Assembly: GCF_021531055.1 (NCBI RefSeq)
Contig: NZ_JADYTL010000004.1
Location: 62,001-126,000 of the forward strand
From: Collinsella tanakaei
GTDB taxonomy: Bacteria > Actinomycetota > Coriobacteriia > Coriobacteriales > Coriobacteriaceae
Direction: 5' to 3'
Length of the DNA: 64,000 bases
The notes below the pieces were generated by a model. It was not told the DNA's origin. It worked only from the letters and a program-made list of their open reading frames with translations, and did not search any database. The position numbers and the translations under genes were made by a program. Of the stretch, positions 1-64,000 are shown piece by piece (position 1 is the first letter of the stretch; the number at the start of each line of letters is the position of its first letter).

Positions 1-539
1 AACGAGACGCAGCGATCGACGAGCGCGTCGAGCAGCTCGCGGTCGTGCGAGACGAGGATGCCGATGCCGCGGAAGCGCGCGAGTGCCGCGGTGAGCTGGG
101 CACGAGCATCGACGTCCAGGTGATTGGTCGGTTCGTCGGCGACGAGCACGTCGGGATGCTGCCAAAGCGCCGTGGCGATCTGGAGCTTCTTGCGCTCACC
201 GAAGGAGAGCTCGTCGAAGCGCCACGGCATATCGTCCTCGATATGGAAGATCCGTCTGAGCTCGCGCGCCTCGCGGCCGTAATCCGCGGCGAAATCGTAC
301 AGCCCGTCAGGGGAGCGGTCGACCTCTTGGTCGCACATCGCGCAGACGAGGCCGTGCGTGACCGATCCCGTGTCGGGCTCGAGCTTCCCGCAGGCGATGC
401 GCGCGAGCGTGGATTTGCCGCAGCCGTTGTCACCGAGCAGGCCGGTCCAGCCGACGGGGAAGGTGACGGTCACGTTTGAGAGGATGGGTTCGAGGGCGGA
501 GGGGTAGGCGAACGACACGCCGGATAGCATAAGTTGCAT
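1..539 (-). CDS. ABC-F family ATPase, 3' truncated by window edge
   Basis: The first 179 residues of a soluble ABC ATPase are present; the C-terminal part lies beyond base 1. The Walker A motif GDNGCGKST is at residues 36-44, the signature LSFGERKK at 111-118, Walker B with DEPTNHLD at 135-142, and the switch His in SHDREL near 165. DEPTNHLD and the absence of membrane segments are typical of ABC-F proteins, which act on ribosomes (translation or antibiotic protection) rather than in transport. The ATG at 539 is chosen because AGGAG lies 7 bases upstream; the in-frame ATG at 545 almost touches that site. The missing second ABC domain prevents assignment to a subfamily. Confidence 0.88.
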   Translation of the reverse strand, partial: MQLMLSGVSFAYPSALEPILSNVTVTFPVGWTGLLGDNGCGKSTLARIACGKLEPDTGSVTHGLVCAMCDQEVDRSPDGLYDFAADYGREARELRRIFHIEDDMPWRFDELSFGERKKLQIATALWQHPDVLVADEPTNHLDVDARAQLTAALARFRGIGILVSHDRELLDALVDRCVS

Positions 540-720
540 AGACATACTCCTGGTGACACGCGGCATGCGCCGCGGGGCCTCCCTGCATGCGCAGGGTTCG
601 TCAAACGATGAGCTGTCTAGCGAATCCGCACCGTGTCCTGTCTTTCTGCCGATCCGATGGCGCCGCCACACGCGCTGCGGGGCCCTGTGTCCCACTCGGC
701 CGGCAGCCCCCAGTATAGCC

Positions 721-780
721 GACAAAATGGTGCCAGGTACAAACTTGTCGCGACAAGTTTGTACCTGGCACCATCTTGTC
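721..780. repeat. 60-bp near-perfect palindrome (GTGCCAGGT family, copy 1)
   Basis: Two 30-base arms (721-750 and 751-780) are reverse complements with one mismatch and no loop. Each arm carries GGTGCCAGGTACAAAC and ends in GACAA/TTGTC. Related copies lie at 27768, 53651, 53872 and 61813. The rest of the 540-786 gap shows no gene. The copy sits just after the stop of the fructosamine-kinase-like gene, so it may also act as an RNA end, although no T-run follows. Confidence 0.85.
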
Positions 781-786
781 GGTCGG

Positions 787-1629
787 TTAGGCGTAGTGGC
801 GGGCGACAGCGAGGGTTTCGGGGATGTAGCCGCCGCCGAACAGCACGCAATGGAGCAAAAGCGGTGCCAGTTGGTGCAGGCCCACGCGCTCGCGCCAGCC
901 GTCGGCGAGCGGGGACGCCTCATCGTAGCCGGCGAGCACGTCCTCGAGGAACGGATAGCCGAAGAGCTGGAGCATGGCCAGATCGGTCTCGGCGTGCCCG
1001 CCGTAAGCCATGGGATCGATGAGGGCGCCGCTGGTCGGGGCGTTCGCATCGGCGAGGTAGAGCACGTTGCCTGCCCACAGATCCCCGTGCAGCCGAGCGC
1101 ACGGAACGCCCGCTTCGCGCACGAGGACGGGCTGCGGGGCGTCGAACTCGCCGGCTGCGACGCGCGAGGCGACCCGTTCGAGGAGCTCGGCTTCGCGATG
1201 CCCGAACGAGCCGTCGTCGCGCAGCAGGCGCACGTAGTACATCATGCGGTACTCGGCGAAAAACGCGCCCCAGCTCGATGCGGCGTCGCGCGAAGCCCAC
1301 GGGGTCAGTGCGCGTCCGATGCCCGCGGCGCTATCCGGCGTCTCGGGTGGCGGGCAGCCCCACCAGGGGGCTCCGGCGGCATGCATACGGGCGAGGGAGG
1401 CTCCGATGCGCCGCGCCGCCGCGCGCGTGGGCGCTCCGGTTTCGATGCGCTCCTCCACAAGACGCTCGCGCGATGCTTCGCGCACGCGGGCGATGCGGAT
1501 GCCACCGCTGCCTTCCGCCTCGGCGAGCCAGCGCAGGCCCGCCGCCTCACAGAGCAGCTCATCGCTCGTAGGCGATCCTGTCTTCACGACGTTTCCCTGC
1601 TCGAACCTCGGCACCAGTCCTCCTCCCAT
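787..1629 (-). CDS. Fructosamine kinase family protein
   Basis: A 280-residue protein of the fructosamine/ketosamine kinase family (aminoglycoside-phosphotransferase-like fold). Visible motifs are the catalytic HGDLWAGN at 181-188, the metal-binding IDP at 204-206 followed by GHAETDLAM (211-219), and an N-terminal VVKTG with the probable ATP-contacting Lys16. Known members phosphorylate sugar-amine adducts (glycated amines) so that they break down; the bacterial substrate is often unknown. The start is uncertain: the ATG at 1629 overlaps a palindromic repeat and has no ribosome site, whereas the GTG at 1614 (residue 6) follows GGAGG closely and may be the true start. No operon partner is seen. 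Confidence 0.85.
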   Translation of the reverse strand: MGGGLVPRFEQGNVVKTGSPTSDELLCEAAGLRWLAEAEGSGGIRIARVREASRERLVEERIETGAPTRAAARRIGASLARMHAAGAPWWGCPPPETPDSAAGIGRALTPWASRDAASSWGAFFAEYRMMYYVRLLRDDGSFGHREAELLERVASRVAAGEFDAPQPVLVREAGVPCARLHGDLWAGNVLYLADANAPTSGALIDPMAYGGHAETDLAMLQLFGYPFLEDVLAGYDEASPLADGWRERVGLHQLAPLLLHCVLFGGGYIPETLAVARHYA

Positions 1630-1691
1630 GTAGAATAACCCCAGGGGTTTTTCTACATGCCATGTAAGATAACCCCAGGGGTTTTTCTACA
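1629..1691. repeat. Two direct copies of a 29-bp palindrome
   Basis: The palindromic unit (ends TGTA/TACA, core AACCCCAGGGGTT) occurs at 1629-1657 and again at 1663-1691, 34 bases apart, differing by two bases in the left arm. The first copy overlaps the upstream start codon of the fructosamine-kinase-like gene. The spacing and symmetry would fit a dimeric repressor's operator pair. A dispersed repeat is equally possible because no regulator is identified. Confidence 0.7.
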
Positions 1692-1776
1692 TCAAAAGTT
1701 GGTTTATGTGGCCGAGAAGCTGGGAAATCTCACGCGTGATCATAATGTTCAACCAATGATCGAGAGATGGGGCATC

Positions 1777-2110
1777 ATGGCAGTACCTGGTAAGGGACGT
1801 ACCGTCGCGATCATTTTGCTGGTCATCTTCTTGGCGATCGGCGTCGTTTCTTCAACTCGCTCGGCAGCAGCGCGCCGGAGGGCTCGATAACGACGCGATC
1901 ACCCTGCGCGGCGTGACGCTTTCCGGCGATGACTACAAGGTCGTCACCATCGAGGAGGAGCTCTACGAGCTGCCGATCGACGGAACGCCCGCCCACGAGA
2001 TCGCCGAGGGCAGCCGCGACTTCATCTCGCGCAACCGCGACGAGCTGTGGATGACGGGCGAGACGGTCGACCGCCTGGGCATCGAGGGTCTCGACGTCAT
2101 CGGCGACTAA
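1777..2110 (+). pseudogene. Broken small membrane-anchored protein, unrecognised
   Basis: The ATG at 1777 begins MAVPGKGRTVAIILLVIFL, a short N-terminus and one membrane helix, then runs to a stop at 1888. A different frame carries a plausible acidic soluble domain from about 1890 to the stop at 2110 (GVTLSGDDYKVVTIEEE onward). The bridging bases read well (FNSLGSSAPEG) only in the third frame, so two small shifts seem needed to restore a protein of about 110 residues. I do not recognise the family. Either real decay or sequence errors could explain this; the neighbouring MFS remnant favours decay. Confidence 0.5.
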
Positions 2111-2140
2111 TGGGGCGCGTCACCTTACGTCTGACGTTTT

Positions 2141-2860
2141 TCACGCGTGGCGCTTGCGGCCCCAGGGGTCGCGGAAGTCCTCACGCGGATCCCATGCGCG
2201 CTGGTAGAGCAGGCGCCAGGCGAATATGCGGTTGGCGCATACGATACATGCGAAGCCGGCGAGCGCGCAAAGGGCCATGACGGTAGGCGAAGCACCGAAA
2301 ACGAGCGGTACCACCGAGGCGAATGCGATGAGCGCGCAGGTGAGAGCCGGTGCGAGTCGCGTTCCGCCACGCTGGCAAAACTCCGCGTAGTACCCGAACA
2401 GCTTGGCCGTACAGAGGAGCGCCACGGCGCAATAGACGAACAGCAGCCAAGGGGTTGTTGCTGGGTCGTAAGCGTGCCACAGGGTGTCTGTCGCCGCCAA
2501 CCCGAAGCCCAGCAGACATCCTGAGACCAGGGCGTGCTTCCACACAAGCGAGCGGTCGCGCATGATGCGCGCGCCTTCGGAGGGCGTGATCTCCGTCGAA
2601 GGTATGGGGTCGCCTGGCGTGCCGGGTGCCGGATCATGCGCGGAGGTGCCCAGCAGTTCATCGACGGTGCAGCCGTATACCTCGGCGAGTCGCCTGAGAT
2701 TGCACAGGTCGGGCTGCGACTGTCCCTGTTCCCATTTCGAGATCGCCTGTCGTGTCACGCCTAGGCGTATGGCGAGCTGTCCTTGTGTGAGGCCACGGGA
2801 TCGCCGTGCGGCACGAAGGGCTTGCCCAAGGTCGCACGTTGGTTTGCGGAGGGATGCCAT
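2141..2860 (-). CDS. XRE-family regulator with four membrane helices
   Basis: A 239-residue protein. Residues 10-64 are a Cro/CI-type helix-turn-helix (LTQGQLAIRLGVTRQAISKW), followed by a proline-rich linker (73-95) and four hydrophobic helices near 108-126, 137-154, 170-190 and 193-212. Membrane-tethered XRE regulators of this shape are common in Firmicutes and Actinobacteria, but their signals are mostly unknown. It lies alone between two decayed genes and may once have regulated the lost MFS transporter downstream; that is inference only. The start fits the HTH alignment well. Confidence 0.8.
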   Translation of the reverse strand: MASLRKPTCDLGQALRAARRSRGLTQGQLAIRLGVTRQAISKWEQGQSQPDLCNLRRLAEVYGCTVDELLGTSAHDPAPGTPGDPIPSTEITPSEGARIMRDRSLVWKHALVSGCLLGFGLAATDTLWHAYDPATTPWLLFVYCAVALLCTAKLFGYYAEFCQRGGTRLAPALTCALIAFASVVPLVFGASPTVMALCALAGFACIVCANRIFAWRLLYQRAWDPREDFRDPWGRKRHA

Positions 2861-3024
2861 CGGTGCCTCCCCGAAAGCGGATGTCGTATCACCTAGATTT
2901 TACCGGTGTCGTCCGCCCGCCATACCGAAAGGGCGCCAAGAGGTGTCAACTGCCGGTTGCCCCGCAGGTGAGAGGCGGTGTAGCCGGATTGCCCGCCCTG
3001 GGCCGCGGGAAGGAGGAAGCCTGA

Positions 3025-3348
3025 CTGTGCCTGCTGGTTCTTGGGACCGCCTCCGGTATCGGCATCTTTATCGCAGGGTACGCGCTGTACTACGTGTGCA
3101 TCGCCGCGCGAAGCGTTATCGAGCAGACGGTCTTGCACAACGCCGTGCCGTCGCAGGAGCGCGCGAGCATGGCCTCCGTCCAATCCCTTTCGCTGCGCGG
3201 CGGCGGCGCGCTCGCGTCGGCGGCGGGTGCAGGAGTGATCGCCGCCTTCGGCATTTCGGGCGCCTGGCCGACCTTCGCCGTCCTCGCCCTGCTTCTGGAG
3301 CTCGTTGCTTTCAGGGGAAAGGACGGCGAGCACACGAAGCGAAAGTAG
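3025..3348 (+). pseudogene. C-terminal remnant of an MFS transporter
   Basis: After a stop at 3022-3024 the frame stays open for 107 codons and encodes one membrane helix (GIGIFIAGYALYYV), a loop NAVPSQERASMASVQSLS, and two closely spaced helices ending in a basic tail. The pattern of an ERA(S/T) loop followed by a Gly/Ala-rich helix is typical of the last third of major facilitator drug/sugar exporters. Nothing upstream encodes the missing helices, and no convincing start with a ribosome site is present. I read it as a 5'-truncated pseudogene. Confidence 0.65.
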
Positions 3349-3472
3349 GTTCCGAGCGTGCAACTCAAAATGGCTACGATGCCGTCCACCTCCGAATTTC
3401 CGCCGTTCGCCGTGCTGCCTCTTCCGTTGGTTTATCCGAAAACGGCAGAATGACATCTAATCGCATACGTAA

Positions 3473-3557
3473 GGCGTGTTACTGGTAGGCAGGCACTAAC
3501 CTTCGGCTTTCGAGGCGGCGCAAGCGTCGCGGACATGTCGTCGGTCGGTGCTTTTTT
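3473..3557 (+). promoter_or_regulatory. RAT antiterminator site overlapping an intrinsic terminator
   Basis: Bases 3473-3501 contain TGTTACTG, a short spacer and GGCAGGCA followed by AACC. This matches the ribonucleic antiterminator bound by BglG/LicT/GlcT proteins. The 3' half, GCACTAACC, can instead pair with GGTCGGTGC near 3544-3551, which is followed by TTTTTT (3552-3557), forming a terminator. These mutually exclusive folds ahead of a PTS gene are the classic antitermination switch. The cognate protein is most likely encoded at 5952-6788. The rest of the 3349-3690 gap shows no gene. Confidence 0.85.
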
Positions 3558-3690
3558 CATGCCGGCATATCGCTTCCGCCCAGCGCATCTTGCAACTCTT
3601 TCGCCTCCTCCAAGCCAGCGACATTCGGTCCGGGTCATCCCGGAATCATCCGCGCCCGTCATCAGGGCGCATGGACGCTAGGAGGCGTAC

Positions 3691-5847
3691 ATGAAGGACA
3701 AGATCTTCGGAATCCTTCAGCGCGTGGGACGTTCGTTCATGCTTCCCATCGCGGTTCTGCCAGTGGCCGGCCTGCTTCTGGGTCTCGGCAGCTCATTTAC
3801 GAACGAGACCACCCTCGCCACGTACAACCTGCTGGGCATCATGGGGCCCGGCACCATCGCTTGGGATGTCTTTACGGTGCTTTCCGCCTGCGGTGGCGTG
3901 ATCTTCGACAACCTGCCGCTCATCTTCGCCGTGGGCGTGGCCATCGGCATGGCGCGCGCCGAGAAAGAGGTCGCGGCGCTCTCCGCTGCCGTCGCGTTTC
4001 TCGTCATGCACTCCGCGATCTCGGCCATGATCACCCTCACCGGCGGCGTCGAGCAGTTCATCGACGGCGCGACCGCGAGCGTGCTTGGCATCACCTCGCT
4101 GCAGATGGGCGCCTTTGGTGGCATCATCGTGGGCCTGGGCACCTCGGCGCTGCACAACAAGTTCTATAAGATCCAGCTGCCCCAAGCGCTTTCGTTCTTC
4201 GGCGGCTCGCGCTTCGTGCCGATCATCTCCACAGTCGTGTTCACCTTCGTGGGCATCGCGATGTTCTTCATCTGGCAGCCCGTTCAGGACGGTATCAACG
4301 CGCTGGGCTATGCCGTGGCGAGTGCCGGTCCGGTCGGCGTCTTCCTGTTCGGCATGATCAAGCGCCTGCTCATTCCCTTCGGCCTGCATCACGTCTTCTA
4401 CCTGCCCTTCTGGCAGACCGCTGTCGGCGGCTCCATGGAGGTTGCCGGCCAGATGGTCTACGGTGCCCAGAACATCTTCTTCGCGCAGCTGGCCGACCCC
4501 ACCGTCACGCACTTCTCCACGGCGGGTACCTGGTGCTTCACCGGCGAATTCGTCCTGTATATCTTCGCCTTTCCCGGTGCTGCGCTCGCCATGTACCAGG
4601 CGGCCAGGCCCGAGCGCAAGAAAGTCGTCGGCGGCCTGTTGCTCTCCGCGGCACTGACTTCCATGCTCACCGGTATCACCGAGCCCCTTGAGTTCTCCTT
4701 CCTGTTCGTCGCGCCGGTGCTTTTCGGAATCTCCACCGTGTTCGCGGGTCTCGCTTACATGCTGTGCTACCTGCTCAACATCACCGTCGGTCTCACCTTC
4801 TCGGGTGGCTTCCTCGATCTGTTCATGTTCGGCATCCTGCAGGGTAACGACAAGACGAGCTGGCTGCTCATCATCCCGTTGGGCATCGCGTTCTTTGCCG
4901 TGTACTACCTGCTGTTCACGTTCCTGATCAAGAAGTTCGACTTCGCAACGCCCGGTCGCGAGGAGGGGGATACCGAGACCAAGCTCTACACCAAGGCCGA
5001 CTACAATGCCCGCAAGGAAGGCGAGCAGGCGCAAGACGCCGCGGGTGCTTCCGCTGACGACGAGCGGTCCGCGCAGATCACGGCAGGTCTGGGCGGCGCG
5101 GCGAACATCCGCGACGTCGACTGTTGCGCCACCCGTCTGCGCGTGACGGTCCACGACGGTTCGCTTGTCGAAGATTCGCTGCTCAGGGCCACCGGTGCCG
5201 CAGGCGTCATCAAACGCGGCGAGGGCGTGCAGGTGGTCTACGGTCCGCAGGTGAACGTGATCAAGACCGAGCTCGAGGCGTATCTTGCCGCATTGCCCGT
5301 AGCGGACGCCGCGAGCGGGGAAGAGGATGCGAAGAAGGCCGACGCCGAGTCCACAGCGAGCGAGGAGGCGCGTGAGCCGATGGAGACCATCACGCTGGGC
5401 AGCCCCCTTGCTGGAGAGGCTTTGGCGCTCACATCATGTCCTGATCCCGTTTTCGCAGGTAAGATGATGGGAGATGGCGCCAGCATCGTTCCGAGCGAGG
5501 GCGTGCTCGTGGCGCCGTGCGATGCCAAGGTTGCCTTCGTGTTCGAGACCAAGCACGCCGTGGGACTCGAGCTTCCGGATGGCACGGGGATCCTCTGCCA
5601 CGTTGGCATCGATACCGTCAAGCTGGGCGGCGAAGGCTTTACCGCCCATGTGGCACAAGGTGATGAGGTCGAACGCGGTGATACACTGTTGACGTTCGAC
5701 GTGGCCCAGATCGCCCAAAGCGCTCCGAGCATCTCGACGCCGGTGCTTGTCACGAGCACTGACGACAACCACAAGGTGCGCCAGTTGGCTTTCGGTCATG
5801 TGAACCGGGGTGACGACCTGCTCGCGATCGATATCTTCGAGGCGTAG
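3691..5847 (+). CDS. PTS EIICBA, glucose/maltose family
   Basis: A 718-residue fused phosphotransferase permease. The order is EIIC (about 1-415, many membrane helices, GITEPLEF at 328-335), EIIB (about 455-535, phospho-Cys479 in CATRLR) and EIIA (about 565-718, His637 in ILCHVGIDTVKL and His622). It imports and phosphorylates a hexose or glucoside using phosphate from HPr. The family covers glucose, maltose/glucoside and N-acetylglucosamine permeases; glucose-type is most likely but sequence alone does not fix the substrate. Transcription is controlled by the RAT/terminator 130 bases upstream, and an antiterminator gene follows 104 bases downstream. The linkers between domains are acidic and Ala-rich. 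Confidence 0.93.
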   Translation: MKDKIFGILQRVGRSFMLPIAVLPVAGLLLGLGSSFTNETTLATYNLLGIMGPGTIAWDVFTVLSACGGVIFDNLPLIFAVGVAIGMARAEKEVAALSAAVAFLVMHSAISAMITLTGGVEQFIDGATASVLGITSLQMGAFGGIIVGLGTSALHNKFYKIQLPQALSFFGGSRFVPIISTVVFTFVGIAMFFIWQPVQDGINALGYAVASAGPVGVFLFGMIKRLLIPFGLHHVFYLPFWQTAVGGSMEVAGQMVYGAQNIFFAQLADPTVTHFSTAGTWCFTGEFVLYIFAFPGAALAMYQAARPERKKVVGGLLLSAALTSMLTGITEPLEFSFLFVAPVLFGISTVFAGLAYMLCYLLNITVGLTFSGGFLDLFMFGILQGNDKTSWLLIIPLGIAFFAVYYLLFTFLIKKFDFATPGREEGDTETKLYTKADYNARKEGEQAQDAAGASADDERSAQITAGLGGAANIRDVDCCATRLRVTVHDGSLVEDSLLRATGAAGVIKRGEGVQVVYGPQVNVIKTELEAYLAALPVADAASGEEDAKKADAESTASEEAREPMETITLGSPLAGEALALTSCPDPVFAGKMMGDGASIVPSEGVLVAPCDAKVAFVFETKHAVGLELPDGTGILCHVGIDTVKLGGEGFTAHVAQGDEVERGDTLLTFDVAQIAQSAPSISTPVLVTSTDDNHKVRQLAFGHVNRGDDLLAIDIFEA

Positions 5848-5951
5848 GCGGCGCCCTTCGCATGATTCCCGTCGGGCGGTCCTGCAGAAGATCGCCCGAC
5901 GGCGCCCGTGACCGAGGGATGCTCCGTCCGCGAATACTTGGGAAGGCTGCC

Positions 5952-6788
5952 ATGTACCGCATCACCAAACCCCTGAACCATAACGCCGTACTCGCCTTCG
6001 ACGTCGACGATGGGCACGAGTATCTGGTCGTGGGCCGAGGAGTGGGCTTCGGCCGTAAGCCCGGCGAGCGCGTGGAGGGTTTCGAGTGCGGAGGCGAGGT
6101 TCAACGTTATCTGCTTTCGCAGGATGCGGGCGGACGCGGTGCGGCGCGCGAGGCGATCGAGCGGTTGGATCCTCGCGTGCTGGATGCTGCCGAAGATATC
6201 TACGGGGAAGGGCGTGCGGTTTTCGGAACGCTCGATCCGGAGATGCTGCTGCCGCTCGCCGACCATCTTGCTTTCGCCGTCGCGCGGGCGCGCGACGGAC
6301 GCGCGGTGACCAATCCGCTGACCGAAGATATACGGGCGCTTTTTCCTCGTGAGTTCGAGATCGCCGCGCGCGGCGTGACACGGCTGGGGGAGACTTTGGG
6401 GCTGTATTTGGGTGACGATGAGGCGGGATTGGTCGCGCTGCATGTGCACGCGGCACTCGACGACACGCACGTGAGTCAAGCCATGACCATAGCGCAGATC
6501 ACCCATTCGTGCATCGAGGCGGTCGAGCGCATCGCCGGGTCGCCGGTGAACACCTCCTCCATGGATTACAACCGCCTCATGACGCATGTGAAGTACATGG
6601 CCGCGCGCATTCTGCGTGGCGAGCGCCTGACGATAGACGTGAACGATACGATCCGCTCGAGTGCGCCGGAGAGCTATGCCATCGCCGAGCAGGTGTGCGC
6701 CGAGGTGGAGCAGGCGTTCGGTAAGCCCGTGAGCGAGCTGGAAGCCGGCTATCTGGCCATGCATATCGCTCGCGTGGTCGGGCGGTGA
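5952..6788 (+). CDS. BglG/LicT-type transcription antiterminator
   Basis: A 278-residue RNA-binding regulator. Residues 1-57 form the CAT RNA-binding domain (MYRITKPLNHNAVLAFD). Two PRD domains follow, with the conserved phosphorylatable histidines at His105 (ADHLAF), His164 (VALHVH), His212 (MTHVKY) and His271 (AMHIAR). Known members bind the RAT RNA and block termination when their PTS permease is transporting sugar. The target is very probably the RAT at 3473-3501. The start at 5952 is chosen over an upstream in-frame ATG at 5862 because the CAT domain begins exactly there and GGAAGG lies just before it. The gene may lie in the transcript that it controls, giving positive feedback. Confidence 0.92.
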   Translation: MYRITKPLNHNAVLAFDVDDGHEYLVVGRGVGFGRKPGERVEGFECGGEVQRYLLSQDAGGRGAAREAIERLDPRVLDAAEDIYGEGRAVFGTLDPEMLLPLADHLAFAVARARDGRAVTNPLTEDIRALFPREFEIAARGVTRLGETLGLYLGDDEAGLVALHVHAALDDTHVSQAMTIAQITHSCIEAVERIAGSPVNTSSMDYNRLMTHVKYMAARILRGERLTIDVNDTIRSSAPESYAIAEQVCAEVEQAFGKPVSELEAGYLAMHIARVVGR

Positions 6789-6831
6789 AGCTGCCTCGTT
6801 CCACTCGGGGTGCATCACATGCGAAAACGTG

Positions 6832-6864
6832 AAAACGTCTGACGTGAAAACGTCAGACGTTTTT
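6832..6864. terminator. Bidirectional terminator
   Basis: The 13-base arms AAAACGTCTGACG (6832-6844) and CGTCAGACGTTTT (6851-6863) are perfect complements around a 6-base loop, with A- and T-runs on either side. It lies between the convergent antiterminator gene and the gene at 6876-7895. The CGTCAGACG core recurs near 2128 and 8042. Confidence 0.85.
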
Positions 6865-6875
6865 CCATTTAGGCG

Positions 6876-7895
6876 TCAGTAGTAGAGCTTGAACAGATAT
6901 TCCAGCGTGCTGTCGTAGACGTCCTCGTCGGGGACCCATTCGCCGTCGCGCTGCACGAAATCGAGGCCCGCATATTCCATGGTGTGCGTGGCGTCGGCGT
7001 ACGTTTCGAGGGTGCCGGCATAGAGTTCCTGGATGAAGGCGCGGTCCTCGTCGCTCAGCGTGGCGTCGTCCTCGTCGAGCAGTCCGCGGTCGTCCAGATA
7101 CTCGAAGACCTCGGGATAGAAGTCATTGCGCCACGAGTCGATATCGGCAAGTTCGATATCGAAATACGACGAGCCGGTGGCCTCATCGTCCTCATCGATG
7201 GCGGAGAACGCATAGACGTCGTGGATCTGATAGTCGACGGTATGGAGCGCCCACGCCGCGTACTCGGCAGGGTCGATTCCCGCATCCTCGACGGTAAAGC
7301 CGGTCAAGTTCTCGAAATCCCACGTGAAGTACTCGATGATGCTCGTCTCGGCGGTGCCACCGGGCTCGTCGAGCGCCTCCAGCGTGTCGATCGTCGCCTG
7401 CTCGACCGCCTGCTCATCGGCATCGAGTTCGTCGGAGTCGTACTCGTATTCGTAGTCGTAGTCGTAATCATCGACGTCGTCGTAGTCGTCGAAAGCATCG
7501 AATGGCGATGAGTGATTCAAGGTGAGGTCGTATACGGCTTCGGAGATGCAGCTTCCGAGTGCTCCGAAGATGGAAAGCGCGGCGACCATGATGATGAACG
7601 CGGTGATGCAGCCGCACCCCTTCTTGCCACGCGAATCGGCATTCCGGGGTCGCTTGGGCAAGATCGGCTTGCTGCTTTTGCGCGGTCGACGGCGCGCGGG
7701 TGCCTCTTCCGTCGTGTCGGGAGCATCGTAGTTGTCCGGCCGTTTGACGGGGCTTTCGTAGCCCTCTTCGGGAAGCCCGCAGACGTGCCCGTCATCGAAT
7801 CCGTCGCGCGCGGGGTCGTTGCTCGGCAGCTCCCATGGCAGCTCGGGTTCGCCGGCGTTGAAGGGGTCGATCTGCGACGGGCGACGCTTTGCCAT
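6876..7895 (-). CDS. Acidic single-pass membrane protein, unrecognised
   Basis: A 339-residue protein of unknown function. A charged, proline-rich cytoplasmic segment (1-92) ends in a basic stretch (RPRNADSRGKKG), then a single helix spans about 95-118 (CITAFIIMVAALSIFGALGS). Outside lies an extremely acidic tract of Asp-Tyr/Glu-Tyr repeats (about 134-158), then a predicted mostly helical domain of about 180 residues. The low-complexity DY/EY run is coded by a GTAGTC-like repeat on the plus strand around 7435-7490. The topology (positive inside, acidic outside) suggests a surface-exposed sensor or adhesin-like stalk. I see no family motif. It is a single gene ending at the shared terminator. 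Confidence 0.75.
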   Translation of the reverse strand: MAKRRPSQIDPFNAGEPELPWELPSNDPARDGFDDGHVCGLPEEGYESPVKRPDNYDAPDTTEEAPARRRPRKSSKPILPKRPRNADSRGKKGCGCITAFIIMVAALSIFGALGSCISEAVYDLTLNHSSPFDAFDDYDDVDDYDYDYEYEYDSDELDADEQAVEQATIDTLEALDEPGGTAETSIIEYFTWDFENLTGFTVEDAGIDPAEYAAWALHTVDYQIHDVYAFSAIDEDDEATGSSYFDIELADIDSWRNDFYPEVFEYLDDRGLLDEDDATLSDEDRAFIQELYAGTLETYADATHTMEYAGLDFVQRDGEWVPDEDVYDSTLEYLFKLYY

Positions 7896-8171
7896 GGTGC
7901 CTCCTCGAGGTTGAAGCGTGCGTTGACACCAGTATACGGACGACGCGTCGGGTAAACGTTGCGAGAGGTGCTGAGCGTACCAAGTCCTTACGTATGCGGA
8001 TACTCCCCAAACATGTGGGATATCCGCCTCCAGGCGAAAAAACGTCAGACGTCATTTCACATCGTCGACGGCGGCTATCCCTTTGGCGAAACGCTCTGGC
8101 AAAACGGGCGCTTTGGTCGTAGGCTGGATGTACTGCGCTGCCCGCGCGCCCTGCGGTCGACAGGAGGCACC

Positions 8172-9425
8172 ATGGCCATCGAACAGCTCAAAGCGTACGA
8201 TTCCGAACTTGCCGACATGATCGATGCCGAGCTTGCCCGTCAACGCGATAGCATCGAGCTGATCGCATCGGAGAATTTCACGAGCCGTGCGGTCATGGAG
8301 GCGCAGGGCAGCGTGCTTACCAACAAATATGCGGAAGGCTATCCGGGCCGTCGCTATTACGGAGGCTGCGAACAGGTCGATCGCGTCGAGGAGCTCGCCC
8401 GTGCCCGTGCCTGCGAGCTGTTCGGCTGCCGCTTTGCCAACGTCCAACCGCATTCGGGTGCCAACGCGAACCTCGCCGCCTACGCGGCCCTGCTCGAGCC
8501 GGGCGATACGGTGCTCGGCATGAGTTTGGACCAGGGCGGCCATCTCACGCATGGCAGCCCGGTCAACTTCTCGGGCAAGCTGTACCGCTTCGTGCCCTAC
8601 GGGCTGAACCTCGAGACCGAGACGATCGACTACGACGAGCTCGAGCGCCTGGCCGCGGCGGAGCGTCCGGCCCTGATCGTGGGCGGCGCGTCGGCCTATC
8701 CGCGCGTCATCGATTTCGAGCGCTTGGCGTCCATCGCCCACGGGGTCGGCGCGCGCCTCATGGTCGATATGGCACATATCGCGGGGCTTGTGGCTGCGGG
8801 CGCCCATCCCTCGCCGGTGCCCTATGCCGACGTGGTGACCTCGACGAGCCATAAGACCCTGCGCGGACCGCGCGGCGGCTTTATCCTCACCAACGACGAG
8901 GAGCTGGCACGCGCGATCGACAAAGCGGTGTTTCCGGGGACGCAGGGAGGCCCGCTTATGCACGTGATCGCCGGCAAGGCGGCGGCGTTCGGCGAGGCCC
9001 TGCGGCCCGAGTTCGCCGACTACATCGCACATGTGGTGGAAAACGCGGCGGCGATGGGCGAGGGGCTGGTCGCAGGTGGACTGCGCTTGGTGTCCGGCGG
9101 GACCGATAACCATCTGTGCCTGGTGGACCTGACGCCCGCCGACGTGACCGGGCGTGATGCCGAGCGTCTGCTGGAGCACGTCGGGCTGACGGTGAACAAG
9201 AACTCGATTCCGGGCGAGCCGCGCTCGTCGTTCGTGACGAGCGGCATCCGCGTGGGGTCGGCCGCCGCGACGACCCGCGGCTTTGTGCGCGACGAGTTTT
9301 ACGAGATCGGTGAGCTTATCGCCCGTGCCGTGTTCCACGCCGACGACGAGGCCGTACTCGATGGGATCCATGCCCGCGTGACCGAGCTGCTTGCCGTCCA
9401 TCCGCTCTATCCGGATCTGGGGTAG
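8172..9425 (+). CDS. glyA: Serine hydroxymethyltransferase
   Basis: A 417-residue PLP enzyme that interconverts serine and glycine and feeds one-carbon units to folate in the cytoplasm. The PLP lysine is Lys228 in [13 protein letters not shown]. Other family blocks are [11 protein letters not shown] (28-38), [11 protein letters not shown] (55-65) and [11 protein letters not shown] (200-210). The length is normal. The start at 8172 follows AGGAGG by 4 bases; the longer open frame from 7959 has no family similarity before this Met. A hairpin (GCGGATA/TATCCGC near 7996-8028) lies in the 276-base leader. serS follows about 600 bases downstream, so serine enzymes cluster loosely. Confidence 0.97.
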
Positions 9426-9491
9426 GGGTTGCATCTCGTTCAGTTCAAGCGTTTTTTCGTCTGAAATCAGTGCCGCGGTCACGCGAGGTCG

Positions 9492-9615
9492 TTTATGGTT
9501 CGGTTTATTCGGAGTCTTTCGAGTAGCTGGCGCATGTCGGTGAAAGAACAAGCAGGTAAATTATGGTGCCCGAAATCGGTCTACTCGAAGGGGCCTCGAT
9601 AAACCGAACCGTAAA
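9492..9615. repeat. 124-bp element with terminal inverted repeats (copy 1)
   Basis: The ends TTTATGGTTCGGTTTAT (9492-9508) and ATAAACCGAACCGTAAA (9599-9615) are inverted repeats, and a second inner pair CTTTCGAGTAG / CTACTCGAAG continues the stem. An element of exactly the same length with related ends lies at 15921-16044. This fits a MITE-like element or a long structured RNA. Together with the terminator after it, it fills the gap 9426-9728, which holds no gene. Confidence 0.75.
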
Positions 9616-9647
9616 GGGCTACGTGTGTCTGGGTGTCCGTGTTTGAA

Positions 9648-9679
9648 CAGGAAAGCGGGCCTGTAGGCCCGCTTTCCTG
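9648..9679. terminator. Strong hairpin between convergent genes
   Basis: Perfect 13-base arms, CAGGAAAGCGGGC (9648-9660) and GCCCGCTTTCCTG (9667-9679), enclose a 6-base loop. The hairpin lies between glyA (plus) and the small membrane protein gene (minus). T-runs are weak on both sides. Confidence 0.7.
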
Positions 9680-9728
9680 CTCGGTTTCTCGTGGAGACGG
9701 CGAATCCTTACGCGAAGACAGCCCCGCA

Positions 9729-9896
9729 CTACCCCCAGAAGCTGTCGTTATCGTCGCCGGGTCCGCGGTCGACGTAGATCTTGTGCGTGCGCTTCTCGAG
9801 CACGAACGCTGCGATCGCGAAGATGACGATGCCTGCTACGAACAGGACGGCAACGCCCTCACGGGTGCCGAACAAAAAGGAAAAAAACGCGTCCAT
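9729..9896 (-). CDS. Small single-pass membrane protein
   Basis: A 55-residue protein starting MDAFFSFLF. One strong membrane helix runs from about 14 to 33 (GVAVLFVAGIVIFAIAAFVL), followed by a basic, then acidic, C-terminal tail (EKRTHKIYVDRGPGDDND). The start at 9896 is preferred over an in-frame start at 9965 because it follows GAGAAGG-type purines and the upstream residues look non-coding. The function is unknown. It is divergent from serS and shares the short palindromic promoter region with it. Confidence 0.6.
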   Translation of the reverse strand: MDAFFSFLFGTREGVAVLFVAGIVIFAIAAFVLEKRTHKIYVDRGPGDDNDSFWG

Positions 9897-9937
9897 ATGA
9901 TGCCTTCTCGCCTTCTCGGTCTGGGGAAAACTCACAT

Positions 9938-9949
9938 AAGTATATACTT
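9938..9949. promoter_or_regulatory. Palindromic AAGTATATACTT in a divergent promoter region
   Basis: AAGTATATACTT reads the same on both strands and offers a -10-like TATACT or TATATA in each direction, midway between serS and the small membrane protein gene. No good -35 is visible. It could be the shared -10 region or a small operator. Confidence 0.4.
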
Positions 9950-10023
9950 GCCAGTGCACAGTCATGCCGCTCGTCCCAATTGCACATCAAGTGCGGGGCG
10001 GGTTCATAGCAACCGGAGGCATC

Positions 10024-11316
10024 ATGCTAGACATCAAGTTCGTTCGCGAGAATCCCGATGCGATCGATACCGCCATGGCCAATCGCCAGACGTCGTGGGA
10101 CCGCGAGAAGTTCTTCGCGCTCGATGACGAGCGCCGCTCCGTGATCACCGAGGTCGAGGAGCTGCAGGCCACGCGCAACGCCGAGTCCAAGAAGATCGGC
10201 GCCCTTATGCGCGAAGGCAAGCGCGACGAGGCCGAGGCCGCCAAGGAGGCCGTGCGCGAGGTCAACGAGAAGATCGACGGCCTTGCCACGCGTCGCTCCG
10301 AGCTCGAGGCGCAGCTCAACGACTTCATGGCACATCTGCCCAACCTGCCTTACGAGGCTACGCCGGTGGGCGTGGACGAGACCGAGAATCCCGAGCGCCG
10401 TCGCTGGGGCACCCCGCGCGACTTTGCGGCCGAGGGCTTCGAGGCCAAGCCGCATTGGGATCTCGGTACCGACCTGGGCATCCTCGACTTCGAGCGCGGC
10501 GCCAAGCTGTCAGGCGGCCGCTTCACCGTGCTGTCGGGTGACGGCGCGACCCTCGACCGCGCGCTCGAGAGCTTCTTCCTGAACACGCATCTCGCCGCGG
10601 GCTTTCGCGAGTTCATCCCGCCGGTGGTCGTGAACCGCGAGATCATGTACGGCACGGGCCAGCTGCCCAAGTTCGAGGACGATGCCTATCATGTGGGCGA
10701 CGATCAGTTCCTGATCCCCACCGCCGAGGTCGTGCTCACCAACCTGCATGCCGGCGAGGTGCTCGACGCCGCCGACCTGCCGCTGTGGTACACCGCGGGC
10801 ACGCCGTGCTTCCGCGAGGAGGCGGGCTCTGCCGGTCGCGACACGCGCGGTATCATCCGTCAGCATCAGTTCACCAAGGTCGAGATGGTCAAGTTCGCCA
10901 CGCCCGAGACCTCCGATGACGAGCTCGAGAGCATGGTCGCCGAGGCCGAGCACATCCTGCAGCTGCTCGAGCTGCCGTATCGCGTGATCAGCCTGTGCAC
11001 GGGCGATCTGGGCTTCTCTGCGCGCCAGACCTACGATATCGAGGTGTGGCTGCCGAGCTACAACAGCTACAAGGAGATCTCGTCGTGCTCCAACTGCGGC
11101 GATTTCCAGGCACGCCGCGCGAACATCAAGTATCGCGACCCCGAGCACTTCAAGGGCACGCGCTTCGTCCACACGCTGAACGGTTCCGGCCTGCCGACCG
11201 GTCGCACCATGGCCGCCATCATGGAAAACTACCAGAACCCCGATGGCTCCATCACCATCCCCGAGGTGCTTCGCCCCTACATGGGCGGGCGCGAGCGCAT
11301 CGAGCCGCGCGCGTAG
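10024..11316 (+). CDS. serS: Serine--tRNA ligase
   Basis: A 430-residue class II aminoacyl-tRNA synthetase that charges tRNA-Ser (and Sec tRNA where present). Residues 30-100 are the antiparallel coiled-coil arm that binds the long variable arm of tRNA-Ser. Motif 2 ([20 protein letters not shown], 261-280) and motif 3 ([17 protein letters not shown], around 390-405) are intact, and the length is typical. ATG at 10024 follows CGGAGG by 6 bases. No T-box motif is seen in the roughly 120-base leader. A clear terminator follows. Confidence 0.97.
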
Positions 11317-11340
11317 GAAACGCGGCATTCGCTGAATGGG

Positions 11341-11375
11341 AAACGGCGGTCGGCTTCGTGCCGGCCGCCGTTTTT
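11341..11375 (+). terminator. serS terminator
   Basis: A GC-rich hairpin (AAACGGCGGTCGGC with GCCGGCCGCCGTTT around TTCGT) ends in TTTTT at 11371-11375, 25 bases after the serS stop. Confidence 0.9.
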
Positions 11376-11409
11376 GCTGCGTCGGAGATGGGTTGAGCGA
11401 CAGGGCAGT

Positions 11410-12420
11410 CTAGCGTCCCCAGCGCTCGAAGAAGGTCACGGCGTTGTCGTAGCAGAGCTTGCGCGTGATCTGCTCGCCGAAGCGGCGGACGAACGTTTCC
11501 TGCAGCTGGGGCATCTTGGATGCCGACGAGATACAGGTCGGCAGGTCGGTGCCGTCGAAATCGCTGCCGAGCGCGACGATGTCCTCGCCGTCGAGATCGA
11601 GCCAGTGCTCGATATGGCGGCACAGGTCATCCTCGGTGGGCTCGTGCGTCGGCGCATCGTCGCGCAGGAAGTCCGGACAGTAGTTGAGGCCGACCAGGCC
11701 ACCGCGGTCGCGGATCTCGGCGAATTGCGCGTCGGTGAGGTTGCGCAGGTGCCCGCAGACGGCGCGGCTGTTGGAATGGCTCGCGACGAACGGGCGCGTT
11801 GCCAGGTGGACGACATCGGCGAAGCAGACGTCGTTGAGATGCGAGACGTCGAGGATCATGTGCTCGGCTTCCATCTGGCGGATCGCCTCGGCGCCGGCAG
11901 GGGTGATGCCGGCGTCGGCGACGTCGTGGCCGCTTGCCAGCGGACCCTGGGCATTCCAGCTGAGCGAGGCCATGAGGACGCCGTCATGCGCCGCGTCGTG
12001 GACGGCAGCGCCATCGAGTGCGAAGAAGCGTGCGTTTTCGACCGTGTAAACGGCGACGTGCTTGCCCGCCTCGAGTGCGGGGCGGATCTCCGATGCGTGG
12101 CGCACCGTGACGATACGGTCGGCGTTGCGGGAGACCTCGTGCTCGAGATGGTCCATGACCTGGTGGAAGAAGGTGCGGGAAAGCTCAGGGGAGAACTCGT
12201 CGTAGACGAAGCAGGCGAAGCACTGCGCCCATGGTACGCTTCCCATCGCATCGAGCGAAAGATGGCAGCCGTTGTGCGCGAGCTCGGTGTAGGGTGTGGG
12301 GTCGCAGCCGTCGGGGTCGTACAGGTCGTTGCCGGCGATCTGGCGGATCGCTTGGTCGAGCTGCGGCCATGCCAGGCGGTCGGCGGTGTCGCAGTGAAGG
12401 TCGAACACAGGGTAGCTCAT
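11410..12420 (-). CDS. Membrane-dipeptidase family (M19) metallopeptidase
   Basis: A 336-residue peptidase M19 (renal dipeptidase family) TIM-barrel enzyme. Zinc-ligand and active-site regions are visible: DLHCDT (His9, Asp11), VSHLNDVCF, VASHSNSRAV and GSDFDGTD near the C-terminus. Family members cleave dipeptides, including D-amino-acid-containing ones; this one has no signal peptide and is probably cytoplasmic. The start at 12420 follows GGAGA and fits the family's N-terminal VFDLHCDT; a much longer open frame continues upstream through the LexA-like region and is not credible. It is divergent from the gene at 12568. Confidence 0.92.
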   Translation of the reverse strand: MSYPVFDLHCDTADRLAWPQLDQAIRQIAGNDLYDPDGCDPTPYTELAHNGCHLSLDAMGSVPWAQCFACFVYDEFSPELSRTFFHQVMDHLEHEVSRNADRIVTVRHASEIRPALEAGKHVAVYTVENARFFALDGAAVHDAAHDGVLMASLSWNAQGPLASGHDVADAGITPAGAEAIRQMEAEHMILDVSHLNDVCFADVVHLATRPFVASHSNSRAVCGHLRNLTDAQFAEIRDRGGLVGLNYCPDFLRDDAPTHEPTEDDLCRHIEHWLDLDGEDIVALGSDFDGTDLPTCISSASKMPQLQETFVRRFGEQITRKLCYDNAVTFFERWGR

Positions 12421-12484
12421 GGGTCTCCAATCATCTTGTCGTGAATAGCCTATCACTGAAACGGGTTCTGGCAAGAAAAGGAAT

Positions 12485-12514
12485 CGAACAAAAGTTCTCA
12501 CGAACACATGTTCT
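12485..12514 (+). promoter_or_regulatory. Tandem LexA/SOS-box-like operators
   Basis: CGAACAAAAGTTCT (12485-12498) and CGAACACATGTTCT (12501-12514) both fit the Gram-positive LexA box, CGAAC-N4-GTTC; the second also matches the purine/pyrimidine preferences inside. They are 16 bases apart and sit just upstream of a -10-like TATACT (12524-12529) ahead of the gene at 12568. Repressor bound here would cover the -35 region. The dipeptidase gene reads the other way from the same gap. Confidence 0.65.
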
Positions 12515-12567
12515 ATTTTAGGGTATACTGCTTGGTGAACGGGATTGGACGAGCAGGGGAGGTCACG

Positions 12568-12921
12568 ATGGCGGAAAAGCGGTTGATGCATGCGATGTTG
12601 TTCGATAGCCAAGAGGGGGAGGAGGATCTGCGCATCGATTGCGCGATCGACGATGAGGGCAGCCTGCATGTGATGCAAGTGAGTTCGGGACCGTTGACGT
12701 CGTGGTGCTTTGAAGAGCCCGAACATTCGGTCGAAACGATCGTTCCGGTGCAGAGCGTGAGCGGACTTCTCGATCATCTCGAGCTCGACACGCCGGGGCA
12801 ATTGCTCGCCGCCTTGCAGATCGACTATGCGGGGCGCTATGAGGCATCGCAGCTTATCCGGTCGCTCGTGCGCGAGGCAGGAGGCGAGTACGAGGTCGTG
12901 GAGCATGCCGTGCAGCGATGA
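12568..12921 (+). CDS. Small acidic protein behind LexA-like sites, unrecognised
   Basis: A 117-residue soluble, acidic protein (starts MAEKRLMHAMLFDS) with no family I recognise. The N-terminal half looks beta-rich (LRIDCAIDDEGSLHVMQVSS) and the C-terminal half helical (LLDHLELDTPGQLLAALQ). It has no signal or membrane segment. The start at 12568 follows GGGGAGG by 6 bases; the in-frame ATG at 12508 lies inside the operator and has no ribosome site. It is monocistronic and followed by the tRNA-Arg. The paired SOS-like boxes suggest DNA-damage induction. If that is right it would be a damage-response protein of unknown function. Confidence 0.7.
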   Translation: MAEKRLMHAMLFDSQEGEEDLRIDCAIDDEGSLHVMQVSSGPLTSWCFEEPEHSVETIVPVQSVSGLLDHLELDTPGQLLAALQIDYAGRYEASQLIRSLVREAGGEYEVVEHAVQR

Positions 12922-13105
12922 GCGGGTAAAGCGTGCATGTTTTGACCCCCTTTGTGCATACTGGTGCGGATGGGGCGAAGGTGCGCCTCTGGTGGCGTTT
13001 GATGCCGATCGGGTGGGACGGAGTGTCTCCAAGGTCCTTGTCTATGACGTTTTCGCAGGTCAGGATATACGGCAAAATTTTTTTCAAAAAAGTTTTGATT
13101 TGCGC

Positions 13106-13137
13106 TTGACGGTATAGGGGGATGATGGCATTATATT
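13106..13137 (+). promoter_or_regulatory. tRNA-Arg promoter
   Basis: TTGACG (13106-13111) and an AT-rich -10 within CATTATATT (TTATAT, 13131-13136) lie 10 bases ahead of the tRNA. A run of A and T tracts at 13073-13097, itself an inverted repeat, lies upstream and could act as an UP element. Confidence 0.65.
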
Positions 13138-13146
13138 CCGTGCGAT

Positions 13147-13223
13147 GCGGCGTTACCTCAGCTGGATAGAGGGTCTGACTACGAATCAGAACGTCACAGG
13201 TTCGAATCCTGTACGCCGCACCA
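13147..13223 (+). tRNA. tRNA-Arg (anticodon ACG)
   Basis: A full cloverleaf is visible. The acceptor arms GCGGCGT and ACGCCGC pair perfectly. The anticodon stem TCTGA/TCAGA encloses the loop CTACGAA with anticodon ACG, the T arm is ACAGG-TTCGAAT-CCTGT, and CCA is encoded at 13221-13223. ACG (read as ICG) decodes CGU, CGC and CGA. Confidence 0.97.
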
Positions 13224-13233
13224 GTTGAACTTG

Positions 13234-13260
13234 AAAGGTGCTCTTCGGAGCACCTTTTTT
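13234..13260 (+). terminator. tRNA-Arg terminator
   Basis: AAAGGTGCTC-TTCG-GAGCACCTTT is a perfect hairpin closed by a UUCG tetraloop, followed by TTTTTT, 10 bases after the tRNA. Confidence 0.92.
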
Positions 13261-13429
13261 GTTATCGGTTTGGCGTGTCGGCGCCGGCGGTTATGCCGTA
13301 AGAGGTTTCGCAGCCAAACCCCGGTGCGGCCCGTCGCCGAAAAAGCTACCGCGTGCGCATCATCTCGCAGCACAATGGGCATAGTTCAAAACAACGGTGT
13401 GTGAAGCGTATAACGAGGGCGGCCTGGCG

Positions 13430-15829
13430 ATGGCAGTGGAACCGACGATCAAACTCTCTTTTCTATCACGGCGCAAGCGCCTACCTGTTTTGCCTGACCA
13501 GCCGCTGGATGCCACGTACGGCATCGTATGGGGTACCGATACGCTGCCGGCGCGAAGCCTGTGCCGGATCGTGCGCTTTATCGATCGCACGCAAGCCGTC
13601 GTGCTGGGATATATCGCCAAGGGCGGACGTGTGTATCGGGCATCGACCCCGTTTGTCGCCGAGCCCGATAACGACAACCTCGATCTTGTTTTGGTGAGAG
13701 GCGTCGACGAGAAGGTGGGCGAGGTGTATGCCCGTGCCACCGACGGTTCGATGGTACGGGTCAGCGAGTTCAAGGGGTCGCTTTCCGGTACGATGCGCGA
13801 GGTGGCAGACGATACGACGTGGAACACCGAGCGAAGCCTGCTGTACCAGGAATTCATGGCCACTATGTTCCTGCGGCACTGCGTGTTCAATCCGCATGTC
13901 GCCTCGAAGTCCGCGATGCCCGGTCCGATACCGCGGTGCGAGAAGCTCGACGAACCGGTCGAGCTGTTCGCCGACATGGGCAAGATGGCGCTGCCCGATG
14001 CGATCGAGTCTTTGCTGTATCGCATCAGGATGAAGGAACAACCGGCGGGGATCGAGCGGTTCGCGGGGCGTGTCCTGTCGCGTATCGATCTGCAGCGCCT
14101 TCGGACCGAGGTCGCCTCGCGTGGCGTGAAGCTTATCCGCACTGAGCGCACCGGTGGCATCTACCTGGTCTTTGACCACGAAGGTATCGCGCCGGAGCAG
14201 GAGGCGTTCCTGCTGTCCGTCGAGACGGCGCTCAACCGGATCGCCCATGTGCTCGCCTCGATCGGATGCGGTTTCGCACCCGCCTCCTATTCGCCCTCCG
14301 AGGCGTCCTGCGCGGTGCTCGATCGCACGACGTTCGAGGGGATCACGGCGCATGTGGATACACTGATCGGCGGCGCTCCTGTCGAGGATTGCGATCTGCG
14401 GACGCTGGGAAGTGTGCGATGCGAGCCGGGAGGCGAATGGGATACCAGGGCGACGCTGGCGACGCTGTGCGAGGGTCTGAACCTTATCGTGAGGCTGGAC
14501 TATCGCTTTGGTGTGCATATGGACGATGGCGAGATTTCGATTCGCTTTGTGCGACCCGATCTGCTGTCGATGCCCGCCGAGTCGTACGAGGAGCGTTTCG
14601 GCAGTTGGCGCGTCCTGCCCGATGACCAGCGCGCCCGCATGGCTCGCGAATATGCGAGCCGCATGTCGCTCGTGCTCGCCGCCGCGGCGTTCGCATCGAA
14701 TCTGAATGTGACCCGATGCGTGATCGGGGAGCGGACGCTTGCCGGCGAGGAGCCGGTGGTTCGGGCGTTTGATCGTATCGAGTTCATGGCGACGCTGGTT
14801 CCGCTCGCGCGCGAGCTTGTAGGCGCATCGCTTGCGGATCTTGGGTGCGTCGATGCGTTGCGGCGGTTCGAGGTGGAGCAGGACGCTCTGCGGATCGGGT
14901 CTCCTGCGTTGCGGCTGGCACCGATGGACGACGATCGACGGTTGCCGGATGGCCTGCGCGATCTGCTGCTGGCGGATTGCGCGAACGAGCTCGAGGTCGA
15001 CGACGACCTGCATGATGCCCTGCGCGGGCGGTTCGACGCCGCGCGGTCCGTCATGGCCGAGGACCCGCTTCGCGCCGAGCAGGAGTTCAACGAGATCATC
15101 GAGGAGGCGCAGGCATCCTGCGTGGCGGCGGAGCTGCTGGAATCCCACCCCGTACAGACGCAGTTCTGCGAGAACCACCTGGGTCGGATCATTCTGCCGA
15201 TATTTGTGGGAGACACCGCGACGCGCATCCATCGGGCGCCCGACGCGCTGTTCTTTGCCCAGTTCGATCTGTGCAACATGTATGCGCAGGTCGGGGCATA
15301 CGAACGGGCGCTGCCCTTGGCGCGCCACATGCTCGATATGGCGACGACGTCGATGCAGGCGCACTTCACGCTGGTCAACGTGCTGGCGCGGCTGGAGATG
15401 TTCGATGAGGTCATCGAGGTGGCAAAGCACGGGCTGCGGGCCACCTACGATACGGATGCTGCAGCGTACCTGTTCTACCGCATGGCGTTCGCGTACTGGC
15501 GGCGCCGTGAGCGCGAGATCGCCTTGGCCTGTTATCGGCTCGTCCCGCAGGGAAGACGGATCAGCCATGTCGCCCAAGAGGAGATGCGTGAGCTCATGCG
15601 CGCCATGGGGCGGGTGGAGCCGCTCGCCTTCGACGAGGCGGTGGCGATCTTGCAGGCAGCGGACGTGCCGATTCCACCGACCGAGGAACTGTTCTGTCAG
15701 GTCGCCGATGCGGCAGTCATGCTGACCGACAGCGGTTTTCCGTTCCTCGCAGGCCGCTGCGCCTACGTCGCATGGCAGATGCGCGGCTCCGACGAGCTGA
15801 ACGCGGTGAGCAGGTCGCTGCTACCGTAA
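13430..15829 (+). CDS. Large TPR-like protein, unrecognised
   Basis: A 799-residue soluble protein without signal peptide or membrane helix. The first 560 residues match no family I recognise. Residues about 590-740 contain helical repeats of TPR character (FFAQFDLCNMYAQVGAYERA, LPLARHMLDMATTSMQAHFT, LVNVLARLEMFDEVIEVAKH), which normally mediate protein contacts. The start at 13430 follows GAGGG; a GTG 33 bases earlier is possible but has a poorer site. The gene stands alone between tRNA-Arg and tRNA-Ser. Its role is unknown. Confidence 0.75.
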   Translation: MAVEPTIKLSFLSRRKRLPVLPDQPLDATYGIVWGTDTLPARSLCRIVRFIDRTQAVVLGYIAKGGRVYRASTPFVAEPDNDNLDLVLVRGVDEKVGEVYARATDGSMVRVSEFKGSLSGTMREVADDTTWNTERSLLYQEFMATMFLRHCVFNPHVASKSAMPGPIPRCEKLDEPVELFADMGKMALPDAIESLLYRIRMKEQPAGIERFAGRVLSRIDLQRLRTEVASRGVKLIRTERTGGIYLVFDHEGIAPEQEAFLLSVETALNRIAHVLASIGCGFAPASYSPSEASCAVLDRTTFEGITAHVDTLIGGAPVEDCDLRTLGSVRCEPGGEWDTRATLATLCEGLNLIVRLDYRFGVHMDDGEISIRFVRPDLLSMPAESYEERFGSWRVLPDDQRARMAREYASRMSLVLAAAAFASNLNVTRCVIGERTLAGEEPVVRAFDRIEFMATLVPLARELVGASLADLGCVDALRRFEVEQDALRIGSPALRLAPMDDDRRLPDGLRDLLLADCANELEVDDDLHDALRGRFDAARSVMAEDPLRAEQEFNEIIEEAQASCVAAELLESHPVQTQFCENHLGRIILPIFVGDTATRIHRAPDALFFAQFDLCNMYAQVGAYERALPLARHMLDMATTSMQAHFTLVNVLARLEMFDEVIEVAKHGLRATYDTDAAAYLFYRMAFAYWRRREREIALACYRLVPQGRRISHVAQEEMRELMRAMGRVEPLAFDEAVAILQAADVPIPPTEELFCQVADAAVMLTDSGFPFLAGRCAYVAWQMRGSDELNAVSRSLLP

Positions 15830-15920
15830 GATCCATGGAGGCACGGCGGGAATATGGCTTCATCCATGTGATGGGCGCGAACGGTTCCGGTATCGATGCG
15901 CCATTTGGCGTCGCATATGG

Positions 15921-16044
15921 TTTAGGGTGCGGTTTATTGTCGGACCTATCGGTAGACACAAAAACAGGGTTGCCGATAACCTGCGGTTTCTTTCGGATCA
16001 TTGCCTCGGCTACTCGCAAGGTCCTCGATAAACCGCACCATAAA
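15921..16044. repeat. 124-bp element with terminal inverted repeats (copy 2)
   Basis: The ends TTTAGGGTGCGGTTTAT (15921-15937) and ATAAACCGCACCATAAA (16028-16044) are inverted repeats with two mismatches. Length and end sequence match the copy at 9492-9615; both share TCCTCGATAAACCG or CCTCGATAAACCG at the right end, while the middle has diverged. It occupies most of the 15830-16133 gap, which otherwise contains only the tRNA-Ser terminator. Confidence 0.75.
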
Positions 16045-16087
16045 TGCCATCGCGAGCTTTCGGCTTCGCAGCCCAGCGGTTTCCCAA

Positions 16088-16122
16088 GAAAAAAGCCCGG
16101 TGCCGCAGGGGCATCGGGCTTC
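16088..16122 (-). terminator. tRNA-Ser terminator
   Basis: On the minus strand AAGCCCGATGCC and GGCACCGGGCTT form a hairpin followed by a run of T (complement of 16089-16095), 12 bases past the tRNA 3' end. Confidence 0.88.
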
Positions 16123-16133
16123 AATCTCAAACT

Positions 16134-16223
16134 GGCGGAGAGCTGGGGATTCGAACCCCAGATTCCCTTGTGGGGAATACTCGCTTAGCAGGCGAGCACC
16201 TTCGGCCTCTCGGTCAGCTCTCC
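16134..16223 (-). tRNA. tRNA-Ser (anticodon GCT)
   Basis: A 90-base class II tRNA. The acceptor arms GGAGAGC/GCTCTCC pair, and the anticodon stem CTCGC/GCGAG encloses CTGCTAA with anticodon GCT (reads AGC and AGU). A long variable arm (ATTCCCCACAAGGGAAT) and T arm CTGGG-GTTCGAAT-CCCAG follow, with CCA encoded. It lies 15 bases after the stop of nothing on its own strand but shares the strand with gluQ just upstream. Confidence 0.96.
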
Positions 16224-16238
16224 GTAACAGCCGCAATA

Positions 16239-17237
16239 TCATAGCGCACCTACGTCCGCTTGTTCAAGGGATTTTTGGTCGATAACGATATCCTCGCGAT
16301 ATGCACGGATGGCGTCCCAGGAAAAGCGGTCGATGAGCTCCTCGGCGCTCCGGGGACGCGGGTCCTCGACGATGCCCGTCGCGTGGGCGAGCCAGCCGAG
16401 CAGCGCCTCCGGCCTGCCGAATCGCTCGCGCAGGCCTTCCATGTCCAGATCGCGGTCGCGCTTGGACAGCCGCCTGCCTTCGGGCGCGATCAGGAGGGGG
16501 ACGTGGGCGTAGGTCGGGTGCGGATACCCGAGCAGGGTTTGCAGGTACATCTGCCGCGCGCACGAATCGAGCAGGTCACGGCCGCGGACGACCTCGGTGA
16601 TCCCCATCTCGCCATCGTCGACGACCACGGCGAGCTGGTAGGCGAAGACGCCGTCGCTGCGACGGACGAGGAAATCCCCGCATTCGTGCGCAAGCGTCGT
16701 GCGTTGATCCCCATAGGTACGATCGAGGAAGGTCACGATGCCTGTCGGGTCGGAGGCGTCCGGTACGCGCAGCCGGCATGCCGGGGGTCGGACCTTCGAG
16801 CGTTGGGCGATTTCCTGGGGGGAGAGGTCGCGGCAGGTACCCGCGTAGATGGGCGTGCCGTCGCTTGCGTGCGGCGCGCTTGCCGCATGGAGCTCCGCCC
16901 GCGTGCAGAAGCAGGGGTAGGTGAGGCCCGCCGCGCGCAGCCTATCGAGGGCATCTTGGTAGAGCTCGATCCGTTCGTGCTGGCAGACGGGCTCTCCGTC
17001 CCAGTATAGGCCGAGCCAGCGGAGGTCTTCGAGCAGCAACTCGGTCCACGGCCCGCCCTGCGTGCGCGGATCGAGATCCTCGATGCGCATGACGATGCGC
17101 CCTCCTTGCGAGCGGGCAGACAGCCAGGCGACGAGGGCTGAATAGATGTTTCCCAGATGCATGCGGCCGGAGGGGGACGGCGCAAAACGTCCGACGACGG
17201 GCCGCGAGGCGGTGTTGGTGGCGGTATCGGTATCCAT
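16239..17237 (-). CDS. gluQ: Glutamyl-Q tRNA(Asp) synthetase
   Basis: A 332-residue truncated glutamyl-tRNA-synthetase paralogue that attaches glutamate to queuosine in the anticodon of tRNA-Asp. The HIGH-type motif GRMHLGN (24-30), the zinc site CFC (109-111) with Tyr131 and Cys135, and the KMSKS-type RRLSKRD (255-261) are present. The anticodon-binding domain of true GluRS is absent, as expected. A TATACT -10 ends only 7 bases before the ATG at 17237, so the transcript may be leaderless; no ribosome site is seen. An in-frame TTG lies two codons upstream. Confidence 0.93.
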   Translation of the reverse strand: MDTDTATNTASRPVVGRFAPSPSGRMHLGNIYSALVAWLSARSQGGRIVMRIEDLDPRTQGGPWTELLLEDLRWLGLYWDGEPVCQHERIELYQDALDRLRAAGLTYPCFCTRAELHAASAPHASDGTPIYAGTCRDLSPQEIAQRSKVRPPACRLRVPDASDPTGIVTFLDRTYGDQRTTLAHECGDFLVRRSDGVFAYQLAVVVDDGEMGITEVVRGRDLLDSCARQMYLQTLLGYPHPTYAHVPLLIAPEGRRLSKRDRDLDMEGLRERFGRPEALLGWLAHATGIVEDPRPRSAEELIDRFSWDAIRAYREDIVIDQKSLEQADVGAL

Positions 17238-17244
17238 GGGCAAG

Positions 17245-17250
17245 AGTATA
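17245..17250 (-). promoter_or_regulatory. -10 box implying a leaderless gluQ mRNA
   Basis: TATACT on the minus strand ends 7 bases from the gluQ ATG, which places the usual transcription start at or next to the first base of the codon. The -35 region (CAGGAC) is weak. No Shine-Dalgarno sequence lies between. Confidence 0.5.
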
Positions 17251-17282
17251 GCGAGCCGACGCGCGGCGTCCTGCGGAAACGA

Positions 17283-17316
17283 AAACGGCCGGCGACGGAG
17301 TGCCCGTCACCGGCCG
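17283..17316 (-). terminator. Ferritin gene terminator
   Basis: On the minus strand CGGCCGGTGACGGG and CCGTCGCCGGCCG pair around a short loop and are followed by TTTTC, 22 bases after the ferritin stop. Confidence 0.88.
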
Positions 17317-17338
17317 CGAACTCACATCGCCGCGCAGA

Positions 17339-17857
17339 TTACATGGGCAGGGCGGTCTGCGGGGTGTAGACGCGGGTCTGGTACTCGCGGTCCAGGTCGT
17401 ACAGGCCCTTGGGGTCGCCGCCGAACAGCTTCATGTTGGTGATCATGTCACGGGCGTTGGTCTCCTCCTCGCCCTGCTCCTTGACGAACCAATCGAGCAT
17501 CTGCATCGCGCGGATGTCGTGCGCCTCGTGCGCGACCTCGTAGCAGTGATGGATGAGGCTCGTCACGTACTCCTCGTGCTCGAGGCCGGCCTCGAGCGGG
17601 GCGAGGTCGTTGTCGAAGGTCTTATCGGGCTGGGCGATGGCCTTCATCGTGGGCTTGTAGTCGTTGTCCAGCAGGTAGCGGCGCAGCGCCATGGCGTGGT
17701 CGGTCTCCTCCTTGGCTTGGATCTCGTACCAGTTGGCGAAGCCCTTGAGACCGCGGTCCTCGTAGTAATCGGCGAACGTGAGATAGAGGTAGGCGGAGTA
17801 CAGCTCCTTGTTGATCTGGTCCTCCAGAACCTCGGCGACCTTGGTGTCGATGGCCAT
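17339..17857 (-). CDS. Ferritin
   Basis: A 172-residue non-haem ferritin that oxidises Fe(II) and stores iron as mineral inside a 24-subunit cytoplasmic shell. The four-helix bundle carries ferroxidase residues Glu18 (NKELYSAY), Glu51 and His54 (EETDHAM), Glu95/Glu96 and the E127-Q128 region (VKEQGEEE), as in bacterial FtnA proteins. No Met-based haem site is evident. The start follows AAGGAG by 8 bases. It is monocistronic with its own terminator. Confidence 0.95.
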   Translation of the reverse strand: MAIDTKVAEVLEDQINKELYSAYLYLTFADYYEDRGLKGFANWYEIQAKEETDHAMALRRYLLDNDYKPTMKAIAQPDKTFDNDLAPLEAGLEHEEYVTSLIHHCYEVAHEAHDIRAMQMLDWFVKEQGEEETNARDMITNMKLFGGDPKGLYDLDREYQTRVYTPQTALPM

Positions 17858-18062
17858 GTGCGATTCTCCTTACTCGCGCTACTGCCTGCTGAAAGGCAGC
17901 GAACTTGTACACTTTATCGAGTATACCCCCTTGCGCGGACGGCGATTCGGGGAGTGGGGCGGATGGTCGCGTTCGCACGTTCGCCCATACGGTGGGGCCT
18001 TTCGGCGCGATTGGGTACAATGAGCGACGATGTGCCACATATCGCCTGTCGGGAGGTAGGAC

Positions 18063-19979
18063 ATGTGCTCCCTCGCAAGAACGCGTGAATGCCGCTTCCG
18101 TATGCCGTGGTTGCTCGCGATGACGCTCGCCGCGCTGTTCCTCGCGTTGCCCGCGGTCGCGTTCGGCGTCGAGATGCCGCGCGTCGACATTCGGGCGACG
18201 GTGCAGGCCGACGGCTCCCTCATGGTCGAGGAGGCGCGCACGTTCGAGTTCGACGACGACGTCAACGGCGTGTACTGGACGATTCCCTACGCGCGCAACG
18301 AACAGGGCAGCGCCTCGTCGATCATGGTGTTCGACGTCGAGGTCTCCGAGGACGGCAAGGCCGTGCGCTACGAGCCGGCGCAAGATGCCGAATCAGGGGA
18401 TGCGGGCGTGTACATCGTCGAAAACGAAGGCGATTCGATCGAGCTCAAGGTGTTCTCGCCGCACGATGACGGGGAGACGGCGACGGTCTCGCTGACCTAC
18501 GAGCTCGACGGTGCGGTCATGGCGTGGTCCGATACGGCCGAGCTGTACTGGCAGTTCGTCGGGCCCGGATGGGAGGACGATTCGTGCGACGTGAGCCTGA
18601 CGGTCGCGTTCGCCGGCGCCTCGTCCGCCGCCACGGATGGTGAGCAGGAGCTGCGCGCATGGGCGCATGGCCCGCTGGATGGCAGTGTGAGCGTGCAAAA
18701 CGACGGGGAACCCCAGGTGAGCTGCACCGTTCCCCAGGTGCAATCCGGGCAGTTCGCCGAGGTCCGTGCCGCGTTCCCGACATCGTGGGTGCCCGGCATG
18801 GATGCCTCCGGCGAGGCTCGGCTGGACACGATCTTCGCCGAGGAGCAGGATTGGGCGGATGAGGCGAACGACCGCCGCGAGCAGGCGCGCGTGCTCGCCG
18901 GAGTGGGAAGCGCGGTCCAGATCGGCCTGCCGGCGCTGCTGCTCGCCGTGACGGCGTGGTACCGCTCCACGCGCGGTCGCAGCCCCAAGCCGATGTTCCA
19001 GGAGACCTACCTGCGCGACGTCCCCTCCGCCGACCATCCCGCCGTGATCGCCGCGTTCATGGAGGACGGGACAGTGCCCGACCGGGCGTTCACCGCCACG
19101 CTCATGAAGCTCACCGACGAGCGCGCGATCTCGCTGTCGTGCGTCACCGTCGAGGATAAGGGGCTGTTCGGGACCAAGACGCACGAGGAGTACCGGATAT
19201 CGTTGCTTGACAGGAGCCGTGTCGTCGATCCCATCGACCGCGCGGCGCTCGCCCTGTACTTCGGCGAGGGGGACGACGCCGTGACGGATGTCAGGTTCGA
19301 TCAGCTCGAAGACCGGGTCGAAGCGGACGGGGAGGTCCTCCGCGATCGCGTGAGCGATTTCAAAGCGGAGATCGGTGCGGTGCTCGAGCAAAAATCGCTC
19401 GTGACGTCGCGCGGTTCGAAATTCTTGGTGGCGTGCGCCTCGCTCGCCGCGTTTTTCGGCGTCGCGTCGCTTCTCTTTTTCATCGAGAGCGACTTCGTCA
19501 ATCCGGCTGCCTTCGCCATCTCGGTCGCGTGCATCGTGGCGATCGTCGTGCTCGTGGCGACGTTCAAGGTGCGCTCCGCGGAGGCTTCGGAGCTGCGCGC
19601 GAGGTGCGAGGCGCTCAAGCGGTGGCTCGAGGACTTCACCCGACTTGACGAGGCGGTTCCATCCGATCTGGTGCTGTGGAACAGGCTGCTCGTGATGGCG
19701 GTCGCCCTCGGCGTATCCGACGAGGTGATCCGCCAGCTCGCCGACGCGGTGCCGCGAGAGATGCGCCAGGATGCCTACGGCGACTACTACTATCCCATGT
19801 ACTGGTGGCTGTATCCCCACGGGTCGCACCGCAGCGCGGCAAGCGAGTTCCAAGACGTGCAGAGCGAGACCATGGGCGCTCTCGCCATGAGCCTCGACAG
19901 CTCGGGATCGGGTCTGGGCGGCGGCTTCTCGGTCGGCGGCGGCGGAGGCGTCGGCGGCGGAGGCGGCGGCACGTTCTGA
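18063..19979 (+). CDS. DUF2207 membrane protein
   Basis: A 638-residue protein with a signal peptide (hydrophobic core about 14-35). An extracellular beta-rich DUF2207 domain follows (about 38-265; DGSLMVEEARTFEFDDDVNG, VYWTIPY). Membrane helices lie near 279-300 and as a pair at about 455-505, with a cytoplasmic segment between. The C-terminus is a Gly-rich tail (GGGFSVGGGGGVGGGGGG), typical of this family. The function of DUF2207/YciQ-like proteins is not established. The start at 18063 follows GGGAGG; the in-frame ATG at residue 14 or 20 would still leave a signal peptide. Single gene, ending at a bidirectional terminator. Confidence 0.88.
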   Translation: MCSLARTRECRFRMPWLLAMTLAALFLALPAVAFGVEMPRVDIRATVQADGSLMVEEARTFEFDDDVNGVYWTIPYARNEQGSASSIMVFDVEVSEDGKAVRYEPAQDAESGDAGVYIVENEGDSIELKVFSPHDDGETATVSLTYELDGAVMAWSDTAELYWQFVGPGWEDDSCDVSLTVAFAGASSAATDGEQELRAWAHGPLDGSVSVQNDGEPQVSCTVPQVQSGQFAEVRAAFPTSWVPGMDASGEARLDTIFAEEQDWADEANDRREQARVLAGVGSAVQIGLPALLLAVTAWYRSTRGRSPKPMFQETYLRDVPSADHPAVIAAFMEDGTVPDRAFTATLMKLTDERAISLSCVTVEDKGLFGTKTHEEYRISLLDRSRVVDPIDRAALALYFGEGDDAVTDVRFDQLEDRVEADGEVLRDRVSDFKAEIGAVLEQKSLVTSRGSKFLVACASLAAFFGVASLLFFIESDFVNPAAFAISVACIVAIVVLVATFKVRSAEASELRARCEALKRWLEDFTRLDEAVPSDLVLWNRLLVMAVALGVSDEVIRQLADAVPREMRQDAYGDYYYPMYWWLYPHGSHRSAASEFQDVQSETMGALAMSLDSSGSGLGGGFSVGGGGGVGGGGGGTF

Positions 19980-20017
19980 TGCGCGCCGCGATGGCGCTTC
20001 ATACGGTGCGATGAAAA

Positions 20018-20049
20018 GGAAAACGGCTCCTTTCGGGGAGCCGTTTTCC
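20018..20049. terminator. Bidirectional terminator
   Basis: GGAAAACGGCTCC (20018-20030) and GGAGCCGTTTTCC (20037-20049) form a perfect hairpin around TTTCGG with A/T-rich lower stem, between convergent genes. Confidence 0.88.
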
Positions 20050-20144
20050 GTGGAAGCCGATGCGCTTCCCGTATGCCTGTTCGGGAGGTCCCGAACGTAT
20101 CCGAGCAGCTCCGCGCTGTCCTTCGCGATGCTGCGGGATAACGA

Positions 20145-20783
20145 TCATGCGGACAGATCGAGTCCGTAGAGGTACAGCTCGCGCGGCAGAAGATGGCGCT
20201 CCTCGCGCGTCGAGCGATGCCTGCCCAGGCGCGTGAAGCCGCGATACTCGTAAAACGACCAGGTGCAGCTCGTGTCGGTGAACAGGTACGCGCAGGTGGT
20301 CCCATGCGAGGAGAGGTAGGAGAGGGCGGCGTCGAGCAACACCGAGCCGATACCGGTGCCGCGCGTCTCGGCGCCGACGGCGAGCAGCGTGATCTCGCCT
20401 GCCGCCTCGCCCAAGGAGGCGCGTCGCAGCAGCTCGGCGTTGACGCGGTCTTCCAGCTCGGAGAAACGGGCGCGCACCTGCGATGCCCGCGGATCCATGC
20501 GGCGCATTTGCTCGAGGAAGTCGCGGTCGGTTTGCTCCCAGCGGCCGGAGCGGTCGGTCTCGGCGTTTGCCGCGCGGGCGAGCACGATGCCGCTCGGGGC
20601 ATCGTCCACGACCACGACCTGGGAAAACGTGGAGTTCGAGAGCGAGTAGGCGAGGTCGTCGCAGGCCTCGAGGAAATTGTAGGCCTCGATATCGGACCGG
20701 TCGTGCCAGATGCCCTGCAGCACGGAGGCGATGGCGTCGAAATCGGTCTCCTCGAACGGTCGATACAGGACCCGTGAAACCAT
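20145..20783 (-). CDS. GNAT-family acetyltransferase
   Basis: A 212-residue GCN5-related N-acetyltransferase. The acetyl-CoA loop is RGTGIGSVLLDAAL, preceded by the beta-strand ITLLAVGAE. The C-terminal SFYEYRGFTRLGR is the usual GNAT ending. An insertion of about 60 residues before motif A (ETDRSGRWEQTDRDF onward) is longer than average. The acceptor is unknown. The start at 20783 follows AAGGAGG by 5 bases and is preferred to the in-frame ATG at 20888, which would read through the repeated operator-like sequence. Single gene. Confidence 0.88.
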   Translation of the reverse strand: MVSRVLYRPFEETDFDAIASVLQGIWHDRSDIEAYNFLEACDDLAYSLSNSTFSQVVVVDDAPSGIVLARAANAETDRSGRWEQTDRDFLEQMRRMDPRASQVRARFSELEDRVNAELLRRASLGEAAGEITLLAVGAETRGTGIGSVLLDAALSYLSSHGTTCAYLFTDTSCTWSFYEYRGFTRLGRHRSTREERHLLPRELYLYGLDLSA

Positions 20784-20823
20784 GGTCGCCTCCTTTTCGT
20801 CTCGAGCATCCGATGCGTGGACT

Positions 20824-20877
20824 GACATGTGAAAACATGTGAAACCGCGTCTGATGATCGTCCACATGTCACATGTT
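20824..20877. promoter_or_regulatory. Paired ACATGTGA repeats, probable operator
   Basis: ACATGTGA occurs twice at 20825-20842 and its complement occurs as CACATGT / ACATGTT at 20863-20877, so two pairs face each other about 21 bases apart. They lie 42-94 bases ahead of the GNAT gene, where its promoter should be. The arrangement suggests cooperative repressor binding; no regulator gene is adjacent. Confidence 0.5.
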
Positions 20878-21083
20878 GTTTGTAGCACCTGGGGACGGGT
20901 GAAATATGGTGCCTTCGTGTCGTCACAGGTTCCGCGTCATCCGTTCGCCATGGTCCGCACATCCCTCGGGAGATTCTTCGCAACAAGGCGGATGCGGACT
21001 TCGCCATGCGGTACATTAGAGGCGTGCACATGCGTCCGCTGAAGGCCCAGACCGCTGCGGGCGCCAACAGAAGGAGGGGTTGC

Positions 21084-22697
21084 ATGGCAACAGACGTCAA
21101 GATCAAGCGAGCGCTGATCTCGGTGACCGACAAGACGTGGGTCGTCGAGTTCGCGCGGGAGCTGCAGACGGTCTACGGCGTGGAGATCATCTCCACGGGC
21201 GGTACGGCCCGCGCGCTCGAGGAGGGCGGCGTGAAGGTCGTGCCCATCGAGGATTACACCGGGTTCCCCGAGATGATGGACGGTCGCGTGAAGACGCTGC
21301 ACCCCAAGGTGCACGGTGGCCTGCTCGCCCGTCGCGACGATCCCCAGCACATGGCCGAGGCGGCAGAGCACGGCATCGGCATGATCGACATGGTCGTCGT
21401 GAACCTCTACGAGTTCGAGAAGACCGTGGCCAAGCCCGACGTCACCTTCGCCGACGCCATCGAGCACATCGACATCGGCGGCCCCTCCATGCTGCGCTCC
21501 GCGGCCAAGAACGCGGATTCCGTGACGGTCGTGTCCGACCCGGCCGACTACGGTGCGGTGCTCGCCGAGATGGCCGAGCACGACGGCGCCACGACGCTCG
21601 AGACGCGTCGCCGCCTGCAGCTCAAGGTCTACCAGACCACGGCCGCCTACGACGGTGCCATCGCCGCATGGTTGGGTGCCCATGCCGCCGAGACCGACGC
21701 CGTCGCCGCGCCCGCCGCGATCGATCTGCATCTCGAGAAGGTCGACGACCTGCGCTACGGCGAGAACCCGCAGCAGACCGCCGCGGTCTATCGCTTCGCC
21801 GACGACTTCGCGGCCAAGGCCTCCTCGGCAAATCCCCTGGTGGGCGCCGAGCAGATCCAGGGCAAACCGCTGTCCTACAACAACTACCTCGACGCCGACG
21901 CCGCGTGGAACCTCGTGCGCGAGTTCGACGGCCCGGCCTGCGTGATCCTCAAGCACCAGAACCCCTGCGGCTCCGCCGTGGCCGAGGACATCACCGCGGC
22001 CTACGACCGTGCCTTCGCGTGCGACCCCAAGAGCGCCTTCGGCGGCATCATCGCCTGCAACCGCGAGGTGCCCTATGAGCTCGTCGAGCATTTCGCCGAC
22101 GTGAACAAGCAGTTCGTCGAGGTCATCATCGCCCCGAGCTACACGTCCGAGGCGCTCGAGCGCATGGCCAAGCGCCCCAACCTGCGCGTGCTCGCCACGG
22201 GCGGCGCCGAGGGCCATGCCGAGTACGAGCTGCGCTCCATCGACGGTGGCGTGCTCGTGCAGAACGTCGACACCGTCTCCGAGGATCCGGCGACCTTCAC
22301 CTGCCCGACCGAGCGCAAGCCGACCGACGAGGAGATGGCGGAGCTCATGTTCGCTTGGCGCGTCTGCAAGGGCGTCAAGTCCAACGCCATCCTGGTGTCC
22401 AAGAACAACGCCGGTATCGGCATGGGTCCCGGTCAGCCCAACCGTGTCGACTCCGCGCTGCTCGCCTGCGAGCGCGCCGAGGATGCGTGCGAGCGCATGG
22501 GCTGGGAGAAGGGCGGCTTCGCCTGCGCCTCCGACGCGTTCTTCCCGTTCCGCGACAACGTTGATACGCTTGCGGCACATGGTGTGACCTGCATCATCCA
22601 GCCCGGTGGCTCCAAGCGCGACGACGAGAGCATCGAGGCGTGCAACGAGCACGGCATCGCGATGGTGTTCACGGGAGCCCGCCACTTCCGTCACTAA
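21084..22697 (+). CDS. purH: Bifunctional AICAR formyltransferase / IMP cyclohydrolase
   Basis: A 537-residue enzyme for the last two steps of IMP synthesis. Residues 1-150 form the MGS-like cyclohydrolase domain ([23 protein letters not shown]). The C-terminal transformylase carries [18 protein letters not shown] with the catalytic Lys-His pair, and [13 protein letters not shown]. The start at 21084 follows AGGAGGGG by 6 bases; the longer frame to 21006 has no family similarity. The 300-base gap upstream holds a hairpin (GTCCGCACATCC/GGATGCGGAC, 20950-21001). It depends on formyl-folate, which GlyA supplies. Confidence 0.97.
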
Positions 22698-22769
22698 GGT
22701 GCTCGAGCGAGCACGATGGCGAGCCGAGGTGCCGTCGGGCGCCTTGGCGTTGTGGTTGTTTGGTCGAAG

Positions 22770-22802
22770 GGGCGCACGTCGATTGTTCGGCGTGCGCCCT
22801 TT
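22770..22802 (+). terminator. purH terminator
   Basis: GGGCGCACG (22770-22778) and CGTGCGCCC (22791-22799) pair, followed by TTT, 73 bases after purH. Confidence 0.8.
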
Positions 22803-22879
22803 GCCGTCAGCGCCGGGGCGGTGTTCGGAGCTTCTCGAGGCTTGGCGTTGTCGGATAGGCTCGCGACTGTCTGTTGGAA

Positions 22880-23235
22880 CCTGCTACTGACGGTAAAAAC
22901 TCACTACTGACAGCCGGGACCCACTACTGACAGCCGGGGCCCACTACTGACAACGAGAACTCACTACTGACAGTCGGGGCTCACTACTGACAACGAAAAC
23001 TCACTACTGACAGATAGGCGCCTATCTCGCCATGTTGTGTCAGTGCTGAGTTTCGACTGTCAGTACTGAGTTCCGGCTGTCAGTGCTGAGTTCCGGCTGT
23101 CAGTGCTGAGTTTCGACTGTCAGTACTGAGTTCCGGCTGTCAGTGCTGGGTTCCGACTGTCAGTAGTGGGCCCCGGCTGTCAGTAGGGAGCCCTGTCTGT
23201 CGATGGCGGGTTTCGGCTCTCAGCGCTGGGCTTCA
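22880..23235. repeat. Array of inverted 20-bp tandem repeats around a central palindrome
   Basis: The left half (about 22880-23010) has seven units with 20-base spacing that share CACTACTGACA followed by a variable segment. The right half (about 23038-23235) has ten or so units of the reverse complement, CTGTCAGTRCTGRG. The halves meet near the perfect palindrome AGATAGGCGCCTATCT (23011-23026). The whole could fold into one long hairpin or serve as a multi-site protein-binding array. Units drift towards the right end. The gap 22698-23382 has no other gene. Confidence 0.85.
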
Positions 23236-23382
23236 GACATCGGTGCTGGGTCTTTGCCGGTGAGGGGGCGTTCCGAGCGTTCCGAGCCGCGGGCTCGGCT
23301 CGTCCGTTTCCTCGCGGGCGTGCCGATCGGGATGGGTACAATGGTGCCGTTTGCATATCGAGACCGATGGGGGTGGCGTGTG

Positions 23383-24087
23383 ATGGAGCCGACCGCAAGC
23401 GAGCTGTTCGGCAACGCCGAGGACCGGCGTGCGTACGAGGAGTTCTGCGCCAATCAGGAGCAGGTACCGGCCTTTGAGCTCGACCGGCCGGCGCTCGTCT
23501 GCCGCTGGCGCATGGCAAAGCGCACGGTTCCGCTGCTCAATCGGCATATCCGCGCCCTGTCGCAGCGCGTGGTCTCCGGCGCGCCGCTCACGCGCAACAT
23601 GCTCTCGTGGGCAAAGCAGCATGTGGAGTGGTCATTGGCCGATGGGGCCTACGACGACCCGAACGGCGTCCTCATGCTCGTCATCGACGTGAACGGCAAC
23701 GCCGCGATGACGGTCGGCGCTTACGAACCGCTGTCCGACACATCCGCCGCGGCGCTTACGGACCGCGCCGCCCAGGCGCGCGACGAAGCGGCAAAGACCG
23801 GAATCGCCCCCGAGCTGCTCTGCTTTGTGCGCGACGGCGTATTGCATATCGCCGCCGAGCCCGACGAGGTGCTGTGCGGTGCGGGAACCCTGGTGGAGCA
23901 GCTGGCTTCCACGCGCGGGTACGCGATCGTCCGCGACGGCGCAGCCGGCCTTGTCGCCACGGGCCCCGTCGCCCTCATCTCCGACGAGCACGGCGTGGTC
24001 GTCTCCGAGGAGGCTGCCGGCATCGAGTCGCAGGACACGGCGATGCTGGACTTCTTCGCGTCCGGCATGGCGAAGCTCTACGCGTAG
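23383..24087 (+). CDS. Unrecognised soluble protein, 234 aa
   Basis: A 234-residue protein without signal or membrane helix. The N-terminal half is helical and basic (CRWRMAKRTVPLLNRHIRAL), the middle has strands with VLMLVIDVNGNAAMTVGAY, and the C-terminus ends DTAMLDFFASGMAKLYA. The organisation resembles no family I can name. The start at 23383 follows a GGGGG/GGTGG stretch; a longer frame to 23203 would run into the repeat array and is unlikely. A TACAAT at 23338-23343 could be its -10. The two-component operon begins 146 bases downstream. Confidence 0.65.
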   Translation: MEPTASELFGNAEDRRAYEEFCANQEQVPAFELDRPALVCRWRMAKRTVPLLNRHIRALSQRVVSGAPLTRNMLSWAKQHVEWSLADGAYDDPNGVLMLVIDVNGNAAMTVGAYEPLSDTSAAALTDRAAQARDEAAKTGIAPELLCFVRDGVLHIAAEPDEVLCGAGTLVEQLASTRGYAIVRDGAAGLVATGPVALISDEHGVVVSEEAAGIESQDTAMLDFFASGMAKLYA

Positions 24088-24233
24088 CATCGACTCGGCG
24101 TGCGGGCTGGGCGCGCCACCACGATCCCTTACATTGTCGCAACCTGATTGCTCGCCGCGGTGCATCCACCTCAGGCGCGGCATAATGGAACGGACGGTCA
24201 CCCGTCGCGACCATGCGTATCGAGGAGGCATCC

Positions 24234-24899
24234 ATGCCGCTCATCTACATCGTCGAGGACGACGAGCCCATCCGCACCGAGCTGGCGCAGGTTCTCGAGC
24301 GCAACGGTTTTGCGACCGCGTCCTGCTCCACCTTCGACGCCGTGGTCGAGGGCATCGTCGCCGCCCGGCCCGATCTGGTGCTGCTCGACCTGACGCTTCC
24401 CGGCACCGACGGCCAGCTCGTCTGCCGAGAGCTGCGTGAGCGCTCCGACGTGCCCATCATCGTGCTCACCTCACGTGTGACCGAGATCGACGAGGTGCTG
24501 AGCATGACGATGGGGGCCGACGATTTCGTGACCAAGCCGTACAGCTCGCGCGTGCTGATCGCCCATATCCAGGCGCTGCTGCGCCGTGCGAGCGCGGCGC
24601 CCGAACGCAATGTGATCTCGCATAAGGGGCTCGAGCTCGACCTCGCGCGCTCGGTGGCGAGTGCCGAGGGTGGCCAGGTCGAACTCACCAAAAACGAGAT
24701 GCGCATCCTGGCGCTCCTCATCAATCATGCCGGGACTATCGTCTCGCGTGAGGCTATCATGCGCGACCTGTGGGATTCCGACGCCTTCGTGGACGACAAC
24801 ACGCTGACCGTCAACATCAACCGCCTGCGCAACACACTCGAGAAGATCGGCGTGACGGGGTACCTGTCCACGCATCGTGGGCGCGGCTATTCGGTCTAG
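24234..24899 (+). CDS. OmpR-family response regulator (BceR-like)
   Basis: A 221-residue DNA-binding response regulator. The receiver domain (1-120) has Asp9-Asp10, phospho-acceptor Asp52 (LLDLTLPG), Thr79 and Lys101 (TKPY). The winged-helix domain (about 130-221) ends in THRGRGYSV. It forms an operon with the kinase 15 bases downstream. The pairing with a short intramembrane-sensing kinase resembles BceRS-type systems that answer cell-wall antibiotics. The start at 24234 follows GAGGAGG by 6 bases; the upstream ATG at 24213 lacks a site. Confidence 0.92.
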   Translation: MPLIYIVEDDEPIRTELAQVLERNGFATASCSTFDAVVEGIVAARPDLVLLDLTLPGTDGQLVCRELRERSDVPIIVLTSRVTEIDEVLSMTMGADDFVTKPYSSRVLIAHIQALLRRASAAPERNVISHKGLELDLARSVASAEGGQVELTKNEMRILALLINHAGTIVSREAIMRDLWDSDAFVDDNTLTVNINRLRNTLEKIGVTGYLSTHRGRGYSV

Positions 24900-24914
24900 G
24901 AGCGAGGGGCGCGC

Positions 24915-26006
24915 ATGTCGTATCGGGCGTATCTCAGATCGTCGTTCGTCGGGGCGTTCATCGTGGGCAGCGTCGCGCTGCTCATCTGCTTCGTGCTGGT
25001 GGTCGGGGGTGTCGGGTGGCCGCTGGCGCTGTTGGTCACGCTGATGGTGGTCGTCGCGGCCCTCGCGGCGAGCGTCGCGTCGTGGCTGCAGCGCCGTGCG
25101 TTCTATACGGACCTCGAGCGCAGCGCCTCCGACGTGCGGCACCCGCTGTGGATCGCCGAGATGGTCGACCGTCCCGACTTCATCGAGGGCGAGCTTACCT
25201 ACGACGCGCTTCGTGCGATCTCCAAGGCGGCCAACGACGACGTGGCGAGCTATCGCAGGCAGGCGGCTGACTATCGCGAGTACGTCGAGACTTGGGTGCA
25301 CGAGGCCAAGTCCCCGTTGGCCGCCGCGCATCTGATGCTCGAGAACCTGGTCGGTTCGATGCCCGCCGACGATGCCGCCGACACCGCCCTGGAGAAGGCC
25401 GAAGCCCTCGAGGAGGAGCTCGATCGGCTGGAGGGCTATATCGAGCAGGCGCTGTTCTTCGCGCGCTCCGAGACGCTCGATCGCGACTACCTGATCCGCA
25501 AGCATCGGTTGGGCGATCTGGTGTCGACGGCGATCAAGGCCAATGCGCGCGTCATGATCGCCACGCGGGTGATTCCCGTGCAGCGTAACCTCGATATCGA
25601 GGTGTTCACGGACGATAAGTGGATGGAGTTCATCCTAGGGCAGCTCATCCAGAACAGTGTGAAATACGCTCGCGACGAGGGTGCGACGATCGAATTTCGC
25701 GGGGCGGTGGTTGCAGAGGGCATGGCGGATGAGTGCGTCGTGCTGACGGTGTCGGACAACGGATGCGGTGTGCCGGCCGCCGACGTGCCGCGCGTGTTCG
25801 ACAAGGGTTTTACCGGCGAGAACGGCCGGACGGGAAAGCGCTCGACGGGCATCGGCCTGTATCTGGTCAAGCGCCTGTGCGACAAGATGGGCATCGGCGT
25901 CGAGGCGCAATCCGACGAAGGCAGCGGCTTCACGGCGACGCTCACCTTCCCCGCGAACAAAATGCACTACTTCGAACGCGACCCCATAAAAGGCATGGCG
26001 CCTTAA
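24915..26006 (+). CDS. Sensor histidine kinase, intramembrane-sensing (BceS-like)
   Basis: A 363-residue membrane kinase. Two helices (about 12-32 and 36-57) are joined by almost no extracytoplasmic loop, the hallmark of intramembrane-sensing kinases. The phosphoacceptor is His129 in WVHEAKSPLAA. The ATPase domain has the N box QLIQNSVKYA (243-252), DNGCGV (281-286) and STGIGLYLVKRL (310-321). Known relatives rely on a BceAB-type transporter as the sensor, but none follows here; the next gene is a convergent stress protein. The stop codon lies inside the terminator stem. Confidence 0.92.
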   Translation: MSYRAYLRSSFVGAFIVGSVALLICFVLVVGGVGWPLALLVTLMVVVAALAASVASWLQRRAFYTDLERSASDVRHPLWIAEMVDRPDFIEGELTYDALRAISKAANDDVASYRRQAADYREYVETWVHEAKSPLAAAHLMLENLVGSMPADDAADTALEKAEALEEELDRLEGYIEQALFFARSETLDRDYLIRKHRLGDLVSTAIKANARVMIATRVIPVQRNLDIEVFTDDKWMEFILGQLIQNSVKYARDEGATIEFRGAVVAEGMADECVVLTVSDNGCGVPAADVPRVFDKGFTGENGRTGKRSTGIGLYLVKRLCDKMGIGVEAQSDEGSGFTATLTFPANKMHYFERDPIKGMAP

Positions 26007-26030
26007 AAGGCGCCATGCACATCCTTTTTT
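25993..26030 (+). terminator. Terminator overlapping the kinase stop codon
   Basis: GCATGGCGCC (25993-26002) and GGCGCCATGC (26009-26018) pair perfectly around TTAAAA, followed by TTTTTT within 26023-26030. Confidence 0.88.
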
Positions 26031-26051
26031 ACCGTTCCATCGGAGAAGCAG

Positions 26052-26156
26052 CCGAGGTAAGGCCCGCCCGGGATTCCTCTGGGCCCACATTCCGCAGCTC
26101 CGCAGGCGCGAGGACGTGGGCACGGGGGAATCCCGGGCGGGCCCCGGGACCCTCGG
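26052..26156. repeat. 105-base imperfect hairpin before the usp stop
   Basis: GGCCCGCCCGGGATTCC (26061-26077) pairs with GGAATCCCGGGCGGGCC (26127-26143); CCGAGG/CCTCGG outside and GGGCCCAC/GTGGGCAC inside extend the stem. It ends directly at the stop of the convergent stress-protein gene. There is no T-run, so it may be an mRNA 3'-end stabiliser or a dispersed repeat rather than a simple terminator. Confidence 0.7.
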
Positions 26157-26594
26157 TTACTTCACGACCAGGATGTCGCATTCGGTGCTGCGCAGCAGGA
26201 ACGTCGAGATCGAGCCGAGCAGCGCGTACTTGATCGACGACAGGCCGCGGGCGCCGCACATGACCAGGTCGGGCTGGATCACGTCGAGCATCTCGTCCTT
26301 CAGCGTCTCGCGGATGCGGCCGGCTTTGACGATGATCTTCACCTCGGGGATATCGGGGTTCTCCTCGGCCTCATGCACCTGCTCGGCGATGGAGTTGCGG
26401 AACGATTCCTCGAGTCCGTTGACCAAATCGACCGGATAGGAGCCCGCGGATTCGAGCGCCGTCGAGTCGATGACATGGCCGATGTAGAGCGTGGCCCCGT
26501 TGTTCGCCGCCACCTTGATGGCGCGCGCCAACACGAAGTCCTGCTGCTCGGTTCCGTCGAGCGAGACGAATACCTTGGAATAGCCTTCGTTCAT
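26157..26594 (-). CDS. Universal stress protein (UspA family)
   Basis: A 145-residue single-domain Usp. The ATP-binding signature G-x2-G-x9-G-S is complete (Gly114, Gly117, Gly127-Ser128 in GARGLSSIKYALLGS), and the N-terminus VFVSLDGTEQQDFVLARA is typical. Usp proteins are cytoplasmic ATP-binding dimers made under starvation or stress; the exact task here is unknown. The start follows AAGGAGG by 7 bases. Single gene ending in the long hairpin at 26052-26156. Confidence 0.92.
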   Translation of the reverse strand: MNEGYSKVFVSLDGTEQQDFVLARAIKVAANNGATLYIGHVIDSTALESAGSYPVDLVNGLEESFRNSIAEQVHEAEENPDIPEVKIIVKAGRIRETLKDEMLDVIQPDLVMCGARGLSSIKYALLGSISTFLLRSTECDILVVK

Positions 26595-26810
26595 GGTGAC
26601 CTCCTTGTGCCATGGCGCTACTCGGTAGTCGAGCCGCGTGGTCGAATCTATGCTCCCGTTATACCCGCGCGAGCGCGCCGTCCCCTCATTATTCTGTGAA
26701 CGATGCTGCTTTTTCCGTTCAGGCGGTCCAAGCGGGCGATAATGGGGTGTCGCATACGATACGTCCGCCTGCCCGGGTCGCGCAGGCTGTTACATGGAAG
26801 GCTTTCACCT

Positions 26811-27767
26811 GTGGATATCATCGAGCTGCTGAAATCGGCGTTTCTGGGCGTCGTCGAGGGCATCACCGAGTGGCTGCCCATCTCCTCGACCGGTCATCTC
26901 ATCCTGGTCGACGAGTTCATCAAGTTGGACGTCTCCCAAGAGTTCTGGAACATGTTCCAGGTCGTCATCCAGCTGGGTGCCATCCTCGCGGTGTGCGTCC
27001 TGTTCTTCCGCGAACTCAACCCGTTCAGCCCGTCCAAGGGCCGTGAGGGTCGCCGCGACACCTGGAAGCTGTGGGGCAAGATCGTGCTCGGCTGCATCCC
27101 GGCCGCGGCGGTCGGCATCCCGCTCGACGACTTCATGGAGGAGCACCTGTACAGCCCCGTCGTCGTGGCCGCCGCGCTCATCGTCTACGGCATCGCCTTC
27201 ATCGTCATCGAGAACTGGCGCGCCCGTCGCCGTCGGCAGATGATCGCGAGTGGCGAGCTCGCGGTGGGCCGTCCTGCCGGGTCGCACTTCGCCGCCCCCG
27301 CTCAGCCGGCAACCGACGATGACGGGGACACCGACTTCGGCCGCATCACCACGCTCGAGGACCTCTCCTGGAAGACGGCGCTCGGCATCGGCTGCTTCCA
27401 GGTGCTTTCGCTCATCCCCGGCACGTCGCGTTCCGGCTCCACCATCATCGGCGGCTTGCTGTTGGGCTGCACCCGTACCGTCGCCTCCAAGTTCACGTTC
27501 TTTTTGGCCGTGCCCGTCATGTTCGGCGCGAGCGCCCTCAAGCTCGTCAAGTACCTGGTTATGGACGGCGGCACCTTCGGCTCCAACGAGATCGGCATCA
27601 TGGTCGTCGGCTGCCTCACCGCCTTCGTCGTGTCGCTGCTCGCCATCCGCTGGCTCATGGGCTTCGTGCGCCGTCACGACTTCAAGGGCTTCGGCGTGTA
27701 CCGCATCGCGCTCGGCGTGCTCGTGCTCGTGTACTTCCTCTGTCTCGTTCCCGCCTTGGGCCTGTAG
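26811..27767 (+). CDS. uppP: Undecaprenyl-diphosphate phosphatase
   Basis: A 318-residue polytopic membrane enzyme (BacA/UppP) that recycles the lipid carrier for peptidoglycan and confers bacitracin tolerance. The catalytic blocks are EGITEWLPISSTGH (16-29) and PGTSRSGST (203-211). A hydrophilic loop of about 35 residues (138-178) between helices is longer than in the E. coli protein. The start is the GTG at 26811 behind GGAAGG, since the family begins there (VDIIELLKSAFLG); the earlier ATG at 26703 would add a basic non-homologous leader. It lies 800 bases from the Bce-like system, which also concerns the cell envelope. Confidence 0.95.
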   Translation: MDIIELLKSAFLGVVEGITEWLPISSTGHLILVDEFIKLDVSQEFWNMFQVVIQLGAILAVCVLFFRELNPFSPSKGREGRRDTWKLWGKIVLGCIPAAAVGIPLDDFMEEHLYSPVVVAAALIVYGIAFIVIENWRARRRRQMIASGELAVGRPAGSHFAAPAQPATDDDGDTDFGRITTLEDLSWKTALGIGCFQVLSLIPGTSRSGSTIIGGLLLGCTRTVASKFTFFLAVPVMFGASALKLVKYLVMDGGTFGSNEIGIMVVGCLTAFVVSLLAIRWLMGFVRRHDFKGFGVYRIALGVLVLVYFLCLVPALGL

Positions 27768-27810
27768 CGACAAGTTGGCGACAAGTTGGTGCCAGGTACA
27801 ATCTTGTCGC
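27768..27810. repeat. GTGCCAGGT-family repeat, copy 2 (partial)
   Basis: CGACAAGTTGG is repeated and followed by GTGCCAGGTACAATCTTGTCGC, a partly degraded version of the 60-bp palindrome at 721-780. It begins directly after the uppP stop and fills the space before the transporter gene. TACAAT within it could act as a -10. Confidence 0.7.
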
Positions 27811-27834
27811 TCTGCGAAAGGGGACGATGCCGGC

Positions 27835-28758
27835 ATGGAGATGATCGCGATCCAGATCGAGATCTTCATCATGACCGCGGTGGGCTACTACCTCGGTCTG
27901 CGCAAGACGCTCGACGCGATGACGCGGGCGCATCTGGTCGACGTGATCATGGCCGTGGTGATGCCCGCCTCGATCATCGGCTCGTTCGAGATGGCGATCA
28001 CGCCGGAGATCCTCAAGATGACGATATCCGTGCTGGCGATCGCCTGCGCCCTGCAGGTGTTCTATGCCGTGTGGAACCACGTGTTCTTCCGCGGGACCGA
28101 GGAGAGCCACCGCGCCTGCCTGAAGTACGGCATCATGGTGTCCAACGCCGGGCTCATCGGCATGCCGGTGGCCGAGGCGTACTTCGGCTCGCAGGGCCTG
28201 CTGTGCGCGGCGGTGTTTTTGCTGCCGCAGCGCATCCTCATGTGGACCTACGGCGTGAGCATGTTCGCGGGCACCAAGGAGCGCCACGCGGTGCGCCGCG
28301 TGCTGCTGCACCCGTGCGTCCTGTCGATCTTCATCGGCTTTGCCGTGATGGCCTGGTACAGCGTGGGCTTCACGCTGCCCGAGCCGATCGTCGGCGCCGT
28401 CGACTTCATCGGTGGCTGCAACACGGCGCTCAGCATGTTCGTGGTCGGCGCCATCATCAGCGAGTGCCCGCTGCGCGAGATGCTCGACCGCGAGGCGCTG
28501 ATCTACAGCTTCGAGCGTCTGATCGCCATCCCCGTCATCGTGGCCGTGCTGCTGCACCTGCTGCCGATCGACGCCTTCTCCGCCGAGGTGGCCGTGCTGC
28601 TGTCGGCCATGCCGGCGGCGAGCACCACGGCGATGCTCGCCGAGAAGTACCACGCCGACGCGCCGTTCGCCTCGAAGCTCGTCATGACGTCGACAGCGCT
28701 GTCACTTGTCACCGTGCCGCTCGTGACGATCGGTATGCGCCTGCTCTGGTCGCTGTGA
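27835..28758 (+). CDS. AEC-family transporter (auxin efflux/malonate permease type)
   Basis: A 307-residue membrane protein with about ten helices. The early VMPASIIGSFE, the mid-protein SNAGLIGMPVAEAYFG and the late SAMPAASTTAMLAEKY are characteristic of the AEC family, which moves malonate, malate or other organic acids. The substrate is unknown. The start at 27835 has a distant purine-rich AGGGG; the Met at 27841 is an alternative. It follows uppP by 67 bases, a space filled by the repeat. The convergent hydroxyacid dehydrogenase may be functionally linked through organic acids, but that is only a guess. Confidence 0.9.
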   Translation: MEMIAIQIEIFIMTAVGYYLGLRKTLDAMTRAHLVDVIMAVVMPASIIGSFEMAITPEILKMTISVLAIACALQVFYAVWNHVFFRGTEESHRACLKYGIMVSNAGLIGMPVAEAYFGSQGLLCAAVFLLPQRILMWTYGVSMFAGTKERHAVRRVLLHPCVLSIFIGFAVMAWYSVGFTLPEPIVGAVDFIGGCNTALSMFVVGAIISECPLREMLDREALIYSFERLIAIPVIVAVLLHLLPIDAFSAEVAVLLSAMPAASTTAMLAEKYHADAPFASKLVMTSTALSLVTVPLVTIGMRLLWSL

Positions 28759-28812
28759 CGGCGCAAAGCGGCACAATTCGTCTGACAAGATTTCACGCCG
28801 GGCGGGGAATCG

Positions 28813-29826
28813 TTACGGACGAGGTGCGAGGTGCTGGGCCTCGATGGCCTGCGGGTTGACGGCGTAGGCGGGCGCCATGCCGCGCACCAGCACGTCCACG
28901 CATGCTTCGAGCGACATGATGCGCAGGTTGTCGGCAGCCTCCACCGAATCGTAGGCCGAATGCGGCGTGACCACGACACGGGGATGGTCGATGAGCCGGC
29001 GGTCGGGACGCGTCTCGTGCGCGATGACGTCGAGCCCGGCGGCGCGAATCCGCCCGGCGTCGAGCGCGTCGACGAGGGCCTGCTCGTCCACGACCTCGCC
29101 GCGCGCGGTGTTGATGAGGTAGGCGGTCGGCTTCATGAGCGCGAGCTCGCGCGCGCCGATGAGATTGCGGGTCTGCGGGATGAGCGGGCAGTGCAGGCTC
29201 ACCACATCCGATGCCCGCAGCAGCGCCTCGAGGCTGTCCGCCCGCTCGCAGCCTGCCGCCGCGAGTTCCTCCGCGCTCTTGGTGGGGGCCCATGCGAGCA
29301 CGCGCATGCCGAGCGACCGCGCGATGGGGACGACGGCCCGCGCGATGCGCCCGAAGAACACGAGGCCGAGCGTGCGGCCCTGCGTCCGGTACGCCTCGTA
29401 GCCGACCTTGGGGTCCCAGCCGCCCGCGAGCACGTCGCGGTTGGAAAACGTCACTTTGCGCATGAGATCGAGCATGAGGGCGACGGTGTGGGTCGCGACG
29501 TCCTCGGCGCAGTAGCCCGGGCAGTTGGTGACGATGACGCCGCGTTCGGTCAGCCCCTCGATGTCCATGTGGTTGAGGCCGATGGACATGCTCGCCACGA
29601 TGCGGACGCCGGCATCGGCGATGAGCCCCACGGTGTCCTTGATGGCGGGGGCGAACTCGCCGATCATGCCCTCGCAGCCTTCGAGCTGTCGGGCCGTCGG
29701 GGGTACGAAGGGCTCGTGGGCGCATCCGATAAGCTCGATATCGCGTGCGGCATCCAGCTGGTCGAGCAGTTCGCGCGCCCGCGCGCAGTCGCCGTCGAGG
29801 GTGTAGTACAAGATCCTGTGCGCCAT
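28813..29826 (-). CDS. D-isomer-specific 2-hydroxyacid dehydrogenase
   Basis: A 337-residue NAD(P)-dependent oxidoreductase. The catalytic triad is Arg242 (NTARGEVVDE), Glu271 (HETRPD) and His289 (TPHSAYDS). The Rossmann glycine motif is degenerate: family members usually read GxGxxG, here residues 154-162 are GLVFFGRIA, losing the middle and third glycines. Activity or cofactor preference may therefore be altered. The substrate is unknown (lactate, glycerate and others are possible). The start at 29826 follows GGGAGG by 5 bases; the longer start at 29853 is unsupported. Single gene. Confidence 0.9.
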   Translation of the reverse strand: MAHRILYYTLDGDCARARELLDQLDAARDIELIGCAHEPFVPPTARQLEGCEGMIGEFAPAIKDTVGLIADAGVRIVASMSIGLNHMDIEGLTERGVIVTNCPGYCAEDVATHTVALMLDLMRKVTFSNRDVLAGGWDPKVGYEAYRTQGRTLGLVFFGRIARAVVPIARSLGMRVLAWAPTKSAEELAAAGCERADSLEALLRASDVVSLHCPLIPQTRNLIGARELALMKPTAYLINTARGEVVDEQALVDALDAGRIRAAGLDVIAHETRPDRRLIDHPRVVVTPHSAYDSVEAADNLRIMSLEACVDVLVRGMAPAYAVNPQAIEAQHLAPRP

Positions 29827-29974
29827 CGTGCCTCCCGTTCCGTTCGTTCCCAAGTAGTGTAGCGCGCCCGCGGCCGCGGTGGTGCGGGCGGTTTGCGGTT
29901 CGGTACGAGATGGGAATATGGTGCCCGCCCCGCCCTTCGCTTCCGCGCGGCCGATCCGCGTCCGCGCGGGCGGC

Positions 29975-29980
29975 TATACT
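29975..29980 (+). promoter_or_regulatory. Candidate -10 box for pcrA
   Basis: TATACT lies 110 bases ahead of the pcrA ATG in the GC-rich gap from 29854 to 30089. No strong -35 is visible. Confidence 0.35.
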
Positions 29981-30089
29981 GATTTGGCTCAACATATGGC
30001 ACGGCCCGTAGGACGTGCCGGGGCGGGTCGCGGACGCCGCATGGCGCGATCGCAGGCCCGCTCGATTCGATATGCCGGAGGTCGCATCC

Positions 30090-32918
30090 ATGCCGCTACA
30101 GCTCCCGTGGGAAAAGAACATGCAGGCCGCCAAGGAGGGCGCGCCGTCCCCGACGACGCCCGCCGCGGGAGCCATGTCCACCGCACCTGCCGCACCTGCC
30201 GCGCCTGCGTACGAGCAGGTTCCCCTCGACATCTACGACGCACCCGCGCCCGCACCACAGCGGCCCCATGTCGACATCGACAGCCTCAACTCCGCGCAGC
30301 GCGAGGCGGTGCTCACCACCGAGGGCCCGCTGCTCGTGCTCGCCGGCGCCGGTTCCGGAAAGACGCGCGTGCTCACGTTCCGCATCGCGCATATGCTCGC
30401 CGATCTGGGCGTTCGCCCGTGGCAGGTGCTCGCAATCACCTTCACCAACAAGGCGGCCGCGGAGATGCGCGAGCGCCTGCAGGGCCTGCTGCCGGGCGGC
30501 ACGCGCGGCATGTGGGTGTGCACCTTCCACGCCATGTGCGTGCGCATGCTGCGCGAGGATGCCGACCTTCTGGGCTACACGGGCCAGTTCACCATCTATG
30601 ACGACGACGATTCCCGCCGGCTGGTGCGCGACATCATGACGAGCATGGATATCGATCAAAAGCAATATCCCATCAACATGATCCGCGGGAAGATCTCGGC
30701 CGCCAAGAACGCCATGGTGGGCCCGGAGGAGATGGCGCAGCAGGCCGACGACCCCAAGACCGAGAAGGCGGCCCGCGTCTACGCCGAGCTCGAGCGCCGT
30801 CTGCGCGCCGCCAACGCCATGGACTTCGACGACCTGCTCGTGCGCGCGCTCGAGCTGCTGCGCACTCGTCCGGAGGTGCTCGACCGCTACCAGGAGCGCT
30901 TCCGCTACATCTGCGTGGACGAGTACCAGGACACCAACCACGTGCAGTACGAGATCGCCAACCTGCTGGCAGCCAAGTACCACAACCTCATGGTCGTGGG
31001 CGACGACGACCAGTCCATCTACTCCTGGCGCGGCGCGGACATCTCCAACATCCTGGACTTCGAGAAGGATTTCCCCGACGCGCGCGTGGTCAAGCTCGAG
31101 CAGAACTACCGCTCCACCGGGCACATCCTCGCCGCGGCCAACGCCGTGGTGCGCCACAACTCGCAGCGCAAGGACAAGCGCCTGTTCACCGATGCCGGCG
31201 ACGGCGACAAGATCCAGACGTACCAGGCGAGCGACGAGCGTGACGAGGGGCGCTGGATCGCCGCCGAGATCGACAAGCTCCACGCGGGCGGCCTGAGCTA
31301 CGACGACATGGCGGTGTTCTACCGCACGAACGCGCAGTCGCGCATCTTGGAAGATATGTTCCTGCGCGCCGGCGTGCCGTACAAGATCGTGGGCGGCACG
31401 CGCTTCTTCGATCGTGCCGAGATCCGCGACGTCATGGCCTACCTCAAGATGGTCGTGAACCCGGCCGACGAGATGAGCGTCAAACGCGTCATCAACACGC
31501 CGCGCCGTGGCATCGGGTCGACCTCCATCGCCAAGATCGAGCTGCTCGCGCAGGAGAACCGCTGCTCGTTTTTCCAGGCGTGCGAGCTCGCGTGCGCCGA
31601 GACGGGCATGTTCTCGGCCAAGGTGCGCCGCGGCCTAGGCGACTTCGTGAGCATCGTGCGCGATGCGCGTCGCATGGACGGCGAGCTCAAGGACGTGATC
31701 GAGGCTATCGTCGACCGGACGGGGCTGCTGCAGGCGTTTCGCGCCGAGGGCACGATGGAGGCCGAGAGCCGTGCCGAGAACATCCAGGAGTTCCTGGGCG
31801 TCGCCGCCGAGTTCGAGGAGACGCACGAGGATATCGAGGGTACACTCGAGAGCCTGGAGGAGCTGCGCGCCGCAGGCGTGGTCGAGGACGCGCCCGCGGC
31901 GGCGCCGGCTGCCGAGGACGCCGTTTCGCAGGGTGCCGTCGACGTGCGCGACGCATCGGATGCCGTCGATCCGCTCAACGCGCTCGCCGCGCCGTTGACG
32001 TCGGCGCAGGAGGCGCTGGCGGCCGTGATCGCCGGCAACGCGATGGCGGCGGCACCCGCCGAGCCCGTGCACGCCGCCCAGACCGCCGCCGAGATCGAGC
32101 GGACGTACGGCGCGCTGGCGTGCCCCGCCCTGCCGGCGCTCATGGAGTGGCTGGCGCTCCGCTCCGATCTGGACGCGCTGTCCGGTCAGACGAGCGCCGT
32201 CACGATGATGACGGTCCACTCCGCCAAGGGCCTGGAGTTCCCCGCGGTGTTCGTGGCTGGTATGGAGGAGGGCATCTTCCCGCACGTCGCCGGGTTCGCC
32301 GCGGCCGACGATCCCGCCAAGCTCGAGGAGGAGCGCCGTTTGGCCTACGTTGCCATCACGCGCGCCCGCAAGCGCCTGTTCCTCACGTACGCCGCGACGC
32401 GTCGCACCTACGGTTCCACGCAGGCCAACCCGCGCTCCCGCTTCGTGAACGAGATCCCCGAGGAGCACATCGAGTTCTCGGGCATCGGGTCATCCGGATT
32501 CGAGGGGACCGGCTGGGAGAAGCGCGGCGATCGCCGCGGCACCTTCGGGTCGGGTATGGGATCCGATATGTACGGCGGTCGGGTGTTCGGCTCGTACACG
32601 CGCTCGACGGGTGGTAGCATGTCGCGCCATACGGGCATCAGCCCCGATGCCGGCCTCAAGCCCGCGACGTTCGGCAGCGGTCAGGGGGCGGGGCGCAGCC
32701 GGCAGCGGGCCGGCGTGTCCCCGACGGTGGAGCAACGCCGCCCTGACGCCACGCGTGCCGCCGAGGTGTTCGCGCCCGGCGACACGGTGAGCCACAAGAC
32801 GTTCGGCGTGGGCAAGGTCATCTCCGCCGAGGGCGACATGATCGAGGTGCAGTTCGAGAAGAGCGGGCAGACCAAGAAGCTCATGAAGGGCTTCGCGCCC
32901 ATCGTCAAGCTGTCGTAG
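30090..32918 (+). CDS. pcrA: ATP-dependent DNA helicase PcrA/UvrD
   Basis: A 942-residue superfamily 1A 3'-5' helicase for nucleotide excision repair and removal of proteins from DNA. Walker A is AGAGSGKTR (85-93); VDEYQDTNH, GDDDQSIYSWRGAD and MTVHSAKGLEFPAVF mark motifs II, III and V. The C-terminus has the Tudor-like RNA-polymerase-binding segment (DTVSHKTFGVGKVISAEGD). Two features are unusual: a 60-residue Ala/Pro-rich N-terminal extension, and an Ala-rich low-complexity insert of about 110 residues (near 595-690) in the 2B-2A region. The start follows GGAGGT by 7 bases. Confidence 0.96.
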   Translation: MPLQLPWEKNMQAAKEGAPSPTTPAAGAMSTAPAAPAAPAYEQVPLDIYDAPAPAPQRPHVDIDSLNSAQREAVLTTEGPLLVLAGAGSGKTRVLTFRIAHMLADLGVRPWQVLAITFTNKAAAEMRERLQGLLPGGTRGMWVCTFHAMCVRMLREDADLLGYTGQFTIYDDDDSRRLVRDIMTSMDIDQKQYPINMIRGKISAAKNAMVGPEEMAQQADDPKTEKAARVYAELERRLRAANAMDFDDLLVRALELLRTRPEVLDRYQERFRYICVDEYQDTNHVQYEIANLLAAKYHNLMVVGDDDQSIYSWRGADISNILDFEKDFPDARVVKLEQNYRSTGHILAAANAVVRHNSQRKDKRLFTDAGDGDKIQTYQASDERDEGRWIAAEIDKLHAGGLSYDDMAVFYRTNAQSRILEDMFLRAGVPYKIVGGTRFFDRAEIRDVMAYLKMVVNPADEMSVKRVINTPRRGIGSTSIAKIELLAQENRCSFFQACELACAETGMFSAKVRRGLGDFVSIVRDARRMDGELKDVIEAIVDRTGLLQAFRAEGTMEAESRAENIQEFLGVAAEFEETHEDIEGTLESLEELRAAGVVEDAPAAAPAAEDAVSQGAVDVRDASDAVDPLNALAAPLTSAQEALAAVIAGNAMAAAPAEPVHAAQTAAEIERTYGALACPALPALMEWLALRSDLDALSGQTSAVTMMTVHSAKGLEFPAVFVAGMEEGIFPHVAGFAAADDPAKLEEERRLAYVAITRARKRLFLTYAATRRTYGSTQANPRSRFVNEIPEEHIEFSGIGSSGFEGTGWEKRGDRRGTFGSGMGSDMYGGRVFGSYTRSTGGSMSRHTGISPDAGLKPATFGSGQGAGRSRQRAGVSPTVEQRRPDATRAAEVFAPGDTVSHKTFGVGKVISAEGDMIEVQFEKSGQTKKLMKGFAPIVKLS

Positions 32919-32927
32919 ACGCTGCGT

Positions 32928-32960
32928 CCGAGCCGTTTGCGTCCGCCGCGGCTCGGGCTT
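32928..32960 (+). terminator. pcrA terminator
   Basis: CCGAGCC (32928-32934) and GGCTCGG (32950-32956) pair, followed by GCTTTCT. The stem is short and the T-run interrupted. Confidence 0.6.
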
Positions 32961-32974
32961 TCTGCGTTTCCGGG

Positions 32975-33015
32975 ACGGTCCGCTTTGGCCACACAAGTCG
33001 GCCAAAGCGGACCGT
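32975..33015. repeat. Perfect 16-bp-arm inverted repeat
   Basis: ACGGTCCGCTTTGGCC (32975-32990) and GGCCAAAGCGGACCGT (33000-33015) are perfect complements with a 9-base loop. With no T-run it is more likely a dispersed palindrome than a terminator. Confidence 0.75.
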
Positions 33016-33074
33016 TGCATATTCTGAGACGTTTGCGCAGGCTACAATATGATTTGTGCATACTTTTGCGAGAC

Positions 33075-33234
33075 GAGCGGTCGACGCGGACGGCCGACCG
33101 CTCTAGGGCGCGATTTTTCGGTGCCCTTTCGCAGCTATGGCAATACACGGTGACAACGCCGCAGGAAACAACTGGGGTTTTGCGGAGGGTCTCCGGACGA
33201 TGGGGAAAGCGCTCGGAAAAATCGCGCCCTAGAG
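33075..33234. repeat. 134-bp terminally inverted element with overlapping hairpin
   Basis: CTCTAGGGCGCGATTTTT (33101-33118) and AAAAATCGCGCCCTAGAG (33217-33234) are perfect 18-base inverted ends of a 134-bp element. A separate hairpin, GAGCGGTCG/CGACCGCTC (33075-33103), overlaps its left end by three bases. The interior can fold further (CCGCA/TGCGG). TACAAT at 33043-33048 could drive transcription into it. It could be a MITE or a structured small RNA. The gap 32919-33384 holds no protein gene. Confidence 0.65.
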
Positions 33235-33384
33235 CTATACATGGTTTTCCAGCCGATCGAACCGCCCGGTTTGTCCGCATAGCGGCTGCCCGCGGCGCGG
33301 GTCGTGTCCGCATGCTGTCGGGTGTCCGCCGTCTTGCCACGGCGGGTATGATGGAGATGACGGTCACGTTCGAAAGGGGTTGCC

Positions 33385-33864
33385 ATGGACGATAGGAATC
33401 AGGCTGCGGGCGCGTGCTCGATCGATGGTGTTTGCGAGCTCAAGCCGGCGACGGCGTCCGAGGAGGACGAGCGGCTGCAGCGCGAGCTCGCGGCGTACGA
33501 TAAGGCCGCCGCGGGGTTCATCGGGGTCGACGCGGCAGGGGCTGCGGCGAAAGAGGGTGCGGGAGAGGATTTCTACCTGTATATCGGCCGTCCGACGTGT
33601 CGGTGGTGCCGCAAGCTGCTGCCGTCGATGGCCGCCGTGTTCGCCGGACAGGGCGTCGATCTGTACTACCTCGACAGCACGGATACCGCGCAGGATGAGC
33701 AGCTGGCGGCGTTTCGCGACCGGCACGGGGTGAAGACGGTGCCCACGGTGTTCCACTTCGTGGGCGACGGCGAGCCCCTGCGGCTCGAGGTCGATCTGGA
33801 GCTCGACGAGGACGACCTGAAAGCAGCTCTCGACAAGGAGCTGGCGGCGGGGTTCGCCTCATAG
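33385..33864 (+). CDS. Thioredoxin-like protein
   Basis: A 159-residue soluble protein. Residues about 62-155 form a thioredoxin fold with the redox pair Cys72/Cys75 (RPTCRWCRK) and the cis-proline Pro120 (KTVPTVFHF). The CRWC dipeptide and acidic C-terminal helix differ from housekeeping thioredoxin (CGPC). A 60-residue Ala-rich N-terminal part contains two further cysteines (CSIDGVC, 11-17). It has no signal peptide, so it probably acts in the cytoplasm on unknown disulfides. The start follows AAGGGG by 6 bases. Confidence 0.85.
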   Translation: MDDRNQAAGACSIDGVCELKPATASEEDERLQRELAAYDKAAAGFIGVDAAGAAAKEGAGEDFYLYIGRPTCRWCRKLLPSMAAVFAGQGVDLYYLDSTDTAQDEQLAAFRDRHGVKTVPTVFHFVGDGEPLRLEVDLELDEDDLKAALDKELAAGFAS

Positions 33865-33987
33865 GCTCGGGTGCCACGAGCGAGCCTGTTTTCCGTTCTA
33901 TCGCGCCGCTCGCCGAACACGGACAAAACGGCATATCGTCGCGGTATCATGGGTGGCACCGATACATATCCAGAAAGGGGGCCGCAT

Positions 33988-34929
33988 ATGGCCGAGGAAC
34001 TGTTCGTGGGCATCGACGTGGGCGGTACGACCGTCAAGGAGGGCCTTGTCAACCGCAACGGCGAGGTGCTCTCCAAGCTGAGCGTGCCCACGCCTCCGCT
34101 CATCGACGAGGCGGGCTACGCAGCGGTCATCGACGGCATCAAGAATCTGCTGGATGCCCAGGACGGCGACGTCGCCCTCAAGGGCATCGGCCTGGCCGTA
34201 CCCTGCCCCGTGCCCGACGACGGCAACGTCAAGCTGATCGCCAATGCATCGCTCGACCTGCCCGGCTTGGGCGCCACGCTCGAGGCGGCCTTCGAGGGCG
34301 CCGCGGTCGCGTTCGTCAACGACGCGAACGCCGCCGCGCTCGGCGAGATGTGGCGCGGCTCCGCGCTCGGCCATCGCAGCATGGCGCTCGTGACGCTCGG
34401 TACCGGCATCGGCGCCGGCGTGGTCATCGACGGCAAGGTCATCGGCGGCGCCAACGGCGCGGGCGGCGAGGTCGGCCATACCTGCGTGAATTCGGCCGAG
34501 GAGCGCGTGTGCGGCTGCGGCCGCCGCGGTTGCCTCGAGCAGTACGCTTCGGCGACCGGCGTGGTGAACTCCTATAAGATGGAGTGCGAGAAGCGCGGTA
34601 CCCAGCCGGTCGAGCTCTCCGGTCCCTCCGATTCCAAGAGCGTGTTCGACGCCTACCAGGCGGGCGACGAGGCCGCCGCGGCTGCCGTCGACACCATGGT
34701 CGAGTACCTCGGCCTGGCGCTCGCCAACCTGGCCTGCACGGTCGACCCCGAGGCCATCGTGCTCGGCGGTGGCCTGTCCGCCGCGGGGGACCTGTTCCTG
34801 GACAAGCTCATCGAGCGCTTCAAGCACTACACGCTGTCCGTGTGCGCCGACACGCCGATCGAGATCGCCTCGCTCGGCAACGACGCCGGCCTGATCGGCG
34901 CCGCCTACGCCGGCCTCATGGAGGCGTAG
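33988..34929 (+). CDS. ROK-family glucokinase
   Basis: A 313-residue sugar kinase. The ATP phosphate loop is GIDVGGTTVKEG (8-19), the catalytic base is Asp112 (NDAN), and the ROK zinc site consists of His164 with Cys175, Cys177 and Cys182 (VCGCGRRGCLEQ). The EVGHTCV context and length fit ROK glucokinases (GlcK/PpgK relatives), which phosphorylate free glucose from glycoside breakdown. There is no helix-turn-helix, so it is not a ROK repressor. The start at 33988 follows GAAAGGGGG; the frame to 33871 has no homology. Confidence 0.93.
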   Translation: MAEELFVGIDVGGTTVKEGLVNRNGEVLSKLSVPTPPLIDEAGYAAVIDGIKNLLDAQDGDVALKGIGLAVPCPVPDDGNVKLIANASLDLPGLGATLEAAFEGAAVAFVNDANAAALGEMWRGSALGHRSMALVTLGTGIGAGVVIDGKVIGGANGAGGEVGHTCVNSAEERVCGCGRRGCLEQYASATGVVNSYKMECEKRGTQPVELSGPSDSKSVFDAYQAGDEAAAAAVDTMVEYLGLALANLACTVDPEAIVLGGGLSAAGDLFLDKLIERFKHYTLSVCADTPIEIASLGNDAGLIGAAYAGLMEA

Positions 34930-34960
34930 AGGCATCTCGATTCCGCCCATATGATGTGAC

Positions 34961-34995
34961 GAGGCCCGGCTGCGCTTTCCGCGCCGCCGGGCCTC
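34961..34995 (+). terminator. Hairpin after the glucokinase gene
   Basis: GAGGCCCGGC (34961-34970) and GCCGGGCCTC (34986-34995) pair perfectly 31 bases after the stop. No T-run follows, so termination strength is uncertain. Confidence 0.55.
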
Positions 34996-35005
34996 GCGTC
35001 TGAAC

Positions 35006-35037
35006 ATGTCCCAAAAGGGCCGGTCCCTTTTGGGACA
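35006..35037. repeat. Inverted repeat with TGTCCCAAAAGGG arms
   Basis: ATGTCCCAAAAGGG (35006-35019) and CCCTTTTGGGACAT (35024-35037) pair across a 4-base loop. Related strings (CCCCTTTTGGGGCA, TGTCCCAAAATGG) occur at 46650-46690. Confidence 0.7.
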
Positions 35038-35047
35038 TCTGGACAGC

Positions 35048-35088
35048 AAAAAGCGGCCCGATCGTCGTGCGAGACGATCGGGCCGCTT
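35048..35088 (-). terminator. Terminator of the transglutaminase-fucosidase operon
   Basis: AAGCGGCCCGATCGTC (35051-35066) and GACGATCGGGCCGCTT (35073-35088) form a perfect 16-bp stem; on the minus strand it runs into TTTTT. It lies 31 bases past the stop at 35119. Confidence 0.93.
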
Positions 35089-35118
35089 GGCATGTCGGAC
35101 GTGTGTCCGCAGGCGTGC

Positions 35119-37770
35119 CTAGTGCTCCAGGGCGATGAGCTTGAGCATCAGGTCGACGCTGCCCACGTTGTAGCCGCCCACGGCGTAGCGACCGGTGAGC
35201 GAGCCGTCGCCGTTCGCCACGGCGAGCAGCGACAGCGGGAGCTTCTCGGGGTTGGCGAACATGCGGCGCGCCAAGCGCTCGGGCAGCTCGGAGAAGTCGT
35301 CGTAGGCGACGGTGACGTTGGTGAGCTCGGGCAGGGTGCGCGCGAGCGTCGGGTCGGCGAGCGCCTCGGCGTCGCGTACCACGAGCACGACGGGCACCTG
35401 GGCGGCGCTCAGGCGGTCGGTCTGCTCGCGCATCTCGTTGAGCAGGTGCTCGGTCGGCTCCATGCCGGGCTCGAGGAAGGCGACGATGACGGGATGCACG
35501 TCCTCGCCGTGCGCGAGCGCGATGGTGGCGGGGTCGAAGGGCGCGCCGGCGCCATCGACGGCCTGGAACGGGTCGAGCGCGATGTCGGCGAGCATCTGCG
35601 AGACGTCGGGCTCGCGCAGCTTGAGCTCGATGGGCTCGTCGTTGCCGCCCTCGACGACCTCGAACGCGCGCTCGGAAGCCTGCACGTCGCCGTTGGGCAG
35701 ACGCACCGCGGTGGTGAGGCGGTACTCGCCGTACGGCATGCGCAGGTGGCACACGCCGTCGACGAACTGCGCCTTGTTCCAGTAGTCGAGCACCTTGAAG
35801 CCCTGGGCGCCCTGCCCGCTCACCGCGGTGAAGCGCAGGTAGCGCGCCACGCTCCAGGTCTGGAAGTAGCCGGGCGCGGGATCGGCGTCGCTCGAAAAGG
35901 CGACGTTCGTGCCCTTCTCGGCATGCTCGACCGGCACGAACTCGCCGTGCGCGAAGTACTCGATGCCGGCGTCGATGTGGTTGATGCGCGCCGGGATGCC
36001 GAAGGTGCGGCAGATGGCGACGAACAGCGCACGGCGGGTGACGGCGCTGGCCTGGCCGGAAAGCAGGGCGCCGCGCGGCGAGCCCACGTGCTTCTTGACG
36101 TGCTCGACGGAATCGAACGACATGTGGTCGCAGATGTAGGTCCAGACGTTCAGCGGGTCGGCGATGAAGCCGGAAACGGCCTCGGCGCTAAAGAAGGAAC
36201 GGATGAAGGCGCGGTAGGGGAACATGTGCTCGAAGTGGGCGCGCGGGCACAGCACGTAGTCCACGTAGAGCTGCTCGGCGAGCTCGGGGTCGGTCACGCC
36301 TTCGCGCGCGATGTAGGCGAGCGCGTCGTCGTGCACCGCGCGGGCGCCGGTCAGATGATCCTCGAGCACGTCGGCGGACAGGTCGCGGAAGTCCTTGGAC
36401 GTGAGCGTCCCCAGCAGGGCGGCGCGGTCGGCGCCGTCGTCGACGCTCAGGAAGCGCGCGACCTCGTCGGCGTTGGCGAAGGCCTGCTCGAAGAAGGCGA
36501 GGCAGCCGTCATCGGCGTGGCCGCACGAACGCGCGATCTCGCGGGCGCGCTCGACGTTGCCCGAGACGCGCTCGGTGCGCATGCGGTCGGCCTCGCGCTT
36601 GCGGGCGCGGCCGAGCTCGGCCTGCTCGGGGGTCAGGTGGCCGCAGGGCGCGGGGTGGTCGGCGGGCGCGTGGACGTCGAAATCGGTCCAAGCGGTGTCG
36701 CCGGTCACGGTCTCGCCCAGGGTCAGCTCGATGCGGTCGTCGGTCGTCGTGTCGATGATCTGCTCGGCCATGCCGTCGGCGGTGGTCGCCACGACGCGCA
36801 GCGTGCCCTTGCCGACCACGATCTCGGCGGTGCCGTCGGCACTACTCGTCAGATGGGCGATGTCGCGCCAGGAGGCCTCGTTCACCAGGCGCAGGCGCAC
36901 CGAGGCGCCCTCGACGGCCGCGCCGGCCGTATCGCGGACGGTCACGGTGAGCAGCGTGGTGGGGGCGTAGGCGCCGGTGAGGTTCACGATCACCTGGTTG
37001 CCCTCGCGGGAGAGCAGGTGCCGGTCGCCCTCGAAGTCGCAGCCGAAGTCACCGAACAGGCGCGTGTGCACGAGCATAGCGCGGCCGGAGGCGGCGGTGA
37101 ACCAGCCGCGGTCGAGTGCCTCCTCGGGCTCGCAGGCGCCGAGGTAGTACCAGGTGCCATCGGCGTACGCCTCGACCCAGGCGTGGTTGTCGTCGCAGTG
37201 CGCCCACCACGGCGTGTAGATCTGGCGCGCCGGGATGCCGATGGAGCGCAGTGCGGTCACGAGGTAGGTCGACTCCTCGCCGCAGCGGCCGTCGCCGGAG
37301 GCGAGCACGCCGAGCGGGCCGAGGGTGCGGCCGTCGGATGCCTGGTAGGTGGCCGTCTCGGCGCACCAGTAGTTGGTCTCGAGGATGGCGCGGTCGGCGT
37401 CGAGCCCGGCGACGCGCTCGGCGAGCGCCGCACGGAAGACGGGCCAGGCGTCGGTGAGCGGCTCGTTGTTCACGCGCGGGCAGGCGACGTAGTGCACGAA
37501 GACGCGCTCGGGGACGTCCTTGCACCACGGGCTCGTGGCGCGCAGCTCGCGGGCCTGCCGGGCAAACGAGACCAGCAGGTCGAGGTCGTTGTCGAAGACG
37601 TCGGTCAGCGGGAGCGTGCCCAGGTAGAGCTTGAGAAGCGTCTGCTCGCTGCGGTCGGAGAGACCCGCGAGCGCGGCGTCGATCTCATGCGCGAGCGGGG
37701 CCAGGAGCTCGCGACGCGCGTCGAGGCGCGATTGCGCGTAGGCGTGCAGGGATTCGGATAGAAAGGGCAT
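35119..37770 (-). CDS. Large transglutaminase-like protein
   Basis: An 883-residue soluble protein. The transglutaminase-like core (about 120-235) has Cys163 (GDGRCGEESTYL), His196 (DDNHAWVEAYADG) and LGACEPEEALDRGWF. A beta-rich domain (LTVTVRDTAGAAVEGASVRL, about 260-330) follows. A second half (about 490-640) again holds a helical region with a transglutaminase-like echo (LFVAICRTFGIPARINH) but without the Cys. A C-terminal part resembles a thioredoxin-like strand set (VIVAFLEPGMEPTEH). There is no signal peptide. Such proteins are usually peptidases or amidases. It follows the fucosidase gene by 6 bases in the same operon, which suggests action on glycopeptides. The function is inferred. 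Confidence 0.8.
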   Translation of the reverse strand: MPFLSESLHAYAQSRLDARRELLAPLAHEIDAALAGLSDRSEQTLLKLYLGTLPLTDVFDNDLDLLVSFARQARELRATSPWCKDVPERVFVHYVACPRVNNEPLTDAWPVFRAALAERVAGLDADRAILETNYWCAETATYQASDGRTLGPLGVLASGDGRCGEESTYLVTALRSIGIPARQIYTPWWAHCDDNHAWVEAYADGTWYYLGACEPEEALDRGWFTAASGRAMLVHTRLFGDFGCDFEGDRHLLSREGNQVIVNLTGAYAPTTLLTVTVRDTAGAAVEGASVRLRLVNEASWRDIAHLTSSADGTAEIVVGKGTLRVVATTADGMAEQIIDTTTDDRIELTLGETVTGDTAWTDFDVHAPADHPAPCGHLTPEQAELGRARKREADRMRTERVSGNVERAREIARSCGHADDGCLAFFEQAFANADEVARFLSVDDGADRAALLGTLTSKDFRDLSADVLEDHLTGARAVHDDALAYIAREGVTDPELAEQLYVDYVLCPRAHFEHMFPYRAFIRSFFSAEAVSGFIADPLNVWTYICDHMSFDSVEHVKKHVGSPRGALLSGQASAVTRRALFVAICRTFGIPARINHIDAGIEYFAHGEFVPVEHAEKGTNVAFSSDADPAPGYFQTWSVARYLRFTAVSGQGAQGFKVLDYWNKAQFVDGVCHLRMPYGEYRLTTAVRLPNGDVQASERAFEVVEGGNDEPIELKLREPDVSQMLADIALDPFQAVDGAGAPFDPATIALAHGEDVHPVIVAFLEPGMEPTEHLLNEMREQTDRLSAAQVPVVLVVRDAEALADPTLARTLPELTNVTVAYDDFSELPERLARRMFANPEKLPLSLLAVANGDGSLTGRYAVGGYNVGSVDLMLKLIALEH

Positions 37771-37776
37771 ACCGCG

Positions 37777-39108
37777 TCAGTCCTCCTTGATGGTCACGGC
37801 GAGTACGGTGTCGACCGGGTCGGGCAGCACGGGCGAGGGACCCAGGTCGGCGAAGGCGATGTCGGGATAATCGCTATGGACCCAGTTGTTCGACAGCGGC
37901 ACCTCGGTGCCGTCGCGCAGCAGGCGCATGCGGGCGATGCGATCCTTGGGGACGCCGAGCAGCGGCACGGGGCCGAGGGCGTTCTCGTAGAGATGGAAGT
38001 AATAGGTGTTGCCGTTGCGCGTGATGCGGCCGTATTCGGGGCGGTCGACCTCGATGGGGCCGCCGGCGGCGCGGCCGCAGCCGTAGATGCTCGCGCCGTT
38101 GCGGTCCATCCAACGGCCGATCTCGTCGAGGATCGCGAGCGACTGGTCGGGGAAGCGGCCGGTGGCGTCGGGTCCGACGTTCAAGATCATGTTGCCGCCC
38201 TTGGACACGCACTCCACGAGCTTGTGGATGAGCAGGTCGGCGGGCTTGTAGTTGGTGTCGGTCGCGCAGTAGCCCCAGTTGTCGTTCATGGTGATGCACG
38301 CCTCCCACGCGAGCGGCTCGCCGTTGACGTCGAACAGGCCCTGCGGGGGCAGGATGCGCTCGGGCGTGACGAAGTCGCCGTGGTAGGGGGTGGGGTTGCC
38401 GCTGGCGAGCGACCCGAAGCCCTCGCCGGAGACCTCGAGGCGGTTGTCGACGACCACGTCGGGCTGGAGCTCGCGCACCATGTTCATGAGCTCGGTGGCG
38501 CGCCATGCCTCGCCGCGCAGGTCGTCGTAGGCGAAGTCGAACCACAGCAGGTCGAGCTTGCCGTAGTTGGTGCAGATCTCGCGCACCTGCTCGTGCATGT
38601 AGTCGAGGTAGCGGTCGAACACGCGGTGCTCGTTGGATCCGGCGACCGGATCGTTGCGAAGTGGCGCCTGGCGGTCACCGTACTGGGGGAAGTCGGGATG
38701 ATGCCAGTCGATGATGGAGTAGTACAGGCCCACGCGGATGCCCTCGGCGCGGAAGGCCTCGAGGAACTCGGCGACGATGTCGCGGCCGAAGGGCGTGTTG
38801 GTGGACTTGAAGTCGGTGGTGGCGGTGTCGAACAGGCAGAAGCCGTCGTGATGCTTGGAGGTGAGCACCGCGTAGCGCATGCCGGCGCGCTTGGCCGCGC
38901 GCGCCCAGGCGCGGGCGTCGAATGCCGTCGGGTTGAACTCGTCGAAAAACGGCAGGTACTGCTCCTCGGGCATCTCCTCGGTGCTGCGGACCCACTCGCC
39001 GCGGGCGGGGATCGCGTAGAGTCCGAAGTGGATGAACAGACCGAAGCGGTCGTGCAGATACCACTTCATGCGTTCGTCGTACCGAGCGCGGTCAAACTGG
39101 TAAGCCAA
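37777..39108 (-). CDS. GH29 alpha-L-fucosidase
   Basis: A 443-residue intracellular glycoside hydrolase of family 29, which releases L-fucose from glycans. Motifs are RFGLFIHFGLY (21-31), KHHDGFCLFD (85-94) and the nucleophile Asp191 in LLWFDFAYDD. The acid/base is not fixed in this family and I do not assign it. No signal peptide is present, so it acts on imported fucosides. The start is taken as TTG at 39108, 5 bases after GGAGG; the first ATG (39066) lies inside the conserved N-terminus. It is the first gene of an operon with the transglutaminase-like gene and is divergent from oppA. Confidence 0.92.
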   Translation of the reverse strand: MAYQFDRARYDERMKWYLHDRFGLFIHFGLYAIPARGEWVRSTEEMPEEQYLPFFDEFNPTAFDARAWARAAKRAGMRYAVLTSKHHDGFCLFDTATTDFKSTNTPFGRDIVAEFLEAFRAEGIRVGLYYSIIDWHHPDFPQYGDRQAPLRNDPVAGSNEHRVFDRYLDYMHEQVREICTNYGKLDLLWFDFAYDDLRGEAWRATELMNMVRELQPDVVVDNRLEVSGEGFGSLASGNPTPYHGDFVTPERILPPQGLFDVNGEPLAWEACITMNDNWGYCATDTNYKPADLLIHKLVECVSKGGNMILNVGPDATGRFPDQSLAILDEIGRWMDRNGASIYGCGRAAGGPIEVDRPEYGRITRNGNTYYFHLYENALGPVPLLGVPKDRIARMRLLRDGTEVPLSNNWVHSDYPDIAFADLGPSPVLPDPVDTVLAVTIKED

Positions 39109-39151
39109 CGTTTCCTCCACATCTGTTTGAGTGACCGTTGTGGCCGTATGC

Positions 39152-39205
39152 AGGAATTTCGATAATTCCTCACGGTGAACGGTCGATTTCCGGCGCGTGA
39201 ACGGT
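39152..39205. promoter_or_regulatory. Operator-like repeats between fucosidase and oppA
   Basis: AGGAATT-N5-AATTCCT (39152-39170) is a perfect inverted repeat 44 bases ahead of the fucosidase start. GTGAACGGT then occurs twice in direct orientation (39175-39183 and 39197-39205). Either could bind a regulator shared by the divergent operons. TAGTAT near 39270 could be an oppA -10. Confidence 0.45.
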
Positions 39206-39378
39206 ATGGCCGCTTTGGCGATAGTCGCTCTTCTGTGCGATAAAGCGTTACTATGTTCTCGCGGGCACGTAGTATAGCCGTTTCGCTGCGCGCATCTGCG
39301 GAGCGCTCGTGCTTTTGGTGCCAATACATCAAAATGCGCCATATCTTGTATAAGAGAGGTGCGGAAGGGGTGTCTGAT

Positions 39379-41082
39379 ATGGACAAACAGAGCAAGAACT
39401 GGGCCGGCTCCAGCGTTACCCGTCGCGGGTTCGTGGGCGCCACTGCCGCCGCCGCGGCGACGGTCGCGGGTCTCGGTCTGGCCGGTTGCGGCGGTGGTGG
39501 CGAGACCACCGGCAGCACGCCCGCCGGCTCGAGCACCACGAGCGTCGAGACCATCGAGGCCGACGCCGACGGCTTCGTCGTCAAGGCCACCAAGACCGAC
39601 GGCAAGGCTCCCAAGAACGAGTGCATCCTGGCCTTCGAGGGCGAGTTCCAGGAGATGCACCCCATGGATTGGTCCGACGGCAACTCCGGCAACGTCGTGT
39701 ACTACATCTATGACTCCCTGTACGATCTCGACGAGAACTACGAGTACAAGGCGCGTGCCGCCAAGGACTACAAGGTCTCCGAGGATGCCTGCACCTACAC
39801 GTTCCACCTGAACGAGGGCATCACCTTCACTGACGGCGAGCCGCTGAACGCCGAGGCCGTCGTGGCCAACTACGAGGCCGCCATCAACCCCGAGAACAAC
39901 TGGCGCCGTCGTCGTATGTTCATCGAGACCATCGACGAGAACACCGAGAACACGCGCGTCGATGCCTGCACGGCCGTCGATGAGTACACCGTCGAGTTCC
40001 ACCTGCCGAACCCGTACGCGCCGTTCATGAACTCCATCACGCAGTTCTACCTGATCTCCCCGAAGGCGCTGGCCGACTCCAGCTGGGATTACTCCAAGAA
40101 GTCCGCGGGTTCCGGCCCGTACGTCCTCGAGGAGTACGCGCAGGGCGACCACGTCTCCATCGTCCGCAACGAGGATTACTGGGGCGAGGCTCCCTCCATC
40201 GACCGCATCGACTTCCGCGTCGTGCCCGAGGCCGGCTCCCGTATCGCCGCCCTGCAGACCGGTGAGGCCACGGCCATCTACCCGATGCCGACCGACCAGG
40301 TCGCCACGGTGCGCTCCGCCGGCGACATCAACATGATCTCGATCCCCTCGACGACCATGCGCTATGTCACGCTCAACACCAACTATGAGCCGCTGTCCGA
40401 CGTCCGCGTGCGCCAGGCCCTGAACTATGCGTTCAACCAGGACGAGTACGTCAACGTCATGTACTCCGGCGCCGCCACGCCCGCGACCTCCTGCCTGCCC
40501 GAGCTCGTCCCCGGCTACAAGGCGCAGACGCCGTACGACACCGACATCGACAAGGCCAAGAGCCTGCTCGAGGAGGCCGGCTACGCCGACGGCTTCGAGG
40601 TCTCCATCATCTGCGACAACTCCACGCAGGAGACCAAGGGCGCCACGTTCGTCATGCAGCAGCTCGAGAAGATCGGCGTCACGGTGAACGTCCTGCCCAA
40701 CGAAGCTGCCACCAACGCCGAGATCGCCGCTGAGCCCGAGGACACCACCGAGCTCCAGATGTGGTACGTCAACTGGTCGCAGTCCGACCCCGACGGCTTC
40801 CTGCGCTCGCTGCTCTCCAGCGCCATGGTGCCGCCGACCGGCTACAACACCGCCTTCTGGAAGAACGACGAGTTCGACTCCGAGCTCGAGGCCGGCAACG
40901 CCGCGCCCACCGAGGAGGAGCAGAACGAGCACTACGGCAAGTGCCAGGACATCGCTTGGGAGGAGTGCCCCTGGCTGTTCCTCGCCAGCGACAACACCCT
41001 CCTGTCCTACAAGGCTTACCTCAACGGCGTCAAGTACGTGGCGCAGGGCATCGACGTCATCCACGCGACGCTGAACGTCTAG
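39379..41082 (+). CDS. oppA: Oligopeptide ABC transporter, substrate-binding lipoprotein
   Basis: A 567-residue extracytoplasmic binding protein of the peptide/nickel family (SBP_bac_5). The signal carries a twin-arginine motif (VTRRGFVG, 13-20), a hydrophobic stretch and a lipobox ending at Cys37 (GLAGC), so it is probably exported folded and lipid-anchored. A Gly/Thr/Ser linker follows. Family features include FHLNEGITFTDGEPLNAE and VRQALNYAFNQDEY. Peptide is the expected ligand but glycoside ligands are known in the family. The start follows GGAAGGGG. It heads the oppABCDF operon; a hairpin separates it from oppB. Confidence 0.92.
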   Translation: MDKQSKNWAGSSVTRRGFVGATAAAAATVAGLGLAGCGGGGETTGSTPAGSSTTSVETIEADADGFVVKATKTDGKAPKNECILAFEGEFQEMHPMDWSDGNSGNVVYYIYDSLYDLDENYEYKARAAKDYKVSEDACTYTFHLNEGITFTDGEPLNAEAVVANYEAAINPENNWRRRRMFIETIDENTENTRVDACTAVDEYTVEFHLPNPYAPFMNSITQFYLISPKALADSSWDYSKKSAGSGPYVLEEYAQGDHVSIVRNEDYWGEAPSIDRIDFRVVPEAGSRIAALQTGEATAIYPMPTDQVATVRSAGDINMISIPSTTMRYVTLNTNYEPLSDVRVRQALNYAFNQDEYVNVMYSGAATPATSCLPELVPGYKAQTPYDTDIDKAKSLLEEAGYADGFEVSIICDNSTQETKGATFVMQQLEKIGVTVNVLPNEAATNAEIAAEPEDTTELQMWYVNWSQSDPDGFLRSLLSSAMVPPTGYNTAFWKNDEFDSELEAGNAAPTEEEQNEHYGKCQDIAWEECPWLFLASDNTLLSYKAYLNGVKYVAQGIDVIHATLNV

Positions 41083-41124
41083 TAACTTGCACACGTCCTG
41101 AGTCCTACATCGAGGATGTTTGTC

Positions 41125-41159
41125 GGCTGCCAGCTTCCGCGCCGCGGGGGCTGGCAGCC
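41125..41159 (+). terminator. Attenuating hairpin between oppA and oppB
   Basis: GGCTGCCAGC (41125-41134) and GCTGGCAGCC (41150-41159) form a perfect stem without a T-run. Such hairpins after a binding-protein gene usually stabilise its mRNA or partly end transcription, so more binding protein is made than permease. Confidence 0.7.
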
Positions 41160-41199
41160 CTCGTATCACCTCGGTTAAGACAGAAAGGGAGGGAGCTAC

Positions 41200-42120
41200 A
41201 TGGGGAAATATGCCGTTAAGCGCGTCTTGAGCATGATTCCGCTCTTGATCGTCATCTCCATCATCATCTTCATGTTCGTTCGCCTGATCCCGGGCGACCC
41301 GGCGCGCCAGATCGGCGGCCCCACCGCGACGATCGGCGAGATCGAGAACATCCGTCGCGAGCTCGGCCTCGACCAGCCGCTCGTGCCGCAGTACATCCAG
41401 TGGATCACCGGCATCTTCCAGGGCGACCTGGGTCACTCGTTCACCAACAACACGTCGGTGGCCGACCTGCTCGCCCCGCGTCTGCCGATCACGATCTACC
41501 TGACGATCTGCTCGATCACCTGGTCGGTCATCCTGGGCATCATCATCGGCGTCATCGCCTCGATCAACCGCGGTCGCGCCCTCGACCTGCTTGGCATGCT
41601 CATCGCCATTGCCGGCATCTCGCTGCCCAACTTCTGGCTCGGCCTGCAGCTCATGCAGATCTTCTCGGTCAACCTGGGCATCTTCCCGACCGGCGGCCTC
41701 GAGGACTGGCGCGGCTACGTCCTGCCCTCGGTCGCCATGGGCGCGGGCATCATGGCCATTCTCGCCCGTGTGACCCGTTCGTCCATGATCGAGAACCTGG
41801 GCAAGGACTACATCCGCACCGCGCGCGCCAAGGGCCTGCCCGAGCCGCGCGTCATCATGGTCCACGCCTTCAAGAACTCCTCGATCGACATCATCACCGT
41901 GACCGCCCTGCAGATCGGCGCCCTCATCGCCGGCTCCGTCGTGGTCGAGAGCGTGTTCTCGATTCCCGGCATGGGCCGTCTGCTGGTCGACTCCATCGGG
42001 TTCCGTGACTACGAGGTCGTGCAGGCGCTCATCCTGTTCTTCTCCTTCGAGTACATGGTGATCAACCTGCTTGCCGACATCCTCTACGCCGTCATCAACC
42101 CGCGCGTGAGATACGAATAG
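41200..42120 (+). CDS. oppB: Oligopeptide ABC transporter permease
   Basis: A 306-residue inner-membrane permease with six predicted helices. The N-terminal helix (LSMIPLLIVISIIIFMFVRL, about 11-30) and DPARQIGG loop are typical of OppB/DppB, and the ATPase-contact EAA loop reads RAKGLPEPRVIMVHAFKNS. It pairs with OppC to form the channel. The start follows AGGGAGGG by 6 bases. oppC begins 9 bases after its stop. Confidence 0.94.
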   Translation: MGKYAVKRVLSMIPLLIVISIIIFMFVRLIPGDPARQIGGPTATIGEIENIRRELGLDQPLVPQYIQWITGIFQGDLGHSFTNNTSVADLLAPRLPITIYLTICSITWSVILGIIIGVIASINRGRALDLLGMLIAIAGISLPNFWLGLQLMQIFSVNLGIFPTGGLEDWRGYVLPSVAMGAGIMAILARVTRSSMIENLGKDYIRTARAKGLPEPRVIMVHAFKNSSIDIITVTALQIGALIAGSVVVESVFSIPGMGRLLVDSIGFRDYEVVQALILFFSFEYMVINLLADILYAVINPRVRYE

Positions 42121-42129
42121 GAGGCGACT

Positions 42130-43023
42130 ATGGCTGATACCAAGCAAACTACTGCCGCCACCACGGCGGAGGAGCTGCCCCAGGCGCAAAACCCCACGGT
42201 GCAGTTCATCAAGAAGTTCCTGCGCCGCAAGACCGCGGTGCTCGGCTTCGCGTTCATCGTGTTCATCCTCATCATGGCGGTCATCGGCCCGTCGATCGTC
42301 CCGTACGATCCCAACGCCTATGACTACAGCGCCATCCTCGCCGGTCCGTCCGCGCGCCATATCTGGGGCACTGACGAGTTCGGCCGCGACGTCTTCTCGC
42401 GCATCCTCGCCGGCACCCAGCTGTCGCTCGGCACGGCGCTCACCGCGTCGATCCTCGGTACGGCCGGCGGCGTCGTCCTCGGCCTGATCGCGGGCTTCTT
42501 CGGCGGCATCATCGACTCGATCATCATGCGCATCTGCGACGTCATGTTCGCGTTCCCGTCGATCCTGCTCGCCATCGCCATCGTGGCCATCATCGGCCCG
42601 GGCATCACCAACATCATGATCGGCCTGGCCGTGTTCACGGTGCCTTCGTTCGCGCGCATCATCCGCGGCGCGGTGCTCGAGGTCCGCGGCGAGCTGTACG
42701 TCGAGGTCTCGCAGTCCATCGGCTGCACGCCGGCGCGCACGATGTTCGTGCACATCTTCCCCGGCACCATGCAGGCGCTCATCGTCAACTTCACGATGAA
42801 CGTGGGCGGCGCCATCCTGTCGGCGTCCTCCCTGTCGTTTCTGGGCTTCGGCGCCAACGTCACTCAGGCCGAGTGGGGCGCCATCCTGTCGCAGGGCCGC
42901 AACTACCTGGCCATCGCTCCGCACCTCGTCCTGTTCCCCGGTCTGGTGATCTTCCTGACCGTGCTGGCCTTCAACCTCTTCGGTGACGGCCTGCGCGACA
43001 CGCTCGATCCCAAGCTCAACTAG
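42130..43023 (+). CDS. oppC: Oligopeptide ABC transporter permease
   Basis: A 297-residue permease, partner of OppB. A Thr/Gln-rich cytoplasmic N-terminus leads to a first helix at about 38-58 (VLGFAFIVFILIMAVIGPSI). The OppC hallmarks HIWGTDEFGRDVFSRI and SSLSFLGFGANVTQAEWG are present. The start follows AGGAGGCG by 5 bases. Confidence 0.94.
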   Translation: MADTKQTTAATTAEELPQAQNPTVQFIKKFLRRKTAVLGFAFIVFILIMAVIGPSIVPYDPNAYDYSAILAGPSARHIWGTDEFGRDVFSRILAGTQLSLGTALTASILGTAGGVVLGLIAGFFGGIIDSIIMRICDVMFAFPSILLAIAIVAIIGPGITNIMIGLAVFTVPSFARIIRGAVLEVRGELYVEVSQSIGCTPARTMFVHIFPGTMQALIVNFTMNVGGAILSASSLSFLGFGANVTQAEWGAILSQGRNYLAIAPHLVLFPGLVIFLTVLAFNLFGDGLRDTLDPKLN

Positions 43024-43035
43024 TCGGAGGTCCTC

Positions 43036-44025
43036 ATGGCTGAAACCTTGCTTGAGGTCAAGGACCTCAGAACAGAATTCAAGCGCGGAAAGAAGGATTG
43101 GATCACCGCCGTCAACGGCGTGTCCTTCCACGTCGACGCGGGCGAGATCGTCGGTCTGGTGGGCGAGTCCGGCTGCGGTAAGTCCGTCACCTCGATGTCC
43201 ATCATGCGCCTGCACAACAAGCTGTCCACGCGCATCACCGGCGACATCTCCTTCGGCGGCAAGCACATCCTCGAGCTCTCCGAGTCCGAGATGCAGTCCA
43301 TCCGCGGCAACGAGATCTCGATGATCTTCCAGGAGCCCATGAGCGCGCTCGACCCGATCATGCGTATCGAGAACCAGCTCGTCGAGGCCATCTCGCTGCA
43401 CAACAAGGATCTCTCCAAAGAAGAGCTGCACGCCCGTTGCGTGTCCGCGCTCAAGCTCGTGGGCATCCCCGAGCCCGAGATGACGCTGCGCAATTACCCG
43501 CACGAGCTGTCCGGCGGCATGTGCCAGCGCGTCATGATCGCCATGGCCATGTCCTGCGAGCCCAAGCTGCTCATCGCCGACGAGCCCACCACGGCGCTCG
43601 ACGTGACGATCCAGGCGCAGATCCTGGCGCTCATGGAGGACATCCGCAACAAGCGCAACACCGGCATCCTCATGATCACTCACGACTTGGGCGTCGTCGC
43701 CGAGACCTGCAGCCGCGTCATCGTCATGTACGCGGGCAACATCGTCGAGGAGGCCCCGGTCAAGGAGCTGTTCGCCAACCCGCAGCACCCCTATACCCAG
43801 GGCCTGATCGAGTCCGTGCCCAAGCTCGGCAGCCGCGTGCATCGCCTGCCGTCCATTCCGGGTTCCGTGCCCGATCTCGCGGCCATGCCCGCGGGCTGCC
43901 GTTTCGCGCCGCGCTGCAAGTACGCGCAGCCTTCGTGCAGCGAGGCGCTGCCGGAGCTCCACAAGGTGAGCGAGAACCACTACGCCGCCTGCCCGTTCCA
44001 CACCAACGCACGAAAGGGGGCGTAA
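43036..44025 (+). CDS. oppD: Oligopeptide ABC transporter ATPase
   Basis: A 329-residue ABC ATPase. Walker A is GESGCGKS, the signature LSGGMCQR (a Met-Cys variant of the usual LSGGMRQR), and Walker [13 protein letters not shown]. The C-terminal oligopeptide/dipeptide extension carries a Cys set ([14 protein letters not shown]) that may bind an iron-sulfur cluster, as proposed for this family. It forms the energising heterodimer with OppF, whose gene starts 3 bases after its stop. Confidence 0.94.
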
Positions 44026-44028
44026 GCG

Positions 44029-45018
44029 ATGGCTGCTACCGCAACTGAGCCCCTGCTGTCCGTCAGGAACCTGAGCAAGCGCTTCCCCGTGGGCAAGACG
44101 TTTTTCGGTAAGCCCAAGAAGTGGGTCCACGCCGTCAACAACGTCAGCTTCGACATCATGCCCGGCGAGACCTTCTCGCTCGTAGGCGAGTCGGGCTGCG
44201 GCAAGTCCACCACGAGCCGCCTGATCGACCGTCTGATCACGCCCGATTCCGGCGAGATCATCTTCGAGGGCAAGGACATCGCGAAGATCTCCACCAAGGA
44301 GATGCGCCCGCTGCGCTCCGAGATGCAGATGGTCTTCCAGGATCCGTACGGCTCGCTGAACCCGCGCATGAGGGTTCAGGACATCATCGCCGAGCCCCTG
44401 CTGGTCCACACGAACATGAGCCCCGGCGAGCGCCTGAAGCGCGTGCACGAGCTGCTCGAGGTCGTCGGCCTGCCCGCGACCCACGGCGAGCGCTATCCGC
44501 ACGAGTTCTCCGGCGGCCAGCGCCAGCGCATCGGCATCGCGCGCGCCCTGTCGGTCAACCCCAAGCTCATCATGGCCGACGAGCCCGTCTCGGCGCTCGA
44601 CGTGTCCATTCAGGCCCAGGTCCTCAACCTCCTGCGCGACGTGCAGGAGCGCTACAACCTGACCTACCTGTTCATCTCGCACGACCTCGCCGTCGTCGAG
44701 ATGATCTCGGACCGCATCGGCGTCATGTACCTCGGCACCATGATGGAAGTCGCGCCCAACGAGGAGCTGTACTCCAATCCGCAGCATCCCTACACGCAGG
44801 CGCTGCTGTCCGCCGTGCCCATTCCCGATCCCACGATCGAGAAGAAGCACGTCCTCATCGAGGGCGACCTGCCGAGCCCCACGAACATCCCGAGCGGCTG
44901 TCCGTTCCACACCCGTTGCCCGCATGCGACGGAGAAGTGCTCCGCCGAGGTTCCTCCCGCCAAGGAGGTCAAGCCCGGCCACTTCGTGAACTGTCACTAT
45001 CCGGGACGCGAGCTGTAA
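44029..45018 (+). CDS. oppF: Oligopeptide ABC transporter ATPase
   Basis: A 329-residue ABC ATPase, partner of OppD. Walker A is GESGCGKST, the signature [15 protein letters not shown], and Walker [13 protein letters not shown]. The C-terminal oligopeptide domain again has a four-Cys pattern ([14 protein letters not shown]). It is the last gene of the operon, ending 26 bases before a strong terminator. Confidence 0.94.
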
Positions 45019-45043
45019 GACGGTTCCATAGCCTTGGCGCTTT

Positions 45044-45079
45044 GCGGGCGCACGCCGATACCGGCGTGCGCCCGTTTTT
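45044..45079 (+). terminator. opp operon terminator
   Basis: CGGGCGCACGCC and GGCGTGCGCCCG pair around GATACC and are followed by TTTTT (45075-45079). Confidence 0.93.
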
Positions 45080-45195
45080 CGTATGCGGGCGCGGTGCGCC
45101 CTTGTTTTGCGGTGCGCGAAGGCGCATAGTGCATATGCCGCACGGTGCGCGAACCGCCGCGGCTGCGACGATCTATCGGATGAAAGGAACCCGCT

Positions 45196-46497
45196 ATGAC
45201 GCAACGGACACTCGAGCCTCGGCAGCTGGCTGTTGTCGGAGTGACGCTGTTCTCGATGTTCTTCGGAGCGGGCAACCTCATCCTGCCGCCGCTTCTGGGC
45301 CTGCAGGCCGGAACGTCGGCGGTGCCGGCGACGGTCGGCTTTCTGATCGCGGGCATCGGACTGCCGGTGCTGGGCATCATCGCCGTGGCGCTCGCGGGCA
45401 CCGTGCGCGAGCTTGCCGGGCGCGTGCATCCGCTGTTCGCCCGCGTGTTCGTGGCCGCGGTGTATCTGGCCATCGGTCCTTGCCTGGCGATTCCCCGTAC
45501 GTCGTCCACGGCCTTCGAGATGCTGGCACCGCTGCTGCCTGCAGACGTCTCGCTGGATACCGTGCGTCTGGTGTTCTCGGTCGCGTTCTTCGCGGTCGCG
45601 TATCTGCTCGCCATGCATCCCGGACGCTTGACCCGTCTGCTGGGCCGGGTGACCGGACCGGCGCTCATCGCCTTGATCGTGGTCGTCACGGGTGCGGCGC
45701 TCGTCTCACCGGGTGTGCAGGCGGCCGCTCCGCAGGCGCCCTACGACCATGCTTCGGCGATCCAGGGCTTCTTGACGGGGTACCAGACGATGGATCTGCT
45801 GGCATCCCTCACCTTCGGCATCGTCATCGCGACGAATATCCGCGAGATGGGCGTCACGGAGCCGGGTCCGCTCGCGCGTGCCATCTCGAGCGCCGGCGTG
45901 ATCGCGGGCGTGCTCATGGTGCTCATCTACTGCGGCTTGGCCTACGTCGGTGTCAACGCGACCGAGGTGGCCGCCGGCGCGACCAACGGGGCGACGGTGC
46001 TCACGGCGTCGGCGACGGCGCATTTCGGGGCGGTCGGCACCGTGGTCGTCGCCGCGATCTTCCTGCTCGCGTGCCTGAACGTGTGCATCGGCCTCATCAG
46101 CTGCTGCGGTACGTATTTCTCGCAGGAGATCTCCGCCGTGCCGTATCGCTGGTGCGCGTTGGCCTTCGCCGCGTTCTCGTGCGTGATCTCCAACTTCGGG
46201 CTCGACGCCATCCTGGCCTTCTCGGTGCCGCTGCTCGGTGCGCTGTATCCCATCGCGATCGTGCTCGTGATCATGGGCATGCTGCATGGTGTCTGCGACC
46301 GTGCGCCCCAAGTGTGGCCATGGGTCGTGGGCGTCACCGCCATCGTGAGCGTCGTCATCGCGCTGCGTGACGCATTCGCGCCGGGTGCTTGGATCGCGAC
46401 GGATGCGCTGCCGCTGGCAGATATGGGGCTCGCGTGGGTCGCGCCGGCGCTCGTGGCGGTCGCGATCGGCTACGTACACGCCAAACTGGCACGGTGA
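45196..46497 (+). CDS. brnQ: Branched-chain amino acid transporter, LIVCS family
   Basis: A 433-residue cation-coupled importer of leucine, isoleucine and valine, with about 12 helices. The N-terminal LFSMFFGAGNLILPPLLG is the BrnQ signature; IPRTSSTAFEM and GFLTGYQTMDLLASLTFG also match the family. The start follows AAAGGA by 8 bases. It stands alone downstream of the peptide transporter, so amino-acid import is concentrated here. Confidence 0.94.
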   Translation: MTQRTLEPRQLAVVGVTLFSMFFGAGNLILPPLLGLQAGTSAVPATVGFLIAGIGLPVLGIIAVALAGTVRELAGRVHPLFARVFVAAVYLAIGPCLAIPRTSSTAFEMLAPLLPADVSLDTVRLVFSVAFFAVAYLLAMHPGRLTRLLGRVTGPALIALIVVVTGAALVSPGVQAAAPQAPYDHASAIQGFLTGYQTMDLLASLTFGIVIATNIREMGVTEPGPLARAISSAGVIAGVLMVLIYCGLAYVGVNATEVAAGATNGATVLTASATAHFGAVGTVVVAAIFLLACLNVCIGLISCCGTYFSQEISAVPYRWCALAFAAFSCVISNFGLDAILAFSVPLLGALYPIAIVLVIMGMLHGVCDRAPQVWPWVVGVTAIVSVVIALRDAFAPGAWIATDALPLADMGLAWVAPALVAVAIGYVHAKLAR

Positions 46498-46571
46498 TCG
46501 GGGGTCTGCTCGCCGGTTTCATATCCCTTGACGCGAGGGTGCCCTTGCCGCGGTGTCGACTGATCACCTAT

Positions 46572-46663
46572 GGAACGTTTCGGTGCTCAAAACGTTCCGC
46601 AGCCGCACAGTCGATTTCGGCCGTGTTCCATGCCCCAATGTCCTCCTGGCCCCTTTTGGGGCA
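46572..46663. repeat. Two inverted repeats in the brnQ-BMP gap
   Basis: GGAACGTTT (46572-46580) pairs with AAACGTTCC (46590-46598), and TGCCCCAA (46631-46638) pairs with TTGGGGCA (46656-46663). A GAAC-N4-GTTC motif (CGAACGCGGGTTCG, 46754-46767) and a -10-like GATAAT (46782-46787) lie further down. The gap 46498-46833 has no gene. Confidence 0.55.
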
Positions 46664-46833
46664 CTGGGTGCGTCGATGTCCCAAAATGGCAGCTTTTCGC
46701 AGGAAAAACCCATCATCTTGGTATGAGATGCGCAATAGTTCTGTCGCCTTCGCCGAACGCGGGTTCGCGTCGCCGCCGAGGGGATAATAGTCTCGAAGCG
46801 GGGGTCGCGAAAGCGGTGCGCGAGGAGGCTTCC

Positions 46834-48795
46834 ATGATCGAGGATTATCGCAAGGCGAGGAAAGCGGGTCTGCGACAGGTCCAGCGCGACGTGTCGGCGG
46901 GACGCTATCCCTATCCGGTCGCGTTGAGTGACATCCTCAAAGACCGCGGCTATCAAGGGGAGGTCCCCTTGGGAGTCATGGAAATCGACCTCTCCCTGAT
47001 CGTCGGCACACGCACGCACGGACGGCAGAACTCGTTTTCCGGCGACTTCATGCCGCTGCTCGAGGAGGACTCCGAGTTCGCCGCCAAATGGAGCGCCCTG
47101 ATCGACTCCCAACGTGACGTCGGTCTGCACGAGCCGATCATCGTCTACGAGTACCTGCAGCGTTTCTACGTCCAAGAGGGCAACAAACGCGTCTCGGTCT
47201 CGCGCTATATTGACGCGCCGACCATCACGGCCAACGTCACACGCGTGCTGCCCATGCCCTCCGACGACAAGGAGTCGCGCATCTACCAGGAGTTCATGCG
47301 CTTCTACCGCGTCGCGCCCATCTACGGTATCGACTTCTCGGAAGAGGGGTCCTTCGAACGGCTCGCCGTGTTCGCCGGGCACGACCTCGATACGCCGTGG
47401 CCCGAAGACGACGTCAAGACCCTGCGCTCGGCGTTCGGTGGCTTCGCGGCGTCGTTTGCCCAGCGCGGCGGAGATGCGCTCAACATGACCGCCGGCGACG
47501 CCTTCCTCGTCTACCTCAAGCTCTACGGCTACGAGCTCGCCGTCTGCGCCTCTCCCGTCGAGATCGCGGACCGCTTGGGGCGCATTTGGGGAGAGCTGCA
47601 GGTCAAGACGAGCGAGGATCCGATCGCGTATCTGGAGCAGCCCTCCGCGCCCGAGCGCGGGACGATCCTGTCGGACCTCAAGGGCCTGTACAAGAAGACG
47701 AGGCCCCTCAAGCCGATCGATATCGCGTTCATCTACGAGCGGAACCCGGAGACCTCCGGTTGGGCCGTCGCGCATGAGCAGGGGCGGCGGGAGCTCGAAT
47801 GCAGCCTGGGCGGCGTGGTCAACACGTCGGCATACTACGATTGCGCAGGTGACGCCGCCTTCGACGAGGCGGTCGACGCCGCAGTGCGCGCGGGGAACAC
47901 CCTCATCGTGACCAACGTGCCCACCCAGATGTCCCAAGCGTTGCGCGCAGCGGTCAGGTACCCCCAGCTCAAGGTGCTCAACTGCTCGGTCAGCCTGTCG
48001 CATTCGGCCGTGCGTACCTTTGCCACGAAGACCTACGAGGTCAAGTTCCTGCTCGGCGTGCTGGCGGCGAGCCTGTCGGACAACCATCGCGTGGGATACG
48101 TGGCGGATTCCCCGGTGTACGGCACGGTGGCGGGCATCAACGCCTTCGCCGTGGGCGTCCAGACGGTCGACCCGCATGCGACGGTGTACCTCAAGTGGTA
48201 CTCCGCCAAGGACTACGACTGGCGCCGCGAGCTGTCCGAGACCGATGTGCGCATCGTCTGCGCGCGCGACGTGCCCAACCCGCGGCGCGCGGACGAGGCA
48301 TGGGGCCTCTATATGGTCGAGCACGACGGCACGCGTACCCGCTTGGCAGAGCCCGTCTGGCGCTGGGGTCGCTTCTATGAACGGATCGTCCAGTCCATCC
48401 GCGACGACTCGTGGCGCCGCGAGGGCGACGAGCTGCGCAACAAGGCGCTCAACTACTGGTGGGGTCTGTCGTCGGGCGTCATGGACGTGCGCGTGTCGGA
48501 TGTGGTGCCAGCGCGTCAGCGCAATCTGGTCGAGGTGTTCAAGCAGAGCATGCTCGCCGGCCAGACCCATCCGTTCTCCGACGAGTTGGTGAGCCAGAGC
48601 GGCCTGGTCCAGCCCCAAGGGGCGCCGCGCCTGTCGAGCAACGACATCGCCCGCATGGCGTGGCTCAACCAGAACGTCGTCGGCCGCCTGCCGGAGGAGC
48701 GCGAGCTGTCCGAGCGCGCCTTGGACGAGGTCTCGGTCAGCGGCGTGATCCCCATCGATCCGCTGGTCGCCGCGCAGCGCGAGGCTAAGCGATGA
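46834..48795 (+). CDS. ParB-like domain fused to a cytoplasmic BMP-type binding domain
   Basis: A 653-residue protein without signal peptide. Residues about 95-140 look like a ParB/sulfiredoxin-type domain (IIVYEYLQRFYVQEGNKRVS, resembling the ParB 'G-x-R-R' core). The middle (150-290) is helical and unrecognised. Residues about 294-520 resemble BMP/Med-type periplasmic binding proteins for purine nucleosides (IDIAFIYERNPETSGWAVAH, GVLAASLSDNHRVGYVADSP, GTVAGINAFAVGVQ). Without a signal it cannot serve an ABC importer outside the cell, so it is more likely an intracellular ligand sensor. The start follows GAGGAGG by 6 bases. It overlaps the phosphoesterase gene by 4 bases. Confidence 0.78.
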   Translation: MIEDYRKARKAGLRQVQRDVSAGRYPYPVALSDILKDRGYQGEVPLGVMEIDLSLIVGTRTHGRQNSFSGDFMPLLEEDSEFAAKWSALIDSQRDVGLHEPIIVYEYLQRFYVQEGNKRVSVSRYIDAPTITANVTRVLPMPSDDKESRIYQEFMRFYRVAPIYGIDFSEEGSFERLAVFAGHDLDTPWPEDDVKTLRSAFGGFAASFAQRGGDALNMTAGDAFLVYLKLYGYELAVCASPVEIADRLGRIWGELQVKTSEDPIAYLEQPSAPERGTILSDLKGLYKKTRPLKPIDIAFIYERNPETSGWAVAHEQGRRELECSLGGVVNTSAYYDCAGDAAFDEAVDAAVRAGNTLIVTNVPTQMSQALRAAVRYPQLKVLNCSVSLSHSAVRTFATKTYEVKFLLGVLAASLSDNHRVGYVADSPVYGTVAGINAFAVGVQTVDPHATVYLKWYSAKDYDWRRELSETDVRIVCARDVPNPRRADEAWGLYMVEHDGTRTRLAEPVWRWGRFYERIVQSIRDDSWRREGDELRNKALNYWWGLSSGVMDVRVSDVVPARQRNLVEVFKQSMLAGQTHPFSDELVSQSGLVQPQGAPRLSSNDIARMAWLNQNVVGRLPEERELSERALDEVSVSGVIPIDPLVAAQREAKR

Positions 48796-49433
48796 GGATA
48801 CTCGTCATCTCGGACGTCGAGGAGTCGTGGCTGACGGACCATTACGATCGCGAGCGCATGGAGGGCGTCGAGCTCATCGTGTCGTGCGGCGATCTGCCGG
48901 CGCGCTACCTGGAGCATATCGAGACGCTCGCCAACGTGCCGCTGCTGTACGTGTGGGGCAACCACGACATGTCGTATGCGCGGCACGCGCCACAAGGGTG
49001 CATCTCGATCGAGGGGCAGCTGTGCGACTTCCACGGGATCCGCATCCTCGGCGTCGGCGGATCCATGAAGTACAACGACCGGATCTTCGGGTTCACCGAA
49101 AAGCAGATGCGCTCGCGCGTGGGCAAGCTCGCCTTGCTCGCCCGTGCGACGGGCGGGGTGGACCTCATGGTCACCCACGCGCCGGTGCGCGGGTACGGCG
49201 ATATGGACGACCTGCCGCATCAGGGTTTCGAGTGCTTCGATTACTACGTGGACAAGCTCAAGCCGGCCTACCTCGTGCACGGACACGTGCACATGAACTA
49301 CGGGCGCGTGGCGCGCACGATCGAGCACCCGTGCGGCACGAAGGTGGTCAACGCGTTCGGCGGGCATATCATCGAGTATCCCGACGAGCTGATCCGCGAG
49401 CGCGAGCCGTTTTTGGTGCCGACGGTGGGGTAG
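48792..49433 (+). CDS. Metallophosphoesterase (calcineurin-like)
   Basis: A 213-residue cytoplasmic phosphoesterase. The metal-binding blocks are SDVE with Asp8 (the usual His of DxH is Glu10), SCGDLP with Asp34, GNHD (56-59), THAP and GHVH near the C-terminus. The DxE substitution in the first block may change metal choice. The substrate is unknown (cyclic nucleotides, nucleotides or phosphoproteins are possible). Its ATG overlaps the stop of the ParB/BMP fusion gene (ATGA), so translation is probably coupled and the two proteins may work together. Confidence 0.9.
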   Translation: MRILVISDVEESWLTDHYDRERMEGVELIVSCGDLPARYLEHIETLANVPLLYVWGNHDMSYARHAPQGCISIEGQLCDFHGIRILGVGGSMKYNDRIFGFTEKQMRSRVGKLALLARATGGVDLMVTHAPVRGYGDMDDLPHQGFECFDYYVDKLKPAYLVHGHVHMNYGRVARTIEHPCGTKVVNAFGGHIIEYPDELIREREPFLVPTVG

Positions 49434-49523
49434 GGCGGACGGGCGCACACCGTGCCCGGTGTGTCGCGAGCGCTCGAGGGCCGGTGCGTCGGGATGCGCC
49501 TGCCCGCGTTTCGCCCGTAGCCG

Positions 49524-50309
49524 TTACGCCTCGATGAGCTGAACCTGCTGCTCGAGTTCCTCGCGCTTATCCGCGTCGATCTGACCGCTGCAGATGATCG
49601 CGGTGAGGTCGATCAGGCGGTAGAACGCGTAGAAGTCGCGGCGACCGATCTTGCTCGCGTCGGTGATCGCATAGCGGCGGTGTGCCTTGTCGAATACGAG
49701 CCGCTGAAGGCGCCCCTCGTCGATATCGGCGTTGAACAGCGAGTCGCCGACGATGCCGTTCGTGCCGATGAACGCCTTGTCGATGCCGAGCGGCGCGACG
49801 GCGTCCTCGGCCATGACGCCGACGAAGCAACCGGTCTGGCGGCGATACAGGCCGCCCACGAGGTAGAGCTCGACGGCGGTGGCATGCTCGAGCTTGCGGA
49901 AGATGGACAGCGAGTTGGTGACGATACGGACGGGGATATCCGGCAGGTAGTCGACCATCTGCTCGGCCGTGGTGCCGGCGCCGAGGAAGACCGTGTCGTG
50001 CGCCTCGATGAGTGATGCGGCGCGACGCGCGACGCGCGCCTTCTCCTCGGTGTGCAGATGGCGCTTCTCGGTGTGGCTGTACTCACGCGGCACGGGGATG
50101 CCGTCGGCGGAGAAGGTGTCCCTAAGGTTGCGGGGCAGGCGCGCGCCGCCGTAGACCCGCTCGACCATGTTGCGGTCGGCGAGCTCCTCCAGATCGCGCC
50201 GGATGGTCATCTCGGACACGCCGAGCGCGCGAGCGGTGTCGCTCACCGACTCGGTCCCCTCGCGGGCGAGCCGGCGTAAGATCTGTTCCTGGCGTTGGGC
50301 TTTGAGCAT
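49524..50309 (-). CDS. DeoR-family sugar regulator
   Basis: A 261-residue repressor. The N-terminal winged helix (SVSDTARALGVSEMTIRRDLEEL) is the DeoR signature. The C-terminal sugar-phosphate-sensing domain has the isomerase-like GAGTTAEQM, IVTNSL and GLYRRQTG blocks. Such regulators usually release DNA when a sugar phosphate binds. It is divergent from galK over a 429-base gap and probably controls galKT, itself, or both. The start at 50309 follows GAGGTGG; the ATG at 50348 has no site. Confidence 0.92.
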   Translation of the reverse strand: MLKAQRQEQILRRLAREGTESVSDTARALGVSEMTIRRDLEELADRNMVERVYGGARLPRNLRDTFSADGIPVPREYSHTEKRHLHTEEKARVARRAASLIEAHDTVFLGAGTTAEQMVDYLPDIPVRIVTNSLSIFRKLEHATAVELYLVGGLYRRQTGCFVGVMAEDAVAPLGIDKAFIGTNGIVGDSLFNADIDEGRLQRLVFDKAHRRYAITDASKIGRRDFYAFYRLIDLTAIICSGQIDADKREELEQQVQLIEA

Positions 50310-50738
50310 CTGGTACCACCTCTCACGTATTTCAACATAAACGAACAAACTTGGTCAACATCGAGGTGGACGGTCGGTCTTGGCGGGTGAGCGGTCGACG
50401 TTCACGGAGCCGCCACGTTCGATCAGGCGCGCCGGGTCCAAATGTTCGAGTCCGGGTTGTCACATTGGGGTCAATAGTAAGAAACAAGCTGGTAAATATG
50501 GGTATCAATGAGTGATGCCCAGCACTGTGCACATCGATGGATCCGACGGCCGAATTGGTCGCATTCCGTTCGGGTCGGGCGGTATCCCGTGTGCTACAGT
50601 CAGAACCAGAGATAACAAACCCTTACACAATCGCACAGTGAAGGTGAGGGCGTCGCGCGGATGAGGGCATGTGCTCCGCGCGATGGTGACATCCGCGGGA
50701 CGCCCGGTGCGTCCCGCCCGATAGAGGGGAGACACGCC
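50310..50738. promoter_or_regulatory. Divergent control region between the DeoR gene and galK
   Basis: No gene is seen. TCAACAT occurs at 50332 and 50355 near the regulator's start. Short AACAA(A/G)C strings recur at 50344, 50483 and 50615 and could be DeoR-type sites. TACAGT (50595-50600) is a possible galK -10. The long leader of galK (about 135 bases) has no riboswitch that I recognise. Confidence 0.4.
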
Positions 50739-51923
50739 ATGAGTTCGCCAGATCCCACCTTGATCGACCGCTTCGTCGAGCAGTTCGGCGGCAATCGGGC
50801 GCTTGCCCACGTGCACGCGCCGGCACGCAGCGAGATCGCCGGCAACCACACCGACCACGAGGGCGGCCATGTCGTGGCGGGCGCCCTGGACGTCGCCATC
50901 GAGGGCATCGCGGCGCTCAACGGCACGATGGTCGCGCGCGTGGCGAGCGAGGGCTACGAGCCGTTCGAGATCGACCTTTCCGATGTGTCCGCCCGTCCCG
51001 AGGAGCAGGTGAGCACTTCCGGGCTCGTGCGCGGCATGGCCGCGGAGCTGGCCGCCACCGGGCGCGAGGTCAAGGGCTTCGACCTCGTCATGACGAGCGA
51101 CATCCCCGGCGGCAGCGGCCTGTCGTCCTCGGCGGCGCTCGAGCTCGCCGTCGGCCGCGTGATGGAGACCCTGTGGCCCGGCGACCCCGTGACCCCGACC
51201 GCGATGGCCCAGGCCGCCCAGCGCGCCGAGAACGTCTACTTCGGTAAGCCCTGCGGCCTTATGGACCAGCTGTCCGAGGCCCTCGGCGGCATCGCCCACA
51301 TCGATTTCAAGGATCCGGCGCATCCGGTGTCCGAGAAGCTCGACTTCGACTTCGCCGACAAGGGTTACGCGCTGTGCCTGGCCTACATGGGCACCGATCA
51401 CAGCGTGAGCACGGCCGACTACGCCGCCGTGCCCGGCGAGATGCAGGCGGTGGCGGCCGAGTTCGGCCAGACGCGCCTGTGCGACGTGCCGGCCGAGGCG
51501 TTCGACGAGCGCGTGGTCGATCTGCGCGCCAAGCTCGGCGACCGCCCGGTGCTGCGCGCCCTGCACTACTACATCGAGAACCAGCTCGTCATCGAGCGCT
51601 GGGACGCCCTGTGCGCCGGCGATATCGACACCTTCCTCGACCTCACGCGCCGTTCGGGCGCAAGCTCGGGCATGTACCTGCAAAACGTCGCCAACGGCGG
51701 CAACGATCAGCCCGCCATGGTGGCGCTCGCGCTCGCCGAGCACGTGCTGGGCGACAACGGTGCCGTCCGCATCCACGGCGGCGGCTTCGGCGGCTCGATC
51801 CAGGCGTTCGTGCCGCTCGACATGGTCGACCACTTCGTCAAGAGCATGGATGCATGGCTCGGCGAGGGCAACTGCCGCACCTACCGCATCGCATCCGAGG
51901 GGGCGTATGCGGCATGGCTGTAA
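50739..51923 (+). CDS. galK: Galactokinase
   Basis: A 394-residue GHMP-family kinase that makes galactose-1-phosphate. The galactokinase signature is altered but recognisable (PARSEIAGNHTDHEGGH instead of the common PGRVNLIGEHTDY). The ATP motif is GGSGLSSSAALE, and the C-terminal GHMP glycine loop is IHGGGFGGSIQAF. The start follows GAGGGGAG. It overlaps galT by 10 bases, so the two are cotranscribed and probably translationally coupled. Confidence 0.95.
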   Translation: MSSPDPTLIDRFVEQFGGNRALAHVHAPARSEIAGNHTDHEGGHVVAGALDVAIEGIAALNGTMVARVASEGYEPFEIDLSDVSARPEEQVSTSGLVRGMAAELAATGREVKGFDLVMTSDIPGGSGLSSSAALELAVGRVMETLWPGDPVTPTAMAQAAQRAENVYFGKPCGLMDQLSEALGGIAHIDFKDPAHPVSEKLDFDFADKGYALCLAYMGTDHSVSTADYAAVPGEMQAVAAEFGQTRLCDVPAEAFDERVVDLRAKLGDRPVLRALHYYIENQLVIERWDALCAGDIDTFLDLTRRSGASSGMYLQNVANGGNDQPAMVALALAEHVLGDNGAVRIHGGGFGGSIQAFVPLDMVDHFVKSMDAWLGEGNCRTYRIASEGAYAAWL

Positions 51924-53581
51924 CGTCGACCTACGGGCCGCGTGAGCTCGCGGCCGATATCGAGGCGCTCGTGACCTACGCCGTCCGCTGCGGCCTCGTG
52001 CTGCCCGGCGATGCCGTCTGGGCCTACAACACCGTGCTCGAGGCCGTGGGCGCCGTCGGTCCCACCGCGCCGAACGCCTCGGTGCTGCTCGATGCCGCCT
52101 ACGCGGTGGCTCCGACGTCGCATCTGGACGCGGACGCGCCGATGGCCGTCGCCGCCGTCGACGAGACCTTCGACCTCGAGGGGACGGTTGAGCGGATCGC
52201 CGCGGCCGGCGTGGCAAACGGGCAGGAGGAGGACACGCCGTCGGGTGCCGATCGCATCGCCACGCGCGTGATGAACATCCTGATGCCGCGCCCCTCCGAG
52301 GTCGAGCGCCGCTTTGCCACGCTGTACCGCGCCTACGGTCCGGTCGCCGCGACCGACTGGTTCTACAAGATGAGCTGCGACAGCCGCTACGTGCGCAAGG
52401 CCGCCATCGCGAGGAACATCGCGTGGACCTCGGCGACCGAGTGGGGCGAGCTCGAGATCACCATCAACCTGTCCAAGCCCGAAAAAGATCCCAAGGCGAT
52501 CGCGGCGGCGGGCGCCGCCAAGGATACAGGCGACGTCTACCCGGCCTGTCAGCTGTGCATGGAAAACGAGGGGTATCCCGGCCGCGGCGCGGGAGCCGCC
52601 CACGGCGCGCATCCCGCCCGTCAGAACCTGCGCATCCTGCCGATCACCCTCGGCGGTGAGCACTGGGGTCTGCAGTACAGCCCGTATGCGTACTTCGACG
52701 AGCACTGCATCGCCATGAGTGCGGAGCACCGCCTCATGCACGTCGACCGCGAGAACATGGGGCGCCTGCTCGACTTCGTGGAGCTGTTCGGCCATTACTT
52801 CGTCGGCAGCAACGCCGACCTGCCGATCGTCGGCGGCTCGATCCTATCGCACGACCACTTCCAGGGCGGTCGCCACGTGTTCCCCATGATGAAGGCGCCC
52901 GCGGAGTCGACGTTTGCGATGGACGGGTTCGACGCCGTCTCGTGCGAGGTCGTGCGCTGGCCCATGTCCGTGCTGCGCCTGACGAGCGCCGACCGCGAGC
53001 AGCTGCTCGACGCCGCCGCGCACGTGCTCGACGTGTGGCGCGGCTACTCCGACGCCGCCGCCGGCGTGGTCGCCGAGACGGTCGAGGACGGGCAGACGGT
53101 GCGTCATAACACCATCACGCCCGTCGCCTGCAAGACCGACGCGGGCTACGTGCTCTATCTTGCCCTGCGCTGCAACATCACGACCGACGAGCACCCGCTC
53201 GGCGTGTTCCACCCGCATGCGCAGTGGCATCACATCAAGAAGGAGAACATCGGGCTTATCGAGGTCATGGGCTTGGCGATCCTGCCGCCGCGTCTGGTCG
53301 ACGAGCTGGGCGCCGTGCGCGAGCATCTGCTGGCCCATGCGGGCGAGACCGACCATGCGACGCTTGCCGCCGAGCTTGAGGCCGACCCGCTGATGGCGTC
53401 GCACGCCGCCTGGGCTCTGGAGCTCGCCTGCGCCCATCCCGACATCACCGCCGACACCGCCGAGCAGATCATCCGCGACGGTGTGAGCGACGTCTTCGGG
53501 CATGTGCTCGCCGACGCCGGCGTGTTCAAGTGGGACGAGGCCGGCCGTGCCGCGATGGTGCGCTTCATCGACGCCCTGTAG
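51914..53581 (+). CDS. galT: UDP-glucose--hexose-1-phosphate uridylyltransferase, family 2
   Basis: A 555-residue GalT of the second family, common in Gram-positive bacteria. The active-site region reads SILSHDHFQGGRH, with a further PHAQWHHIKKENIGLIEVMG block. It transfers UMP from UDP-glucose to galactose-1-phosphate, giving glucose-1-phosphate and UDP-galactose. At 555 residues it is longer than most (about 490-510), partly through an Ala-rich insert (AAGAAKDTGDVYPACQLC). No galE is in the window. The ATG at 51914 lies inside the end of galK, and no better start exists downstream. Confidence 0.95.
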   Translation: MAVTSTYGPRELAADIEALVTYAVRCGLVLPGDAVWAYNTVLEAVGAVGPTAPNASVLLDAAYAVAPTSHLDADAPMAVAAVDETFDLEGTVERIAAAGVANGQEEDTPSGADRIATRVMNILMPRPSEVERRFATLYRAYGPVAATDWFYKMSCDSRYVRKAAIARNIAWTSATEWGELEITINLSKPEKDPKAIAAAGAAKDTGDVYPACQLCMENEGYPGRGAGAAHGAHPARQNLRILPITLGGEHWGLQYSPYAYFDEHCIAMSAEHRLMHVDRENMGRLLDFVELFGHYFVGSNADLPIVGGSILSHDHFQGGRHVFPMMKAPAESTFAMDGFDAVSCEVVRWPMSVLRLTSADREQLLDAAAHVLDVWRGYSDAAAGVVAETVEDGQTVRHNTITPVACKTDAGYVLYLALRCNITTDEHPLGVFHPHAQWHHIKKENIGLIEVMGLAILPPRLVDELGAVREHLLAHAGETDHATLAAELEADPLMASHAAWALELACAHPDITADTAEQIIRDGVSDVFGHVLADAGVFKWDEAGRAAMVRFIDAL

Positions 53582-53609
53582 CGATCACCGATCATCCCTC
53601 TTTCTCATG

Positions 53610-53646
53610 GCGCTCCGTGTTCGATGCCCCGACACGGAGCGCTTTT
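53610..53646 (+). terminator. galKT terminator
   Basis: GCGCTCCGTGT and ACACGGAGCGC pair around a short loop and are followed by TTTTG, 28 bases after galT. Confidence 0.88.
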
Positions 53647-53650
53647 GTGT

Positions 53651-53730
53651 GTCGCGACAGGATGGCGACAAGATGGGGCCGGGTTCAAACCTGTCGCGAC
53701 AGGTTGGGGCCGGGTTCAAACCTGTCGCGA
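53651..53730. repeat. GTGCCAGGT-family repeat, copy 3 (tandem)
   Basis: Two tandem units each read GGGGCCGGGTTCAAACCTGTCGCGA, with flanking GCGACAGG / GCGACAAG. They are related to the 721-780 palindrome with GCCGGGTTCAAAC in place of GCCAGGTACAAAC. Confidence 0.75.
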
Positions 53731-53733
53731 AAA

Positions 53734-53797
53734 CATCTTGCCCATGGGTTTGTTTCATAAAGCGAGCTCCATCTGAAACAAACCCATGGGCAAGATG
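53734..53797. repeat. 24-bp-arm hairpin repeat (ATGGGTTTGTTTCA family, copy 1)
   Basis: The arm at 53734-53757 (ending ATGGGTTTGTTTCA) and the arm at 53774-53797 (starting TGAAACAAACCCAT) are perfect 24-base complements across a 16-base loop. A second copy lies at 61747-61810. Both copies are preceded by CGAAAACAT and sit next to a GTGCCAGGT-family repeat. Confidence 0.85.
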
Positions 53798-53824
53798 GGT
53801 GCGCCTTCCCCTGCGGCGCGCATT

Positions 53825-53865
53825 CTAAAAGGAGGGTCCCGCGCAGCCATGGCGCGGGACCCTCC
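53825..53865 (-). terminator. Alpha-galactosidase operon terminator
   Basis: On the minus strand GGAGGGTCCCGCGC and GCGCGGGACCCTCC form a perfect stem followed by TTTTAG, about 62 bases after the alpha-galactosidase stop. Confidence 0.9.
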
Positions 53866-53871
53866 CTGTGT

Positions 53872-53904
53872 GCGACAAGATTGAACCTGGCCCCATCTTG
53901 TCGC
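53872..53904. repeat. GTGCCAGGT-family repeat, copy 4 (short)
   Basis: GCGACAAGATTGAACCTGG and CCCCATCTTGTCGC form a single shortened unit with inverted GCGACAAGAT/ATCTTGTCGC ends, between the terminator and the stop of the alpha-galactosidase gene. Confidence 0.7.
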
Positions 53905-53926
53905 TTGGGGACGTGTTCTGCGTTAC

Positions 53927-56122
53927 CTACCCGTCCACGCGCTCGAAGTGATAGCTGCGCGCCATGTAGAGCGCCGAGCCGACGGGCAGGGGGAGCCCCA
54001 TGTCCATGAGCGCGTCGGCGGCGTAGACGGTGTCGGAGTTGACCTCGCGGTACCGTGCGCCCGGCACAAGGCCGCGCGGGACGACGTACTTGGCCTCGCC
54101 GTAGCCCTCGGCGCGCGCGACCACGACGTTCACGACGGCCTCGGAGCCGTCCTCGGCGACGAATTCCCATGCGTACAGATCGTCGGTCGCGGGGTTCGTC
54201 AGGCGGTAGTACAGGCCCTCGCGCACGATGCGCTCCATGTCGCGGAAACGCTCGATCTGCCCACGGATGAGCTCGCAGGCGCGCTCGGGTAGCTCAAGCA
54301 GATCGAGCTCGTAACCGAAGCCGCCACCCGCCATGGCGATGAGGCCGCGCGCGGACAGCGACACGGTGCGGCCGTTGACCTCGTTGGGGCAGGCCGAGAC
54401 GTGCGCGCCCACGGTGGAGCAGGGGTAGCCGAACGACGTGCCGTACTGGATGGTCATACGGTCGTGGCCGTCGGTGTTGTCGCTCGTCCAGATCTGCGGC
54501 GTGTAGTGCATCATGCCGGCGTCGAAGCGCCCGCCGCCTGCGGCGCAGCCCTCGATGAGCAGGTGCGGGTAGCGCTGCACGAGCCGCTCGAGCACGTCGT
54601 ACAGGCCCAGGTAGTAGTCGTAGGTCACGCGGCCCTGGTCGGCGGTCGCGTGCGAGTAGATGTCGACGAGGCTGCGGTTGAAGTCCCACTTGAGGTACTC
54701 GATGTTGCCCTGGTCGAGCACATGGCACAGCTGCTCGAACACGTTGTCGCGCACCTCGGCGCGGGAGAAGTCGAGCACGAGCTGATCGCGGCCGAGCGCG
54801 GGCTGCTTGCCCGGGACGGCGAGCGCCCAGTCGGGATGCTCGCGGAAGAGCCGCGAGTTCTCGTTGACCATCTCCGGCTCCACCCAGATGCCGAACTTGA
54901 CGCCCAGGGCGTTGACGCGCTCGATGAGCTGGCCGAGCGTGCCGCCGAGCTTTTCCTCGTTGACGGTCCAGTCGCCGAGCGAGCGGTAGTCGTCATCGCG
55001 CTCGCCGAACCAGCCGTCATCCATGACGAGCATGTCCATGCCCAGGTCGGCGGCCTTGGCGGCAAGGCGGACGAGCTCGTCGCCGGTGAAGGTGAAGTAG
55101 TGCGCCTCCCAGCTGTTGACCAGGATCGGACGCGGGCGGTCGCGCCAGTCGCCGCGGCACACGTGCGTGCGGATGCAGCGATGCAGGTTGTGCGAGATAC
55201 GCTCGAGGCCGTGCGCGGAGTAGGTCATGATGACCTCGGGGGCTACGATCTGCCCACCCGCCTCGAGCGGGTAGGAGAACAGCTCGTCGGACAGGCCCAT
55301 CTGCATGCGGATCTGCTGGTACTGGGTCTGCTCGACCTCAGCCTTGAAGTTGCCGCTGTAGACGAATGACATCGACCAGGCGCGGCCCGCCGTCTCGGTG
55401 GCGTCGTGGTCGCACACGATCATGAACGGGTTGTACTGATGCGAGGACTGGCCGCGGCGGCTGCCGACGCTGAACGAGCCGGGGCGCACCTCGTGGCGGT
55501 CGGGCTTGCGCTCCATGCAGTGCTGGCCGTTGAAGGTGATGACGTCGAAGTCGCCGTGGACGAAGTCGAGGCAGGCGGTCTGCAGCTTCTCGACGACCAC
55601 GAGACGGGCGCCGACGTTGCGCACGATCGCGGCGCGCGTGATGACATCGAGCTCGGGAAGCACGCCGAACAGCAGCTCGACCTCGACGCCGCAGCGCGTA
55701 TCGGCGAGCGTGACGGAGAGCGTCTGCGCACCGTCGGCCACGGCATCGGCGTAGGCGGCGGGCAGGCCCGGCAGGTCGTACTTACCCTCGCGGACCTCGT
55801 GGTGCACGTAGCGCAGATCGCAGCCGAAGGTGCCGTCGCCGTCGCGCATGACGAACACGGGGCTGCGCAGGTCGCCGTTGCCCTGGAAGGGGAACTCCTG
55901 CGGCAGGACGTCGAGCGAGTAGGTGCGCGTCTTGGCCTCGTGGGGGCTCGTGCAGCATCCGCTGCGGTCCGCATAGGTGAGCAGGTACCCCATATCGCCC
56001 TCGGAGCGGGTACCGTAATACAGATGCAGCAGGTAGCCGAACCGGTCCGCCTGCATCTGGTAGGTCGTGTTCCGCGTGTGCAACGTGAAGGTACGGGTCG
56101 CCTCGTCGATGAGAATGGGCAT
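53927..56122 (-). CDS. GH36 alpha-galactosidase
   Basis: A 731-residue glycoside hydrolase of family 36 (clan D), which releases galactose from raffinose, stachyose or melibiose. The nucleophile is Asp480 (YLKWDFNRS) and the acid/base Asp548 (TSDNTD). MDDGWFGERDDD (368-379) and GIWVEPEMVN (411-420) line the active site. The N-terminal 330 residues form the beta-sandwich. There is no signal peptide, so it acts on imported sugar. It is the last gene downstream of the ABC transporter, 174 bases after the permease stop, with hairpins in the gap. The start at 56122 fits the family; its purine-rich AAGGAG lies rather far upstream. Confidence 0.95.
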   Translation of the reverse strand: MPILIDEATRTFTLHTRNTTYQMQADRFGYLLHLYYGTRSEGDMGYLLTYADRSGCCTSPHEAKTRTYSLDVLPQEFPFQGNGDLRSPVFVMRDGDGTFGCDLRYVHHEVREGKYDLPGLPAAYADAVADGAQTLSVTLADTRCGVEVELLFGVLPELDVITRAAIVRNVGARLVVVEKLQTACLDFVHGDFDVITFNGQHCMERKPDRHEVRPGSFSVGSRRGQSSHQYNPFMIVCDHDATETAGRAWSMSFVYSGNFKAEVEQTQYQQIRMQMGLSDELFSYPLEAGGQIVAPEVIMTYSAHGLERISHNLHRCIRTHVCRGDWRDRPRPILVNSWEAHYFTFTGDELVRLAAKAADLGMDMLVMDDGWFGERDDDYRSLGDWTVNEEKLGGTLGQLIERVNALGVKFGIWVEPEMVNENSRLFREHPDWALAVPGKQPALGRDQLVLDFSRAEVRDNVFEQLCHVLDQGNIEYLKWDFNRSLVDIYSHATADQGRVTYDYYLGLYDVLERLVQRYPHLLIEGCAAGGGRFDAGMMHYTPQIWTSDNTDGHDRMTIQYGTSFGYPCSTVGAHVSACPNEVNGRTVSLSARGLIAMAGGGFGYELDLLELPERACELIRGQIERFRDMERIVREGLYYRLTNPATDDLYAWEFVAEDGSEAVVNVVVARAEGYGEAKYVVPRGLVPGARYREVNSDTVYAADALMDMGLPLPVGSALYMARSYHFERVDG

Positions 56123-56162
56123 CGTCTTCGCTCGATTTCTCCTTGTAGGAACAGGTGGGATT

Positions 56163-56232
56163 CGCGTGCACGAAGCGTGCACGCGGCTGGTATTTTACGG
56201 CACTTGGGCCCCGATTCCGGGGCCCAAGTGCC
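56163..56232. other. Two perfect hairpins between permease and alpha-galactosidase genes
   Basis: CGCGTGCACG/CGTGCACGCG around AAG (56163-56185) and GGCACTTGGGCCCC/GGGGCCCAAGTGCC around GATTCC (56199-56232). Neither has a T-run in the operon's direction. They may trim or stabilise the polycistronic mRNA, or hold a separate promoter/operator for the enzyme gene. Confidence 0.65.
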
Positions 56233-56296
56233 AGGGGCTATAAGCTACATTTGCTATGCATATGTCGCATCATATGCAAGTAATGTCGCATAAGAG

Positions 56297-57142
56297 CTAC
56301 TTGACCGCGCCGTTGGTGACACCGCCGATGATCTGCTTCTGCGCGATGATGTAGAAGATGATCATCGGGAGCATGGCGAGCAGGTAGGAGGCGAACGCCA
56401 GGTTGTAGTTCGTGGAGAACGCGGTCTGGAAGTTCATCTGCGCGAGCGGCAGGGTGTTGACGCCCTGGCCGCCCATGATGACGAGCGGGGTCATGACGTC
56501 GTTCCACACGGCCAGACCGGTGATGACGGCGACGGTGGCGTGCATGGGCTTCATGAGCGGGAAGATGACCTTCCAGTAGGTGCTCCAGGTGGAGGCGCCG
56601 TCCATGCGCGCGGCCTCCTCGAGCGCGATGGGGATGTTACGCAGGTAGCCGGTGTAGAGCATCATGTTCATGGGCATGTAGAACACGATGTAGAGGAGCA
56701 TGACGCCGACCATGTTGTCGAGGTGCATCACGGCGGTCTGCTTGACGAGCGGCATCATCAGGATCGCGAAGGGCACGTACATGCCGGCGATGATGAAGTA
56801 GTAGGACGCCTTGTAGACACGGCTGTGATCCATGTTGCGGCCGATCGCGTAGGCGGCGAGGCTGTGGATCAGGATGGACGCCACGACGGCCACGACGGTG
56901 ATGATCAGCGAGTTCAAGAACGAATGGAAGAAATCGGTGACCTGGATGGCCTGAATGAAGTTGTCGAGGCTCCACGTGCTCGGCAGCGACAGGATGCCGG
57001 CGATGTCGTTCGTCATCTCGGAGGGATCCTTGAAGGCGATGACGACCGCCATGTAGAGCGGGAAGATGATAGTGATGAGGCCGATGATGAGCAGGATGGT
57101 GACAGGCCAGTTGACCCGCTCTTTCACTTTGTCTTTAGCCAT
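56297..57142 (-). CDS. Sugar ABC transporter permease (MalG/MsmG type)
   Basis: A 281-residue carbohydrate permease of the CUT1 family with six helices. The EAA loop reads EEAARMDGASTWSTYWKVIFP. Its start overlaps the preceding permease stop by 1 base (shared A of TAATG type), so translation is coupled. The operon with GH36 suggests raffinose-type alpha-galactosides as substrate. Confidence 0.94.
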   Translation of the reverse strand: MAKDKVKERVNWPVTILLIIGLITIIFPLYMAVVIAFKDPSEMTNDIAGILSLPSTWSLDNFIQAIQVTDFFHSFLNSLIITVVAVVASILIHSLAAYAIGRNMDHSRVYKASYYFIIAGMYVPFAILMMPLVKQTAVMHLDNMVGVMLLYIVFYMPMNMMLYTGYLRNIPIALEEAARMDGASTWSTYWKVIFPLMKPMHATVAVITGLAVWNDVMTPLVIMGGQGVNTLPLAQMNFQTAFSTNYNLAFASYLLAMLPMIIFYIIAQKQIIGGVTNGAVK

Positions 57143-58005
57143 TAGAGCTGCTCCTCCTTACTGTTCAAGAACTTGGTCTGCAGGATGGAGACGACGGCGA
57201 TGAGGATGAAGAAGATCACCGCGTTGGCGCACTGGTAGCCGAACTGGCCGCCGGACAGACCGTTGTTGTAGATGAGGTAGGAGATGGACTCGGTGGACTG
57301 CGCCGGACCGCCGGAGGTCATCGAGACGATCTGGTCGAAGACCATCAGCATGTCCTTCATGACGAGCACCATGTTGGTGGTGACGCTCGGCATGATGAGC
57401 GGGAACGTGATGTAGCGGAACTTGTCCCAGCCGGTGGCGCCATCGAGCGCGCCGGCCTCGTAGACGTCCTCGGGAACCGACGACAGGCCGGTGATGTAGA
57501 TGATCGTGGTCTGCGCGCAGGCTTGCCACACGACGACGATCACGATGGCCACCCATGCCCATTCGGTGCTGGCGAGGATGGACTCGCCGCCGGTGATGGC
57601 GGGCACGATGTAGGTGAAGAAGTAGCTGAACACGTAGCCGACGACCAGGGCGCCCAGGATGCGGGGCACGAAGTAGATGCCGCGCAGCGCGCTCTTGAAC
57701 TTGATCTTGCTCGACAGGCCGATGGCCAGCATGAGCGAGATGACGTTCGTGCCGAGCGTGGCGACGATGGCCACCTTGAACGTGAACAGGTAGGAGTTCA
57801 GGATACGGGTATCGCTGAACATGTCGATGTAGTTCTGGATGCCGACGATGTTAAAGCTGCCGTAGCCCTTGGAGTCGGTGAAGCTGTACAAAAAGCCCGT
57901 GATGAGCGGGAACGTATTGAATGCGCAGAAAAGCACTAGGACCGGGATCAAAATCGCCATGAAGGTCTTCCTGCGGTTCGACCCGATTGCGGCCGTACTT
58001 GCCAT
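57142..58005 (-). CDS. Sugar ABC transporter permease (MalF/MsmF type)
   Basis: A 287-residue CUT1 permease, partner of the one above. Helices begin at about 15-35 (FMAILIPVLVLFCAFNTFPL). The EAA loop reads YEAGALDGATGWDKFRYITFP. It lies 12 bases after the binding-protein stop, behind AAGGAGG. Confidence 0.94.
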   Translation of the reverse strand: MASTAAIGSNRRKTFMAILIPVLVLFCAFNTFPLITGFLYSFTDSKGYGSFNIVGIQNYIDMFSDTRILNSYLFTFKVAIVATLGTNVISLMLAIGLSSKIKFKSALRGIYFVPRILGALVVGYVFSYFFTYIVPAITGGESILASTEWAWVAIVIVVVWQACAQTTIIYITGLSSVPEDVYEAGALDGATGWDKFRYITFPLIMPSVTTNMVLVMKDMLMVFDQIVSMTSGGPAQSTESISYLIYNNGLSGGQFGYQCANAVIFFILIAVVSILQTKFLNSKEEQL

Positions 58006-58017
58006 AGCGCGTCCTCC

Positions 58018-59301
58018 TTACTGCTGGCTCTCGTATTCCTGTACCTTGCGGATGACGTTGCGGTTGTAGCGCTGCCAATCGGTGTCCCACTTCTCCAAGA
58101 ACGCATCGATGTCGCCGTTGAGCAGCATCGTCTGCAGCTGGGCGTCGCAGGCCATGGAGGACTGGTAGGAGTGGTCGAGGTAGTCGAGGACCTGACCCTC
58201 GTCCAAAAACGTCTTGATGTCGTCGAACAGCGGGTCGAGCTCGTAGTCGCCCTCGGAGCAGGGCAGCGCACGCTGGTCGTCGATGTAGGTCTGCACGTTT
58301 TCCTGCTGGTTCAGGAAGGAGATGACCTCGTAGACGGCGTCTTTGTGATCGCAGGTCGCGGCCACGCACCACTGCAGGTCGACGCCGGAGACCACGATTC
58401 GGTCGTCGGGGTTGTCGGCTGAGGGCATGGCGAACATGCCGATGTTCATGTCGGGGTTCACCGACAGGATTTGGGGCACGGCGAACGAGCCGCAGGGGTA
58501 CATGGCCGCCTGGCCGCGCGCGAAGGCCGTGCAGGCGTCGTTGTAGCTGTAGGCGAACGGGCCCTCCTCGGCGTAGTCGAGCAGCTGCAGCATGCGCTCG
58601 GCAGGCTTGCGGTAGAAGTCGGCGAACTTGGCCTCACCGGCGTTCACCTGACGGCAGTGGTCGGCGGGCACCATATTGATGGTGATGGAGTTCCACGGCG
58701 ACAGGATGGTCCAGGTGTCGAGGTATCCCAGATAGATGGGCAGGACCTCGCCCTCGGCCTTGATCTCGTCGAAGAGGTCGATCATCTCGTCCCAGGTCTC
58801 GGGGATGGTCCAACCCTTTTCCTCGAACATGTCCTTGTTGTAGAGCATGCCGGCGGCGTTGGCCACATACGGCACGCCGTAGATGCCGTCCATGGGGATG
58901 TAGGTCACGCTCTTCAGGATGTCCTTGTAGGCGTCCTGGACCTTATCCATGCCCTCGTAGTCGGTGACGTCGGCGAGGATGTTCGAGTCCACGAAGCTGG
59001 CGTAGTCGGCGTCGCCACCGATGCCGATGACGTCGGGGTAGTTCTCGCGGACGAAACGCGTCTTCATGATGGTCACGGCGTCCGCGGGGCTCGTGATGTT
59101 GAGGTAGATGTCGTCATGCGTGGCGTTGAACTCCTCCATGAGGTGCTCGAAGATGCTCACGGCCTCCTGCTTGTAGCTGACGATCTCCACCTCGATCTTG
59201 CCGTCTGAACGCTCCGAGGTGCAGCCGGCGAACAGCAGCGATGCCGCTCCTGCAGCGCCGAGCCCCAGAAGCGAGCGGCGTGAAATAGGCTTGTTCAGCA
59301 T
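58018..59301 (-). CDS. Sugar-binding lipoprotein
   Basis: A 427-residue CUT1 extracellular binding protein (SBP_bac_1 family). The signal has twin arginines (ISRRSLLGLG, 6-15) and a lipobox ending at Cys27 (LFAGC), so Tat export and lipid anchoring are likely. YKQEAVSIFEHLMEEFNATH and MLYNKDMFEEKGWTIPETWDE are family-typical. It probably captures raffinose-type sugars for the two permeases downstream. The start follows AAGGAAGG by 8 bases. Confidence 0.93.
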   Translation of the reverse strand: MLNKPISRRSLLGLGAAGAASLLFAGCTSERSDGKIEVEIVSYKQEAVSIFEHLMEEFNATHDDIYLNITSPADAVTIMKTRFVRENYPDVIGIGGDADYASFVDSNILADVTDYEGMDKVQDAYKDILKSVTYIPMDGIYGVPYVANAAGMLYNKDMFEEKGWTIPETWDEMIDLFDEIKAEGEVLPIYLGYLDTWTILSPWNSITINMVPADHCRQVNAGEAKFADFYRKPAERMLQLLDYAEEGPFAYSYNDACTAFARGQAAMYPCGSFAVPQILSVNPDMNIGMFAMPSADNPDDRIVVSGVDLQWCVAATCDHKDAVYEVISFLNQQENVQTYIDDQRALPCSEGDYELDPLFDDIKTFLDEGQVLDYLDHSYQSSMACDAQLQTMLLNGDIDAFLEKWDTDWQRYNRNVIRKVQEYESQQ

Positions 59302-59322
59302 ATCGGGTGCCTTCCTTTGCGA

Positions 59323-60438
59323 CTAGTGAACGATGGCGAGTTCGGACTGCTTGTCGAAGGCATGGATCTTGTCCAGATCGAACGCGACCTTGATGCGGGA
59401 GCCGACGCGGGCGGGGTTGGTGGACGAGACGTGGCTGGAGATGGCGCCGCCGTCGACGTCGGCGTAGATCATGGCCTCGGAGCCCAGCAGCTCGTAGACG
59501 GTGACCGTGGCATCGATGGCCTCGGAGAGGTTGCGGTCTGCGGGGTGCTCGTTGGAGTCCACGACGTCCTCCGGGCGGATGCCCATGGTGACAGCCTTGC
59601 CCACGTAGCCCTTGTCCTTCAGAACCTTGCCCTTGGCCTCGGGCAGGGTGATGGTGTTCGAGCCGAAGCTCAAGGTAACCTTGCCGGCAGTCTCGCCCAC
59701 GCTGGCGTCGATGAAGTTCATCTGCGGGGAGCCGATGAAGCCTGCCACGAACAGGTTGCAGGGCTCGGAGTAGAGCTTGGTCGGGGTGTCGACCTGCTGC
59801 ATGACGCCGTCCTTCATGACGACGATGCGGGTGCCGAGCGTCATGGCCTCGGTCTGGTCGTGCGTGACGTAGATGATGGTGGCGCCCAGACGATCATGGA
59901 GCTTGGAGATCTCGGCGCGCATCTGGACGCGGAGCTTGGCGTCGAGGTTGGACAGCGGCTCGTCCATGAGGTAGACCTTCGGGGCGCGGCAGATGGCGCG
60001 GCCCATGGCGACGCGCTGACGCTGGCCGCCGGAGAGCGCGGAAGGCTTGCGGTCGAGCAGCTTCTCGAGGTCGAGGATGCGCGCTGCCTCGCGGACCGCC
60101 TTATCGATCTCGTCGGGGCTTGCCTTGCGCAGCTTCATCGGGAAGGCCATGTTGTCATAGACGGTCATGTGCGGGTAGAGCGCGTAGTTCTGGAACACCA
60201 TCGCGATGTCGCGGTCCTTGGGCTCCACGTCGTTGACCACGCGGCCGTCGATCTTGAGGGTGCCCGAGGTGATGTCCTCCAGGCCCGCGATCATGCGCAG
60301 GGTCGTGGACTTGCCGCAGCCCGAGGGGCCGACGAAGATGATGAACTCCTTGTCGGCGATCTCGAGGTTGAAGTCCTTGACGCCCTCATAACCGTTCGGG
60401 TACTTCTTCCCCACGTGTTCAAGAGAGAGTTCTGCCAT
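59323..60438 (-). CDS. msmK: Sugar ABC transporter ATPase (MsmK/UgpC type)
   Basis: A 371-residue ATPase of CUT1 importers. Walker A is GPSGCGKST (37-45), the signature LSGGQRQRVAMGRAI, and Walker B VYLMDEPLSNLD. The C-terminal OB-fold regulatory domain (about 240-371) is present. MsmK proteins often energise several importers; here it is the first gene of the operon, only 21 bases ahead of the binding protein, so it is at least dedicated to this one. The start follows GGAAGGGG. Confidence 0.95.
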   Translation of the reverse strand: MAELSLEHVGKKYPNGYEGVKDFNLEIADKEFIIFVGPSGCGKSTTLRMIAGLEDITSGTLKIDGRVVNDVEPKDRDIAMVFQNYALYPHMTVYDNMAFPMKLRKASPDEIDKAVREAARILDLEKLLDRKPSALSGGQRQRVAMGRAICRAPKVYLMDEPLSNLDAKLRVQMRAEISKLHDRLGATIIYVTHDQTEAMTLGTRIVVMKDGVMQQVDTPTKLYSEPCNLFVAGFIGSPQMNFIDASVGETAGKVTLSFGSNTITLPEAKGKVLKDKGYVGKAVTMGIRPEDVVDSNEHPADRNLSEAIDATVTVYELLGSEAMIYADVDGGAISSHVSSTNPARVGSRIKVAFDLDKIHAFDKQSELAIVH

Positions 60439-60679
60439 TGCTTAAACCCCTTCCTGCGTGCCCGCAAGTGCTTCTTTCACATGCGGGCCATTCTTACTGC
60501 ATGTTTTATAGTATGTTGGCATTTTGCATACAAAAGCATCCATGAAGATATACGATCTTACTAAATGCTGCTTTATGCAGGTAAAGGATTATGACCAAGA
60601 GGGTCGAAAACCGTCCATGTTCGGCAAACGGCTGGTAATGCGCCGGTAACGGTTTTGTATGCGGAGGTGGTCACGTCAC

Positions 60680-60753
60680 AAATAGGTATATTTATAGGGT
60701 ACTACCTGCCATTTTGGTAAGGAGCCACACATATACATATAAATATACCCTAA
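60680..60753. promoter_or_regulatory. AT-rich inverted operator pair between msmK and the AraC gene
   Basis: AATAGGTATATTTATAGGG (60681-60699) and CATATAAATATACCCTAAT (60735-60753) are approximate reverse complements about 54 bases apart, in DNA much richer in A+T than its surroundings. They lie 98-170 bases before the AraC-family gene. On the minus strand TACTAT (60508-60513) could be the msmK -10, with a poor -35, which fits an activator-dependent promoter. The rest of 60439-60850 holds no gene. Confidence 0.5.
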
Positions 60754-60850
60754 TGAGTGATAAAAATCGCATAAACTTATATCGCGCTCAGCACGGATTC
60801 GGTGCCTGAGCCAGCATGTTGCCATACGTTCGATCGCAGGAGGAACGCCC

Positions 60851-61705
60851 ATGCCAGCGCACGAAATCGTCTCCTCGACGTTTTCCAGGGGTAAGTACAT
60901 CGACTTGATGCCGTATCAGTACGGACGCGAGGTGTGCACGCCCGGCCATGCGTTCGGGCCGTTCCGCAGGAGCCACTACCTGTTCCATTACATCATCTCG
61001 GGATCGGGCACGCTCGTGGCGACCGACGAGACGGGCAAGCAGAGCACCTACCGCCTGAGCGCTGGGGAGGGTTTCATGATCTTCCCCGGCCAGACGAACA
61101 CGTATTACGCCGATATGGACGACCCATGGGAATATATCTGGGTGGAGTTCGACGGCATCCGCGTCAAGGAGTCGCTGTCGCTCGTGGGTCTTTCCGAATC
61201 GTCGCCGGTGTATCAGACCGAGAAAGCCGAGATGCGCGCCGCGATGGAGCAGGAGATGCGCTATCTGGTCGACCATCAGGAGGCGTCGGCCTTCCAGCTC
61301 ATCGGGCATACGTACCTCTTTTTAGACTATCTGTTGCGCTCGGTGCTCACGCAGAAGGCCGCGACGACCAACAAGCTGCAGGACCTCTACATCCGCGAGG
61401 CCATGACCTACATCGAGCAGAACTACCAAAACGGGATCACCGTGGAGGACGTCGCGCGCCAGACCGGCCTCAACCGCAGCTATTTCGGCAAGATCTTCAA
61501 GAGCGCGACCGATAAGTCGCCGCAACAGTACCTCATCGACTACCGCATGACCAAGGCCGCCCAGTTGCTCAAGCTCACGGCGCTGTCGGTCGGCGAGGTG
61601 GGGCGCGCGGTGGGCTATCCCAACCAGCTGCATTTCTCGCGCGCGTTCAAAAGCTCGTTCGGGCTGTGCCCGCGCGAATGGCGCCGTGTGAACACCTTCA
61701 ACTGA
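60851..61705 (+). CDS. AraC-family regulator (MsmR/RafR-like)
   Basis: A 284-residue regulator. Residues 1-160 form the cupin-type sugar-sensing domain (HYLFHYIISGSGTLVATDE, GEGFMIFPGQTNTYYAD). Residues about 180-284 are the double helix-turn-helix (VEDVARQTGLNRSYFGKIFK, VGEVGRAVGYPNQLHFSRAF). It is divergent from msmK over 412 bases and is the natural activator of the alpha-galactoside operon. The start follows AGGAGGA by 6 bases. Confidence 0.94.
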   Translation: MPAHEIVSSTFSRGKYIDLMPYQYGREVCTPGHAFGPFRRSHYLFHYIISGSGTLVATDETGKQSTYRLSAGEGFMIFPGQTNTYYADMDDPWEYIWVEFDGIRVKESLSLVGLSESSPVYQTEKAEMRAAMEQEMRYLVDHQEASAFQLIGHTYLFLDYLLRSVLTQKAATTNKLQDLYIREAMTYIEQNYQNGITVEDVARQTGLNRSYFGKIFKSATDKSPQQYLIDYRMTKAAQLLKLTALSVGEVGRAVGYPNQLHFSRAFKSSFGLCPREWRRVNTFN

Positions 61706-61746
61706 CGCGGGGCTCGCGCCTGCCATGGCTGCCCCGTGGCCGAAAA

Positions 61747-61810
61747 CATTCTGTCTATGGGTTTGTTTCAGGTAGAGGACGTTTCGTGAAACAAACCCAT
61801 GGGCAGAACG
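61747..61810. repeat. 24-bp-arm hairpin repeat (ATGGGTTTGTTTCA family, copy 2)
   Basis: The arm at 61747-61770 (ending ATGGGTTTGTTTCA) pairs with 61787-61810 (starting TGAAACAAACCCAT), with a few mismatches in the outer half. The loop is 16 bases as in copy 1 at 53734. It is followed directly by a GTGCCAGGT-family repeat. It may also end the AraC transcript. Confidence 0.8.
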
Positions 61811-61812
61811 TG

Positions 61813-61913
61813 GCGACAGGTTTGCGACAAGAATGAACCCGGCCCCATCTTGTCGGGCCCCATCTTGTCGCCATCTTGTCGCGACGAGTTTGAACCCGGC
61901 ACCAACTTGTCGC
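61813..61913. repeat. GTGCCAGGT-family repeat, copy 5 (compound)
   Basis: GCGACAGG/GCGACAAG, GAACCCGGCCCCATCTTGTCG, a repeated CATCTTGTCG, then GTTTGAACCCGGCACC ending CTTGTCGC: several partial units joined head to tail and head to head. It fills the space ahead of ppaC; no other gene lies in 61706-61986. Confidence 0.75.
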
Positions 61914-61986
61914 TTCGATTCCATCGACGGCGCAGCGTGCTAGGATAGGGATGTTTGCAAACCACCTCGCACCTTGGAGGATTTCC

Positions 61987-62913
61987 ATGAGCAACGTGCT
62001 TGTCTTCGGACACCAGAATCCCGACAACGACGCCATCATGAGCGCCGTCGTCCTCACCCAGCTGCTGAACCAGGTCAACTACAACGGCGACACCTACGAG
62101 GCCCGTCGCCTGGGCCCGCTGCCCGCCGAGTCCGCCAAGCTGCTCGCCGACAACGGCATCGCCGAGCCCGAGCTGCTCGAGTCGGTCGAGGAGGGCCAGC
62201 AGGTCGTGCTCACCGACCACAACGAGGCCGGCCAGTCCGTCGCCGGGCTCGAGGGCGCCCAGATCGTCGGCGTCGTCGACCACCATCGTTTCGGCGGCTT
62301 CACCACCGCGGCGCCGCTGCACATCATCTCCCTGCCCTGGGGCTCCAGCTGCTGCATCGTGGCGAGGCTGTTCGAGGTCTTCGGACAGCAGCCGACTGAC
62401 GCGCAGGCCAAGCTGCTGCTCTCGGCCATGATGACCGACACCCTCATGCTCAAGAGCCCCACCACGACCGATGTCGACCGCGCCGTCGCCGCCCGCCTCG
62501 GCGAGCAGCTCGGCGTCGACCCGGTCAAGTTCGGCATGGAGGTCTTCCTCACCCGTCCGTCCGGCTCCTTCACGGCCGAGCAGATGGTCGGCAACGACAT
62601 CAAGCAGTTCGAGGTCGGCGCCGACAAGCTGCTCATCGGCCAGTACGAGACCGTCGACAAGACCCGTGCGCTCGGTATGATCCCCGAGATCCGCGAGGCC
62701 ATGCGCGCCTACCAGGCCGCCAAGGGCGCCGACGGCATCGTGCTGTGCCTGACCGACATCATGGAGGAGGGCTCCCAGGTGCTCTTCGAGGGCAAGACCG
62801 ACGTCGCCCAGAAGGGTCTCGGCATCGACGACGTGCCCGAGGGCGTGTGGATGCCCGGCGTGCTCTCCCGCAAGAAGCAGGTGGCTGCGCCGATCCTCGC
62901 CGCCGCCGAGTAG
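61987..62913 (+). CDS. ppaC: Manganese-dependent inorganic pyrophosphatase (family II)
   Basis: A 308-residue DHH-family enzyme that splits pyrophosphate in the cytoplasm. The metal ligands are in GHQNPDND (His9, Asp13, Asp15), LTDHNEAGQ and VVDHHRFGG. The C-terminal substrate loop is SRKKQV. Without CBS domains it is the short, unregulated form. The start at 61987 follows TTGGAGG by 6 bases. Confidence 0.96.
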   Translation: MSNVLVFGHQNPDNDAIMSAVVLTQLLNQVNYNGDTYEARRLGPLPAESAKLLADNGIAEPELLESVEEGQQVVLTDHNEAGQSVAGLEGAQIVGVVDHHRFGGFTTAAPLHIISLPWGSSCCIVARLFEVFGQQPTDAQAKLLLSAMMTDTLMLKSPTTTDVDRAVAARLGEQLGVDPVKFGMEVFLTRPSGSFTAEQMVGNDIKQFEVGADKLLIGQYETVDKTRALGMIPEIREAMRAYQAAKGADGIVLCLTDIMEEGSQVLFEGKTDVAQKGLGIDDVPEGVWMPGVLSRKKQVAAPILAAAE

Positions 62914-62935
62914 CCTGATCGCAAGCTGTCTCTTC

Positions 62936-62970
62936 AATGCCCGGCGCCGCGTGATGCGGTGCCGGGCATT
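62936..62970 (+). terminator. ppaC terminator
   Basis: AATGCCCGGC (62936-62945) and GCCGGGCATT (62961-62970) pair, with an inner CCGC/GCGG stem, followed by GTCTT. Confidence 0.78.
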
Positions 62971-63243
62971 GTCTTCCGGCTGCGCGCAACGGTGCCGGAA
63001 GACAAGCTGGGCGCCCCTGCGACCGCCGGTGGCGAATCCAGCCTTATTCCCCGGGCCGGCATCAATTCGAGATCTCCGGTGAAGCGCCCGCGCCTGCCGT
63101 CTTCTTCCCAAGGGTCGCGTCACCCTCTTTGAACGGCAATCGGCGAGTCATACCCTGTTTACATTGAGAATAACGATGCGTGCCGATCGCGTATGCCGCG
63201 GCGATAGCTCCGCATGCAGGAGCGGTCTCTTGCATAAGCCTCG
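62971..63243. other. Non-coding gap, nothing recognised
   Basis: I see no gene, RNA or clear hairpin between the ppaC terminator and the ThiE-like gene stop. Short GCCGG/CCGGC strings occur but form no convincing structure. Confidence 0.5.
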
Positions 63244-63963
63244 TCAGAGGCGCATGTAGCCCGACATGCGGCAGGCTCCTGCGGCCTTGGTCTGGCGGAC
63301 CTGTTGCTCGGTGGTGTCGGTGACGCCGCCCAGGGCGAGCACCGGAACATGGGCCCGGGCGATAACCGCGTTGAGGAAATCCAGGCCGCGCCCGGGCAGC
63401 GGCTTGCACGACGGGGCGAAGACAGGGCTGGCAATGAGGTAGTCTGCGCCCAGGGCCTCCGCGCCGACGATCTCGTCCAGCTCGTGAACGTTGGTGCCCA
63501 CCAGCTCAAAGCCCGCCGGGTGGCCCGTGCGCGCCAGCACGGGTAGCGGCAGGTGCAGGCTCCGAGCGCCCGCGCGCCGGGCGGGCTCGACAAAGGAGTG
63601 GGCGATGAAGGCGACGTGCGCGCGCTCGCAGGCTGCGCGCACGTCGCGCGCCAAGCGCTCGTAGGCGTCTGGCGCCAGGTCCTTCTCGCGCAGGACCAGC
63701 GCGTCGACCTTGCCGGCCAGCCGCTCCACCTGATCGGGAAGCGGGCGTGTGCAGTTGAGCCGATCCGTTATCGCCACGCGAGCGAATCGTCCGGATGAGA
63801 AGAGCACGGCAAGGCTCGGCGCGCCAGCGGGTGCCGTCCCAGCGCCGGCGGCAGCCGGGGCGGACGTCTGCATGGCGGCAGGACTGGCCGCCCCGGTCGT
63901 CCCCGCGGCACCGACGGCTCTCACCTCCATTGATCGACCGGATACGATATGCTCGTCAACCAT
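63244..63963 (-). CDS. Thiamine-phosphate synthase / TenI-like protein
   Basis: A 239-residue protein. After a poorly conserved Ala/Gly-rich N-terminus (1-50), residues about 55-235 form a ThiE/TenI-type TIM barrel: ALVLREKDLAPDAYERLA, SLHLPLPVLA, VGTNVHELDEIVGAEALGAD, YLIASPVFAPSCKP, VPVLALGGVTD. ThiE joins the thiamine pyrimidine and thiazole; TenI isomerises a thiazole tautomer. The usual ThiE pyrophosphate Ser/Thr residues are not clearly all present, so TenI-like activity is as likely. No thiamine riboswitch or other thi gene is visible within the window. The start follows AGGGGAG by 5 bases. Confidence 0.78.
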   Translation of the reverse strand: MVDEHIVSGRSMEVRAVGAAGTTGAASPAAMQTSAPAAAGAGTAPAGAPSLAVLFSSGRFARVAITDRLNCTRPLPDQVERLAGKVDALVLREKDLAPDAYERLARDVRAACERAHVAFIAHSFVEPARRAGARSLHLPLPVLARTGHPAGFELVGTNVHELDEIVGAEALGADYLIASPVFAPSCKPLPGRGLDFLNAVIARAHVPVLALGGVTDTTEQQVRQTKAAGACRMSGYMRL

Positions 63964-64000
63964 GGCGCTCCCCTCTGGGTTTTCGTTGATCGGCGCATCG

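Follow-up and report, generated by a model that had tools for sequence, protein, structure and literature searches.

Recent work has revealed ParB-fold switches well outside chromosome segregation, most of them without an assigned role (PMC12704722). According to the same source, some ParB-CTPase folds bind CTP, ATP or GTP, NTP binding was absent for 17 of the 28 purified ParB-fold proteins tested, and mutation of the arginine in the GxxR motif abolished NTP binding in tested proteins. Solved relatives of the BMP family of binding proteins are titled with guanine, guanosine, uridine or adenosine bound (6pi5, PMC6834077; 7x0r; 6yab; 6y9u), and among the metallophosphoesterases the MPPED orthologue dMpped is described as hydrolyzing cAMP and cGMP (PMC10547211).

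In the window analyzed here, a stretch of 64,000 nucleotides from Collinsella tanakaei, a ParB-like N-terminus and a BMP domain are joined in one protein, the gene of which overlaps that of a metallophosphoesterase (Table 1). The fusion frame comprises 653 codons followed by TGA at 48793–48795 and shares the four bases ATGA with the phosphoesterase gene; the overlap noted in the initial annotation was confirmed, the fusion running to 48795 and the phosphoesterase (213 residues) starting at 48792. A plain hydropathy scan detected no signal-peptide-like stretch in the fusion (highest 19-residue mean of 0.87 within the first 60 residues), and the earlier claim of a BMP domain without a signal peptide is borne out by the lack of a hydrophobic N-terminus. 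Elsewhere in this genome, no further Bmp match was found at E 0.001, and the sole PF02195 match is located on another contig.

Table 1. Features of the gene pair and its surroundings, in window coordinates.
Feature	Position	Strand	Basis
ParB-like/BMP fusion gene, 653 aa	46834..48795	+	ORF with ribosome-binding site; two-domain homologues in 66/197 genomes of the order
Ribosome-binding site of fusion gene, GAGGAGG	46822..46828	+	Read from sequence; five bases ahead of ATG
ParB/sulfiredoxin-like domain, residues 1–140 (putative)	46834..47253	+	Weak profile matches; hhalign to true ParBs
GxxR (P motif), G116-N-K-R119 within EGNKR	47179..47190	+	G116 and R119 in 27/27 rows of alignment A4
Helical middle domain, residues 141–275	47254..47658	+	Alignment A4, AF2 pLDDT; partly alignable with BMP-less ParB-like proteins
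BMP (periplasmic-binding-protein type) domain, residues 294–620	47713..48693	+	Pfam, AtzT match, Foldseek
Metallophosphoesterase, 213 aa, first block D8-V9-E10	48792..49433	+	Pfam, motif counts
Context: DeoR-family regulator	49524..50348	-	Pfam DeoRC 6.6e-43
Context: galactokinase, galK	50661..51923	+	Pfam GHMP_kinases_N, GalKase_gal_bdg
Context: galactose-1-phosphate uridylyltransferase, galT (start codon provisional)	51923..53581	+	Pfam GalP_UDP_transf 5.4e-28
Context: GH36 alpha-galactosidase	53927..56182	-	Pfam Melibiase 1.9e-133
Context: sugar-type ABC importer (two permeases, solute-binding protein, MalK-type ATPase)	56297..60438	-	Pfam BPD_transp_1 twice, SBP_bac_1, ABC_tran and OB_MalK
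Context: AraC-family regulator	60851..61705	+	Pfam HTH_18, AraC_binding

Neither Pfam nor NCBIfam gave any match, to ParB or otherwise, in the N-terminus of the fusion, yet profile comparison supports the ParB-like character first proposed for it. Searched against PDB sequences, the profile of alignment A4 returned six matches at E ≤10, namely ParB, SbnI (twice, E 0.26 and 0.27), Spo0J, sulfiredoxin, and one haemoglobin; they are individually weak (best E 0.017), and those belonging to the ParB superfamily fall in the same region. With hhalign, all 27 ParB-like sequences together gave 85% against true ParBs (6e-6; controls at most 1.1%), the 20 relatives lacking a BMP domain gave 75% alone, and the seven fusions alone just 22% (9.5e-4). 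The comparison thus supports a ParB homology that the fusions would share by way of their BMP-less relatives, and the N-terminus may adopt a ParB fold. When the full fusion and its residues 1–275 were modelled, the BMP and middle domains came out well (AF2 mean pLDDT of 68–94 in ten-residue blocks from 141 to 260), while the N-terminus was of low confidence (pLDDT <50 across most of 1–136); Foldseek with this N-terminal model, mostly below pLDDT 50, gave no fold match at E <1. A canonical ParB of the ParABS type was rejected, the fusion having neither a PF02195 match nor a DNA-binding HTH match.

Both the glycine and the arginine of GxxR are kept in every row of A4, the motif reading EGNKR in all seven fusions and DG[NH]HR in all 20 BMP-less relatives, and the ParB-like protein probably binds a nucleoside triphosphate through it. 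The SbnI matches also suggest a kinase/phosphatase pair, in which the ParB-like protein would be a SerK/SbnI-like small-molecule kinase, the phosphoesterase would reverse its reaction and the BMP domain would supply or sense the substrate. SbnI is a free-serine kinase of ParB fold, the DG[NH]HR of the BMP-less relatives is close to its DGVHR, and opposite phosphate chemistry in two linked proteins would explain their strict pairing. We nevertheless consider such a pair unlikely, as the fusions carry EGNKR and not DGxHR (7/7), the SbnI matches are weak, and no catalytic glutamate was identified.

The BMP domain is recognized by Pfam PF02608 on residues 303–456 (E 2.5e-8; 33.7 bits against a cut-off of 24.1), and residues 292–620 match AtzT (6pi5) with E 7e-28 as a single sequence and 3e-51 as a profile. 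AtzT is also among the top Foldseek matches of the BMP model (E 2.8e-21). The guanine-contacting residues of AtzT, as given in PMC6834077, were compared over 30 rows through one pairwise alignment. By this alignment the aromatic sandwich partner Tyr45 is replaced by Trp in 30/30 rows, keeping an aromatic residue, and the position of Ser97 is Ser in 19/30, while Glu165 is Gly in 30/30, Trp194 is Asp or Gly in 27/30, Asn220 is Pro in 24/30, and Asn218 falls in an alignment gap. Judged by the single alignment and the hydropathy scan, the domain has neither the AtzT-type purine pocket nor an extracytoplasmic signal or lipobox.

The phosphoesterase matches PF12850 (E 1.5e-11, 44.9 bits) and PF00149 (E 1.3e-8, 35.9 bits), both above cut-off, and its profile matches MPPED2 (1.4e-5) and, weakly, Rv0805 (0.26). 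Most metal ligands are present: the GD, GNH, H, and GHxH blocks are kept in the family, accompanied by a family-specific conserved D137-x2-D140-x2-H143. The histidine of DxH is missing; in 81 of 82 rows the third position is V (49), E (14), I (9), P (5), A (2), or a gap (2), and never His. The DxE block of the initial annotation was found as described and is, given the family-wide loss of the histidine, a local form. Without this histidine the catalytic activity is putative only, which counts against the explanation that we favor below.

Among 197 genomes of the order, the fusion was identified in 66 and the phosphoesterase in the same 66, adjacent and on the same contig in all of them, with at most 252 bases between the matched stretches; the count omits ten genomes with a weak BMP match alone and includes four where the match is in two pieces (G084, G173, G179, and G147). 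Gene-to-gene distances in 29 named loci are tight, 14 pairs overlapping by exactly four bases and 15 being 3–15 bases apart. Adjacency in 66/66 genomes indicates that the pairing is more than chance, and the fusion and the phosphoesterase are a real two-gene unit, as supposed in the initial annotation, whose proposed survey check of adjacency came out in its favor. A literature search found no published description of this unit or its role, in line with the earlier view of it as possibly undescribed.

Outside the order, the phosphoesterase profile matched 72 places (split pieces counted once), of which the HMM scan covered 71, leaving out G342. In 66 of these 71 Actinomycetota regions, the phosphoesterase gene lies by a BMP-less ParB-like gene, in reversed gene order compared with the fusion pair and with one open frame between the two genes in three cases (L118, L134, and L139). 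The remaining five regions do not show both genes: the contig ends after the phosphoesterase in L117, a contig end cuts the phosphoesterase of L170, where the ParB-like gene is present, L165 and L167 have weaker phosphoesterase matches and no ParB-like gene, and L169 holds a phosphoesterase fragment of 68 residues. BMP-less pairs also occur on a Tsukamurella plasmid and in Cetobacterium. Beyond Actinomycetota and Fusobacteriota, the pair was seen only in a record labelled Subdoligranulum and in an unverified "bacteriophage" scaffold, and the scans found no relatives on viral contigs. Since the ParB-like partner lacks a BMP domain further out, the core module consists of the phosphoesterase and the ParB-like protein, and the BMP domain looks like an addition to it in the window's line. 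The ParB-like domain is not always paired: beyond the order there are at least 94 matches, at least 58 with a phosphoesterase within 2.5 kb, and among the matches listed 36 are without one, 26 of these in open frames of fewer than 250 residues. Phosphoesterase matches on two Mycobacterium plasmids, in Ruegeria and Jeotgalibacillus, and on a second Tsukamurella plasmid were taken as generic phosphoesterases, because no neighbor is annotated as ParB-like (most neighbors in Jeotgalibacillus and several elsewhere being annotated merely as "hypothetical protein") and the ParB-like searches of the plasmid collection missed them.

The window pair adjoins galK-galT, GH36, and an ABC sugar importer; its neighborhood consists of galactoside uptake and Leloir-pathway genes rather than purine salvage. 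This setting bears on the initial annotation, whose cytoplasmic ParB-like/BMP fusion with a conserved phosphoesterase partner stands, while its nucleoside or nucleotide sensor with a processing enzyme is not supported. Signalling of that kind, with the BMP domain binding a purine nucleoside and the phosphoesterase cleaving a nucleotide or cyclic nucleotide, would agree with the ligands of solved BMP relatives, with the MPPED2 and weak Rv0805 matches, and with the activity of dMpped. It is weakened by the largely replaced guanine contacts, Glu165, Trp194, and Asn220 above all, and by the sugar setting, the BMP domain is also missing from the core module elsewhere, and we regard it as quite improbable.

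The GH36 alpha-galactosidase of this type occurs in 33/197 genomes, all 33 of which carry the fusion, within 20 kb in 29. Among the 64 fusion genomes with a galK match, 23 have it within 20 kb of the fusion. Taken together, galK or GH36 is linked in 31 of the 66 carriers; neither lies within 20 kb in 35 (a few of them through contig breaks), which counts against a galactoside reading. A sugar marker was present in 27/30 fusion loci against 0/20 hand-placed control windows, the markers having been picked partly from the loci themselves and the kin genomes not being independent. For BMP-less pairs the figures are 9/66 against 1/20, so that the link to sugar genes may be confined to Coriobacteria; a general link is unproven for these pairs, several of which have other types of ABC importer, or unrelated genes, as neighbors. 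One carrier group, at 42% match to the window, has no galactoside link, its pair lying between a mechanosensitive-channel gene and rplA, and a Collinsella aerofaciens record seems to belong to it. The missing link in 35 carriers and the synteny common to related genomes would suit two unlinked housekeeping proteins, a metabolite-repair phosphoesterase and a ParB-like chaperone or scaffold, close to sugar genes by inherited position. We find this somewhat unlikely, as the GH36 type is found solely in fusion carriers and the arrangements differ in ways that simple positional inheritance does not predict: galK-galT after a DeoR gene, GH36 directly upstream with a sugar importer, galT and galK upstream, or a convergent galK-galT-GH36.

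Our preferred explanation, with a probability of roughly 0.4, is a cytoplasmic switch, dependent on NTP and gated by a ligand, that controls a phosphoesterase of glycoside metabolism. The core of this two-protein module would be the ParB-like NTP binder, with its GxxR, and the metallophosphoesterase of the neighboring gene. The BMP domain, joined to it in Coriobacteria, would sense a small metabolite inside the cell that derives from the breakdown of glycosides, galactosides in particular; ligand binding would determine the NTP occupancy of the ParB domain, which in turn would gate the partner phosphoesterase. By dephosphorylating a metabolite, this enzyme would keep sugar-phosphate or nucleotide-sugar levels in bounds. 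We infer the ligand class, the substrate, and the physical contact of both proteins. The lack of a ParB-type Pfam match, the low hhalign value for the fusions alone, the low-confidence N-terminal model and the 17/28 ParB-fold proteins that bound no NTP in PMC12704722 count against this explanation. Tentatively, the pair would represent a widespread, undescribed control module, with a metallophosphoesterase gated by an NTP-binding protein of ParB fold. In gut Coriobacteria this module would have captured a nutrient-binding-protein domain and would thereby respond to a sugar-pathway metabolite inside the cell and control the use of galactosides. The ParB-fold protein has here a partner with recognizable chemistry, a ligand-binding domain, and, in about half of the carriers, a metabolic setting, making a testable system. 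Such a module would explain entries named "ABC transporter substrate-binding protein" or "chromosome partitioning protein ParB", which are likely neither, and bears on alpha-galactoside handling by gut Collinsella relatives.

Among known systems, Med (the ComK activator, 2hqb) is a BMP-family protein with, by name, a regulatory and not a transport role (profile match E 1.5e-10); Med is not known to have a ParB-like domain or a phosphoesterase partner. MPPED1/MPPED2, Rv0805, and YfcE resemble the phosphoesterase in profile matches and in the conserved GD, GNH, H, and GHxH blocks, but the phosphoesterase family studied here lacks the DxH histidine and has the conserved D137-x2-D140-x2-H143. The free-serine kinases SerK/SbnI and sulfiredoxin are likened to the ParB-like protein by weak SbnI and sulfiredoxin profile matches and the DG[NH]HR of the BMP-less relatives, whereas the fusions have EGNKR and a helical middle domain, and kinase activity would be putative. 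The ParB-CTPase-fold fusions (Kaljevic et al. 2025, PMC12704722) share the GxxR P motif and an orphan ParB-like domain fused to another; that survey used PF02195 as query, which does not match our fusion, its sections 6–8 name no BMP or phosphoesterase partners, and its main text does not contain the words phosphoesterase, phosphatase, periplasmic, or sugar. AtzT and the BMP/PnrA-type proteins (PF02608) align with residues 292–620 and are top Foldseek matches, from which the fusion differs in having no hydrophobic N-terminus, in its place behind a ParB-like domain, and in the replacement of most guanine contacts given for AtzT.

The two-gene unit described in the initial annotation is real and larger than first noted. 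In the window, the genes of the ParB-like/BMP fusion and the metallophosphoesterase overlap by an ATGA at 48792-48795. Among 197 genomes of the order Coriobacteriales, 76 gave a match to the fusion and 66 of these were counted as fusion carriers, a number that leaves out ten genomes with a weak match in the BMP part alone and includes four that match in two pieces. The phosphoesterase was likewise present in 66 of the 197 genomes, and the two sets of carriers are identical, with both genes on one contig in every case and the matched stretches no more than 252 bases apart. In a contig search, the phosphoesterase gene followed directly 3' of the fusion gene in 29 of 30 loci, the exception being L058, where the contig end falls within the fusion; the spacing was the four-base overlap in 14 of the 29 and a gap of 3-15 bases in 15. 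The nearest matched loci to the window were those of Collinsella tanakaei ET30 (L039) and an uncultured Collinsella (L031), each with 82% protein identity. The pair was also found in a gut 'bacteriophage' scaffold of unverified status and in a record labelled Subdoligranulum variabile, which shows the four-base overlap, as does the Collinsella aerofaciens record. The unverified gut 'bacteriophage' record MT836066.1 (search match H22), which is probably bacterial DNA, matches fusion residues 363-642 at 36%, starting at its first bases.

Features of the window that bear on the gene pair and its surroundings
Feature	Position	Strand	Remarks
Open frame	37777-45618	-	2613 codons
Fusion gene	46834-48795	+	ATGA overlap with phosphoesterase gene
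Phosphoesterase gene	48792-49433	+	ATGA overlap with fusion gene
Alpha-galactoside locus	53927-61705		GH36 alpha-galactosidase, two sugar permeases, solute-binding protein, MalK-type ATPase, AraC regulator; adjoins galK-galT

As first annotated, the fusion lacks a start resembling a signal peptide, with no hydrophobic N-terminus detected in a hydropathy scan; it is also the only Bmp-family match in the window's genome at E 0.001. A genome of the same genus, G018, encodes both a fusion and an ordinary BMP protein (minus strand, 1526-2512 of extracted region L094) with a lipoprotein signal as judged by eye. In three genomes (G084, G173 and G179) the fusion match is split near residue 141-150, which suggests an insertion separating the ParB-like from the middle domain. 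One TGA lies within the matched stretch in four genomes of the distant group of the window's genus (G082, G186, G189 and G195).

No Pfam model matched the N-terminus of the fusion. A profile of 27 aligned sequences, comprising seven fusions and twenty BMP-less relatives, matched ParB (4umk, E 0.017), SbnI (E 0.26 and 0.27), Spo0J (0.48) and sulfiredoxin (0.54) in the PDB, as well as one haemoglobin (0.77); the five ParB-superfamily matches are individually weak, yet cover a common core region. In profile-profile comparisons against 22 Coriobacterial ParBs, the whole set reached 85% (6e-6), the BMP-less set 75% and the seven fusions alone 22%, compared with 1.1% at most in four control comparisons. 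The fusion N-terminus matched the BMP-less set at 99% (1.8e-18), and all 27 rows keep G116 and R119 of the P motif. Since the AlphaFold2 model of the domain was of low confidence and gave no Foldseek match, the ParB fold is one that we infer from sequence.

Across 82 aligned phosphoesterase sequences, the GD, GNH, H and GHxH blocks are near-invariant, as is D137-x2-D140-x2-H143. The DxH histidine is absent, the third position being V in 49, E in 14, I in 9, P in 5, A in 2 and a gap in 2 (one row left out). The DxE first metal block singled out earlier is therefore the local variant of a histidine loss seen throughout the family, and its Glu is probably dispensable as a ligand.

Across the phylum, a phosphoesterase profile (E 1e-10) matched 84 of 396 sampled genomes, 13 of the 84 belonging to Coriobacteriales. 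Local HMMs identified both genes in 66 of 71 regions around matches outside the order; in these 66, the phosphoesterase precedes the ParB-like protein and BMP is absent. A Tsukamurella plasmid carries a sugar ABC importer, then a phosphoesterase relative, then a gene annotated 'chromosome partitioning protein ParB', and two Cetobacterium plasmids carry a glucan phosphorylase gene, the phosphoesterase and a 562-residue ParB-like protein. On the basis of these pairs, the core module is the phosphoesterase plus the ParB-like protein. The Coriobacterial form differs in its inverted gene order and in carrying a BMP domain, which we infer was gained rather than lost.

The Cetobacterium ParB-like proteins are encoded at 4965-6653 of L085 and 3965-5653 of L086, and the C-terminal half of the L085 copy had no Pfam match above cut-off. 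Among the matches listed, some ParB-like proteins, most of them short, had no phosphoesterase partner nearby. Proteins of 151-166 residues (L088, 1194-1661; L092, 914-1414; L093, 1888-2343) have the motifs of the BMP-less family with no phosphoesterase match nearby, and constitute a second, unpaired subfamily. Two records labelled as plasmids are probably mislabelled chromosome fragments, the 900 kb NZ_OY725717.1 (L061) carrying ribosomal protein, secE, nusG and tuf genes and the 56 kb OY725845.1 (L062) a clpC-like gene, identified by eye.

Downstream of the pair in the window lie a DeoR regulator gene, galK and galT, followed by genes for a GH36 alpha-galactosidase, for an ABC importer of sugar type whose ATPase is MalK-type, and for an AraC regulator. 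Of the 197 genomes of the order, 33 have a GH36 match of this type at E 1e-40 or better, and all 33 carry the fusion; the two lie <20 kb apart in 29 and on separate contigs in the other four. The arrangement of pair and sugar genes varies by lineage. Of the 64 fusion carriers with a galK match, 23 have galK <20 kb from the fusion. Sugar markers were found in 27 of 30 fusion loci against none of 20 hand-placed control windows, a count in which some markers were taken from the loci themselves and related loci are non-independent. Counting against such a link, neither galK nor GH36 lies within 20 kb in 35 of the 66 carriers; these include a group at 42% identity, of which the Collinsella aerofaciens record seems to be a member. 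For the BMP-less pairs, a sugar link by marker count (9 of 66 versus 1 of 20 control windows) is not convincing. On the other side of the pair, the final ~440 codons of the 2613-codon open frame match GH29 alpha-L-fucosidase in Pfam; the remainder had no Pfam match at 1e-5 and is antisense to peptide ABC transporter genes.

Literature searches for the pairing turned up nothing relevant among the records listed. A survey of the ParB-CTPase fold published in 2025 (PMC12704722) used PF02195 as query, a model with no match to the fusion family in this analysis, and phosphoesterase, phosphatase, periplasmic and sugar are absent as terms from the main text of that survey. Taking architecture, pairing and neighbourhood together, the likeliest mechanism, with a probability of about 0.4, would be an NTP-dependent, ligand-gated switch controlling the partner phosphoesterase in glycoside metabolism.

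The C-terminal part of the fusion is a BMP-type binding domain, nearest to AtzT and 3s99 by sequence and fold. AtzT contacts guanine through Ser97, the Phe98 backbone, Glu165, Asn218 and Asn220, and sandwiches it between Tyr45 and Trp194 (PMC6834077). When these positions were transferred to 30 fusions by one pairwise alignment, Tyr45 corresponded to Trp and Glu165 to Gly in all 30, Trp194 to Asp or Gly in 27 and Asn220 to Pro in 24, with Ser97 retained in 19. Because the contact positions are mostly changed, guanine is probably not the ligand. The nucleoside or nucleotide sensor initially proposed is disfavoured by this comparison and by a biological setting among sugar genes, different from the one first proposed. 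A ligand such as a sugar, a sugar phosphate or a nucleotide sugar would be compatible with this neighbourhood.
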